Source: Sphaerolaimus hirsutus (lineage: Eukaryota > Nematoda > Chromadorea > Monhysterida > Sphaerolaimidae). Taken from it: a stretch of 64,000 nucleotides of DNA. Shown in pieces: positions 1 to 64,000 of the stretch; the stretch's first letter is position 1, and each line of letters opens with the position of its first letter. The stretch lies in NCBI GenBank assembly GCA_964036195.1, contig OZ038452.1:4768704-4832703 (forward strand), given 5' to 3'. A program made the position numbers and the translations under genes. The notes beneath the pieces were generated by a model. That model was given only the letters and a program-made list of their open reading frames with translations. It ran no database searches and had not been told where the DNA came from.

Positions 1-3000
1 AAGCGTTCGACATTCTGATGTTCTCGAACGACGAGAAGAACAACTGCTACAAGCTGTGCGCCGGCCTGCTGCACATGGGCGAGATGAAGTTCAAGCAGCG
101 CGGCGAGCAGGCCGAGCCCGACGGCGAGGAGGAGGCGGGCAAGACCGCCACCATGTTCGGCGTCACCGGGCCCGACTTCCTGAAGGCGCTGTGCAAGCCC
201 AGGGTCAAGGTGAGCCAGGGTGATTGGGGTGATTTGGGGTTGGGTTAGATTGGTGTTGATTTTGAATGTGGAGATTTAAACAAAGTAATTTAATGGCAAT
301 TGAAAAGACAAATGGAGAGTGGTAATAAAACGTTAAAAACCTTTTACCTGGCATTGAAATGATTTACTCGCTTCTCACTTGTAAATTTACTTTTCTTTTT
401 ACTTTTTACCTCTCATTTAATGATTGGTTTCTTACTGGTCATTTTGTCTTGTCATTTAACTTGGCTAGGTAGATGAACATATCATTGTGACTTAGGTACC
501 TTACTTTCGTCACAAGGCATTTCGACCCAAGTTTTAACAATGGATTAAGCCAAAAAGCAAGGACATTTGCTTGCACCTCTTTAGGAGCTGAAGAGCAGCT
601 GAGCATCGGCTGAAAGTATATAGAATACAGTAAATACAAAAAAAGATAATGAACCAATTCCATAGAACACCAAAATCACGTGTCCAAATGTCACCTATCA
701 AAACGAGACATGACGAAACGCAACACTATTTGCACTGATCACAGGTGGGCACGGAGTGGGTGAACAAGGGCCAGAACGTGCAGCAAGTGGAATGGGCGGT
801 GGGCGCCATGGCCAAGGGCATCTACAGCCGCGTGTTCAACTGGCTCGTGGACAAATGTAACTTGACACTTGACGCCAAGGAACTGCCCAGGGCATCCTTC
901 ATCGGTGTGCTCGACATTGCCGGCTTCGAGATCTTCGACGTGAGTGAGAAGGCAATGACACTTTGATGTGAATTTGGAACGTTGCCACGATGTTTTTGAA
1001 GCGTTCAATCAAACTTATTTCGTGGCGTTAAGAAAAATAAAAAGAACGAATTATGTACAAAAACGACAAGGAACATCGACGAAGCGATGCATTCAGCGCT
1101 GGCAGACACTACAGTATACGAATCACTTGGCACAGATCCAAGTGGACATAACTATCACAACTCGCACGGCCCTCACACACAATAACCCCCTCAATCGCAG
1201 TTCAACTCGTTCGAGCAGCTGTGGATCAACTTCGTGAATGAAAAGCTGCAGCAGTTTTTCAACCATCACATGTTCGTCCTTGAGCAGGAGGAGTACCAGC
1301 GCGAGGGCATCCAGTGGAAATTCATCGATTTCGGTCTCGATTTGGCCGCTTGTATCGAGCTGATTGAGAAGGTCGGCGGTTGATTTGGGGATTTGGGGAT
1401 CTGTTGATGTTTGACGGCTATGTTTTAAAAAAAATACGGTTTTTCTCGTATTATTCCCATGGGGAACTTTTCGTCAGACTTTTTTGAGGGATCTATTCAA
1501 GAGGGGGAATTTTTAAATTGGGAATTATTATTTCGTCAAAATTTCCAAGAATGTTTCCGCGCTCGTGCCAAATTTATCGTATGACTTAATTCCGATAAAC
1601 TCAAATGCGCTCAGACTAAAATCATGAGTTGTCAAAATTTCGCTTGAAATATAGTGTGTATACAACAGTATGCCCATTTCACTACACTCATTCTCCCACC
1701 CAAACTAACTCCGCCCCCTTCTCCCCGCAGCCCATGGGCATCATCTCCATGTTGGACGAGGAGTGCATCGTGCCCAAGGCCAGCGACCAGTCCTACGCGC
1801 AGAAGCTCATCGACCAGTGGATTGGCAAGCACCCAAATATTGAGAAACCCAAACCGCCAAAGGGAAAGCAGGCCGAGGCGCACTTTGCGCTGAAACATTA
1901 CGCCGGCACAGTGCGTTTTACTTTTGTAGTATTGTTCTTGGATTTTGGCTATTTTTTAAAGAGATTTGAAAAAATTTAACCAGTAAATACAATGATATAA
2001 CTGATACAGGTCAAGTGACTGACATAATATTTACAAGCGCACTTGTCACTGGCGTTGACACTTACACAAATTAACTTGACTCAAAACATGACTTGCCAGT
2101 TGACAAGATGTAGAATCGACCTTCATTGTGCCACCGGTCAACTCAAAACTCGCAGGTGCGCTACAACGTGTCCAACTGGCTGGAGAAGAACAAGGACCCG
2201 CTGAACGACACGGTCGTGTCCGTGCTCAAGCAGAGCCCCGGCAACGAGCTCATCAAGACCGTCTGGGCCGACTTCCAGACCCAGGAGGAGGCGGCCGCGG
2301 CTGCCAAAGGTCTGTTTTTTTTATCAATCGCAGGTTTATGGCATTTCTCAATGGGTGAAAAATTGAACTGTTCTGTTTATTTTCAATATATAGAATTGAT
2401 TATTGAACATTTGAAATTTGGGCCAAACTTGCCATGTGTCAAGTTCGGGACAAAAGCATGAAAATTGAAAGCCTGTGAAAATAAGAAAGATAATTGAACG
2501 CTTTGAAATATGTATAAGTTTGAAATAAACTGCTAACACTTTACCGGTGACTAGAAATAGTCGCTAAACAAGGCACCCAAAAAACTCAAACTCAACACAC
2601 AGTAACTATAACACACAGTGAATTTAACACCCAAAAACACCAAACCCCACCGCAAACAGCTGGCACCGGCGGCGGCAAGAAGAAGGGCAAATCGGCCTCC
2701 ATGATGACCGTGTCGATGGCGTACCGCGAGTCGCTCAACAAGCTCATGTCCATGTTGCACACCACGCACCCCCACTTCGTGCGCTGCCTGATCCCCAACG
2801 AGAAGAAGCAGTCGGGTCTGCTCGACGCCGAGCTCGTCATGCACCAGTTGACTTGCAACGGCGTACTCGAGGGCATTAGGATTTGCCGCATTGGCTTGCC
2901 TAACAGGTCGGTCAACTGGATTCGAGTTCGCGGGTTGAGTTGACAAATGACAATATTTGTCAACGAAGAATGAAGAATGTGTCAACTGTGATATGTCCTC

Positions 3001-3449
3001 GATTAGTTGCCCAGGTGTATATTTCTGTCAGAATTTTCGAGGGGGAACTATTTAAGAAGGAAATTGCTTCTTCGTTACGACGAGGAGAATTATTTTCTCG
3101 AACCCTGTAAATTCGAATGTTAAATGTCATGCAAAACGTCAATAAAAACCGATTTTTATTACCGATCCTTTGACATTTTGCGAGAAATTTGACAGAACCA
3201 CATTATAAATACTTGACAATCCACTTTCCAATGTGCGGGACTGCCACCAGGTGTCCAAATAACCCCCCCCCCCGCAGGACGATGCACGAGGACTTCAAGT
3301 TCCGCTACGCCATCCTGGCCGCGGCCATTGCCAAGGCGGCGCCCGAGGGCACCAAAGAAGTGTCGCAGGCGATGCTCGACAAAATCGTTGCCGATGGTGG
3401 ACTCAAAGAGGAACAGTTCCGCGTGGGACACACCAAAGTGTTCTTCAAG
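1..3449 (+). CDS. Mhc: Myosin motor domain, C-terminal half (7 exons)
   Basis: These seven exons cover the 50-kDa and 20-kDa motor regions. Visible landmarks are the relay-region sequence [13 protein letters not shown] ending at 939, the actin-binding [20 protein letters not shown] (1234-1293), the [10 protein letters not shown] motif after 2180, a short Gly/Lys-rich loop 2 (2660-2700, [10 protein letters not shown]), the [11 protein letters not shown] strand, and [14 protein letters not shown] holding the two reactive cysteines. The SH1 helix end reads RIGLPNR where most muscle myosins have RKGFPNR, an odd pair of substitutions. The converter ends with [10 protein letters not shown] at 3449. 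No sets of similar, mutually exclusive alternative exons, as in fly Mhc, are visible here. Confidence 0.96.
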
Positions 3450-6400
3450 GTGCGACTATATTTTGTGTGGTTTTTGTATTTACATTTGACAGTGGGATAA
3501 TGGCGCCACACACACATGCGCTGAGTGTCAACTGGTTTCCATGTCCATGCAGATTTTAGTTGACGAGTTGACGACGTGGCGCTTCTTGACATCTCTGCAT
3601 GTGCACTTGACGAATTGTCAAGTGCACATGCAGAGATGTCAAAAATAAATTAATATGGGTCTGTGAATTTGAACATGTTTCGGCGACCCGTGAACGAAAA
3701 TCTGAATGGAAACCAGTCGATCCAGTTGACACCCGACGTCATTGCCACTAGTGTTTGTAGGGCCAATGTGAAAAAATTATCGGTTATGACGTTTTTGGAT
3801 TATCAATTTGCATAGACCATGACTCCTAGTTGCAAAATTGCCCTCTACCCACAATTGACGATCATCCAATCAAAACGGCTCACTCAAAAACGCCACCCAA
3901 TAAAAAAACCACACACCAAAATGCCACAAGAAAAAACAACCCAACAAAAAACAGGCTGGTGTGCTGGCCGTCCTGGAAGACCTGCGCGACGAGGCCATGG
4001 CCAACCTGATGAAGAAACTGCAAGCTTGCATCCGTTGGTACACTGCCCAAACGGACGTTGTCCGCCGCCGGGAACAACTGTCGGGTTACCTAATCCTGCA
4101 AAAGAACGTGAAATCGTGGGCCACCCTGCGCACCTGGCCCTGGTTCCAGCTGTACGGCCGCGTCAAGCCCATGCTCAAGGCTGGCAAGGACGCCGAAGAA
4201 AGGGAGAAGCTCGAGAAGGCGCTCAAGGAGGCTGAGGACAAACTCGCTGGAGAGGAGAAGGCCAAGAAGGATTTGGAGGAACAGATTGCCAAAGTTACCG
4301 CGGAGAAGGTGGGTCGGTGTGTTGGTGATAAAGTCTGTGGACAGACCAGTGTGCGAATGGGTCAGACCCGCTGGTCATCTAAACCCGCCACTCATCCATA
4401 CACACCAATCATCCATTTGTATCCACTACTCATCTATACCCGCTACTCATCTATTCCTCTAATTTGGAGGCATAGATGAGTAGCAGGGGTAGGATTAGCA
4501 ACCTGCTGCTCTGCTACGCGCCCTCCCCAATATAGGGCATAGGTGAGTAGCAGGTATAGATGAGTAGCGGGTTTAGATGTCTACCGGCACAGGGTTGATT
4601 GGTTGGTGATATACTCAGCACAGCATGCATTTGAACATACTTTTGGCTTATGTGCCAACGCACCAACGCGATAATCAAGCACACACTGTCACAAAACAAT
4701 ATTTAAAAAAGTGTTGTCGAGTACAAAAACATGTTTCATGCCTTAAATCATTTTTTTCCGAACAAATTTTATAAAATTAGTATTAATGGCGAGGTCATAC
4801 GGAGTATTTCGCCCAGAAACATGCATAGCATGCGGTCCGCGGAGTATGCTACAGAACTTCAGAACGCCTATGCACATACTATGCCTATCAGAACTTATAT
4901 ACTCGTGCAGACTTAAAGCTTAAGACTTAAACCTAAAAATTCTCTTTCTCGCAGGACGCCCTGCAGCACCAGCTGGGCGACGCTGGCGGCGCACGCAAGG
5001 AGGCCGACGACAAAATCAACAAGCTCGCCACCGACAAAAAAGCACTCGAGAAGCAAATCTCCGTGAGTATTGTGGTCCAGATATTTTACGTCTAGGTCTA
5101 TTCATACCGTATTTTCTTGTATACGTTCCACAGATGGGTAGTTATTTCTGGTGGGGGAGTTTTCACGGGAAGCACAAATGTAAGAATTTGCAATCAATAC
5201 AAATAGTGTAACGGTCAAAAAATTGCATTTCTCGGGAACTTTTCAAAGGGGACTATTCAAGGGGGGGGGTAATAAATCCACTCAATATATACGCCAGTCA
5301 TCAAAATTGAGGATGGGGGCATTCAAAAATACACTTCACAGTGTCATTTTCACGTTAACACAACACAGTTGCCGCAAACAACCCCCCCCCCCCCCAATCC
5401 ATTTCTCAGGAGCTCAACGAGCGCATCAACGACCAAGAGAACAAGACCGGCGACGTGTCCAAGGCCAAGAAGAAGATCGAGGCCGAGTGCGACGGCCTTA
5501 AGAAGAGCATCCAGGACATGGAAATGAGCCTGAGAAAGGCGGAGTCTGAGAAACAGGCGAAGGACCACCAGATTCGCTCGATCCAGGATGAGATGCAGCA
5601 GCAGGACGAGAACATCGCCAAGCTGAACAAGGAGAAGAAGCACCAGGAGGAGGTGAACAGGAAGCTCACTGAGGACCTGCAGGCGGAGGAGGATAAGGTG
5701 CGGTTTGGACTAGATTTTTGTGGGGAGGTTTTAATGAACAGTGCAGGGAAAGTAGTAAAATTAGGTGATATTGTACTACAGCATGCTGTTTGATTACCAT
5801 TGAAAAACTTGGTACTTTGAAAAAAGAAGATAGGTAAATATAATAAAACCACTCTAGAAATTACTGGAAAAAACAAGCAAAATTTTTTAATACAATTTTT
5901 ACACTTTTAATATTTCCAAACCCAAACCACCCATCAAAACACACCTCAAACTACACCCCCCACCCCCAGGTGAACCACCTGAACAAGGTCAAAGCCAAGC
6001 TGGAGCAGTCTCTGGACGAGCTGGAGGACAGCCTGGAGCGTGAGAAGCGCCAGCGCCAGGACCAGGACAAGGCCAAGCGCAAGGTCGAGGGCGAGCTCAA
6101 GGTCGCCCAGGAGAACATCGACGAGGCCACCAGGCAGAAGACCGACGTGGAGAGCAGCTTGAAGAAGAAGGAGGCGGTAGGTTGAGAGGGAGGTTTTGGG
6201 TGCGGAGGTTGAGGGTGGGGAGGTTGAGGGTCTGCCAAACAGAAGAGACAAAGGCGCCGCACACACTTTGTGTCAACCGGGTTCCATGTCAATTCGGATT
6301 TTAGTTAACGGGTCGCAGGATATTTTTCAAGTGCTCGATAGAAATGCTGATTTCACAGACAATTAATTCCCAAAACGATTATTCTACAGTGACTTTACAC

Positions 6401-9400
6401 CATGCACAGTTTGTTCACGCTGAAAGCGTGCCAAAGACATAAAACGCAATAAAACATAAAACATGATAAAAATGTAATTTTAATAAATACACGACAACAT
6501 TCATTTATGTTATAATGATTTATTCACAAAAAAAACTTTTTTATATATTCACAAAGATATATCATTGGCAAGCTTCCAACGTGAGACTAAAATAACTGCC
6601 TGTGCAGAGTGCCATGTCTCTAGAGTATAAATACCTCAAATATTCTCACCACCAATTCAAATACTCAACCCCCCCCAGGAACTGCTAGCTTTGTCTACGC
6701 GTCTGGAGGACGAGCAGTCGCTGGTGGGCAAGCTGCAGCGGCAGATCAAGGAGCTCCAGGGCCGCGTCGGCGAGCTCGAGGAGGAGCTGGAGGCCGAGCG
6801 CTCCGCGCGCTCCAAGGTGCGGTTTAGGGGGGTTATGAATGAGTGGGGTTATTGTGGATGGATGCAGTATGTTGCAAGTTGCAGAGTTGGTTGTGTTTAA
6901 TTGCCTACCTAAAGTGGACGTCAAATTAAGGACCGCCGGAATGAAAATCGCAAAAGATTTCGAATTAAATGAATATAAATACAATGATCTGATCTAATGT
7001 TGTGCCAGATTCCTGAGGCTAATCCAAAATGTAAAATATCATGCAAAATGTCAACAGTCCACCATGTAAAATGGCAAGTTCGTTTGTCATTTTCCATCAC
7101 TTTAGACACTTTGCATGACGTTCGACATGTTCCAGCAAGGGCATTTTACATGCTCAAAAGTGCCCCCTATCACACCCCTCACACATCCACGCACATCATT
7201 CCCCCCACAGGCGGACCGCGCCCGCTCCGAGCTGCAGCGCGAGTTGGAAGAGCTCCAGGAGCGGCTCGACGAGGCCGGCGGCGCCACCGCAGCTCAAATC
7301 GAGATGAACAAGAAACGCGAGGCCGAGTTGGCCAAGCTGCGTCGTGATTTGGAGGAGGCGAACATGAACCACGAGAACCAGCTGGGCGCGCTGCGCAAGA
7401 AGCACAACGATGCTGTGGCTGAGATGGGCGACCAGCTTGATCAGTTGAACAAGGCCAAGGCTAAGTGAGTGGCTGAGTTGTATTTATATGTTCCGATTAT
7501 CTTCTTAAAATATCACTTCTAATAGTTATATGTAGGTATGATGAATCAATATTAATACTGGCACATCCTTAAAACTTCACCACCACTTTAGATGCCACCC
7601 CAGAACATTTAAAATGTCGTGAATGTTTCAAAAAAATGTGAAAGATCAAATATTCTTTTTATTGGTCATTTGACGTTTTTCATGACATTTTACATGAGAT
7701 TTGATACTTTGCATGAAATGTGACATTTTACATGGCCTGGGTGTGGCCCAACGATCACGAGAAATTATGCACATTCCCTATAGCACATGCACAGAACAAC
7801 ATATCCCACGCACTAAACAAACACGCAGGGTCGAAAAAGACAAGAGCGGCATGCAGCGCGAGATCGAGGAGCTGAACCAGGCCGTCGACGCCGAGTCCAA
7901 GGCCAAGGGCAACTACGAGAAGACGGCCAAGCAGCTCGAGATACAGGTTGGCTAACGACGGCAAATTGAAAATCCAGAAAAAATTTTTTCAATTAGCGAA
8001 ATAAATTCGAAAACTCATTTTGAAAACACCTTTGACACACTTTTGAAATTTGAAATTTGAATTTTTTTGCCACCCTTCCCCCCCCCCCAGGTTGCCGAGC
8101 TGCAGTCGAAAACGGACGAGCAGTCGCGCCAACTGCAGGACTTCATGTCGCTCAAGGGCCGCCTCAACAACGAGAACTCCGATCTGAACAGGCAAATCGA
8201 GGATTTGGAAGCCCAACTGCAACAAGTGCACCGGCTCAAGTCGCAGCTGAACAGCCAGCTGGAAGAGACCAAGAGAACTGCCGACGACGAGGCCAGGGAA
8301 AGGCAGTCGCTCGCCGCGCAGACCAAGAATTTGCAGGTGGGTTTTTGACGCGGGTTTTTAAAATGTGTTTTTTTTCAGTGGGATTTAAAAATTGGGTTTT
8401 TAATAGTGAGACTCGCACACTGGAATTTTGAAGACATTTTGGCAGTCTATTTTGACGTGGTGCGATTGTTTTGACTACGCGATATAAATAGGTATCGTCC
8501 CTCCGAACCGCAGTATGGAGTCACTCATGATCAATCTGGACGACCTCTCACAAACATATTTTTGCATTAAAAAGAGTTTGACGAACCCTGCACGACACCC
8601 CGCAAACATCTCAATTTTCACAATTTTCAAACGCAGCACGAGCTGGACAACATGCGCGACCAGGCCGACACCGAGGCGGAGGGCAAGAACGAGGTCATGC
8701 GCCAGTTGAGCAAGGCCAACGCCGAGATCCAGCAGTGGCGCGCCCGCTTCGAGACCGAAGGTCTGTCGCCAATGTCGCTAGTGTAGAAGTGAAAAACTTT
8801 TGACGTGAAAGGAGTAAAAACGTAAAATAGAATAAACTTATGAATTCATTTATCACTTTTCTTGCCACCTGCCTTCAGGGGGCAGTCCCGAGTTCCTGTA
8901 AAGTGTAAAGCAATGCGTCAAATATCATGTGAAGTGTCAATCACAACAAAAGGCGAAAAGATTTTATTCCTGAACTTTGCATGACAATTGACACTTTACA
9001 TGACAATTGACAAATGTGTATAACATATTACATCACATTTGACACTTGACAAATTACTGGGCTTGGAACTGGCACCCGAAACCCTTAAAGTTGCCCAAAC
9101 ACTAAAACATCCCTAAAACGGAACAATTCCACAAACCCCAACAAAAAAACCCAAAAATCCCCCCCCCCCCCCAGGCATGCTCAAAGCCGACGAGTTGGAC
9201 GAAGCCCGTCGCAAGGTGCAGGGCCGCCTGAACGAGTGCCAGGAGCAGCTCGACGCGGCCAACAGCAAGATGCAGTCCATGGAGAAGACCCGCGGCAGGC
9301 TGGTCGCCGAGGCCGACGATGCCCGCGCCGAGGCCGAACGCGCACAGACCTTCGCCGGTGGGTTCGGGGTTGGATTTGAGAGTGCAAGAGTGGAAATAAG

Positions 9401-12400
9401 GCACCTGGGGTGGTCGAAGATCGGAGCCTGTGGAGTGTCCTGGGAAATGGCAAATGTCCTGCAAAGTGCCTATGTAAAGTCATGACCTGCAAAATGGCAA
9501 ACTGTTTGCCATTTTACAGGGAAATTTGCAAGACTTTAGACACTTTTGATATTTGACATTTTACAGGATTGGCACCAGCTCGCCTGTAAATATAATTCCC
9601 CCCTCAAAAACGTCTGATGGTAAAAATTCCCCGGTGGAATTATTCAAGCAAGTACGGTAGGTTCACATCACATTGGGGCAATTTCTGTTTGCACAACATG
9701 CACTTTTTTCCACCAAAAGATGCTCTCAAAATAACTGGGTAAAAGAAATCAAGACCTCAATTACTTCAGCAAACCTCAAAAGTGACAAAAATAACCAATT
9801 ATAAAAACAAACACAAAAAACTACCCCCAACCCCCGCAGCCTCCCTGGAAAAGAAGCAGAAATCATTCGACAAGATCGTGGAGGAATGGAAGCGCAAGTG
9901 CGACGACCTGAGCGCCGAACTTGACGCTGCGCAGAGGGACAACAGGAACATGAGCACCGAGTGCTTCAAGCTGAAGAACCACAACGATGAGTTGGCGGAA
10001 ATGGTCGGTTTTGGCAACTGGAAATGTTTGAGTTGACGGTTTTTTAGTAGCCCTCACTTGAATAATACTTTGAGTGTGAAAGAAACAAAGATGAAATTAG
10101 GGTTGGGTAGATGAGTTTTCGATATTCTTTTCCTGTAACTCGACATTTTATATCATTATAAATAGGACCCGCGACATCGATATGCAGTATAAAAATTGTC
10201 GACATTTGATATGAAAAATAGCGGATATTCGATAATTTTTCCAATTTTTCGTTATCGACATTTGATATAAAAAATAAAAATGACAAAAAAAAACAGACCG
10301 AGGCGCTGCGTCGCGAGAACAAAAATCTGGCGCAAGAGATCAAAGATCTGACCGACCAGCTGGGCGAGGGCGGCCGTTCGGTGCACGAAATGCAGAAAAT
10401 GGTCCGCAGGCTGGAGATTGAGAAAGAGGAACTGCAGGTGAGTGGCGAACTTGGTTGACACACACTATAAATATTTAATTTGGAAAACCCAATGAAATTT
10501 GGGAAACTCATATGTTTGAACAGCTTACCAGAACTAATTATCTTTGAACTCCATCAACAGTAGTTGACAGACTCCCCATTCTGGAAAACGTGTTCAAAGA
10601 AGATTTATAAGTTTCCGAAATTTCGATGGTGTACAAGTGTGTGCAGCGCCATTCAACCTCCGCCCATTCCCACGCATAAAACCACATCAAAAAGTGACAC
10701 ATCAACACATTGGCGCTACACACACTGTGTGTCAACTGGTTGCCAGGTCAATTAATATTTAGTTAACGGGTTGCCGGACAACTTTCAATTGCGCATGCGG
10801 ATGTGTCGATAGGAATTTATTTTATTTACATGCATTTGAACAACCCATCAACTAAAATCCAAATAAAACCAGTCGGCCCAGTTGACAGCCAATTCCACCG
10901 TCAACTAGTACACTTACATCCGTCAACTCCCCCTCAATCAACCCCCCGCAGCAAGCGCTGGACGAGGCGGAAGCGGCTCTGGAGGCTGAAGAGTCCAAGG
11001 TGATGCGCGCCCAAGTCGAAGTGGGCCAGATCAGGCAGGAGATCGAGAAGCGCATCGCCGAGAAGGACGAGGAGTTCGAGAACACCAGGAAGAACCACCA
11101 GAGAGCCATCGACTCCATGCAGGTGGGATGTTATGGTGGAGTTGCGATGGCTGTTGGCGCGGTGCCAAGATGAATTGACTAGTATTTAGATGGGGTTTGG
11201 ATTGGATAGCGATTGACATGGATGATTTTCAGAAAATATGATAATAAATATTCTCAGAAAATTTTTTTCGAAAAACTATAATGTATCTGAAAAAACCCAT
11301 GGGGAAAACGTAAAAAAAATTTTTCTTCCACTTTTCTTATGTTTAACAAATATAAATCTCCCGCGGTTTTCGGAATGCTAAAAAATACCAATCCTGGGTC
11401 TGGAAAATTGTCGGGAACTGAAATCATGTTTTGAACTTCCGGTTGCGGAATTGACTAGATACCTGAACCCCCACCAAAACCCCCTCAACCCCCTCAACAA
11501 CCCCCAACGACCACATCAGGCTTCTCTGGAGGCGGAGTCTCGCGGCAGGGCGGAGCTGCAGCGCGTCAAGAAGAAGCTCGAGGCGGACATCAACGAGCTG
11601 GAGATCGCGCTCGACCACGCCAACAAGGCCAACTCCGATGCACAGAAGAACCTGCGCAAGTGAGTGGAGGATAAAATGGGATCACGACAAAAGCGGCCTT
11701 GTGAAGACTTCACAAGTTCCCACGCAGTTCACGACACTCTTGGTGAAGTGACCTAACACCTATTATCGCGATAAAAAATATTCCTGAAGTGTGCTTCACG
11801 AACTAGTATGGCATACTTTGCGTGGTTTGTGAAGGCTCTGTTAAATGTCTTCACGCCGCCATTGCGCGTCTGTGTGAAGGCAGTTCACGACGCATCACGG
11901 TCCATTACACACCCATTTTTTCTGTGAATCCCAACCTAAACACCTATATACTGTATACCATTCGAGATAATGCAAGCCGAATCACCACCAAAACACGTTT
12001 ATCCACAACTCATCCACTCACCAAATAAAACCCCCCAAAAATGTCCACCCCAACCCCCAACCCCCCAGGTGCCAGGACCAAATCAAGGAATTGCAAATGG
12101 CCCTGGAAGAGGAACAACGTCACGTGGCGGACGCGCGCGAGTCGCTGATCGGCGCCGAGCGCAGGGCCACCTCGCTGCAGCAAGAGAAGGACGACTTGAG
12201 CCAGCAGTGCGACAATGTCAGTGTTTTGCTGCTTGAGACACTAGTTAACTGCCAGTCAACTGGAAATTTGGTGAACTCGTAAATCAACTTTGAATGGCGT
12301 TTTGAGTTTACTGGAATTTGCCGTTCGTCAACTGCAGTTGACGGAGAGTAAGAATAACGCATTCCAGTGAACTCAATTGTATTCAGATGTTCTCAATAGT

Positions 12401-15400
12401 GTATCGATTATGAGTTCACTGAATTTTCAAAAATTCACTCATAGGCGGCCCACAATCTAGTTAACACACGTGTCGAGTGGTTTGTGTCAACTCAGATTTC
12501 GGCTTCACGTGTCGCAGACCGATCTCCAAATGCACTTGTCATAATATTTATAATTCAACATTGCAGCAACTGCATTTAAGATCGATCCGCGAGGCGACAC
12601 GTGAAGCCGAAATCTGAGTTGACACAGACCAGTTGACACACGTGTGTCAACTAGTTTGTGGGCCGCCATAAACTAATGTGCGCAGCGACAACAAATAACC
12701 CCCCCCCCCCCAACCCAGGCGGAGCGCGCTCGCAAGCAAGCCGAACTAGAAGCGCACGACGCTCGCGACCAAGCGAACGAACTGTCGGCCACGGCCAGCG
12801 CTGCAACTGCCGCCCGCCGCAAGCTGGAGGCTGAGCTGCAGGCGCTGCACTCGGAGCTGGACGACACGTTGAACGAGCTCAAGGCCGCCGACGAGAACAG
12901 CAAGAAGGCCATGGCCGACGCCGCTAGGCTGGCTGAGGAGCTCAGGCAGGAACAGGTAGGTGGAGGGACTGGTGGTAGGCAAGAGCCCTGTAAAATGGCA
13001 AATGTCGTGCGAAACGCCCTGGAAAATTGGCAATTTGGCAAACTGGCAAAATTGCATGATATTTTTTCTTCATTTTACAGGGTCTGGGAGTGGCCCTGTA
13101 CACGCTAGTTTGTGCCGACGCACAAATTTAAAAGTTGAATAATGAGTTTTCGAAATTTCTGGAATTTCAATAGAACACTACCTACTCTTTGTTAATGGGA
13201 CATAAATGGAAAAACAAATAAGGAAATGGAGCATCGAGAATATCAGCAGACATTATCTTTGAAAATACCTGCATTAATATTTACGTTGATTGACCCCGGA
13301 TCAATTGCTCGAAGCTCAAAACGTGTAAATAGAAAGCTCCAGCTTTAGAGGTATTTTTTGCACAACGTGAAAAATAATGTGAAGTGGAAAATGGACACAA
13401 AAAACACCTGCAGCAGTAAATATTAAAAAGTAAACAGACATTGTCGATAAATATATTGAAGAGTGCCGCTCTGTTCCAGGGTCATCATCACTGGAACTTT
13501 CCTATCGAAAAGTTCCAATTTTAAAACCGAAATATGCCTTAAAATGTACAGAAACTATCGATATCCATCCCGCATTCGTTCGCGATCAGATATAAAATTT
13601 TCTGGAAGTTACGATGTAAAAATGAGGATTTGGGAAGTGGTAAGAATAGGAGAACATTTTACTTGTTTTTAATCACTGAATCAAGGAAAAATTTGCATCC
13701 ATCACACACCTGCATAATTTCAATTGCCAAAAGTGTCAAAAGCCATGTTACATGTCATGAAAAATATCAAACCTCCAGTTAAAAAATGAACAAAAAACTT
13801 TTTTAAAAATTTTACATGGCATTTTACATGACTTTCAACATTTGCATTGCATTTTACAAGGTCCCCATAATACCACTTTAGCACATGCTGTATTTTTACT
13901 TCAAAACTGTGAAAAATCAAAACTCCATCAAAATCAACCAAAAAATTTAAAAAAACCCATCAAACATACTACCCCTCACACAAACCACCACACCCACCAA
14001 TCAGCACCCCTCAACTCCGCCCACCCAAGCAACCCCCCTACCCCCTACCCCCCCCCCCCCACAGGAGCACTCGATGCACGTGGAGCGCATGCGCAAGGGG
14101 CTCGAGCAGCAGGTCAAGGACATGCAAGCCCGCCTGGACGAGGCCGAAGCGGCCGCCCTCAAGGGAGGCAAGAAGGTCATCGCCAAGCTGGAGCAGCGCA
14201 TCAGGGAGATCGAGAACGAGCTGGATGGAGAGCAGAGGAGACACTCGGAGACTCATAAGAATATGGCCAAGGCCGATAGGAGGAATAGGGAGCTCCAGTT
14301 CCAGGTGGGGGGGTTGAGGGGGGTTTTTGTTGTGGGGTTGAAAGAGTGTGCTGTTTTCCATTCGAAAACTTTTTTTTGATCAGCATTCCCAAAAGGGGAT
14401 TTTTAGAAAATATAATAAAATATCTCTGAAAAAAATAAATACTATTCAAATATTGTTTTATAAAAAAAATCTACACTACCATACTCGATACATAATTATC
14501 AATTATTCAAAATCAAATCCTTTGAATGCAGATCGAGGAGGACAAAAAGAACCAGGACCGCCTGCAGGACCTTGTTGACAAGCTGCAGAACAAGATCAAG
14601 GTGTCCAAGCGCCAGGTCGAGGAGGCGGTCAGTTTCCTTTGCCACTTGTTGCTGCCGAAACTTTGGCGCCAGGAAATTTTCCCAGATTTTGAACGCAAAT
14701 GCCTCGATTTAATTCTGCTCAAGCTGGTTTTTAGCTTTCGTCTGTTGACTGCACACTTTACCAGAAAATTTACCATATCACATCTGAATAAAGGAACACA
14801 AATTTGATAGTACTCATCAAAATATGGTAACATTCTCTGTAAAGCGTGTGACGAGTACACGAATGAAAATATGAAATTTTGTTTCCTTTGCACCGGGCAG
14901 AAATACAAAAATACCACAACAAATACGCAACACTCCCAGCATCCATTTTCCACCAGAAAACACCCCTTAACCCCCCCTGGCGCCAAAATTACCTCAAAAT
15001 AGCGCCAAGGTCAAAATCACACAACCCCCCAAACCCCCCCCTGCAGGAGGAACTAGCCACGGTGAACCTGCAAAAGTATCGCCAGCTGCAGCACCAAGTC
15101 GAGGACGCGGAAGAACGCGCCGACGTGGCCGAAAATTCGCTGACGAAACTGCGCGCCCGCGGCCGCAGCTCCGGCCCTACCGCTTCGGTTTGTTAGGGGG
15201 TGTTATACTAGCCGGGTTGTGTTGAGCTTCGGTCCGGTTTGAGGTGTCCAAAGGTTTCAAAGGGGGAAAAGGCCTATGTAAGACACCAAACCGACTGATA
15301 ACAATTCAAGATTGCCAGCGACGTAGCGAGCCGTGTAAAATGTCCTATAAAATGTACAAAGTGATGCAAAATGACATGTAAAATGCAAAACGTCCTGCAA

Positions 15401-15608
15401 AATGACCTGGAAAATGGCAAGAGTGCGTAGGAAGACACTTTACATGACATTTACCATTTTACATGGCATTTCACATGGTCCGAGACCGCCCCCGAGTGCA
15501 CACAAAAAATACTGTAAAACGTCAAAAACGCAACCGCAGGCGAGCAGCGCAGCGCTGTTCCGTTCGACGTCGCGCGGCCGCGCGTCCGCCGCCGATTTCG
15601 ACTTTTAA
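1..15608 (+). CDS. Mhc: Muscle myosin heavy chain (class II), 5' end off window
   Basis: Actin-based motor of the muscle thick filament; ATP hydrolysis drives sliding and the rod assembles the filament. I read 27 exons: 1-209, 745-939, 1201-1371, 1731-1910, 2156-2309, 2660-2906, 3278-3449, 3955-4308, 4955-5062, 5410-5697, 5970-6176, 6679-6816, 7211-7464, 7829-7946, 8091-8336, 8637-8760, 9175-9357, 9840-10003, 10297-10437, 10952-11122, 11520-11659, 12069-12216, 12719-12955, 14065-14304, 14532-14627, 15047-15187 and 15540-15608. All junctions are GT-AG and phase-consistent. They give about 1,630 residues; family members are ~1,930-1,970, so roughly the first 300 (P-loop, loop 1) are missing to the left. 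From memory the rod (e.g. [32 protein letters not shown]) matches nematode UNC-54-type myosins best. Family call certain; taxon inferred. Confidence 0.97.
210..744 (+). other. Myosin intron, no recognised content
   Basis: A 535-base AT-rich intron between GT at 210 and AG at 744. I see no repeat family, RNA gene or coding signal in it on either strand. Confidence 0.6.
3501..3765. mobile_element. MITE of the GGCSC-ACACAC-GTCAACTGG family
   Basis: Inverted-repeat element in a myosin intron. It starts TGGCGCCACACAC and ends GTTTGTAGGGCCA, with subterminal GTGTCAACTGGTTTCCAT and its inverse GGAAACCAGT...CAGTTGACAC. Inside lies a perfect short hairpin near 3,586-3,641 (TTGACATCTCTGCATGTGCA and its complement). 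Shorter relatives sit at about 6,248-6,320 and 10,709-10,900 in other myosin introns. Confidence 0.7.
3955..4308 (+). CDS. Mhc: Myosin lever arm (light-chain binding) and start of S2
   Basis: One 118-codon exon. It begins [13 protein letters not shown], the usual lead into the lever helix, and continues through two light-chain sites. The essential-light-chain site is divergent ([19 protein letters not shown]), close in style to the nematode version with IRW rather than the insect or vertebrate IRGYL type. The regulatory site ends in the conserved hook [20 protein letters not shown]. The exon then enters the heptad-repeat coiled coil rich in E and K. This exon is the clearest support for a nematode-like rather than insect-like myosin; that is a comparison from memory. 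Confidence 0.93.
4369..4585. repeat. Fold-back element built from CTACTCATCTATACCCG units
   Basis: The left arm holds several copies of a ~17-base unit (CTACTCATCTATACCCG). The right arm holds the same unit inverted (ATAGATGAGTAGCGGG), so the element can fold on itself. The outer ends ATCTAAACCCGC and GCGGGTTTAGAT mirror each other. It lies wholly within the myosin intron 4,309-4,954. Confidence 0.75.
4955..15187 (+). CDS. Mhc: Myosin coiled-coil rod (18 exons)
   Basis: Eighteen exons of continuous heptad repeat with the 28-residue charge pattern of the thick-filament rod. Recognisable blocks in order are [20 protein letters not shown] (5560-5620), [20 protein letters not shown] (5970-6030), [18 protein letters not shown] (7280-7330), [15 protein letters not shown] (9180), the [16 protein letters not shown] block (10,350-10,395), [20 protein letters not shown] (11,590-11,650) and [19 protein letters not shown] (14,160-14,215). 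Exons end at phases 0, 1 or 2 and every junction restores the frame. Codons strongly favour C or G in third position, unlike the AT-rich introns. No stop or frameshift was seen. Confidence 0.96.
7028..7152. repeat. Fold-back repeat, TGTAAAATGTC family
   Basis: Units like TGTAAAATATCATGCAAAATG on the left are mirrored by CATTTTACATG and TTTGCATGACG on the right. A second copy occupies about 7,610-7,750 in the next intron. These are two of about 14 copies of this family in the window. Confidence 0.65.
8877..9076. repeat. Fold-back repeat, TGTAAAATGTC family
   Basis: The left end GGGGGCAGTCCCGAGTTCC and right end GGGCTTGGAACTGGCACC are an imperfect terminal inverted repeat with the shared motif GTGCCAGTYCCG. 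Internal TGTAAAGTGTAAA and TTTACATGACAATTGACA units mirror each other. Another copy lies at about 9,436-9,582 in the following myosin intron. Confidence 0.7.
12443..12667. mobile_element. MITE with 220-bp inverted-repeat structure
   Basis: Ends GGCGGCCCACAATCTAGT and its mirror ACTAGTTTGTGGGCCGCC. The arms include ACTCAGATTTCGGCTTCACG and CGTGAAGCCGAAATCTGAGT, nearly perfect over ~90 bases around a short AT-rich loop. A second copy of the same subfamily is at 54,319-54,546. It sits in the myosin intron 12,217-12,718, about 50 bases before the 3' splice site. Confidence 0.85.
12984..13866. repeat. Two fold-back copies in the longest myosin intron
   Basis: The 1,109-base intron 12,956-14,064 holds one copy at about 12,984-13,098 (GCCCTGTAAAATGGCAAATG ... 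CATTTTACAGGGTCTGGGAG) and another at about 13,728-13,866 (AAAAGTGTCAAAAGCCATG ... GCATTTTACAAGG). The DNA between them shows nothing I can name. Confidence 0.65.
15330..15485. repeat. Fold-back repeat in last myosin intron
   Basis: Repeated TGTAAAATGTCC, TGCAAAATGACATGTAAAAT units on the left are answered by ACATGACATTTACCATTTTA on the right. Same family as the copies at 8,877, 16,499 and 51,914. Confidence 0.65.
15540..15608 (+). CDS. Mhc: Myosin C-terminal exon (non-helical tailpiece)
   Basis: After the donor at 15,187/15,188 (TCG|gtttgt) this last exon encodes a short Ser/Arg/Ala-rich tailpiece ending [12 protein letters not shown] and TAA at 15,606-15,608. The end resembles nematode myosin tails that finish with a Ser-Arg-Ala-rich stretch and Asp-Phe. 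If the 352-base intron before it is retained, translation would instead stop at 15,194 after only two extra residues (Val-Cys), giving a shorter tail. The splice acceptor is aaccgcag|GCG. The intron itself holds a fold-back repeat (about 15,330-15,485). Confidence 0.88.
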   Translation, partial: ASSAALFRSTSRGRASAADFDF

Positions 15609-16420
15609 AATGCGTCGCGGCAAAATGATGAAAGAAGCGCCGACTTTTTGATGCACAAAATTTCTATCATAGGCGGAGTGTCGCTATCTTGCCATAGATT
15701 TTTTATTACTTGATATTTTTTTACCTTTTTGATGTATTAGGCATCGTTCTGGTAAAGTGCACTAAATTGTGCATGTATAACCATTTGCTAGGAAGTTAAA
15801 TGTTTATATAAATACATACACGTGGGTGTTTTGAAGGTAGACAGCTTTAAAAACCTGCCCTGTATATATATTCATAGTACTTATAATCAAGCTATGATCC
15901 ATTTTTTGCTCAAACCCCGCGGCAGGGTGAACTATGAGCTTGCAGTGAACTACAATGACGCTTTTCCTATTGTTTTGGTGTTGTTGCAAAACGCTGAGTA
16001 GTCGCCAAGCTGAGATTAAAAATGAATGAATTAAAGAAATGTATTAAAATGGACTTGTGGATTCATGTAACGCGACAACGCAATTCACGGTAGAGAAAAA
16101 TTAGTTAAAGATACGATAGAAATACATGATCAGATAACTAAAAAGTAGCAGAAACGTCAGTGACCAGTAACACACACAAAACAGGGGCCATTTCCGCAGT
16201 TGTCAATTGACATAAAGGTCTAAGTGGCAAGTAAATTTTTAGATGAAAAAGTGCACGTGTCACTTAAAAGTTTACTTTGCACTTCCCTATTCCACTTTTT
16301 GTCACTCGTGTGTCACTGCGGAATCGAACCCAGCAATTCTCACCCAATCAAACACCCAATAAAACTGCTGAAATCCAATCCCATCCGCCCACAACAAACA
16401 GCACAGATCAAATAAAAAAT
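15609..16420. other. Convergent gene interval: myosin 3' region and TRIP4 3' region
   Basis: Between the myosin stop (plus) and the TRIP4 stop (minus) lie 812 bases. Plus-strand AATAAA signals occur at about 16,360 and 16,410 but none nearer the myosin stop, so the myosin 3' UTR may reach into TRIP4. On the minus strand an AATAAA reads at about 15,695-15,700, so the two 3' ends may overlap. A fold-back element of the TTCCGCAGTTG type lies at about 16,185-16,325. Confidence 0.5.
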
Positions 16421-18557
16421 TCACGCGGCGCCAACGGCCAACATCCTGGCGGCGGTGGCGTGCAGCCGCGAGTCGAGCGAAAAGATTTTGTGCGAGCCCT
16501 GGAGGCAGTCTCGCACCCTGTAAAATGGCAAATGTGATGCAAAGTGTCAAAAGTGTTTGTCATTTTGCAGGGCACTTTCCGTGACTTGAGACACTTTGCA
16601 TGACATTTGCCATTTAACAGGGTGCGGGACTGGCACCTGCACGGGCAGCGGCATGCTCAGCTCGCAGGCGTTGTCGAACACGAGCACGTAGGCGCCAGAG
16701 TCAACCTCGCCCGACGGGTGCTGCGATTTATGATTCATTTGTTTGTGTTGGAACGGAGCCAAGGGATTGGTTGTTGACTCAGGTCGACTTCAGTCAACTG
16801 ATAGCGCGATAATACAATTTGTTTTGCGATTATACAATACAACCCCCTACCCCTTGAGGGCTGTTCGTTTTTCGTATTCATAAATCACTTTTAAAAATTG
16901 CGAAGTATGTATTCATAGCACAAGGTATATACTCGGCGTACATGATACTCTGCCGTGGCACTGATTTATGTCTCGTGTTGGAAGCGTGCCAATGATTGTT
17001 TAGTCATGCGATTTCCGTAAAAAGATGAAAAAATTCATCGATGTGAATATGTTAATCAATAACATTATAACAACGATCAATTTTGTCATCTTTTTATGAA
17101 ACTCGCACGCGCTAACCATCGTTGGCACACTTCCAGCGGGAACCACGCGTGCAGGGTGTAAAGTAACCGGAGTATACCAAAGTATGACATTTTCAACGAC
17201 AAACACTTAGTACCTGCCAGAGTTGGTCAAATACTGGTATTTTTGGAAAACGTAAATGTAAACGTAAATACCTTTTCCAAAATGAGTGTATAAATACTAA
17301 AACGTAAGGTATTTTTCAAATACCTGGGAAAACGTAAAATAAAACGTAAACGTAATAAAATTACTACCGTATTTCATCTAATAGAAGGGCATCCTTCTTT
17401 TTTCACCAACTTTCTATTATGGACACGCCGTCTATTGGAAGCTGCCCTTCTATTTTTTCGCCAGTTTTTCAAACAATTTGTCACATTCTTTCAACGTTTC
17501 CCCAAGTGTTATGTCACAAAAAATTTATATTATGGCGATTCATAGAGTTCTTTCAACATTTGATTTTCAAATAGCACAAAATTAATCCACGAAAGCCACT
17601 AAATAACAGCATCCGCTGACTTTTTTAAACACATTTGGCACAATTCGAGTTTGGGAAGTAAATTACAAATTTACTGCATAAAATTACATAATACTCTGCA
17701 CTGCAGGTAGGGTCGAACCATAGAATAATTTGAATATTGAATATACCTATTCTGAAAATACGGCTTCTGTGGAGGAAAATTTGGCAGCTGGCGCGCAAAA
17801 TTTTTAAAGTTGTCGGAAATGTATGGCGGAAGTTGCATTTTGTCGAAAATTTTTGGGTCTCACAACGTTTTTTACGTTTTCTCTGGTACCCGGGTATTTC
17901 GGTCAGGAAAACGTAACAAAACGTAACGGTATTTTTTGAAAACGTAAACGTAAACGTAAGTATAAATACCCGAATAACCGGGTATTTCGGGTAAACGTAA
18001 ATACGTTTTTGCAACTCTGGTACCTGCACATCATACTCCTCCTGGGTGAGACAGTCGACTACGTCGACGCAGCCCAACAGCACGCCAGACTGGTACTGGT
18101 CGGGGAACGGCCGGGGCAACTTGCCTGACAAATTTGTGTGACAGTTAGAGATGACAATTCTCTGTGACGGTTGACATTGACAGATGACGATATTTATGAA
18201 AAATCTGTGTATCGGTTGACATTGACAGATATTTAAGTCTTGCTAGCAATTTCCTCTTTTAACGTAGACCAACTGAATTTTCTTCAAACTGTTTTGATAT
18301 ACCATAAATCGGGTGGGCGCGCCAGCGCCATCCCTCGCTGCCGAGGGAGGGCGCAAGCGACCCACCCATAATATGGTCAGACACACTAAAATGCGGAAAT
18401 CGCAAAATTTAAATCGCAATAACTTCGGAACGCGACAAGCTACGGCAAAACCGATTATACCATTGAATAGCCCGTGTCGAAAAGTACCCCCGTGCTAATT
18501 TTCAGATCAAATGGTTGAGTTGGGAGGAAGTTATTACACATTTTCTTTTCTAGGCAG

Positions 18558-18588
<31 letters not shown>

Positions 18589-21500
18589 CTTCATCTTGTT
18601 CTCCCGACAATCTTCAAACTACAATAACTTCCTTGAAACACGACCGATTTTCATGGTTGATGGCTCATATGAAAGAGCATACGATGCCATTTCTTATTTT
18701 CGGGAATTTTTTTCACAGGCTCCGCCCACTTTGGGACGGTATCTGTTTGAAATTTTCAAACCTCAATAAATTTAAAATTTGAATACAAATGCGGCAATAA
18801 AAAAAATTTGTTGATGTGCGCCATGACTAGAGCTTTCAAATGAGCCAATTTTTGGCAATTTTGGTACAGATTTACAAAAGTTATTCAAGTTTGCTTATTT
18901 TGTGTAAAATGCGCAAACATGCCTGAACTACTGCTTGATGTGATACTGAGCATGTGACCTTGCATGGTGATTACTATCAGGTCATAAATGTCTAGTGGTT
19001 AATGTCAAGTCAAATGTCAAGTTATAAATGTCAAGTCAAATGTCAAGTGATAAATGTCAAGCAATAAATGTCAGGCCAAATGTCAAGTGATAAATGTCAA
19101 GTGATAGATGTCAAGTGATAAAATATCAAGTGATAAAATATCAAGTCAAATATCAAGTGATAAATGTAAAGTGGTAGATTTCAAGTGAAATGTCAAGTGA
19201 TAAATGTCAAGCAATAAATGTCAGGCCAAATGTCAAGTGATAGATGTCAAGTGATAAAATATTAAGTGATAAAATATCAAGTTAAATATCAAGTGATAAA
19301 ATATCAAGTCAAATATCAAGTGATAAAATATCAAGTCAAATATCAAGTGATAAATGTCAAGTGGTAGATTTCAAGTGAAATGTCAAGTGATAAATGTCAA
19401 GTGATAGATAACAAGTGATAAATGTCCAGTGATATGTCAAGTCAAATGTCAAGTGACAAATTTCAAGTCAAATGTCAAGTAACAAATTTCAAGTGAAATG
19501 TCAAGTTTTATGTCAACTCATAAATGTCAAGTCAAATATCAAGTCATATGTCAAGTCAAATTTCAAGTGATAAATGTCAAGTCAAATTTCAAGTGAGAAA
19601 TGTCAAGTCAAATGTAAAGTTTAATGTCAAGTGATCAAATATCAAGTCAAATGTCAAGTTATAAATGTCAAGTCTAAAGTCAAGTCAAGTCAAATGCCAA
19701 GTGATAAATTTCAAGTGAAATGTCAAGTAATAAATTTCAAATGAAATGTCAAGTCAAATGTCAAGTTAAATGTCAAGCTTAATGTCAAGTGATAAATGTC
19801 ATGTCAAATGTCAAGTTTAATGTCAAGTGATAAATTTCAAATGAAATGTCAAGTTTAATGTCAAGTGATAAATGTCATGTCAAATGTCAAGTCAAATGTC
19901 AAGTTTTTTATGTCAACTGATAAATGTCATTTCAAATGTCAAGTGACAAATTTCAAGTCAAGTCAAATAACAAGTCATATGTCAAGTCAAATTTCAAGTG
20001 GTAAATGTCAAGTTAAATGTCAAGTGATCAAATATCAAGTCAAATGTCAAGTTATCAATGTCAAGTCTAAAGTCAAGTCAAATGGCAAGTAAAAAGAGAA
20101 GTGAGAAGTGAATTGCAAAGAAAATCGGCAAAAGTCAAATGAGAAGTGAAATGGCAAGTAAAAAATTAAATTGAAAAACTTTGATAAATGGATACTGATC
20201 CATATTTCTAGTTAATTTTTTTTGTGAACAATCACATCATGCTATTGTCACAAATATGAGTTGTACATAGAAGCATGATACACTCCTTAACTCTTAATGG
20301 CAGACCAATTTCATTTAACAGACATTTCTCAATGATTTTTGGATATGTCATTTAACACATAGCATATGCAAATATTGTTGGCACACGTTGGCACCATGCC
20401 AGCCGATATTTTCATGGAGTGGCGCCATCTACTCCAAAATGGTGTCATTTTCATGGAGTGGCACCATCTACTCCAAAACTTGAATAACTCCTCCTGTCAG
20501 CTAAGTGAAAAGGGTAATTCATCCCATGAAGTATCCCATTGTGGTAAGCGCACTGGGAATGATTCTGCACATATTTAAAAACACAGTCACTGGAGCCAGA
20601 CAAATAATAAACTGTCTGTGTTCCATGCAATGTTATGTGAATGCAATGCACCCTGCACAATGATACATGCATACTGCAAAATGATACAATGACAGATTCA
20701 TAAATATGTATGTAAGTATTTATACTATGTATGTATGTATAATATTTTATAAGATGTATTTACTATGAAAAAATTCCCCACTTGAGCTGTGCAAGAATTT
20801 ACAGTGTATATATTGTTGAGCAAGAAACCTCCTGGGTGTCATTTAGGGGAGCCTAGGCCACTGGCCACACAAAAGAAGTATATCGGTAAAAAAATGGCTA
20901 AAGCCAAAAAAAGTAGACGCTGCTCCCACATCAACATTCTCTCAAATGGACATGAAGTGTGCCTCTTAAGTGGACATGAACATATATTGGATGCACAAAA
21001 GAAATGTATCATTGCTTAGAAAATGGCATACACTTCACCGATAACACACTTTAGTGTGTTCCGGCAGCTGCACTGCCAGTCTGGAAACCACTCGGAGGCT
21101 GATGCCAAGAATTCCGAATCAAGAATTAACAGTGACTCAGGAACAGTGGCTCAGGGAGGAAGGGTGGTCCCGGGGATCAAACCCAGGACCTCTCGCGCGG
21201 TAAGCGTGATCACTTCCACCTGAGCCTGTACAAACCCATGTAAAAAAGTTTCACACCATTCAACAATCTGAGACTCAAAATGGAGAACAATTCACTCAAG
21301 TTTATCCCAGCTGCGTGAGCTTTTTGGTTTCAAACACACACATAGCACAGCTCACGCAGCTGGGATAAACTTGAGTGAATTGTTTTCCTTTTTGAGTCTC
21401 AGATAATTGAATGGTGTGAAACTATTTTACATGGGTTTGTACATCTAACACTTTAATGTACCCTCAAAACTCTATTGGATAAAGTAAAGTTTGGGCTCTA

Positions 21501-24238
21501 TGTGAGATTTCTTGAGATGTGAGATTTCTTTGGGCTCATTTCTCACAATGCAGATGAAATGATATATTGCTTTTGTGCATTTAACAGTCAATACATGTAG
21601 TTGTTGTGATGTAATAAAAATAGTTTCTTTATTGAGGTGGGATATGGAACACACGGCGGTAGTACTATGGGACTGAACAAAATTTCGGGGGGTTGGCGGG
21701 GATTTTTTTTTGTTTTCACACGGGTACTGACACTTGTACACGTGGTGTATGCATTTATCATTCACATATCAACGACGCCATAAGTCGCTGAGGCAACATG
21801 ACGTCGTCGATTTTAATTCATTACTGTATGATAATTGATGACTTACACACACTAGGGGTCGTTTGGGAGGGTTTGGGGGGGTTGTTCCGGCATATACGCA
21901 CGCCAGGGGTCGCTGACATGCGTACATGTGGTAATCTGCAGAAAGAATAGGTATATGGAAAGAAAATAGGGGGAAATCCCCATACGCGACGCACGTGAAT
22001 GCGCGGCAGTCACGTAAATAAGACTGCCCGCGCATGGTTTCACTATTAAAGCTCAGTTAACAGCGAGTCTGTTAACTGAGCGGTGGCTCAGGTGGAAGTG
22101 ATCGCGCTTACCGCGCGAGAGGTCCTGGGTTCGATCCCCGGGACCACTCTTCCTCCCTGAGCCACTGTTCCTGAGTCACTGTTAATTCTTGATTCGGAAT
22201 TCTTGGCATCAGCCTCCGAGTGGTTTCCAGACTGGCAGTGCAGCTGCCGGAACGAACTTATCGGTGAAGTGTATGCCATTTTCTAAGCAATGATACATTT
22301 CTTTTGTGCATCCAATATATTTTCATGTCCACTTAAGAGGCACACTTCATGTCCATTTGAGAGAATGTTGATGTAGGAGCAGCGTCTACTTTTTTTTGGC
22401 TTTAGCCATTTTTTTACTGATACTCTATTAGTACGACCCCCTTGGGCACGTTGTGTAAGTACAATGCGACCCCCTCCAATAAAGCGACCCCAAAAATGTG
22501 CTGAAAACAATAAAGCGACAGTCGCCTTAATAGAGTATTTACGGTAGAATTTCCGTAATATAAAAAAATATGGGGCACTCGCCCACTCAACCCCCACTTG
22601 GAGCTGTTCAGAAAGACGAAATATGAAAGATCAAATCTAACCTAATCACTCTCAATCCAGTGCATTAAAATTCATTTAAATTTATGAATGTGGGGACTTC
22701 CGTTCCAAAAGTTCACAAGCGCCAAATCCAGAAAAATCGAGTTAGCTGTGGATTCGACATCCACGTATAATTCTGCCCATTTTGGTAAAAAAATCAGTGT
22801 TATAGTCCATTTCGTTCCCGAGATACAGTGGTACCGTTTTTCAGAAAAATCACAATTTTCATATCGAAAGTGCACATATCCATCTCAGATCCCCTATGAA
22901 AAACAGGACTTTCATTTCGTAAGTGCACATATCCATGTCGGACCACCGGAGTTTCATTTCATAAGTGCACATATCCAAAAAATAGTTTCATTTCCAAAAG
23001 TGCACGCGTGCTCCGGATCGCTCGCGAAGAGCCGGCCGGATTTCCCATACAAAATAAAGCTTCATTTCCAAATGTGCATAAGTGAATTTCCAAATTTATT
23101 TTGCTCTATAAATCGAGTACGGGTTTAAATATAGATTTGAAGATTTAGGTTTGTGTACTTCTCGAAAAGGGCTTCTCAGTGGTGTAATTGGTTTTGCCCT
23201 GCGATGCACCGTTAGGAAGTTATTTACATTTCAAGTTCAAATTTACTCATTTTTTGGGTGGTTTACAAAATATGACATAACTCCCAAAATATTTACCAGC
23301 CGACAAAATTTAGGGACACAAAAAATTGTAGACAAATGTCCGAGATATCTGAAAAGTGCGGGGCAAGCTTTGTCGCCCAAACATGGCGCTGCCGGGCCAG
23401 CGCCAAACTTTTAAATGCGATTTTGAAAAATCTGGATATGTTAACTTTTGGAGTGAAAGTCCCCATGTGTCATTGAAAATTCAACGTGGCAGCAGTCTCA
23501 ATTTTGACCAAAAACGAAAAACCCAAAAAGGACCAAAGCAACCTTCATATCTGTTCTCATAGAAGTGTTCAATTTGGAGGGCGAAATCCGACTCGCAGTA
23601 TTTGCCCGTGCTGGCGATCCACAGGCGGCCGCGCAGACGCGTGTGCCAGCTGCGAGCTTCCGCGCTGCGGTGCAAATTGTACAGGTAAATGCGCACAGTT
23701 ACACGTGCGATGAGATGTGGACATGTTGATGGCAAAGCGCCAGAAAAATCTTGCCACGCAAAAAATGCGCAACGTGAAAAGGGTGCCATTGGACTGAAAA
23801 ATTTAACGAAATGAAAAAAAATGTAAATATTGGTATACTCAGATGACATTACGCCGTACATCTTTCCGGAGGAAACACTCCATCATGACGTGATCACTTT
23901 CGTCGCTGTCATCATCTCTCGCCATCACGTCGTCTTCATGACGTCGTCGCTTCGTCGTCAGCACGTCTTCCATAAGTTCTCGGCTGGCCGTCTGCCAGCC
24001 GAAGACATAAATCCTATCGGTTTGTAGAGTATCGTGTCTCCCCAGTATACCACCAGAACACATGCTTAACAGATAATGATTTTGAAATAATATTAATGCA
24101 CGATAAACCTTAGTAATATAAATACGACGTAATGGACAGACGTCTTTATGCCGCGCACGATCATGGAGGCGAAGGGCTGGTGCACGCTGAGGCAGGCGCC
24201 CGTGTCGTACTGGCACATGGTGGCCGCTTCGCACCGCT
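16421..24238 (-). CDS. TRIP4: TRIP4 ASCH-domain exons
   Basis: Five exons (24142-24238, 23543-23664, 18024-18124, 16637-16720, 16421-16498) encode the ASCH fold, a predicted nucleic-acid-binding beta-barrel. Key motifs are CLSVHQPFASMIVRGIKT, EARSWHTRLRGRLWIASTGK, YQSGVLLGCVDVVDCLTQEE and KIFSLDSRLHA before the TGA. They align to the human CLSVHQPWASLLVRGIKR, GRLWIAATAKK, GCLLGCVDLIDCLS and KIWKLDSKIH. The intron 18,125-23,542 is 5.4 kb and full of repeats. The intron 16,499-16,636 is a single fold-back element. Confidence 0.95.
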
Positions 24239-27200
24239 CTGACATCGAGTGAAATTTTTTGCATTTATTAAAATATCAATCAAGTCGTAGCATTGGAAAA
24301 ATCATTGAGAAATTTACGAAAAATAAGAAAAAAAATTTTTTACATTTTTTTCAGGACATTCCAGAGAGATTAAATTATATTTTCTTTTTGAGATTTTCTG
24401 ACATTTTTACAAATAACAGAAAATCTATAAAAAATAAAAAATTTGAGATTTGATAATTTTCCGCATGTGCACTTGAAATTGTCATGCAACCATAAATTGA
24501 GCTAAAATCGAGTTGACACAGTTGACATTCCAGCATGTGGGGCGCCTCGAAGTCGCCGGGAACAAAAACGTTCTCGCGTGCAAGAAGTCGACAAGTCCAT
24601 TTCCCTACCCAAAACAGTTTTGCTCTGCTCAAATGGAATTTTTTGGACACCCCATTTTTCACATATAGCTTGAGAGGGGCCAGGCCTCCTACGCACAAAC
24701 GCCCGGCATGCACAAAATTGAGCCCGCCACGCACAAATGCTCGGTACGCACAAATCTGATGCTCTGTGCGTACTGGGCATTTGTGCGTACCGGTCATTTG
24801 TGCATACCAGTCATTTGTGCGTACCGGCAGGGGATTTTCACACGCCCCCCCACTTTGTATTTGCCCCCCATACATGAGCACCTGGATGCTTCCAAAAAAA
24901 CTCTGGCGTCATGGCATTTGGGGGAATTTGGCGCTGGCCGCAATTTTTTTAATTACCAGCCGCGTACTGCCGGCGTAATGGTCGCTTTATTTTGAAATAA
25001 AGTATTTGTTTGTCACATGACTTTTCATTTTATAACTTGAAAAAAGCGGTAAAAAGAAAGAAAGTGAAAAACTTTTTTAAAAGTGTTTTAAGCCCATTTT
25101 TGCAGTTAAGTAGACAAAATCCTTCAGTATGAGAATTTTTTACAATCCCAATCCCGAAAAATGCCAATCCCAAGCCCGATCCTGAAAGGTCAATCCCGAT
25201 CCCGAAATCTCAAAAGCCAATCCCGATCCCGATCCCGAAACGTCAATCCCGTTTGAACCTAGGAGCCAGCCAGGATACAAGCCCCGCCCACACATATGAC
25301 CGGCGCGCACAAACGACTGGCACGCACATTGTGCGGCACACACACAGCTACAGTTTTGTGCATACCGGGCGTTTGTGCGTACCGGACTTTCATTTTGTGC
25401 GCGCCAGGCGTTTGTGCGCGCCGGGCGTTTGTGCGTACAGGTGCGGAGCCGCTTGAGAGCAGGGGCTGAAAATTTGACACCTTATTGTCAACATATGGAA
25501 CTTGATGGAAAGCATGAAAGAGCCAAATTTAACACTTAAAACTTAAAATGCGATTTACTCAAAATAGCATTTTGTGGACTTCTCCACTTTTAGAATTAGA
25601 CGCCTCAATTGTATTTTCTCAAAATCACCCTTACAAAATGCCAGATGACGTGCAATATATTACCTGGACGCCACACGCTGTTGAGTAACTTTTCTGTCCG
25701 AATTATTTCGCTGGCAACTGGTGGCAGCAGATCTTCACACGCCCCATCGACTAGCTGCAGTTTACATGACATTAGTGCCAAAAAAACCGTGTGATAAAAC
25801 TGAGATCAGTTGTAGTGTTTACACTGTGAAACCGGACCGAAGATCCTTATGAGCGTCCTACTGGTTTATAACTGGGGCCAGTTCCGCAAGTGGCAAAGTA
25901 AGGAATAAAGTGAAGAGTAATGCAATTTGCCACTTGCAGCACTAGGCCTTGGACGAACAGAACGCTATACAATGAATGCTACATATTTTAATGAATATGG
26001 TCACGTGAAAAAGTGTGCACAAAATTCACCCAAACTGGGAGCAATGTGATCTGATGAGGTTTTTCAGACCTGTTCGTTTATTTAGAAGGGATATGGTAGA
26101 TTTCATTGTTAAGGTGTGCCGCCAGTAAACTACCTACCGTATTTCCTCGAAATACCCCCGGGGGTGATTGTTTCAGAGTGAGAATTTTGAGGGGGTAAGC
26201 GAGGGGGGAATCATTTACAGGGGGGTTTATTATTTCGCCAGAAATTTTTTGAACTCCCAGTACTAATTTGTTGTTTGTAACGTACGCAGACGTCGTAAAA
26301 CGCACCAATAAGCACCATGTAAAAGAGTGCATAGACTTACATAAGTCTGTAGATGGTACAGAACAGGTCTTAGCGTAACATAGTTATTGTTTTTAACGTC
26401 TGTTCTGCATTGCCCGGATCACAAACCGTAGCTTTTGTCGTTTACGTTCTCTTTACACACAAAATGGGGGGGGGGTTATTTCGAGGGGGGTAATAAATTC
26501 GGTGCCCATTTTGAGGGGGGTATTTCGAGGAAATGCGGTATGCCGTTCACAGCCGACCTGCACTTGCATGGGCGCATTGGGCGCGCACGAAGGGGCGGCC
26601 GCGTCACGAGTCGCTGCCGCCGCGCCGGTGGCCTTCTGCAGCATCGCCTCGAACTTGCGCCGCAGCTCGGACACCTCGTCGTTCGACTCCACGTTCGCCT
26701 GCAAGGGATGGGCTTATGAAATGGAATTGCGGTTTATGAAGTTGTGCTGTCGACTAGGGAGAAAGTGAAGACTTAAAAACCACTTTCGAAATTTGCATTT
26801 CTAAAAACGACTGCAAAGTATACGAATGTCTGTGCAATAGGCCAAGTCCTGTAAAGCCAAGCACATTGGTTTTCCGATCCCAAAGTGTGAACAACTTCTC
26901 TGATATCTCACAACGACTGAGGCCTTCTGTGCATGTTTACCCGCTGTGCATGTAGACACCAATTTTCACTCAAAATCGCTAATTTTCATACCATTTCATA
27001 CATTTTCACCTTCAAAATCACTAGTTCATGTGTTTTATTGTCTATTTTCAGCTATTTCTTGTAGTATATGTGCTTATATACCCATTTTTAGTAATTTTTA
27101 ATCTACTTTTGTACCTTTTTTCCTCATTATAAAAAAGTCTATACAATGGACCCCCACGAACCCCCAAACACCACAAAAATTTTTTCCAGCTATTTATTCC

Positions 27201-30200
27201 TCCAGAGGAGCGATTAGCCATCTATCCAACCCCTTGGGGGGGCCAAAATCTCGAATACCCCTGACATGCACAGCGGGTAAACATGCACAGAGGCACAGGC
27301 CCCTCAAAACTCGTTGAGTGTACTAGATCGAGGGTAGAAGGCAAAAATATGGGGATAAATTCCCAATGGCCCTACACACTAGTTTTCACCGTGACTTCTC
27401 TGAAAACTGAAATGGCGATATAGCGAAATACACCATACTCTTTTTGTATGCTATACATGTTTTAGTTTTCAAATTTAAACTTTAAAAATTCACATAAAAA
27501 TTTAATCAAACCATTCAACCGTGTTGATTAATCTGCATTGGAAAAAAATTCAGTTTTCCCACGAAGACACGGTGAAAACAAGCGTGTGTAGGCACAATAA
27601 GACTAACAAAAACGACCCACCAATTCAAAAGCCCCTTTTCACAATAGATACTGACCTCAGTAACAGATCGGCCGAGAAAGTCGATGTTTATTTTCTGCGC
27701 TCCGCCGCGGCCACGTTTAAACGATTCACCCAAACGTGTCAACTCCGCGCGCGTGCGTCTCAACGCCTCCTTTTCCTGTTAAGTGTCAAAGTGAAATTGC
27801 GAATTGAAGTGCGAAGTTATAAAGCGGCGCGTGTTCAAATTGTAAATATTAATGTGAACATAAAATATTGTAGGTAAATATGAATATTATTATTTTATTG
27901 TAAATTTGACCGCAAAGTATTCGTGTAAAATTACTTATGTTTTAGTCGATAGCGCACGAGCAGGATACTTTCACAAAAAAAGGCGGAGTCACGTTGGGTG
28001 TAATTCAGATGTTCGCTAAATTGCGGAGAAATCGCTACAATGTGGAAAATAGCTAGATAGATATTTAGATACATGAATAGCTGGGTCATAGGTCCCACAC
28101 ACGCTAGTTGACGCCAAAATTAGCGTCAACTCAGAGTCAACTGGTCAAAAATTCAATTGACTCTGAGCCATTTACAATATGTATCCAAAAATACCCTTCT
28201 TTCATTCTACATCAATCGACTTCTCAATATTTCTTAATCAACACAGGTAAAAAATTAAAAAAAGTTATACTTAAAACAGTTGACTCTGAGTTGACTCAAT
28301 CGACTTCTAAAAAGTAGCGTCAACCACCGTGTGGAGCGCCATATTAGCGGCCCAGTTCACATCGGAAAAGCCCGCGTTGACACCACAAATCCCTCCTTTT
28401 ATCCGACTTATCAGAACTAAACAAAAAGACAGTGACACACGAAAATTGACCTCCTGGGGTATAAACGGGTTCTGTTCAAAGCTATAATAATCAGTTTGGT
28501 CGTCCAAAACCCTTGTACGTCGCTCGCTGTCCTTGTCAAAGTTGAGCAGTTTATCTTTTTGTTTGATGGCTTCGCCCAACGCGTTGCCCACCGCCGCCAT
28601 GGACAAGGGCGCGCCCGCCGCCTGCGAGGTCGGGTGGGAAACGGTGCGGTGTTGCGCTAAAATTTACGGTACGGTACATTTTCCCAGTTTGCGGTACGGT
28701 ACGTAAGTTCAGCGACCACTTCAGTCACTTATATTTTGTAGTATCTGTAGTAACTGGATTTTGTAGTAACATTAATTGGAAGCATCAGAATCACATCTGG
28801 TGATTTGGTCAAAAGTTTTACATTTAAATCGGCCCGATGCCTTGAAACAATAGCGGGGATTCAACAGATTTGCAACCACTAAATGGTTACTTAGAACAAT
28901 GGCAGAAAAATATGCGGAAATTTCGTCAACACACCACACGTCGAGACAGGTTTTTCACACAGAATCCACCCAGATTATGCACAAAAAAAATTGGCAGAGA
29001 AAAACCCCCATGATTAAAACAACTCACAGCGTTAGTATCACCCAGCAAGCGGCAACGGAGTTCTGCAGCCTTCTTTCCGCCCCGCTGCAGTATTGCTTCT
29101 TCTGTGCAAAAAATGCATCCATTAGCGCACCGTTTTGAAATTTTGCATAAAAATTGACAAATTTGTATGATATTTGACACTTCACAGGGTGCGGGACCGG
29201 CTACAGGAGAGGGATTTACTTACACCCAAACTCCCACCAGGCCAACCCAACAAACCTTCATTGGAGGCGACCAAATTGCCGCAGAACAAGCAGGGCCCCG
29301 AGCCCTCCTGGATGCACACGATGCGGCCGCACTTTACGCAGTTGTTCACGAGCGCGTGCCGCCGCGCCTCGCACGTGCACGCGTGCCTGCCTGGGGGGGG
29401 GGGATTGGGGGTTAATTCCAAAAGTGCATAAGGGTCAAACTCAGGTAGATTAATATTAGCGTGGATTGAACGTGTTCGCGTGGTAGCGCTAGTTCAAAAC
29501 AGAGAAATACAAAACGTACGCGGTCGCCGAGATACATGAGCGCGGATTTTCACATCGAAAGTGCAGAAGCACAATGAACGCCCACGTCAACCTACGTTTA
29601 CCTTAAAACTCCAGTAAAAACGTTTAACTTCACCATTAGCGACACACCATCCGAGAGGCAACTAGGGTTGAAAAAAAACGTTTTTTAACTCAATGTTTTT
29701 TTAAAAAACACGTTTTTTTAAAATAAAAAACGTTTTCTTTAATAAAAAAAAAACTTTTTTTTTATTAAAAACTTTTTTGTAAATAAAAAAACGTTTTTTT
29801 TAAAAGCTCCCAGATATGACCTTGTGTCAAAATATATAGGTATATCAGACAGTGGCAATACTCTGTGATGTTATATATGACCATATAATGTCTGTGGAGC
29901 CATGGGATAGCATTACAAGTGGTGATTTGTGTCATAAATATCCAATTTTCGTCGACATATCACTTGTAAATAGCCTTATAGTAGAATGTTCGTGACTTCA
30001 CGTAAAGTTTGGCTAGGGTTGGAAAAAAAACGTTTTTTTAACTCGATGTTTTTTTATTTTAAAAAAACGTTTTTTTTAAAAGCTCCCAGATATGACCTTG
30101 TGTCAACATATATAGGTATATCAGACAGTGGCAATACTCTGTGATGTTATATATGACCATATAATGGCTGTTGAGCCATGGGATAGCATTTTAAGTGGTG

Positions 30201-31550
30201 ATTTGTGTCAATATGTTGTATATCGCCTTATAGTCGAATGTTTGTGACTTCAGGTAAAGTTTGGCACGGAATAGTGATGAAACAAGGTTATAAAAGGAGG
30301 TTGTTACTTTGGGAGTGAAGTTACACACTGTGGAGGTACATGGAAGCACATTACCTCAATATTATATACTACACCAACATATGACGGCTTATTAACCCAT
30401 GGTAGCATATATAAATGGATACTTTGATACTAAAAATGCCACATAACCAATGAAAACAACCACCAATGTCAATTTGTGTGTGAAATTGCGCGCTTGCATG
30501 CAAAATTTTTTTGCAAAATACCGAGTGCTTAGTACTAAAAATTTCGGGTGATGTTTAAAAAAAAAAACATTTCGGACGTCATTTTTTTTTAAAAAACGTT
30601 TTTTTAATAAAAAACATTTTAAAAAAAACATCGGCCAACCCTAAGTTTGGCACGGAATAGTGATCAAACAAGGTTATAAAAGAAGGTTGTTACTTTGGGA
30701 GTTAAGTTACACACTGTGGAGGTACATGGAAGCACATTACCTCAATATTATATACTACACCGACATATGACAGCTTATTAACCCATGGTAGCATATATAA
30801 ATGGATACTTTGATACTAAAAATGCCACATCACCAATGAAAACAACCACCAATGTCAATTTGTGTGTGAAATTGCGCGCTTGCGTGCAAAATTTTTTTGC
30901 AAAATACCGAGTGCTTAGTACTAAAAATTTCGGGCGATGTTTTTTAACAAAAAAAACAACATTTCGGACGTCACGTTTTTTTAAATAAAAAACGTTTAAA
31001 AAAAAACATCGGCCAACCCTAAGTTTGGCACGGAATAGTGATCAAACAAGGTTATAAAAGGAGGTTGTTACTTTGGGAGTTAAGTTACACACTGTGGAGG
31101 TACATGGAAGCACATTACCTCAATATTATATACCACAGCAACATATTACGGCTTATTAGCCCATGGTAGCAGATAGAAATGGATACTTTGATACTAAAAA
31201 TGCCACAAAACCAATGAAAACAACCACCAATGTCAATTTGTGCGAAATTGCGCGCTTGCGCGGAAAAATTTTTGCAAAGTACCTAGTGCTTAGTACTAAA
31301 AATTTCGGCAGGATTCTTTTTAAAAAAACAACGTCGGATGTCATGTTTTTAAAAAAAACATCGGCCAACCCTAAGGGCAACTCAAATCTGGCCAAGTGCC
31401 AAACATACAAAAACTGAACACACCTGGCAACTGAACAGCTTTCGTGGCCTGGGCGCCCTGATCGCTCAGAAGGTCGACAAATTTGCCATGAGCAGCTTTT
31501 TGCGTCCCGCCCGCAACTTTCTTACCACGCTTCCGCGTTGACGAAGACAT
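16421..31550 (-). CDS. TRIP4: Activating signal cointegrator 1 (ASC-1)
   Basis: Subunit of the ASC-1 complex, a nuclear/cytosolic coactivator also linked by family knowledge to ribosome quality control. Exons, 5' to 3' on the minus strand: 31424-31550, 29256-29390, 29028-29101, 28451-28621, 27656-27775, 26558-26698, 24491-24572 (weakest), 24142-24238, 23543-23664, 18024-18124, 16637-16720 and 16421-16498. All phases agree and give about 443 residues; the human protein is 581. The protein holds the C4-type zinc finger and the ASCH domain. The ATG at 31,550 follows an in-frame stop just upstream, yet the human N-terminal ~90-150 residues have no counterpart here, so the gene is either N-terminally short or has an unseen upstream exon. 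Confidence 0.93.
16499..16636. mobile_element. Fold-back element that constitutes a whole TRIP4 intron
   Basis: The plus strand reads GGAGGCAGTCTCGCACCCTG at the left and CAGGGTGCGGGACTGGCACC at the right, a terminal inverted repeat. The internal TGTAAAATGGCAAATG / CATTTGCCATTTAACA arms mirror each other. On the minus strand the element's end GTGCCAGTCCC is the splice donor, and the other end finishes CTGCCTCC just before the acceptor AG. So the 138-base intron is essentially the element. Confidence 0.85.
17218..18019. mobile_element. hAT-like element with 8-bp duplication at a TRIP4 splice donor
   Basis: Flanked by identical 8-mers GTACCTGC at 17,210-17,217 and 18,020-18,027. Ends are CAGAGTTG inverted repeats, followed by subterminal arrays of AAACGTAAA and GGTATTT. 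No transposase is visible in the 802 bases. A short TATTTCATCTAATAGAAGG module (about 17,367-17,465) is nested inside. Confidence 0.93.
18557..18590 (+). repeat. (TTG)n microsatellite
   Basis: About eleven tandem TTG units in the large TRIP4 intron. A second, interrupted (TTG)n tract lies at about 46,821-46,883 in a RhoGAP intron. Confidence 0.9.
18999..20165. repeat. 1.2-kb degenerate minisatellite of TCAAGTGATAAATG / TCAAGTCAAATG units
   Basis: More than seventy imperfect units of 10-16 bases, mostly AAATGTCAAGTGAT and AAATGTCAAGTC, arrayed head-to-tail with larger blocks repeated, e.g. GTCAAGCAATAAATGTCAGG at about 19,060 and 19,210. It lies in the TRIP4 intron 18,125-23,542. The right edge drifts into AAGTGAGAAGTGAATTG, resembling the internal units of the fold-back element at 49,562. 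Confidence 0.92.
20882..21226 (-). mobile_element. tRNA-derived SINE, minus orientation
   Basis: Reverse complement of the copy at 22,083-22,425. Read on minus it begins GGCTCAGGTGGAAGTGATCA (A-box-like), then GGTCCTGGGTTTGATCCCCG (B-box-like). A unique body and a tail reaching TTTTTGGCTTTAGCCATTTT follow. About 345 bases. No TSD was established. Confidence 0.85.
21227..21443. mobile_element. 217-bp palindromic MITE next to SINE
   Basis: Ends TGTACAAACCCATGTAAAA and TTTTACATGGGTTTGTACA. The arms carry TTTCACACCATTCAA/TTGAATGGTGTGAAA and CAAGTTTATCCCAGCTGCGT with its inverse, nearly perfect over ~95 bases around a ~25-base loop. It directly abuts the tRNA-like head of the SINE at 20,882-21,226. 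Confidence 0.85.
22083..22425 (+). mobile_element. tRNA-derived SINE, plus orientation
   Basis: Head GTGGCTCAGGTGGAAGTGAT (A-box-like) and GGTTCGATCC (B box at about 22,128), followed by a body ending CTTTAGCCATTTTTTTACTG. It shares the whole length with the inverted copy at 20,882-21,226; the intact GGTTCGATCC suggests this is the better-preserved copy. The anticodon-like arm is not clean enough to name the parent tRNA. Confidence 0.87.
22680..23460. repeat. Old repeat with TTTCATTTC..AAGTGCACATATCC units
   Basis: Between about 22,860 and 23,090 a ~45-base unit containing AAGTGCACATATCC and TTTCATTTC recurs about five times. The right part (about 23,150-23,450, including GTTTGGGC's inverse near 23,380) is homologous, inverted, to about 39,350-39,830, so this is a dispersed repeat. 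No coding capacity was recognised. Confidence 0.65.
24491..24572 (-). CDS. TRIP4: Possible TRIP4 exon before the ASCH domain
   Basis: Open frame NVFVPGDFEAPHMLE and onward, with acceptor gcgag|AAC and donor TATG|gttgca. Phase 0 in and phase 1 out fit the neighbours and give ...IYE-RCEAAT. The length and the position just before CLSVHQP fit the family, but the sequence is poorly conserved there and the acceptor is weak, so the 5' boundary may be longer. Confidence 0.5.
24668..24838. repeat. Fold-back element of TTTGTGCGTACCGG units
   Basis: The left half has inverted units (CCGGCATGCACAAA, GGTACGCACAAA); the right half has direct units (TTTGTGCGTACCGG, four times). A second copy with the same units is at about 25,262-25,446. 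Both lie in TRIP4 introns. Confidence 0.75.
25873..25947. repeat. Short fold-back copy, GTTCCGCAAGTGG family
   Basis: Starts GGGGCCAGTTCCGCAAGTGG and ends with CCACTTGC. It is a small relative of the complete copy at 39,454-39,662. Confidence 0.6.
26137..26538. mobile_element. TA-flanked DNA transposon, CCGTATTTCCTCGAAATACCCC ends
   Basis: Flanked by TA on both sides (26,135-26,136 and 26,539-26,540). Terminal inverted repeats CCGTATTTCCTCGAAATACC and GGTATTTCGAGGAAATGCGG. It lies 19 bases inside the TRIP4 intron after the exon ending at 26,558. A 260-bp relative is at 34,362-34,621; more degenerate TACCGTATTT relatives are near 1,430, 5,108, 17,369, 33,390 and 55,400. No transposase. Confidence 0.85.
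26558..29101 (-). CDS. TRIP4: TRIP4 central exons (helical linker)
   Basis: Four exons (29028-29101, 28451-28621, 27656-27775, 26558-26698). They encode EAILQRGGKKAAEL, matching human QDILQRDSNKSQKLL; GEAIKQKDKLLNFDKDSERR, matching EKAIKHKDKLLEFDRTSIRR; LDDQTDYYSFEQNPF; KINIDFLGRSVTE, matching VTIDFAGRKILEE; and a helical stretch EVSELRRKFEAMLQ followed by an Ala-rich segment. Junction phases are all 0 except at the zinc-finger side. Confidence 0.93.
28091..28340. mobile_element. MITE, GGYCCCACACACGCTAGTTGAC family
   Basis: Ends GGTCCCACACACGCTAGTTG and CGTGTGGAGCGCC. Subterminal TCAACTCAGAGTCAACTG is mirrored by CAGTTGACTCTGAGTTGA. It lies in the TRIP4 intron 27,776-28,450. Confidence 0.8.
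29256..29390 (-). CDS. TRIP4: TRIP4 zinc-finger exon
   Basis: Encodes RHACTCEARRHALVNNCVKC, then GRIVCIQEGSGPCLFCGN, almost residue-for-residue the zinc-finger signature of TRIP4 (human CLGQKHKLINNCLICGRIVC and following). Metal ligands are the cysteines in CTC, CVKC, IVC and CLFC. The acceptor is preceded by a pure run of 11 C on the coding strand (seen as G on plus, 29,393-29,403). It joins the 31,424 exon in phase 1 to restore VQLPGRHAC. Confidence 0.97.
29663..31373. mobile_element. Nested hAT-like array (TAGGGTTGG ends)
   Basis: An outer element begins TAGGGTTG at 29,663 and ends CCAACCCTA at 31,373; flanks GAGGCAAC/AGGGCAAC agree at 6/8. Inside is a complete second copy at 30,014-30,643, bounded by exact AGTTTGGC duplications, then an additional 3' half ending at 31,021, then the remaining 3' half. 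Each carries AAAAAACGTTTTTT subterminal repeats and the same internal sequence, including GGTTATAAAAGGAGGTTGTT. The array is in the first TRIP4 intron. No transposase. Confidence 0.88.
30014..30643. mobile_element. hAT-like element with perfect 8-bp TSD
   Basis: TSD AGTTTGGC at 30,006-30,013 and 30,644-30,651. TIR TAGGGTTGG / CCAACCCTA. Non-autonomous, 630 bp, homologous to the 681-bp copy at 50,851-51,531 in opposite orientation. Confidence 0.93.
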
Positions 31551-34361
31551 TTCGCAAGCAGTGGCGATATTGCGAAACTACTTTTATTTTCGCGTGGGAC
31601 GAGACACTCGTACAAAATGGGCTTTCGCCCCGTATGAAAACTCGGCAGCCGGGCAAAATTTGAAATCCGCTATAAATATGAATAAAATAGGCTAACACTA
31701 GCTGTATAACCATGAGTATAAACGAAAATAGCGATTATGAAGGTAGAAATTATCAAAGTGGAGCAAATTTTAGCGATTTTGAGCTTTTACTCTCATTCGT
31801 ATAATACACAACTGGTAACTTGAATTAGAGCCAAGTTCTCATACGTGACCCGATCCTTTCGGTGGATCGTGGTCCTAAAGACTAGTTGGCAGCAGGCCAA
31901 AAATTTCGTAATCGCTGAAAACACCAAATAAAATAGGCAATACATACTACAGAAAAAGTGATTATGAAGAATAACTGGCAAAATGGAGCGAATTTCTAAT
32001 TTTGAGAAAAAATTGGGGAAAATCGGTCAAAATGTGCTACACCTAAATGGACTGCTTGTGCAGCGATTGGGGGGCTCCAGGAATAATAACCAGAACTCAG
32101 GATAACTGACAGGTTCACGGGGTGGAGGAGCTGCCACTCTCATTCATACAATACGCAACCAGTAACTTGGACACGGGCCAACTCGCCATACATCACCCGA
32201 TCCAGGGCGCAATTGAATGAGTACTCGAAAAGCATAGATTCGAGTACTGCAAGAACAATCAGTAAAAGCACAAAGTTTAGGCCAAAATATTTCAGCACAG
32301 AATTGTTCGTGGGCCACTTCAAAAAATCTGAATTTAGTTAACAAAATCAAACAGCTAGAAAAATAAACTGTTTCCATCAGTAGACCATACCACCACCCTG
32401 GGGAGATCTTGCACCCTGTGAACAAGGTTGGAAAAATCTCAGAAAAAAATAAAATAAAATGGAAAATTTGAAGAATAAAATAAAATGGAATATAGAAGAA
32501 TAATAAAATACAATTTTTTTGAAATTTTAGATTTTTACAAAAACCAACTCTGGTCACAACCAAAAATATAAAATAAAGTTTTTATATACAATTTTACTAA
32601 AACCAACCCTGCCTGTGACGTGACAATCAAAACAACTAAATGCTGCAGCTATATAGTCCTGGAGGTAAATTTTTTTGGAGTATCAAAATTTTCTGGAACA
32701 ATTTGACCAGAATTTTTTGTATATTATCACACATTTTCACATTCAGAACCACTATTTTTGTATCCACCTAATTACCTTTTTCAACCATTTTGAGCTGCAT
32801 GTATTTCTACATGTTTTGAACAATGTTACAATAAAAACCTTATACTGAACCACAGTAAACCCCCGTAACAGGAAATTTGATTTCATTCGATGAGAGGAGT
32901 ATTTGATGTCTGTTTGAACCCCCACAAGGGTAAAATCTAACAATATTTAGCTATAGAGGGGTTTCTCCACTAGCTTTATGCGCGAACCCCACTCAAGATG
33001 AAAATGCTAGCATTCCCCCACTGATAGGCCTTGAATGATTCAAATAGGATCCCAACTACCATAGTACATTAACCATTGAATCACAGGAGAACCATACTCA
33101 AGAAACAAATAATGTCACTAAGGACAAAAGAAAATAATAAAAAATGGACACAAATGATCACTCGAACCAATGGACACAAATGTCAATATCACTAAATAGG
33201 CATATGCCACACGACCACAGGATAGCACTGCTTGGAACAGTGCCAGGACAAGGCACTAGACCGCCTCACCATTTGCGAGCTACATAAAAATATTGAGATT
33301 GCAGTCACACACACAAGGCAAATCTAATAATGCCGCTCCACGCACAGCGATTTTTAAAAAAAGTTCTAACGTTTTTTGGCAAAGTATGAATACAGTATTT
33401 CTTCTAATAGAAGAGCGCCATTCTATTTTTTTTCATCAACCTACAATAGAACGGCAGGTAAACAAGTTGACGGAAAAAATAGAACGGTACTCTTCTATTA
33501 GAAAAAATACGGTATTCATAGTTTACCAAAAAAACGTCCGAACTTATTTTTAAAACCGCTGTGTGGTAGCGCCAAATTGCAACGAAAAAATAGAACGGCG
33601 CTCTTCTATTAGAAGAAATAAGGTACCTATTCATACTTTGCAATTTGGCGCTCCACACACATCGGTCTTAAATCTAAGTTTGAACGTTTTTTGGCATACG
33701 ATAAATGATATGATGTCCGCAGACACGGGCCGTTACGGCAGCCAGTCACGTTTGCCGGTGCACGGGCAGGTCAAATTTAGCCACAGGAGGGTTCAAACGA
33801 GTTTCCGATAATATGGATTTTCGAGATTTAGCACTCACAAGGCTTCATTCCCGCGGCATCAATCCCGACTAAAAAAATAGCCAGATTCCAGAGTACTCAG
33901 TGCAAATAAGTGATTGTTTAGTTTTTCAGTGTAACTGGAAATGCTGAAAATTTAATCCGCTTGAATCTCTTAGCCATGCCTTTACCCCTAAACATGCCAC
34001 CATACCCGGTCTTCAGCACAACCAACGTAAAGAACACCAACGAACCAGGCAAACGGTGACATGTCCCAATAGGCTGGCACAGCGCCAAGACTCGGCACTA
34101 TGCGCCGCAGGTAGGGCGTCCAATGAAAAGCACGCGGGTCGAGTCAGCATCCAGCTATGGCGGAAAGATACAATAGTGCGAAATAGGGAAATCGGTTGAA
34201 GTTCGTGCGGGGAGTGTCACACAAGGGACTTATTCGAGGACTGTTTTATTCTTTTCAAAATATTTTGAAAGAATGGCAAAGTCAATACCAGTGTTGGTTA
34301 AACATCGATCTTTTCGTCTGCCCGATTTTTGAAAATACCTAATCGATTTCTAAAAAAATTA

Positions 34362-34621
34362 CCGTAATTCCTCGAAATACCCCCCCCCCCTCGAAATACC
34401 ACCCCTCAAAATGGGCAATATAGATTTGTGGTCCGGGAATTGCATAACAGACGTTCAAAACACTTACTGTGTTACGTTAGAACATCGTTTATACCATCTA
34501 CATCCTTATATAAGGCTGTAAAGACTTAAAAATGGTGGTTATTGTTGCATTTTTCACGTTTTTCTCTCAAAATTATCACTACGAAACAATAAACCCCCGG
34601 GGGTATTTCGAGGAAATACGG
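34362..34621. mobile_element. TA-flanked DNA transposon, short copy
   Basis: Inverted ends CCGTAATTCCTCGAAATACC and GGGTATTTCGAGGAAATACG, TA on both sides. Shares the interior word TTGCATAACAGACGTT (inverted) with the 402-bp copy at 26,137-26,538. Confidence 0.82.
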
Positions 34622-34637
34622 TAGTTTTTCACTTTAT

Positions 34638-34873
34638 CCTTTGAATACATTTTTTTCACTTTTTCTGCCAACTTTCTGGATATTCCATTCCAATCCATAC
34701 ACTTAAAAAACGACCAATCTTAACCACCAATAAAACCGCATCGCATAAACTCACCCCTTTGAATACATTTTTTTCACTTTTTCTGCCAACTTTCTGGATA
34801 TTCCATTCCAATCCATACACTTAAAAAACGACCAATCTTAACCACCAATAAAACCGCATCGCATAAACTCACC
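34638..34873 (+). repeat. Tandem duplication, 2 x 118 bp
   Basis: Two adjacent copies (34,638-34,755 and 34,756-34,873), both starting CCTTTGAATACATTTTTTTC and ending GCATCGCATAAACTCACC. They look identical by eye, so the duplication is recent or an assembly artefact. Confidence 0.93.
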
Positions 34874-36032
34874 AAATCAGTGATGTCACGGCAGCGGATT
34901 GTTCAAAATTACCACACGGGAGCACGGCTGCAAAAACTGTCGGCATCTGGCAGTGTGCCAAAACATGGCACACAACACATCCCCAGACACGAGCTGCAAT
35001 CGTAGGTTTAGTTTTTAGGGCCCAGAACGTACACGATAATGTGACGACAAAACAAGCCACGATAGATTGCATTTTGAGTTGTATTTACTTACAAAACGGC
35101 CCCCAGCGACAGCCGAGAAAAGGAATAACCAAAAATTGGTAAACACTCGTGCGGTAAACATGAAAAAAACCCGACCAATGTGAATGGAGGCGGCATCAAA
35201 GCGCAGATCTCAATGGCGGGCGAAGTGATCGCTGCAGTAATAACTGCATGCAGCACGGCCACGCTTCGAGTTGCCTGAGCAGATGGAAGACATAATTTTT
35301 AACGAGACCCTAGCAAATAAAAAATAAATTGCAAGATTTTTTGACCATAAATCCTTTCAGTGTTAGCAAAACTGCCGTCCGAAGACAAATACACAATAAC
35401 GTATATTCCACACTGAATCTTTAATGCCATCAGATAAATTTGAGGGCTCTATAATCATCACCCATAATTTGAAGGCTCTACAATTGAGCGGGGGGGGGTT
35501 GTTTGTGTACAGAGCCCGGTAACGGGAAATACCAATTGAACTCAGCGGCGACAAGAAAAAGCACAAAGCAGCAGTATAAATTCCTACTAAACATAAATGG
35601 AACAAACCGCCAGACAAGTGGACAAGGCCATCAAAATATCCTTGGTTGAACAAGCCCGCCTAAATAGGTCACTGCTGGCTGCAGCGACGTAGCGACCAAA
35701 CGATTTGGTTCTCTGGAGTTATCGTCAGTATTTATGGTCCGTTTGATCCTGGCCAGACTTTCTGTTTTTGTTTTTAGAGGAGAACAGGGAGATTCAAAAT
35801 TGCGGTCTGTTTTAAATTTTTTTCCCGCCTATTGTAGTTGTGACAGCAATTGCGTTCCAAACTCTTTACCGAGAAAGTTTGCGTTTAATGAGAGTAGATG
35901 CATTTCTGCCGTTGGTCCAGATGCAACGTCCCCTGTCCAGCAGGCGTCTTCAGTGGACACTGGACAGGGGTCTCTCTTATGTACCGAATTTTTAGCACCA
36001 AACAAAGTAAAAAACCGTACCTGCTCACATAC

Positions 36033-36089
36033 CTGATTTTTACGTTTTCTTTTCCGCTCCTGCTTGCCATTTTTGCCGCCGCCCGGCAT
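36033..36089 (-). CDS. Possible first coding exon of an unidentified gene
   Basis: ATG at 36,089 opens 19 codons (MPGGGKNGKQERKRKRKNQ) to a strong donor CAG|gtatgt, with a second in-phase donor 12 bases later (GAGCAG|gtacgg). The strongly basic start resembles a nuclear or nucleolar protein N-terminus, but I do not recognise it. Downstream exons would lie at lower coordinates; a 99-base open segment 35,176-35,274 (AG before, GT after, phase 0) is the only nearby candidate. The Penelope-like element begins only 158 bases upstream, so it may sit in this gene's promoter. Confidence 0.35.
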
Positions 36090-36246
36090 TTTTTCCACGA
36101 ATTTTCAACCGCGCTGTAGCAGCGAAATGAATTCACCAAATGGCTAGTTTTCGCGTTAAAGTCAATGAAAACCTGTGTGTGGTGTGGGGCAGTTTCGTTT
36201 TGTAGTTGAAAAAATACTATCTGAACTGTAGAACTGGGATTTTGAT

Positions 36247-39063
36247 TTAATCAACTATTTCCGAGACGTAAGTTTTGCACAAATGGGGGGACACAATACC
36301 TAATGGAAACACTAGTACTGGATTACTTGCAAAAACCCTTAAAAGCACCTTTTTAAGGCGGCGCCTTTCAAATTTATTTTTCTCGAAGTCGCGACATAAG
36401 CTGCGACACTCATAAGTGACGTCATTTTTGCAAGTTATAGTTCTCAAAAATCTCAAAATTTGGGAATGAAACACCGCATAGCCAAGATTGTGCGTCACAC
36501 AACTGTCGGCATGTAAAGCCCTGTTTACTTTAAAAGGGAAATCCCTTCTTTTGTCATACAGCCCAATTTTGATAGAATCACCTTTAAAGATACTTAAATC
36601 AAGAAAAGCCACGCTATCTGAGGAATCAACACTAGTTTTGTTGAGTTCTAAATTTGCCGGGTAAATGTCTTTGGCAATTTCAAGCAGATTTGGGCAGTTG
36701 ACACCTAGAAGGTCGTCAACATACCTGAAGATGCCCTCAGCGCCATTTTCAAATCTGCTTTTGTTTGACCTAATGAACCTATACTCAAACATACTCAACA
36801 CTGCGATTGCAACAGAACTTGAGTGGGCACCCCCTTGGGGCACCCCCCTCACTTGCTGAAAAACAAAGTCTCCAAATTTTACATAGGTTTCTAAAATGCT
36901 ATCTCGAATTAGGGTTTTCACTTCATCTTTTTCAAGGCAAAGCGCACCCTTCAGCTTGTTGTCCATTTTTAGAGACACATACTTGTAAGTTACACACAGA
37001 TATTTTCTGTTCATGGTCAAATTGACCAGATTGTCTAGCATGGTGAAAATATCCAGAAAGTCTAAACTAGGAAACAGGTTAGAAAAATCAGCAGAAACAA
37101 TTGTAGCAATTGGTTCTTCAAAACTTTTGAGGCGATCTACTACCTCAAGAGAATTTTTTACCGCCCAAAAGTGATTAACACCTGTGGTTTCCTTTGCCGT
37201 TTCACAATACCATTCTAACCTTTGCAAAAGAAAGTGCAAAATTTTATGCACTAGGCGACAAATTGGCTTAGTGCTGGATTTTGCAGCACCGGTGATAAAT
37301 CGCATTTTATACGGATTCTTGTGAAGCTTGGGGGTGGCAAAAATAACTGGAATTGTATCACTATACATTTTAATGTCATAATTGTACTTATTAGCCAACC
37401 CGGTGTGCTTTGCAAATATCCCTTGTTCCACAACAACAGTTGGCCCATACATTTTATAAGTCATGTTGCCTGAAGCCACCAACGTACCTGAAACAACAGT
37501 CACTCCCAACTCCTTACACAGTTGTTCAATATACCACCTTTTACAGATCAACACATAGTTGCTAGCAGCCTTATCAGCTGGAGCCACCACATATTTCTTC
37601 TGCAAATCTGTCAAAACATCCTGCGAAAATGAGTAGAAAGGTATTTTTTGAACAGTGGTTGACAGGCGAGTGATCGCCTTATCAATTGAAATACCCAAAA
37701 GATCTAGCCAATGTGTCACATCAACTTTCTCTTTATTCTTTTTATTCAACTTTTCTATCAGAGCCTTATAGCCTACAAGTAGACTAAAGCGGCACTGGTC
37801 CCAGTTCAGAACCTTTGGGCGCCGAAATTTGCTACCTTTTTTGAGGATGTTGATCAAACCAGCATCCCCAAAAGCCTTCAAATCACCAGTCACAACATGT
37901 CCAGCAGGTAAATACATAAATTCAGAACCGTTGCAGTCACATGGTGTCTGCAGAATACTTAATACTTCTGAATTGGTCAGATTTTTTAGCACCTTATTGT
38001 AGTTAAAAACCTGTCTTGAAAAAGGTGGTTCATAACTATAGCAAAATTTCACTTCTTTTTGCAGTTTACGTTGATCCTCAGAGAGTAGCTTAAGAGAACC
38101 ACTAGCACGCAAAATCCTCCGCGCATTAAGAAAGTCCATCCCCGTATTTACGAAACGAAAATTGACCACCAAACCACTTTTATTAGCCCTTTCCGCATTT
38201 TTCTTGAAAATTTTCGAGAAGTGATAACAACGCACGAATTTGAAAAATTCACATTCAAAACCTAACGTTGTGAAATTGAAAATCGACTCCATGACCTGAG
38301 TAAATTTTTTGTCACTTAACTGCGACAGTTCCGCATACCAGCACCTCACACGATTCCTACAATTCCATTTTGTCAGCCTCCTTAGCCCACTGACAAACTG
38401 GTCAACATCAAATTGTGTGAGAACTTGAGTTGACGACGATTTAACTCTTTTTCCGTGAGGGCGTGGTATTCGGGGAACCGACACAGAGAAGTAGGGAAAA
38501 CTGGCAGATTTCATCAAAACAGAAAAACTTTTCCTGTGCACCAAACCAGACCCTCTAACCTTGTGATTTAATCCCAAAGGCCAGGCAGTATTCAGAGTCC
38601 TTATCCAGAAGGACTCGCGTTCAGTCAGGGCATTTTTCAGATTGGCACCAGTGGTCGGAGTCACCTGATCGATAATTTTAAAGTCCAGATTGTCGACTCC
38701 ACAAAATCGGAAATGTTTATAAAGCAGTGAATTTGAACCCTTTCTGACCGCAGCCAGATGTTCTTTCATTCTAATTCCGAATTCACGTTTTGATTCACCA
38801 ACATATTGCATGCTACATTTTTTACAAGAAATCAAGTAAATGATGTTCTTAGTTTTGCAGGAATTTTGTGAGTCGACATTCTGGATAAATTTTCTACCAG
38901 TAACAGCGCTTGTAAAGCACGTGCCACCAGGGACTTTTGGACAGACTTGACAGGTTGCGTTGTCACACGATTCGAAATTTTCCACGCTGCGAAGGTCTCC
39001 TAAGGCAAAATTGAGATTTTCTGGCAAAAGTTTTAAAGCTAAAAATTCACGCGACACACACAC
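36247..39063 (-). mobile_element. Penelope-like retroelement with N-terminal GIY-YIG nuclease (Naiad-type)
   Basis: A single 938-codon frame to TAA. Residues ~33-50 hold a Cys cluster (CDNATCQVCPKV). Residues 74-165 are a GIY-YIG endonuclease: IYL, then MQYVGES, Arg in GIRMKEH, the likely catalytic Glu in ERESFWIRTLN. The reverse transcriptase follows: PADKA (495-499, the DKG-like motif), TPKLHK (577-582), motif A SADFSNLFPS (657-666), PQGG (742-745), catalytic YVDD (781-784) and AFLDLSI. Canonical Penelope elements carry GIY-YIG at the C-terminus; the N-terminal placement and DKA match the permuted Naiad clade described from invertebrates. No in-frame ATG precedes the nuclease: the ATG at 39,065 is two bases out of frame, separated by a (TG)5 run. 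Target duplications and LTR-like ends were not located. Confidence 0.95.
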
Positions 39064-39453
39064 ATTTTGAATTAACGGATTTTTGGCTGCTTATTGTTTG
39101 CCATCCGCGGGTGGGACCAGCCCGGACCCATGCCACGACTCAGGAATTTGTTCACTGGGGCTGCCAGTATGGTCAAAGTAGCGAAAAACCAAGTACGTTT
39201 GTAAATATAAGGGCGGAGTCTATCAGGCCAAAATTTCCGTCAAAATGGGAAATACCAAGCATGACAAATTGGCAGCTCGCCAAAAATTATTTCGCAATCG
39301 CTATAAAAAAAGCCAAAATTGGTATGTAACCATGTAAAGACGACTTATATCCACAATTTTCAATTTTTCGAAATCGCATTTTAAAGTTTGTCAATGGCCC
39401 GACGGCGCTATGTTTGGGCGACAAAGTTTGCCTTGCACTCTTCAGACAGATCT

Positions 39454-39662
39454 GGGGTCAGTTCCGCAAGTGGAAAAGTTAAGAGTTAAAACTTAAAAGT
39501 TGAGTAAAATGACAAATGACAAGTTATGAGTAAATTTAAGAGTTAAGAGTTGAGTAAAACGACAAATGATTTTACTCAAACTTTTAACTTAACTCTTGAC
39601 TTATCATTTTACTCAACTCTTAACCCTTTACTCTTAACTTTTCCACTTGCGGAACTGGCCCC
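39454..39662. mobile_element. Complete fold-back element, GTTCCGCAAGTGG family
   Basis: Ends GGGGTCAGTTCCGCAAGTGG and CCACTTGCGGAACTGGCCCC. The interior consists of AAGAGTTAA/TTAACTCTT-type units, left arm inverted relative to right. It interrupts a dispersed repeat whose uninterrupted homologue is at about 23,310-23,450, so the insertion is directly visible by comparison. Confidence 0.88.
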
Positions 39663-40448
39663 TGACATTTCTCTACAATTTTTGTACCCACAAATTTTGT
39701 TTGCCAGGAAATATTTAGGGAGTTTGTTAGATTTTGTAAATCACCCAAAATTGGGAACAAATCTAAACATTTGAAATTAAATGTTAAATAACTTCTTAAC
39801 GGTGCATCGTCAGTTTCAAACGCGATCTAGATTATTTTCGGGATTTTGCGGTCCCGACTTCCGACCCCGAAAATTTTCAAATCCCGACCCGATAAAATTG
39901 TATGATCCCGATGTCGGAAAAGTTGACTAAACGACATTATTGCTAAAAGTTAAAATGGAAACCTTTCGATCCTGGTGCTCAAAAGTCGATCCCGTTTGAA
40001 CCACAGTCGTGGCCCATAACGTGCGCGTGCGGTGTTCAATTTCACGATAGCAATTTGCCGATAATTTACAAATGCAGAAAATTTACTTATTATAATTCAT
40101 TCGGAATCAAAGCATTTCGAGATTTTGTATGACAAAACAGAGGTCCCTAAATTACTCATGTACTCAATTACTAGTTTTGCTGCACCAGGAAACTACATTA
40201 ATTGCGGCGGTTTACAAGTAGATATTAAAGCAATTTTATCAAAACCATTTATGCCGACACACATATTTTGAACAAGAACATTCGAAAAGTCTTAAACCAG
40301 TTTTGAATCCCGTCAACTGGACATTCCATTTGAAGCCCGGACATTCAATTTCAGTAAACACAAATGCGTTAAAAGCTGATTTATAAGTTTTCAAAAGTTC
40401 GGTTCAAAACTAGTGTGCGCATGGCCAATATTTAAGTAGGGAAGCAAC

Positions 40449-41614
40449 TAGGGTTGGGAATTTCAAAATTTTCGGTTCCGGTTCTCGGTTCTCGGTTCTA
40501 AAAAATTTCGGTTCGGTTCTCGGTTCTCGGTTCCTCAAAATTTTCGGTTCCGGTTCTCGGTTCGGTTCTTAAGTTCGGTTCCGGTTCGGTTCTTTCGGTT
40601 CCAAATTGTCAAAAATTTCGGTTTCGGGTAATGAAAAAGTCGGGTATCAGGTAATGAAAAAATCGGGAATAAGAAGATTATAAGCTGAACAAAGGAAAAA
40701 GAACATAAAACAACCCCCCCCTAAAACTTTGCCCCTGTAGTGGCGGAATGGTGTCATGGCGCTTGCGCCATTCATAGGTGCCATGCCATGGCGCCATTGG
40801 CATTGGTGTAGGTGCCCCAGACGGACAAAACTCGGTGCGCATGCAAACCCAGTGCGCATGTAGACCCCTTGCTTTGGGGGCCAGGTACATATCCAGGATT
40901 TTTGAGCATGGTGTCTGTTTGTTTACTGAGGAGTGGTGTACGCTGTACGGGAGGGAGATTCAGCCACCCGCACTAAAAGTTTACCTACATGGTGATGAAA
41001 TGGCATCATGGCGCTGGCGCCATGTGCATTGGTGCCAAAAATCTCTGATATGTATGTAAATACATGTACATATAGAGAGACTGGCACCCCACTCGCTGTA
41101 TTTTATAGAGAATAAACAGTACGCTTACCAATGTATGTCTAAAATATCAGTGTGATGGAAAAATGTGGGAAAATGGGCCTACATGCGCACCAGGTTTACA
41201 TGTGCACTGGCACAGACCCCCACAGACTGCTGTATATGTATTTTACATACATATACACATTTTAGGCGGGATCGTGAACACATGAGGCTGCGCGGCCAGT
41301 GATATGAAATCACCGGTCGCGTGAAGCAAGAATTGCGCGCTTGCGCGCAAAATTTTTACAAATCACCCTAAAAATGATGCCGGAAGTTACATTTCCATGC
41401 ATCTTCCTACTCTCACCTGGGAAGGGGGAGGCGGCCGCCGATTATTGTATTTATAAAATTTCGGTTCTTTCGGTTCTTTAGTTCGGTTCCGGGTCTAAGT
41501 GCCGGTTCTCGGTTCCGGTTCGGGTATTTTTTTCGGTTCCGGTTCTCGGTTCTCGGTTCCAAAATTGTGCTCGGTTCTCGGTTCGGTTCGGTTCGGTTCG
41601 GTTCCCCAACCCTA
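40449..41614. mobile_element. hAT-like element with GGTTCTCGGTT subterminal arrays
   Basis: Perfect 8-bp TSD GAAGCAAC (40,441-40,448 and 41,615-41,622). TIR TAGGGTTGGG / CCCAACCCTA (last C varies). Both ends carry dense GGTTC / CTCGGTT repeats, inverted relative to each other. The middle includes an older remnant with GTACATATCCAGGATTTTTG near 40,885, a relative of the element at 43,503. 1,166 bp, no transposase. Confidence 0.95.
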
Positions 41615-42038
41615 GAAGCAACCGCTGCAAGAAACGCCGCCAACTATATTAAGCCTGTACAAAATGCACGCGAAAAACCATTTAGAAATTGACAAAAGAA
41701 AACGTAAAGCAACGAATGAGAAAACTAAAAATTTTAATTGGGAATGAACGCAATTTGAACATCAGTAGAAATTTCAAATTCCAGCGATACCCAGAATACC
41801 GAGCAGCCAAGCAACAAAATTTATAAAGTGAAAATGACCAAACCAGCGCTGCACCAAAGTATGATTCAATATTGATATTTTTCAATGAAATATAGGTAAA
41901 TACATAAACATAAATTACCTAAATACATGAGTGTGATCACTCAGACATGCATCCACTCTAACATACAGTGAAACTGGCATACAGTTAATGGCACTCTGAC
42001 ATAACGTGAATCTGACATGCTGATGCATGTGCCACATT

Positions 42039-42203
42039 GGGCCCACACACGCTAATTGACATCGACACCAAATGTCAACTGGTGGCGATCCCGATTCAAA
42101 GTATGCTGACGAGCCGACGAACGACGTTCAAACGCAAGCTTTGAATTGGGAACGGAACCAGTTGACATTTGGTGTCGATGTCAACTAGCGTGTGTGGGGC
42201 CAA
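42039..42203. mobile_element. MITE, near-perfect 165-bp palindrome
   Basis: Ends CATTGGGCCCACACACGCTA and TAGCGTGTGTGGGGCCAATG. Arms hold TTGACATCGACACCAAATGT and its inverse. Related copies: 44,727-44,930, 56,629-56,880, 62,549-62,819, partial 44,090-44,345 and 47,130-47,420. Confidence 0.88.
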
Positions 42204-43417
42204 TGTGCATCTCCATGCAATGATGCAAATGCAGCTACGGATGTAAAAAACACAATGAACCAGATGGAAAATGTTTTAAAAAGAATCTTTTTCTCAAATG
42301 CTCCCAAATATGATGGAGTCAGCATATTACGCAGGTATATCAGATCAATCGCAACTTATTGTGATGTAATATTTAGCCTAGAATTGCTGTGGAGTCATGG
42401 GATAGCATTATAATTGGTGATTTCTACAAAAAAAAACGTTTAAAAAAAGCAATTACAAAACGCCGGCTAAGCCTACATGCTGCACATGAATTGCCACAAC
42501 ACAGTATGTCAGTTTCAAACTGGAAATGTTAACTTCTTTTTCATGATATGTCAGAGTAGCGTGCTAGATATGTCAGATCCACAGTATGTCAGAGTAGACA
42601 GTATGTTACAGTGGATTCACCCATACATAACGCGTTGTAGATTTTTCACAAACATTTAGCATCGCGGTGCACATGCAAGCTCGTATACATTCATAGCGAT
42701 TTCATTTATGTAAAAAAATCACGAAAATAACATAGGTACTTATGCGAAAAGCGGCTCAAAGTCCGAAGCAAATGCATTCAAATTTTGTGGTTTATCATCA
42801 AAAAATATAACTTGAAAATTGTCTTGAACACGTCAGTCGAAAAAAATTCCGAAAATCACCACAAATCGATCAATGCATAAATCCCATGGCTAATTTGCGG
42901 ACGATACGATCATGCACATGCAGATATTTATATTTACACAAAATTCGCGAGATACAAATAGCCCAGAAGAAATTTGCTTGGAATCATTAAAATTAGTGAA
43001 CAGATTCAGATTCCAAAAAGTATTTATCACGCAAACTTGTAAATACCTTACGGAATAAAAAAAAACGACAATTAGCGCAGAAAGACAGAATGCATGAATA
43101 CGTTAAAATCCGGATACAAAATCCATCAAAAGATAGCACAAATGGCATAAAATGAGGTGTCCTAAGCAGCCTAGAATAGTGAAGCGGCGCTTACACGGCA
43201 ACGACAAAAATTCATTTGACGACAAAAATTTCGACAAAAACACATTTCCTTTTTGTCATGAAAATTGAAGATTTGTTGTGTCGAACATGTTCATAACGTT
43301 GCCTAGGTCGTGTAGACGCTGCTTTAGCAAAAGCAAACGGGGCCACAAAACGAATTATTTACTTGAACAAAGTTGTGTACGGAAATCACTTGAGTATGAT
43401 CACATTTGGGGCACTTT

Positions 43418-44060
43418 CAGACCCTATAAAACGCCCCGTAGGATGTAAAATGTCATGCAAAGTGACAAAAGTGACGTAAAATGCCAATTAAAATGGTCAA
43501 CTCAGGGACGTATCCAGGATTTTTGAGCGGGGGGGGCTGCTTGTTTACGGGGGCCGGCGAACGGGGGGGGGGCTCAGCCCCCCCCCTAAAATTTTCCCCT
43601 ATATAAGGTCAGAAAAGCGTTTTGGCGCTAGCGCCATACAAAGGCGCCACGCCATGGCGCTATTGGCGTTGGCACCAGCACCAGGAACCGCTTTATATGT
43701 ATGTAAATATGCATATGCAGCGAAATTCGCAAAAATGTGTACATCTCCAAGGAAATTGGCTTACAAGGGCCGATCCTCTGAGAATACAATGCATGGGGAA
43801 GAAATTGCGCGCTTGCGCGCAAAAATTTTAAGAAACATAAAAAAAATATATAGAAAAAGTTGCATTTTCCGGGACTTTTTAGGTCTCACCCCGGGAAGGG
43901 GGGGGGGCTGCAGCCCCCCCCGCCCCCCCCCCTGGATACGTCCTTGGGTCAACTACATTTTACAAAGCATTTTACATGAGTTTTGACACTTTGCATGACA
44001 TAAGACATTTGACAGGCATTTCACATGACTTTTAATACTGACACAACTTTTAACATGACA
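43418..44060. repeat. Fold-back TGTAAAATGTC copy split by a hAT element
   Basis: The left arm (about 43,418-43,502) and right arm (43,947 to about 44,060) are mirror-image TGTAAAATGTCATGC / ACATTTTACA units. They are separated by the 444-bp element 43,503-43,946. Confidence 0.7.
43503..43946. mobile_element. hAT element, CAGGGACGTATCCAGG ends
   Basis: Exact 8-bp TSD GGTCAACT (43,495-43,502 and 43,947-43,954). TIR CAGGGACGTATCCAGG / CCTGGATACGTCCTTG, resembling a hAT terminal motif common in animals (from memory). G-rich and C-rich runs inside the ends. No open transposase frame in 444 bp. Confidence 0.93.
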
Positions 44061-44726
44061 CACTCAACTCAACACATGCACATTTGACCTACACTCACTA
44101 GTTCACAACGACACCAAATGTCAACTGGTCCCCATCCCAATTCGAAGCTCGCCCACGAGTAACACTACGCATTGTTGTATCCACATACTCAACCAATTTC
44201 CGTAAAATACAAAAACAAACAACAAACCAAACTGCAAAAATATGCGCGCGCCAAAGTGTGGATTCAAAAGTGAGACTGAGTGAATGCGCTAATACGCGCC
44301 GTGATATGCTACAAACCGATTCCAGACAGATCAAAGGCCCTATCTAATAGGCGTCGATAAATACAGTGAAATGGTGAAATGGCAACTGACGAAAAATTGG
44401 GGAACTCGTAAATCTGTTTTGAACACATTTGAGTTCACCAGAATGAGTAGTCTGTCAACTACTGTTGTAAACGATCAAAAATCATTCATTCTGAAAAACG
44501 CAAATGTGTTTGAAAGAGATTTGAGTTTCCAACGTTTTCGTAGTGTCCAGTGTGTGTAGCCACAATTGTACCAAATTTTGCACTGTCAGGTGCATGTTTC
44601 ATATCAATATTTCAGATTCCTGGATAGTATCATGGGTTTTAAACTAGGTAGTCAGTTGTCACTTGACACGATTGGCCCCAGCCGAACAAATTTTCGAAAG
44701 TACACATTTAGATTTTTGATACCAAT

Positions 44727-44930
44727 GGCCCTGCGCACACTAGTTTTCACACGAAATTTCAAAAACTCATAAATGAGCTGTGAACGTGTTTGAGTTTTCC
44801 ACTATGAGTCATTTTTAATCTCCGTCAACTGTAGTTGACGGCCACCTCATTGTAGAAAACTCAAATGCGTTCTAAGCTGATTTGTGAGTTTTTGAAATGT
44901 CGTGTGAAAACTAGTGTGCGCAGGCGCATT
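44727..44930. mobile_element. MITE, GGCCCTGCGCACACTAGTTTTC ends
   Basis: Ends GGCCCTGCGCACACTAGTTT and AAACTAGTGTGCGCAGGCGC. Arms TTTCACACGAAATTTC/GAAATGTCGTGTGAAAA. Central TCCGTCAACTGTAGTTGACGG is itself a palindrome. Confidence 0.82.
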
Positions 44931-45037
44931 CTTAAGGCGCCTTTCACACTGTGAAACAGTGACGACAAAAAATGCAATTTTTCAGCCATTTTTGTTGGAT
45001 GCATATGAAATATTTTACATGTTACATGAAGCCTCAA

Positions 45038-45310
45038 TCGATCATAACTTGATCAGCCCCACTGCCTAAGACAAACATCAAATTATATACATTGTGTGTT
45101 CATGCACACTAGATCACACTTTTTTGTTGTCGGAGGCTGTCGCTGTATTTGTAAAAGGGGCGTTGTCGGCGGCCTCGTTAAAGGGGCTGGCGACAACAAA
45201 TCAGCGACTACCTCCGACAACAAGAAAAAAGTGTGATCTAGTGTGCATGAACACGCAATATATATAATTTTATGTTTGTCTTAGGCAGTGGGGCTGATCA
45301 AGTCATGATT
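45038..45310. mobile_element. 270-bp inverted-repeat element
   Basis: Left arm TGATCAGCCCCACTGCCTAA ... CACTAGATCACACTTTTTTG, right arm its inverse, ~100 bases each. The loop contains GTTGTCGGAGG/CCTCCGACAAC plus a GC-rich middle. A third, unrelated palindrome family. Confidence 0.85.
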
Positions 45311-45331
45311 ACGGTTACGCCGATTCAGACT

Positions 45332-45560
45332 AAGGGGGCACTTACAGACATTGTAAAATGTAAAATGCCATCGAAAGTTTCTGAAGTCATCTAAAAATTC
45401 CCTGGAAAATGGCAAACGTACGTTTTCAGCGCATTCCGTTTGTCATTTTCCAGGGAAATTTTCGTGACTTTAGACACTATGCATGACATTTGACAGAGCA
45501 TTTTACATAACTTTCAACACATGTCATGAGTTTTGACATTTTACAGTGTCTGTGATCTGC
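45332..45560. repeat. Fold-back repeat, TGTAAAATG family
   Basis: CAGACATTGTAAAATGTAAA on the left mirrors TTGACATTTTACAGTGTCTG on the right. The centre CCTGGAAAATGGCAAACGTA is answered by TTTGTCATTTTCCAGG. Confidence 0.78.
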
Positions 45561-46342
45561 ACAGCCCAGACTGGTCAGGTGCCCACACTTTGAAGGATTT
45601 AATGTCTTTTAATTGTCTTTCTATCGCTACAAAGAGTACATTCATCGAGTATTTCATATGTACTTGCGTTGTATAAAAATTTGCTGCCGCCTGGGGGCCG
45701 TGGGATAATCACCGCAAATATAGAGAACACGTGAAATCAATTTTCAGACAACATCTGAAGCCTCTACTTACAAAAAAACGATAACTCAAAAATCGATTCA
45801 TAGATAATGACATTTTCCGGCTCTGCTCTGGACATATAAGGGTGCAGTGGAGCATTCGGGAAAATGCTCAATAAACCAGTGTACTTATCGACTTCTTGCC
45901 CGCAACAAAAATTGTTTTGTCGGCTCCGATAAATTTGTCTTAAGCAAATTATTCACTTTTGAAGATTTTTTGAAAATTGCTCCAATTGTCTGACAGGTGT
46001 CAACCAAAAAGGGGGCAAATGACGTTGAACAATTCGGAAAATAATGCAAAATAATATGCGGGACCAATTCTAGACTCCGTTCCCGTGCTTACTCAATTTT
46101 CCAAATATTGGAGTTATCGACTTTTAGAAGTAGACACCTCATTTGTGCCCTACAACACCTATCCACCGAACTATTCTTAATTACACACTGCCTGTTGATA
46201 ACACAAAATGTAGAGATTGCTGAATTCATAATATTCGGGAATGAAGCGCGAACTTGCGTATATATTGAACCAAGCAAAAATTGCGTTAACGCGTCTAACC
46301 GAAAACGCACAAAAGTGACTTTACAATGCATCGGGTGCGGGG

Positions 46343-46559
46343 TAGGGTTGGGACGATATGACTTTTTGATATCGACATTCGATCTTTTTTCGACACGCGA
46401 TATTCGATATTGATATCGACCCCCCATATGGGTATTCAATAGAGGCCATATACGATATTTGATATCGAACAACTGTCGATTTTTTTTGGAATCTTCGATA
46501 TCGATATCCGATAAAAACATAGTCTAGTCAATCCAACTTAATCCACCGTCCCAACCCCA
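46343..46559. mobile_element. hAT-like element with TATCGA repeats in the RhoGAP 3' end
   Basis: Starts TAGGGTTGGGACGATAT and ends GTCCCAACCCCA. Flanks GTGCGGGG (46,335-46,342) and GTGCGAGG (46,560-46,567) agree at 7/8. Interior is (GATATCGA)-type repeat, shared with the copy at 62,820-63,538. Its right end is 14 bases from the RhoGAP stop codon. Confidence 0.85.
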
Positions 46560-46573
46560 GTGCGAGGGTGCCC

Positions 46574-49500
46574 TCAGAACCGATAGTGGGCCACCCTGGT
46601 GTTGTGGTGGGGCGCGGCGTTGTTGGCGCCGGGGCTGTCGTCGGAGCTCTTCTTGGCCGACTTGACGCTGTCCCTGCGCACGAGCGGGTCTGAGTCGGCC
46701 GCCGACGGCTCGCTGGGCGTGCACGAGCGCCCGCCGCCGCCGCCGCCCGCCGCTGCGGCACCCTCGTGCACCTGCCGTAGGCGGAGCGAACGCTTCCGCG
46801 CCTGTGGGGAGAATGGTGATTGGTTGTTGTTGTTGTTGTTGTTGTTTTGTTGTTGTTGTTGTTTTGTTGTTGTTGTTTGTTTTTGTTTTTTTTGTGGGGG
46901 GGGGTGATGCTTCGAGTTAAAGCGTTGTCAACGACAAGAATTACAAAATAATGTAATCTTGACATTTTGTCAACTTTTGTCAACTTGAAAGCTTACAACT
47001 TTCTTATAACTTATAATTGTGTTGAATTGCGGAATTGGTCCCAGGTGTATGCAGTTGCTGCCTTTACGACGGCGGCAAAATAGGAAAGCCACTTAGTACC
47101 AATCTAGTCCGACTTCAACTAGCTACAAAGGGCCCATACACACCAGTTGACATAAAAATTCGTGTCAACTAAATTTTGTACGACTTTGCTCCCTTTTCTG
47201 CGTCCACACCTTGAAAAAGCCTATATAGTGAGCCCGACCAATTTTTCCCAAAAATCTATCCATCCAAAATCTTTAATTTGTTACACGATTAATTTTATAT
47301 CGTGACATTCAATTTTCATTGTTTCTGTTAAGTGTGATGCTTTAAAACATTTTTGTGTTATTTACTTGACATTCATCTGAAACGAATTTGCAATGTCAAC
47401 TAAAGTGTGTAAACCCAAAACTCCAACATCCCACCAACCACCGAAGGGGCGGGCGGCACGGGCGGCGGCGCGTGCGTTGCCTCCTTGGGCTGCCGCCCCA
47501 GCGTGGACCAGTGCACCGGCGCCGCGCCGCCGTCCGACAGCTTGCCGCCCATGTCGTACAGCGACCGACTGCACTCCGCAGTTGACGTGGCGGCCGCGTC
47601 GTGCGTGTCGCAGCGCAGCCGAGATGAACCGCCGCCGGCGGCGGCTGCGGCCCGCTCCGGCGACAGGAACCTGGGAGGCGAGCGGTGGGATGATTGTTGT
47701 TTTCAGTGATATTAAGGTGCTATTTCAAGACCCTGGAAAATGTCAAATTTTCTATTACTTTTCAAACGGTTGTTTGATATTTTTCCGACATTTTACGTGA
47801 CTCTTGACACTTTGCATGACATTTGACATTCTACAGGGTGCGAGAGTGACCCCGGGAGAACCAATTTTTTTTAATCGCCAAACATAAACAACATAAGCAT
47901 TGGTAACATAAGCAAAATCACACAAGCAATAATTAATTTCATTCCAATGAAAAAAGCAAAAATAAACAAAAAATTTAAAAAACTGGTCTCACCATTCAGA
48001 TCTGGAGACCATGCGTCGCTGCTGCCGTCTGTGCACCCACTCCAAGTAGGACAGCGAGTGCGTGCTCTCGGCCAGCGTGCACTCCAACACGCCCTCCAGC
48101 AGTTCTGAGGGGAGGAAACGAAATTAATACTGACCGAGTGTTCACGCGGTTTTTCTGCGACGACAAAAATCAGAATTATAAGCCAAAATTTGAGTTATAA
48201 GCCACGTTTTTCGCTCTACACACATTTTACTTTTCCACCAAAATCTCGAAAACTCGTAAATCAGTTTTTGAACGCATTTGAGTTTACCACATTGATGAAT
48301 AATGCAAATGTTTCAGAAAAAAATATATTGAGTAGATCAGTAATATGTGGTCGATATGTCAATTTCTGTCGTCATACAAAATTCTCGTAAACAACAAAGA
48401 CAAACTCCGCCCAAAAAGCCCACCATCGGCCGAGTCGGGCGTGTCGGGTCTGTTGGGCTGCCCGACGCAGGGCAGCTGTCTGGTGACGTTGCCGCGCGCC
48501 CGCTCAGCCGCCGAGCGACCGCCGTAAGTGTGCGCCGGCTGTTGAGAGATCCGGCGTTCGTAGGCGCCCCGCGGTCTGCACCAGGATTGTTTTGATGTAC
48601 ATATTTACGTTTACTTGAAAAATAGGTAGGTGTACTCGAGTATGTACTTATTACAGGTAAAAATCTATTACTTTACGTTTACTGTAGTCAGGGGGTGAGT
48701 AAAAAATACTTTAAGTTTACGTATAATATAATAAAAAAGTTCGGTACTTTTAACCACTCTGGTCTACACGTGGACACGTGGTTAGCATTGAAGACATCCC
48801 CGGATCGGGGATTTTTATTTAAAAAGATCAGGAAGTACAAAAATATAAGATTTTTATATTTATATTTTTTCCAAGATTTTCCAGAGCGATTTAATAATTT
48901 TTTGAGAGATTTTCTAACAAATTTTGTTTTTGTTTTCTAACAACTTATGTTTTTTCAGGGTTTTTTAAGAGAGAATTAATTATATTTTTGACAGATTTTC
49001 TGGTATTAACATTTTAATTAAACCCATATATAGTTAAATTGAAAATTCCAAATAGCCCATTATTCAATGCCACGCGTGATCAACGTTAATCTGTCCCCTG
49101 ATGTTTATTTTTTTTTATGAGTATGACTACTTACTTGTTTTTTATTCTTATTATGTCCACTTATTATACTTCGGGAAATTCACTCGGATGGTCATATTGA
49201 GTTAAAAATACAGAACCGAAGGCGGACTGATTCGAGAAGAAGTGGCATAAGAATCAGAAATTTACACAACTTTCTCCAGTACTTAGGACACATTTATGAT
49301 CTTGTTTAATCTAGAAAAATATGAAAGCGCATTGGCTGGATTTTACCTTGCATTTTACACTACACTGACATATTACGGCTTATTATTACTTGGTAGAAAT
49401 TGGGGATTTGCCACTAAAAATACAATAATTGCAAAGAACAACCCTCAGTTCACCGGCGCGTTAAATTGCGCGCTTGCGTGTCACAATTTGCAAAAAAAAA

Positions 49501-49891
49501 CTAATGAATCCCGCACTTCCCCCTTTTTTCAAAACGTTTTCGATTTTTCCATTTTTTCCGCCTGGTGCCAGTCCCGCAAATTGAGAAGTGAGAAGTAAAC
49601 TGGCTAATGCGAAGTGAATTGAGAAGAAAATTGGCAAAATCGAAGTAAAAAAATAAAAATTAAATTAAATTTCCCATCGCTTTCGCTAATTTCCTTCTCA
49701 ATTCACTCCGCATTTGCCATTTTACTTCTCACTTCTCAATTTGCGGAACCGGCACCCAATCCCCTCCCAAAAGCCGAACCTAGTCTCGTCCATGGACCAT
49801 CTGCCGGTGGTGGGCGCCCTGCCCGTCTGCTTCATGCCGTGCTCCTTGAGCGCCGACTGCCCCGCGTCCGCCGTCGACGACGACGCCAACT
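46574..49891 (-). CDS. RhoGAP protein C-terminal tail exons
   Basis: Five exons encode a mostly disordered tail with islands that look conserved: RWSMDETRPRGAYERRISQQ (junction of two exons), LPCVGQPNRPDTPDSADELL, LSYLEWVHRRQQRRMVSRSE and SLYDMGGKLSDGG. Poly-Ala, poly-Gly and Pro-rich runs follow, and the end is NTRVAHYRF. The phase match from 60,161 (phase 1) to 49,891 (AG TTG) is the main reason for joining these exons to the GAP domain across a 10.3-kb intron; a separate gene is possible but would need its own start. Confidence 0.82.
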
Positions 49892-52800
49892 CTGAGAGCG
49901 GCACTTTTTTCGTGTATTTTTGATTTTTTTTGTGATTTGTTTTGGTGCATTTGTTTTATTTTAGGTAATTTCTAAGTGCTGTAAGTGTTCAGTTTGTCCC
50001 CCAACGTTCAGTTTGTCCCCCAATCCCAACACGATTCCATTATAGTCAGCAATTAAACATTAAGCGATTATCTTCCCGACGATAATTGCATGGTTGAAAT
50101 CGAAAGAAATTCCGAAAGCTGTAATTGCATCCTAAAAACGTTTTTTTTCATCCTCACACTTCGAATGAAATTATTGTATTTCTACTTAAAACTTTTCTCT
50201 TTTACTTCACATATTTATTTGTGAAGTTGTAAGCAAGCCCCCATCCCTCGAAACTTTCAAGATCACAGAACGCAGTTCCATCACAATCTTGTACTTGTAC
50301 AGAATACAAACACGCCTAGCAAATGCGCCCGCAATCAATTCAACTCTGTTATTAGCGCGCGCTCAGTGAATATTAAAATTCATAGGCTTGATTAGGGGTG
50401 GAAAAATTGCTTTTTCAAATGCTTGAATAAAAAAATTTAAAAATCTATCTTTACTGGGGGCATAATTTTTGCCTACCCCCGATCGACAACCCCCCCCCCC
50501 CAAATAAAATCGTCCAGCTATCTATCCATATGGAACAAATTTTGAGCGATCCCCCTCATTTCAAATTAAAATCGCTAATTTTTTGCTCCATTTGTACATT
50601 ATTATTTACAACCACCATCGCTATTTTGGGCCATATAGATATTTTCAACCTTTCATTTTAAACCTATTTTAGCGCCTTTTTCCCCATTGCCATCTTTACC
50701 CTGGAAAAACATACATATTGAGAACCCTCGAAAAAATCTATTCAGCTCCAGCGGACAGTCCCAAGCTCTTTAAAGTGTAAGGTCAAGTGCCAAATGTCAT
50801 GACAAAAAACACTTAAAAAAGATTTTACCATTGGAATTTCGACACTTGACTAGGGTTGGCCGATGTTTTTTTTTAAACGTTTTTTTAATAAAAAAACGTT
50901 TTTTAAATAAAAAAAACGTTTTTTTTAAAAAAAACATCATGACTTCCGAAATGTTTAAAAAAAAAAAAACATCAGCCAAAATTTTTAGTACTAAGCACTA
51001 GGTATTTTGCAAAATTTTTGCGCGCAAGCGCGCAATTTCACACACAAATTGACATTGGTGGTTGTTTTCATTGGTTTTGTTGCATTTTTAGTATCAAAAC
51101 ATCCATTTTTATGTGCTACCATGGGTGAATAAGCCGACATATGTTGCTGTAATATATAATATTGAGGTAATGTGCTTCCATGTACCTCCACAGTGTGTAA
51201 CTTCACTCCCAAAGTAACAACCTCCTTTTGTAATCTTTTTTTATCACCATTCCGTGCCAAACTTTACCTGAAGTCACGAACATTCGACTATAAGGCAATA
51301 TACGAACAATATGTCGACAAAAAATGGATATTTTTGACACAAATCACCACTTATAATGCTATCCCATGGCTCCACAGCCATTATATGGTCATATATAACA
51401 TCACAGAGTATTGCCAGTGTCTGATATACCTATATATGCTGACACTAGGTCATATCTGGGAGCTTTTAAAAAAAACGTTGTTTTTTTTTAAAAAACATAG
51501 AGTTAAAAAAACCGTTTTTTTTCCAACCCTACACTTGACAAATGATAAATTTGTATGAAAACTAGCACTTGACGTTACACTTTACAGGGCTCGGTACTGG
51601 CACCGGAGCTATTTGTTATCTATCCACCCACCATGAGTTTCAAAATCCCGGAGACCCCCGTCATATCTACGCCCGATGGAAAAGTTCATATCAGTTATGC
51701 ACTCTGCACGAAAGTGAAAATCGATACGAAGTAATGGACGCGCGCGTCCCGGCAATTGAACGGCGCATGAAAATTAAGTAAGAAATTAGTCCCCGCAGAT
51801 ATTTACCGAGGACCGTCCAGCCCGTATATTGAGGCAATTTCTTAGCGCAATAAGCGAGAGTGTATTAAGTCAATGAAAGCCGGGACACTACACCTGTCAG
51901 TGAAAATACTACCAGGTGCCAGGCACGGACCGTGTAAAATGTCATGCAAAGTGTCAAATTTATGGAAAATGTCCTGGGATTTATGAAATGTCATGAAAAG
52001 TGTCAAATAGTTATGACAAAATGCACTCGAAAATGTCAACTGACATGCATGCAAAGTGTCAGAAGTCATGTAAAATGCCCTGGAAAATGGCAAACGGCGT
52101 TTGACATTTTCCAGGACATTTTACATGAATTTTGACACATTGCATAACATTTGCCATTTTCCATGGTGGTTGACATTTTCCAGTAATTTCACATGACTTT
52201 TGACAGTTTACTTGACTTCTGACATTTTACAGGGTCTGGGGTGCCCCCAGGTGCGATAATTAAATGCAGTGGTTTGGTAGATTTGGACCCCCGCGGGGGT
52301 TCATACAGATAGCAAATCGCTCCTCCGGAGGGATAGATCGCTGAAAAATTTTCTGGGGGGTTTGGGGGGGGGGATTCGCGGGGGTTCAATATCTGGGGTT
52401 TTCCTGAGGTATAGAAGGAAGAAAAGGGTGAAAAATCGCTAGAAGTAGGTGAAAAATAGCTAAAGATAAGTATATAAGCACATATATAGCCAAAATAGGC
52501 GATAATGAATATGAACTAGCGATTTTGGAGGTGAAAAACTAAAAAAAGGTACGAAAATTAGCGAATTTGAGCGAAATTTTTTTTTTAAATCGCTCCAGAT
52601 ATGTAGATAGATAGCTGGACGATTTGGGGGGTGGGGGTTTGGGGGATAGAAGCCAAAAATTTTGCCTCCGGGATAGATAGATAGCTGAGCGGGCCTCCGG
52701 GATAGATAGATAGCTGGCGGATTGGGGGGGTAACCCCCCCCCCAACCAACCCCCCCCTACTAAACCCCTGGTTAAATGCCCCCCATCGCATGAACACCTT

Positions 52801-55800
52801 CCTTCATCCCTATAGCCAAACTTGCGCCATGAATTCGGCCTGTCAACGGATGCATGCACGCGGCAATTTCATCCGGCCGTCGATACACGACCAGCTAAAT
52901 AGTAGGGTTCAAACGGGATCGACTTTCGGGATCGGGATCAGGATTTGTTTTTTTTCGGTTTTCAAGGTTTTTCTATTTTTTTACAAAAAAAATTTATCTG
53001 AAAATACACTTGAATGCCAGAGAAGTGGCTAAAAAGGCACGCCGTAGGTTTCCGTTCGCATTTCTCAGTGCGAAAAAAAGTCATTTGGCAAGTACGGAAA
53101 AAATTTCCGGGATAAGGACTGCAAAATCCGGAAAAATAACCGGGATTCGGGATCGGGATCCCGTTTGGACCCATACCAGCGAGCCTTTATTGGATTATGC
53201 ATGCGCACACGTGTGCATGCAGTTGCAGCTGCAGTTTCCGCGGCGGCACAAACAAGCATGGAACGGTGCAGCGGCACAAATACATGCGAGCACACGACAG
53301 AGTTGTTAAAAAATACCCAACTTTTTCAAAGTATACGTAAACGTAAAGTGGAACTTTCTTTCTGCTCACACGCGAAGTACAGAAAATTTCAAGTAATTTT
53401 TTACTTTTGCTCAAGAGTAAATGTGATAAAAAGACTTTTCCACGGAAAATGTTAAAGTGAGTAATTTTGAGAAATTTTGCCCTAATTTTCAATAAAAATC
53501 ACTAATTTTTATACCTTTCGCCCCCATTGCCACCTTCAAATTCACCATTTCATGTACTTTTTGCCTATTTTTGGCTATACATATACCCATTTTTGGCAAC
53601 GTTTCCCTATTTTTAGCTTTTTTCTCAATTTTTCAATTTTATGCGTTGTAAATATACGCATGTGTAAGCATATATAAGCATTGCAATCCATTTAACAACT
53701 ATGCAGAATTCAAGCCGACCCCCCCCCCCCCATCCGGTAAATGGGAAGCGCTGTATATTATGAATTTTTGCAACGCACGGCCATATTTTCACGCAAACGC
53801 GTGACGTCAATCGGGGTACGGGTGAACAGCTGCGGCGCCCAAAAATAACCTCCACTCAGACAAAATTAAAAGTGCATTCCGAGAAAGTATGCATCTAAAT
53901 ACTAGAAAAACTAAGGTATTAACCCATGCTACGCTTTTTCTGAACGCTTTTTGCTACGCATCTTGACTTCGTTAACAAAAAAAAAGTCTGCCAAAAGAAC
54001 AACAAACAAATTATTTGGAGCAGTAAAGGTTGTGGTCGGCTCCGCCTTTTTTGTTTTGAAATATTTTTCTATCTTTTTTTTTTTGGGGGGGGGGGGGGAG
54101 TGTGTGCATAAGTATCCAGCTCGCGCGTTATCGACTAAGAAGACAAAAGTAATTTTTGTGGCATACTTAGCTGTGTCCACCGAGTATATTTACGCATCTA
54201 AATACAAGAAAAATTTAAGTACGCAAAATAATCCCCATTTCTCGAGGCAGACAGCTGCGCCCGGGCAAAAAGTTGCCTCTATGTTAGAAATACAACGCTC
54301 TAAATACGAACCCGAATTGGAGGCCCACACACTAGTTCACACTTGTGTCAACTGGTCTGTGTCAACTCAGATTTCGGCTACACGTGTCGCACAGCGATCT
54401 CGAAATGCACTTGCCATGATATTTATTTATTTATTTTTCAACATTAACACATGTGCATTTGGAGATCGCAGTGCGACACGTGAAGACGAAATCTGAGTTG
54501 ACACAAACCAGTTGACACAAGTGTCAACTGGTGTGCGGGCCGCCATTACTGCTAATGGCCCCATATGCCACAGCCAATCAATTAGCGTTCAATCAGCCGT
54601 AGTGAAAAGTCGTGTTGCCATATTCATAAACGCTTATTTGGGCTTAGAAAAAGAACTATTTACGACGAACATGTGTCGGACGAAGAAAAGTATTTTAGTT
54701 TTTACGGTTCTCTGGAAAAAACGAGTATTTGTATATTAACTAGTATTAGGTTTGGTGAAAAATAGAGTTTTTCGACCACCCGGGTTTTAAAAATCTAATT
54801 TTTAAATCGAAATTAAAAAACATTGCGCATAATCCAGAACTTGAGGTGCTGCTTACAGGAAAAGTAGTGATGACAAAATTTTTTTTTGAAGTTTTGTATT
54901 TTAAAAAATCTCCATATTTGTTAGATAAGAGAGTGAAGTATACAAATACATACTACTTGAGTACACACACATTCCAAGTTTCAGATACTTTGTGCTTGTT
55001 TTAAGTTTGAAGAAAATTTCTGTTGTCGCAGCTTTGTTGCGGCCGCGACTGAACTGCAACAACAGCAATTTCTTCTAATGCCAAAAACTTTTGAGCATCA
55101 AGCACAAATTATGTGAAACTTGGCATCTGTGTGCACTCAAGCAGCATGTATACTTCACTGCCTTCTCTCACGAATACGGAACTTTCTCTTGAAATATGAA
55201 ACTTCAAAGAAAAGTTTTTACCGTCACTTATTTTCCCTCCAAACACCGCATTACAAAGGCAGGTCCCCGACCCGAGCGAACCGCACCGCTTCCGCGCATT
55301 TTCAAGCGCGCGCGATAGCGGGTGCACTACTTTCCAAAATCCCATTTGCGCACTGCGCTGACGTCATAATGCGGCCGAGCGGCGCGCTTTTATATATACC
55401 GTATATACTCGAATAAGTCCCCCCCCCCCTGTGAGCAGAGTGAGGAAAATACACCCCCCCAGGAATGACACCTCCCGCTATTTGATGGGTAGAGAACATT
55501 TCTCAAGTACAAAAAACGTTGGATGTACTTATTATGTAAAATATATATAGATCTTGCAGCTCAATTTGCAACCATAGATTTCATCGCTTGAATTAAAGAA
55601 ATTGAAATCCTACAAACGAATTATGTAAACAAATTTGAGCCGCATTTGTCCAATAAATAAAGTACATGATCACGCATTTTACTTAAAATTCGAACGAAAA
55701 ATAATCCTCCCCTCGAAGAACCCCCCCTCTTGAACACCCCACCCCTCAACCCCCCCCCCCTCTTGAACACCCCACCCCTCAAAAACCTCTAACAAAACAT

Positions 55801-58800
55801 ATTTAACCCCCTGGGCTCTTATTCTAGGACATACGGTAACCACGTGAGCTATCTTGGCGGATGTTCCTTGGATTGGCGGCGCGGACGCAATCTGGCCCGC
55901 CAACGGGCTGAAAATGGCATCGCGCACATGCCGCACAATGTTGGCCAGTGGCAAGTGCCCCCCCCCCCCCCAAATGTGCGAGCTATTTGTGGACTGAAGT
56001 TTTTTGGCTTGGATTTTTTGCTTCATGGAGATAATTGTGTAGGTTGAATCAATTGCCATATTTTATGAAGCATTTATTTTTACGCATTAACGTTGATCGG
56101 TGAAGCGACCTGCAAAAACACACGATTCCCCGAAAATTTGGTGCATGAATAAAAAATCGAATGAAATTCGAGAAGAAAGCAGTTTCTCATTCCATGTTGC
56201 CATTGCATTCCAAACCGGGAAAGCAGTGAATTGTCATGAAAAACAAACGACTGAGCACACGCAACGGTAGAATTTGGACTGGATGCAGATTTGTGGACAA
56301 AAATTTATTTACAATTAGTATTGAGATTGATTGTAATTAATAATATCGATTCGAAACTTCTCAAAAACAATATCACAATTTGTGTTACATTTAAGACTCC
56401 ACAGTTGCTTAAAAAAACTATTTAAGTTTTTTGCCAGCCCCGCTACTAAAAAAGCCAGCTTCCAGTGTAAAAAGCAAGGAAATCAAAGCGCAAAAAAATT
56501 AATTATAGCTCTCCAAAAACCAATTTAGCATCCATCCAGCCCCTTTCCAGAAAAAAAGACAAATGAAACCACTGGGAAGAAAAATCATCCGGCCAGACTA
56601 CGGGCGAATGTTCGTTATATGCACCATTTGGCCCTACGCACACTAGTTGACAAGGACATCAAATGTCAACTGGTTCCCATCCCAATTCAAAGCTCGCACA
56701 CGCGACATTGCTTCGCATTATTGTGTACACATTTGCGTCCATTTCATTCTACAACTACATTTACATCATGATTCAACACTTTTGCATTTGAACATGGTTG
56801 GTCGGCTCGCGAGCAAGCTTTGAATTGGGACGGGAACCAGTTGACATCCGGCGTCCTTGTCAACTCGTGTGGGCAGGGCCTAAGTTGCCAGCCGCGCGGC
56901 GCCGGCTTAATGCAACAGGCGGCGCGCGTCATTTTTCCACTGAAATATGCGATTCGCAACTGTCGGTGGAAACGCACAAATCATACAGGTCAACAAAACG
57001 GAGGGTGCGCCCGCCGCGCCGCAACAAGCAGAGCGGCAAAAACTGATCCCATAGGCGGATTTTTCTATAGGCGGCGGCGCGCGCGCGCGAAGCGCAGTGC
57101 GTAGGTAAAATGAGTAGACAGAGGTAGGCTTGGCCAGTTTTTTTAAACGTTTTTTTTAAAAACGGCGATAAACAGAATGAATTGACATAAAAATGGATAT
57201 TTTTGGCAGAATCACCACTTATACACTAGCGGTCAGAATAGTTGAGACTCTCCACCGTCGTCTCATTAGGGAAATTTGTTCAGGTGAGGTCCGTCTGTGT
57301 TCGCGTGCACGTTACTCCACAACCAATGGAGTCCGCGTCACTTTTCATGCTGGCCAGTTTTCATGACAGAAAAAGCGCCACTTTTCATGACATCAGGGCG
57401 ACAGTTTATATACTGAAGCAATGTTCTCTAATGCCAGGTAAACGCGACACTTTATATACCGAAATAAAGTTCTCATGCCAGGTAAATGTGACACCTTAAA
57501 TACCCATATTAAGTTCTGCTAGGTATGCCACGTAATTGGTTGACACAAATGACATTCAATAACGTGCTGGCTGTTGCGTTATGGGGATGATTGTGATGTG
57601 GTAATCACTGCGTGGAATGCGGTGAACTTTGTTTTGCTATTATCATTCTGTGAGGTGACAAACACGACTTCAAATCTAAAGGGTGATAACGCATTATTAC
57701 AGCATAACGTTAAATAGGAGCTGAAGCGACAAATTCAGTGTAAACAAATTACAAATACTCAAGAACGCTTGGAAATACCCATTCTTAAATTGACATGTTG
57801 AAAGCACTAACCAATATCTACATTGTGATAAAAAATTATCCAAAAAACTCCACTAGTTCTTATGATATAAATCTAAATTAAAAATATCACTATTTGTCAG
57901 CAACATTTCTTGTTGGAATGGCCAACAAATAGCGAGAACAAAAATTTAAAATTCTATTTTGAGAACCACTGTTACAAACGTGACATTGGCCGTAAAGGCA
58001 CGCCGGAATGCTGCACCTGCTAGCTAATCCTTGGTGCTCTTAAAAAAAGGCACGTGATGGGAAAACTATTGCAGCACGGCAATTGCAAAGCACCAACCAG
58101 AGCACAGTATATTTATCCTAAGTGTCACACCAGTGCAGCATGAGAAGTGTCGCACTAGTGCAACATCAGAAGTGTCGCACTTCAGCAGCATGAAGCAAAT
58201 AAATGCTGGTATATAAACTGCCGCACTATGGCATCAGAAGTGTCGCGTTTTGGCATGAAAAGTGGCGTTTTTCACAGTATATAAAGTGGCCGGTATGAAA
58301 AGTGTCCTGGCCTCCAACCAATGAGCGAAAATTGTTGATATTTGAATATTATGTAATTTTTTTGGCAGAAAGCACCACTTATACACTAGCGGTCAGAATA
58401 GTTGAGACTCTCCACCGTCGTCTCATTAGGGAAATTTGTTCAGGTGAGGTCCGACTGTGTTCGCGTGCACGTCACTCCTTAACCGCTGAGCGAAAATTGT
58501 TGATATTTGAATATAATGTAATTTTATGTTGGGGCTAATGTGAAAATCGATGGCATCTTACTACGACTTCCCTGCCCCAAGATATGGTGGGTCTGAAAAA
58601 AAGTAAATTTTTCTAACAAAATTTGGCTGTCCTCCAGAAATAACACAATTTGCACGTGAATAACTCGTTCATTTGTCGACCGATTTTTCTCAATCGACTT
58701 TTAAAATGATCACAAATGATTGGAGAGTTCATTTTTCAGGTCAAATCGGTGATGTAGAGTTGCGCATATATCGATTTGGCCCTGCAGTTGTTGATATGAA

Positions 58801-61800
58801 TGAGAGGCAGAAGTGTGAGGTGCTATAACTTTTGATTGGTAAGAGATATCGATCTGATTCTTGTGGTATGGTGGTTCTCTTGATCAAGAGTATATGATAG
58901 CATGTACAAAAAATTTTCAAAAAAATATATCTGAAATTGGGCCAAATCGATATATGCACAAGTCTACATCACCGATTTGACTACAAAAATGAACTCTCCA
59001 ATCATTTGTGATCATTTTAAAAGTCGATTGACAAAAATCGGTTGACAAATGAACGAGTTATTGATGTGCAAACTTTGTATTTCTGGGCGACACCCAATTT
59101 TTTTTTGGAAAAATTTACTTTTTTCAGACACACCATATCTCAGGTCAGGGGAGTCATAGAAATATGTTATCGATTTTCACGTTAGCCCCGACATAAAATT
59201 ACATTATATTCAAACATCAACAATTTTCGCTCAGCGGTTAAGGAGTGACGTGCACGCGAACACAGTCGGACCTCACCTGAACAAATTTCCCTTATGAGAC
59301 GGCGGTGGAGAGTCTCAACTATTCTGTCCGCTAGTGTAATGCGATCCCATGGCCCACAGCGATTCTCTGGCCATAAGTAACATAACAAAGTACTACCACT
59401 TGATTACATTTTTTCATAACCATATCTGGGTACTTTTGAAAAAAAAGTTTTAAAAACCTTTTTAATAAAATAAATTCCCTAGACGGCAGGCAGTGCAGCG
59501 CGTGCCCGGCATGGGCGGAATAATGGGAACCTGGCGTATCAAGGATGTTTACGTGTTTTCTCTATCGGTGTGGCAGAATCTTTGTAAATATGCAGAATCG
59601 CACGCATCAGTACAATAGGATATCTTTGCGCGCCCGTGTATGCGAATGACATAAAGCTACGGTTGCGTGAAAAGTCAACTGAATTGAAAAGGTCGAAATT
59701 ATCATAAAGTTGGCAAATGTCAACTGGAAATGGGAGCACAAACCCCCGCTCCATAGCATCTCAGACATGTATCAATAATTTTAATTAATTTATAAGATTT
59801 GATAAAGATCAAGTTACTGTATTTAGCTGTCCCGTCTTTTAAACGTTCGCGGTTCCGCGTACACCGACCCATTTGCAAATAGAGATGTATTTTTGTAACA
59901 ATGTTTTTTTTAAAGGAACGCAAGCATAGAAACGGGTTAGAAACTCTAATTTTTTTCTTCATTTTTTTTGTAAATACAAATCTTGTACTCATTCCGAATA
60001 TTTTGTCATTATTCTAAAAAATACCTAGCATTTTGTAAGAAAAAGACAGCCGAAATTTGACAAATTTAATTTTTTTTTAAACGAGGTCATTAAAAAAGTT
60101 TTCTGTCCAGCCCTACTATCGAAAAAGCCCCCCCCCCCAATTCAAAAGGGCCAAACCCACCAGCGGGACAGTGAAACGTAAACTGCCAGTTTTCATCCAA
60201 TCTCAGCGTGCGCCCGGTTATCCGCGCGTAGAACTCGTAATTTTCGCGCGGAAACAAATTGCTGTAGCCGAAGTTCTTGATCACACGCGCCACCACTTCG
60301 GAAGCGATTCGAAAACGGACTACATCTTCGATTTTCGCCTGCGTTTTTAGGGCGGTTTTTTTGGCGACATGTTTTTTAGGGTCTGCATTTTCGGCAAAAA
60401 TGCTAATTTCCCGCGATGTGGTTCCGCATTTTCGGAGGTATACTCGGCGGTCCGCAAAATATGCGCAGAATCCTACCATAATTTGATGAATAAAATCTTG
60501 TGACGAATTTCGTAATAATGTATTCCATAGTAAAAACGAAATATAATGATGAAAAACTGTATAATTTTTGGTTCATTATTCAAATGGATTATGGTAGGTT
60601 TCCATACTAAGTGTGATATCTGCTGAGTATACATAAATGCGACATAGACAAGTTGAAGTTGAGCTTAAGAATAGTCTAATTGAAAGCGGCTAGTTCACGG
60701 GCGACATTTTGAAGAACGATCGGAAAATTGAAAGAAAAATCCGTTTGAAAAACATTCGAATTCACCAATTTTCATTTATCGACTTTCATTTTCTTCCATC
60801 ACCAGTACATGACAGACTAAAGTGTTTTTTCACGTTTTTCCAATCGCATATAACCCCGCCATGTAGCACATATTCACGAACACCCCCCCCCCCCACCCAC
60901 CCTATTGCCATCATAAATGCAGGTGTGCATCAAGCTGGGCGCGACGGAAACGCCCAGCGCGTCAGCATTCATTCTCGTCGTGGCGGCCGCGTCGCATATG
61001 CACCTGAACGTAGGGTGGCAAGCGGTAAGATAAATGTTCCATTAAACGGTAAGGTAGGTATATTTGCTATTTTGCGGTTAACGGCACGGTAAATGTTCCA
61101 TTTTACGGTAAAGAGCCTGGTAAATTTGTCATTTTATGTGTAAACGGCACAGTACGCAAATCTTCAATGTTCCGGTAAAGAGTACGGTAAACCATAAATT
61201 TCCGGTAAACCGTTCGGTAAACGTGTAAAGAGCGTTACGCCCGGTACGGTGTCGCACCTGAACGTGCCGAAGACGAGTACGAGAAGGTGCTGCGCGGCGA
61301 CGCTGAGCGACGTGACGATGCGGCAGAAGGCGTCCCGCTGCTTGTCCGGCTCGTCCAGCTCGGCCATGGCGAACAGGCGCTCCTCGTTCTCCGCCCCGCC
61401 GAAAATGCCGCCGGGGATTTTCGACAGGAATTTCTGGGGGGGGGGGTAAATTTTACAAGTGAGAAGTAAAAAGTAAAATGAATTTACTTTTCTTTTAACT
61501 TTTTAGAATTACATACAATTTTTACTTTACTTTTTTACTTTTTACAATTACTTACAATTTTTACTTCGTTGAAGGTTTACTTCATTAATTTTTCACTACT
61601 CATTGGACCTCACTTTTCATTTTACTACGCCTTCAACTTTTTTACTTCCGTTTCAACTTATCACCTCCAAAATATTTTTACTTCTCCACTTGCGGAACTG
61701 GCACCAGCCCACCGTTTGTACACGGCTAACTTAAGAAAATAAAAATCGCATTCTGGGTCAAACCTTGATAACGGAGGCGGCGGTGGCCACGCTAACGTTG

Positions 61801-63696
61801 GCTATATTCACGAGGCGGCCGCCTTGCATTTGCGCTGCCAACTTTTGCACCTGCAATTTTATCGCAGTAGGTCATCAGCGGCACGGCGAAAATTAAAAGC
61901 GCTTCGAACTATTGACAATATGAATTGTATAGTGATAGTGTTTTATGACGGGCATTTTGAGTTTGTACTCGTTTGCGGCGAATGTAATAAAAATGCAGTC
62001 TTTGTAAAAATCACTTTTTACAGACTGTTAATAGTATACAGTCTAGAGACGGCACAATTTACACTGAAATATATTTTTACCACAATAAAACGGTAACAAG
62101 AGTAATAAACTGATAAAGAAGCATTTTTCTCATCACATTACGTTACATCGGTTTAGCTATCGGTAAATTTTCTGCATAATTTATCATACCATTTATAAAT
62201 GACAATACGCTAGTGTCCTCCATAAAACCAGCATTATACGCAGAAAATATGTAACTAACTCAAACAAAAAAGGTGAATACTAAAAGCCACAAAAGGAATG
62301 AAATCAGTCAACTCAAATCACGAATACGCTCATAAACTGCAGTGCACCCACCCACCTTATGCGTCTGCCCTGGCGCCCGCCAGACATCCTTCTTATACGG
62401 CCCCTCCTTGTTCACCTTGAGCAACAGCACCAACAGCGTGGCGGGGATGTCGTGCGGGAACGCGTCGGACACGGGCACGCCGAACTTCACCCTACCAGAT
62501 AAAAATAAGTGCTCAACATTTCATCGCATCGCCACATAACGACAAAATGGCCCTACACATACCAGTTGACAACGACACCAAGTGTCAACTGGTCCCCATC
62601 CCAATTCAATGCTTGCTCACGTGTAACATCACGCATTATTGTATACACCGACCCCGCACATCGCACACACCGCAATTTTTCCAACACCACAGCTTCACTT
62701 GCAACACGCTCAACACCTTTGCATTCGAACATCGTTTGTCGGCAGACGCGACCAAACTCCAAATTGGAATGGAAACCAGTTCACATCCGGTGTAGTCATC
62801 AACTAGTCTGTGTAGGGCCTAGGGTTGGGACGATATATCGTATCGAATATCGAATATCGGATATCGACCATTTTTTCATATCGAATATCGATATCGAAAA
62901 TTTTGAAAAAATATCGAATATCGATATCGAATATCGACCATTTTTTCGATATTCTATACTCCCTGGGCCTGACTTCAAATAAGCCAGGAATGACACTATT
63001 AGAAGGCGATTTCATAAGCAATTTTAACAAATTTTGCGCGCAAGCGCGCACTTTGTTCTCACATGACTGGTATTTTTGTTTCAGCACTTGCGGCAGCATC
63101 AAATCTTGTGCAAATGCTCTCTCAGATATTCACATAAGAGTATATGTATGTTTAATAGCTACATACACCATGGAAACATCAATGGCACCATGGCATGTCA
63201 CCTATAAATGGGGCTGGCACCTTTTCCTTACCACATCTGTCACATTTTTAAATCATTTTCTCATTTTGATCATTGTGTGCCATTTAAATTTGTATCATCT
63301 ACTTTTCAGTAGAGATGATCAGTTGGGTTTGTGATCAAATGGAAATGGAATATGCCAAATGAAAATATGCCCTGCTATACCAAAAGCAAAATATCGAAAA
63401 TATCGAAATATCGAATATGGAGCATTTTTTAATATCGAATATCGATATCGAGGGTCCATATCGTATCGATATCGAATATCGAGTTTTAGAAAAAAATATC
63501 GAATATCGATATCAAAAAGTCATATCGTCCCAACCCTAGCAGGGCCGTAACCCAATTCAAAAACCCAGTCCAACTTCTCGATGGGCCTGGCGCGGTATCT
63601 GTGCGCGTACGGGTCGGTGGGGCTGCCGCCGCACAGCACCATCGAGTAGCTCAGCGCGGCCACCGTCATTGCCGCGCGGCGCTCACCAGCGGCATT
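46574..63696 (-). CDS. RhoGAP-domain protein, 5' end off window
   Basis: GTPase-activating protein for Rho-family GTPases, by domain. Exons 5' to 3' on minus: 63565-63696, 62356-62484, 61764-61850, 61258-61433, 60901-61003, 60161-60338, 49780-49891, 48424-48575, 47993-48104, 47442-47670, 46574-46801 (TGA 46,574-46,576). Phases agree across ten junctions and give 545 residues. The first junction (63,565 to 62,484) is the least certain; an alternative acceptor at 62,491 breaks phase. After the GAP domain comes a conserved-looking block NYEFYARITGRTLRLDENWQ, then a long Ser/Pro/Gly-rich tail. I do not assign an orthologue. Confidence 0.88.
47130..47420. mobile_element. MITE close to a RhoGAP splice donor
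   Basis: GGGCCCATACACACCAGTTG on the left and TTGCAATGTCAACTAAAGTG ... AACCC on the right form a degenerate inverted repeat of the ACACAC-GTTGAC family. The right end is about 20 bases inside the intron from the exon ending 47,442. Confidence 0.6.
47728..47855. repeat. Fold-back repeat in RhoGAP intron
   Basis: GACCCTGGAAAATGTCAAAT mirrored by TTTGACATTCTACAGGGTGC. Same family as the TRIP4 intron copy at 16,499. Confidence 0.7.
49562..49757. mobile_element. Fold-back element, GTGCCAGTCCCGCAAATTGAG ends
   Basis: Ends CCTGGTGCCAGTCCCGCAAA and TTTGCGGAACCGGCACC. Arms of AGAAGTGAGAAGTAAA units inverted around an AT-rich centre. It lies 23 bases inside the RhoGAP intron after the exon ending at 49,780. 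A related copy is at about 61,447-61,706 in another intron of the gene. Confidence 0.82.
50755..51606. repeat. Fold-back TGTAAAATGTC copy split by a hAT element
   Basis: The left part (50,755-50,850: CAGTCCCAAGCTCTTTAAAG) and right part (51,532-51,606: TTACACTTTACAGGGCTCGG) are mirror arms of one element. They are interrupted by the hAT copy at 50,851-51,531. Confidence 0.78.
50851..51531. mobile_element. hAT-like element, solitary full-length copy
   Basis: Exact TSD CACTTGAC (50,843-50,850 and 51,532-51,539). TIR TAGGGTTGG / CCAACCCTA. 681 bp, reverse orientation relative to the array at 29,663-31,373, and the best reference for that family. It has AAAAAACGTTTTTT subterminal repeats. No transposase. 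Confidence 0.95.
51914..52250. repeat. Largest fold-back copy of the TGTAAAATGTC family
   Basis: About 330 bases. The left arm repeats TGTAAAATGTCATGCAAAGT-like units at least five times; the right arm repeats the inverse (ACATTTTACATG, TTTTGACAC). The centre is TGGAAAATGGCAAAC|GGCGTTTGACATTTTCCA. Ends are GTGCCAGGCACGGACCGTGT and GGGTCTGGGGTGCCCCC. Confidence 0.82.
54319..54546. mobile_element. MITE, second copy of the CAGATTTCGGCT subfamily
   Basis: Ends GGAGGCCCACACACTAGTTC and GGTGTGCGGGCCGCC. Arms contain GTGTCAACTCAGATTTCGGC and its inverse, as at 12,443-12,667. Confidence 0.87.
56629..56880. mobile_element. MITE, GGCCCTACGCACACTAGTTGAC ends
   Basis: Arms TTCCCATCCCAATTCAAAGC and GCTTTGAATTGGGACGGGAA mirror each other, as do the ends GGCCCTACGCACACTAGTTG and CAACTCGTGTGGGCAGGGCC. 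Unpaired AT-rich centre. Confidence 0.87.
57224..58383. mobile_element. Damaged first copy of the CACTAGCGGTCAGAATAG palindrome
   Basis: The same ~100-base arm as the next element, interrupted by another transposon (about 57,329-58,315) with 7-8 bp TSD AACCAAT(G). It ends in a repeated piece of hAT sequence (GGCAGAAAGCACCACTTATA) before the second copy, suggesting a partial tandem duplication. Confidence 0.7.
57329..58315. mobile_element. Transposon with CACTTTTCATGCTGGCC ends, nested in palindrome
   Basis: Flanks AACCAAT(G) on both sides. Inverted ends GGAGTCCGCGTCACTTTTCA and TGAAAAGTGTCCTGGCCTCC. Near the right end the unit AGAAGTGTCGCACT(AGTGC) recurs several times. ~987 bp, no recognised protein. 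Confidence 0.75.
58384..59336. mobile_element. 953-bp near-perfect palindromic element, TA target
   Basis: TA on both sides (58,382-58,383; 59,337-59,338), both inside an old hAT copy. Arms of ~400 bases each begin CACTAGCGGTCAGAATAGTT and end AACTATTCTGTCCGCTAGTG; the loop is ~150 bases (about 58,785-58,932). Ends and TA target suggest a Tc1/mariner-type mobiliser, but no transposase is present. Confidence 0.9.
60161..63696 (-). CDS. RhoGAP catalytic domain exons
   Basis: Six exons. The domain starts WFGVPVSDAFPHDIPATLLV, close to the usual FGVPL...IP start. The arginine-finger loop is KKDVWRAPGQ: the usual G-I-F-R becomes D-V-W-R, with the catalytic Arg kept. The conserved Lys helix reads ASVIKKFLSKIPGGIFGG. 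Then AAQHLLVLVFGTFR and MNADALGVSVAPSLMHTC correspond to the helix and the N-x6-P loop (family AENLAVVFGP). The last helix is EDVVRFRIASEVVARVIKNF. An upstream exon (63,565-63,696) carries SYSMVLCGGSPTDPYAHRY, of unknown fold. Confidence 0.88.
62549..62819. mobile_element. MITE interrupted at its right terminus
   Basis: Ends GGCCCTACACATACCAGTTG and CAACTAGTCTGTGTAGGGCC; arms TCCCCATCCCAATTCAATGC / AATTGGAATGGAAACCAGTT. The hAT element 62,820-63,538 inserted at the final GGCC of this MITE. Confidence 0.87.
62820..63538. mobile_element. hAT-like element with TATCGAATATCGA arrays
   Basis: TIR TAGGGTTGGGACGATAT / ATATCGTCCCAACCCTA. TSD GTAGGGCC (62,812-62,819) versus GCAGGGCC (63,539-63,546), 7/8. 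Both ends consist of (GATATCGAATATC) repeats. The middle (about 62,965-63,380) is unrelated and includes TTGCGCGCAAGCGCGC. 719 bp. Ends 26 bases inside the intron from the exon ending 63,565. Confidence 0.9.
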
Positions 63697-64000
63697 CTGA
63701 GGGGCAGCAAGTGTGATAATTTGATAAGGGGTGATAAGTAAAGGTGTCTCAGTTGGGGGTGGCAAGCGATTTTTTTCGCGGCACCTGGTCGCTGAAAAAT
63801 AGGTGATATTTATAGGCTGTTAGTAGGGTTGGAAAAAAAATCGATTTTTTTAACAAATTAGTCCATTTCTCTCAAAAATCGCCTCTGAGGGTAATAAAAG
63901 ACATTTGATAGGCAGTGCACAGTTATTTTTTCTGTGGTAATATAAGTACTGTAGAGCTGTGGAAAAGCTTAAAAGTCAGTGATTTTGGAGTTTAAAAGTG

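Follow-up and report, generated by a model that had tools for sequence, protein, structure and literature searches.

A TRIP4 intron in a nematode, probably made by insertion of a CAG-duplicating hairpin transposon

We find that the predicted last intron of TRIP4 in the window (that is, in the whole 64-kb stretch of DNA that was analysed) consists of one hairpin element and one copy of a flanking CAG, and of nothing else. That this intron arose from the insertion of a transposable element is well supported. We consider it probable that the element was a non-autonomous, CAG-duplicating hairpin transposon that entered a coding exon, offered its own GT terminus as the splice donor and was moved by a transposase of the NuwaI group.

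Structure of the TRIP4 intron

The 3' end of TRIP4 (ASC-1) lies on the minus strand at 16720-16421, where HPSGEVDSGAYVLVFDNACELSMPLPVQ is followed by a 138-nt interruption and by GSHKIFSLDSRLHATAARMLAVGAA up to the stop codon. When the two parts are joined, the peptide can be aligned to the ASCH domain of human ASC-1 (PDB 8yew, E 3e-15), and the junction PVQ|GSHKIF is aligned on PIKGNPKIW of the human protein, with no gap there; the reading frame is thus unchanged if the interruption is removed. If retained, it would amount to 46 codons, including an in-frame TGA. It starts with GT and ends with AG. Judging from the protein alignment, we take it to be a spliced intron (16499..16636, minus strand; CAG|GTGCCAGT...GACTGCCTCCAG|GGC), which lies between the remainder of the upstream exon (16640..16720, minus strand; HPSGEVDSGAYVLVFDNACELSMPLPV, ASCH domain) and the coding part of the last exon (16421..16498, minus strand). 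The latter is open and conserved in the alignment to human ASC-1. The coordinates, the length and the termini that the initial annotation gave for this intron are all correct.

Nearly all of the intron is a MITE-like hairpin element of 135 nt (16502..16636) with the inverted termini GTGCCAGTCCCGCACCCTG and GAGGCAGTCTCGCACCCTG. On both sides of the element there is a CAG. The left copy is the last codon of the upstream exon (16637..16639, minus strand) and the right copy is the source of the acceptor AG (16499..16501, minus strand). Note that the boundaries of the intron coincide with those of the element and the duplicate: 135 nt of element and 3 nt of CAG make up the 138 nt, and the leftover intron sequence is 0 nt. 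The inverted termini had been proposed to form the ends of the intron, one of them as the donor; this holds with one refinement, namely that the duplicate, in its second copy, provides the CAG of the acceptor.

The fold-back structure, too, is as had been claimed. Folded as single-stranded DNA, the intron reaches -45.3 kcal/mol, whereas its shuffled versions average -16.2 (z -10.6) and 0 of 200 of them fold as well. Its arms (16501-16554 and 16584-16637) are 87% complementary; set against each other, the two arms differ at 7 of 53 positions, and the end-against-end inverted-repeat score is 51, while the null maximum is 16. Read from the outside inwards, the right terminus is GAGGC, which differs at two of five bases from the common GTGCC. 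We rejected an alternative delimitation, in which the element would end at AGTC and GCC would be the duplicate: 10 additional bases would then remain in the exon and disrupt the frame, and further copies of the family reach GTGCC.

The splice sites of the intron are weak. With a matrix built on 25 introns of the muscle myosin heavy chain (Mhc) gene, the donor scores 2.9 and the acceptor -0.7, each lower than in 24 of these 25 introns; donor position +5 is a C, where 24 of the 25 have a G. A terminus that begins with GGG could not serve as a donor, since it lacks the GT, and substituting it lowers the donor score from 2.9 to -2.8. With the two substitutions in the right terminus the acceptor scores -0.7, as compared with -4.9 without them, which is no more than suggestive.

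The preceding TRIP4 intron shows a peculiarity of its own. Its predicted donor, CAG|GTACCAGAG on the minus strand, falls within a directly repeated 6-mer, TACCTG, with copies at 17211-17216 and 18021-18026 and a third at 17321. The pair at 17211 and 18021 flanks about 800 bp with the short inverted ends CCAGAGTTG and CAACTCTGG; perhaps this segment (17211-18026) is a second insertion, one that duplicated a splice donor.

Control introns in the myosin heavy chain gene

The Mhc gene spans positions 1-15200 of the plus strand, and its 25 mapped introns (210..15046 from first to last, plus strand) served as the control set. Many of their acceptor tracts are strikingly C-rich. The introns were mapped under guidance of the protein; intron 11 is uncertain, and introns 8, 9, 13, 17, 24 and 25 were placed without the expected junction string. 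All intron counts given here refer to the focal intron and these 25, with the other, roughly located introns of TRIP4 left out. As for the gene itself, the best PDB matches of the rod are chains 3jbh, 7kog and 8u95, which we take to be tarantula, Lethocerus and Drosophila myosins, while the motor is best matched by 6qdj 'Myosin-4', presumably from a nematode (752 bits over 451 residues, versus 647 for 3jbh).

Copies of the hairpin family occur in 6 of the 25 mapped Mhc introns (BLAST matches with E<=0.002; nine BLAST rows, covering the introns with such matches, were used to place the copies), in agreement with the initial annotation, which had the family in other introns. A further family match at 12069 was rejected, its position being the start of an Mhc exon. 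All six introns keep their own splice sites beside the copy, the nearest of which lies 16 nt from a donor (intron 23). None of the 25 Mhc introns is built as one element from end to end, and none looks like a decayed introner, the end-to-end inverted-repeat score exceeding its own null maximum in 0 of 25. The proposal that the element is an introner has to be split accordingly. For the focal intron, the only one in the set whose full span corresponds to one copy, creation by this copy is the simplest reading. Calling the whole family introners needs several such one-copy introns, and with one among those mapped in the window the family-wide claim falls short of being shown.

Termini and target site of the hairpin family

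The family is repetitive within the 64-kb window. We curated 28 termini by hand, collected with terminus scans, inner-sequence scans and a profile search; since the profile drifted onto an internal repeat, the termini were hand-picked and rows beginning inside an element were excluded. They belong to two related families that share the outer stretch GKGCCAGTYCCGCA, followed by CACCCTGTAAAATG in one and by GCAAGTGG in the other. Of the 28 termini, 12 start with GTG, eight with GGG and eight with some other trimer.

Directly outside the terminus we find CAG or CTG (CWG) in 16 of 28 cases, the two focal termini counted. Without two one-base shifts made by eye the number is 14 of 28, and it becomes 12 of 26 if the focal pair is left out as well. 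Given a background frequency of CWG of 0.027 per position, we regard it as firm that the family inserts beside CWG. Its duplication is supported by fewer copies. Among the ten copies with two edges, four have identical flanking trimers, all of them CWG, against a chance expectation of 0.019, and six do not; if the shifts by eye are disallowed, two copies (the focal one and the one at 39455) have identical flanks and eight do not. The shifts concern the edges 52247, 13095 and 7748, each moved by one base, upon which the first two are CWG; the remaining edges of the ten copies were likewise placed by eye.

For example, a copy at 51916..52247 is flanked by CAG on both sides, and a copy inside Mhc intron 23 (12972..13095) by CTG on both sides, in each case with the right edge shifted by one base. 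A copy of the second family (39455..39661), with the same outer terminus GGGYCAGTTCCGCA, lies between two CTG without any shift, and another of that family (49565..49755; terminus GTGCCAGTCCCGCA) has the flanks CTG and CCA. The copies at 51916-52247, 49565-49755 and 9430-9575 would likewise read GT...AG on one strand; the last of these sits within Mhc intron 17. Besides, a tandem array at 18986-20078 has a 26-nt unit, AAATGTCAAGTGATAAATGTCAAGTC, similar to the inner repeats of the hairpin family.

None of the family copies is long enough to hold coding sequence, and no transposase family (DDE transposase and Myb/SANT included) was matched by the 146 open reading frames scanned of the 167 listed for the window. 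Exact-pattern scans of viral and prokaryote contigs gave no relative. A set of 20 matches in viral contigs is, by a rough reckoning, about as many as expected by chance. A protein scan of viral contigs gave no relative of TRIP4.

Origin of the intron

How could a hairpin transposon become an intron without changing the protein? The element would enter the coding exon of TRIP4 at a CAG on the sense strand and duplicate it, so that this strand would read CAG|GTGCC...CAC CAG|. Since the terminus starts with GT, the upstream CAG together with the element's GTGCC would be usable as a donor, and the downstream CAG would provide the acceptor; splicing would then take out the element and one CAG and bring back the original frame. 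Because the termini are inverted, either orientation of the element would do, while the target would have to be CAG on the sense strand, CTG being unsuitable. Judging from its GKG terminus and from CAG/CTG as the target, the element would have been moved by a transposase from the NuwaI group, which belongs to PHIS and is PIF/Harbinger-related. Creation by insertion is the simplest reading because no intron sequence is left over, CAG is found on both sides and the protein is ungapped at the junction.

Alternatively, an older intron may have been present, into which the element jumped and of which the remainder was later deleted. The family does colonise existing introns, as the six Mhc introns demonstrate. 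These retain their own splice sites beside the copies, whereas in TRIP4 nothing is left over, and the older intron would have had to be deleted with base-exact precision on both sides, sparing the CAG flanks and the GT terminus; we regard this history as quite improbable. Somewhat less improbable, but still unlikely, is that the insertion is exonic and spliced partly or not at all, being a damaging or segregating allele or one that the assembly took from one haplotype. The weak splice sites are in keeping with this, and an unspliced insertion would give an identical duplicate and identical termini. Indeed, GT and CAG are no proof of splicing, because any insertion of a GTG-ended copy at a sense CAG brings them along. 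On the other hand, the last exon of TRIP4 is open and conserved, and the mismatches between the arms suggest an insertion of some age; a copy derived from an already diverged source would, however, look alike.

Finally, the ends of the hairpin might fall on the splice sites by chance, or the gene model might be wrong, the splicing being read from the protein alignment alone. Given the ungapped junction, an inverted-repeat score more than three times the null maximum and the CAG on both sides, we find this hardly credible. It is likely that we see one intron made by a hairpin transposon that targets CWG.

The link between the choice of a CWG target and the making of introns is the interesting and testable part. 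Elements of the NuwaI type that duplicate CWG could be ready-made intron makers: a single-base change from GGG to GTG in the terminus would turn any insertion at a sense CAG into CAG^GTG...CAC CAG^, preserving the frame in either orientation. That this is so, and that the present family has done it repeatedly here, is a tentative idea which we would not expect to hold at present. Introners are a leading explanation of bursts of intron gain, and a target preference that covers the exon end CAG would give a simple explanation of frame-neutral insertions; the idea also predicts something that is open to testing wherever a genome contains NuwaI-like elements.

Other features of the window

On the minus strand at 36250-39090 there is an open frame of 947 amino acids. 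Its residues 82-168 are a GIY-YIG domain, and a YVDD motif follows at a large distance downstream. A domain search of this frame gave no match to a reverse transcriptase family; the order of an endonuclease before a reverse transcriptase recalls what we take to be the arrangement of Naiad-type Penelope-like elements. Two large palindromes were seen, one at 20888-22414 (arms 94-97% complementary), with a predicted tRNA-Gly (22078-22150) mostly inside one of its arms, and one at 58382-59338 (arms of 261 and 140 nt, 90-92%). Two further stretches, 30257-31308 and 51166-51555, are connected with a 386-nt tandem repeat of 2.8 copies, and the translated text of 30.3-30.7 kb is found again near 51.2 kb. 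On the minus strand at 46530-48600, GC-rich stretches have the look of exons and may belong to a third gene, one putative intron of which contains a family copy (47717-47852); the frames tried there had no match in Pfam.

Comparison with introners and NuwaI elements

In the literature outside subscription papers and supplements we found nothing that ties NuwaI or other CWG-duplicating elements to introners or intron gain. The word Harbinger is absent from the main text of PMC9860276, the excerpts of PMC10597677 and PMC12124190 hold nothing further on such a link, and a full-text search for intron gain together with MITE and Harbinger was matched, among the texts it returned, only by work on sugarcane. 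Recently gained introns in Daphnia, as the parts seen of PMC4202315 present them, are likewise a case of intron gain in an invertebrate.

According to the excerpts seen of Han et al. 2015 (PMC4482050), NuwaI elements (PHIS, PIF/Harbinger-related) have CWG duplicates, termini that are usually GGG, and exclusively animal hosts, one crustacean included. The CWG target and the animal host are shared by the present family, many of whose termini begin with GGG or GTG, and the termini of our element lie within the range of 12-61 bp that these excerpts give for the inverted termini of NuwaI. Unlike NuwaI, the present copies are small and non-coding, and their commonest start is GTG rather than GGG.

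Introners were reported in 175 of 3,325 genomes, with copepods among the hosts; within animals and land plants they were confined to two groups, both animals (PMC9860276, Gozashti et al. 2022, here as elsewhere from the text excerpts). These are sets of similar introns, whereas here we have one intron, whose splicing and gain we infer, and the duplicates illustrated there are 4 or 8 bp long (3-9 bp for earlier families), as compared with a CWG of 3 nt. In other respects the agreement is close. As described in the same excerpts, introners are insertions resembling non-autonomous DNA transposons that turned into introns, with inverted termini and a target duplicate, and the length of the mRNA is unchanged after insertion and splicing; some of them carry their own 5' splice site and borrow the 3' one from the duplicate, as the legend of Fig. 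2C (Chrysochromulina) has it, which is the arrangement that we propose for TRIP4.
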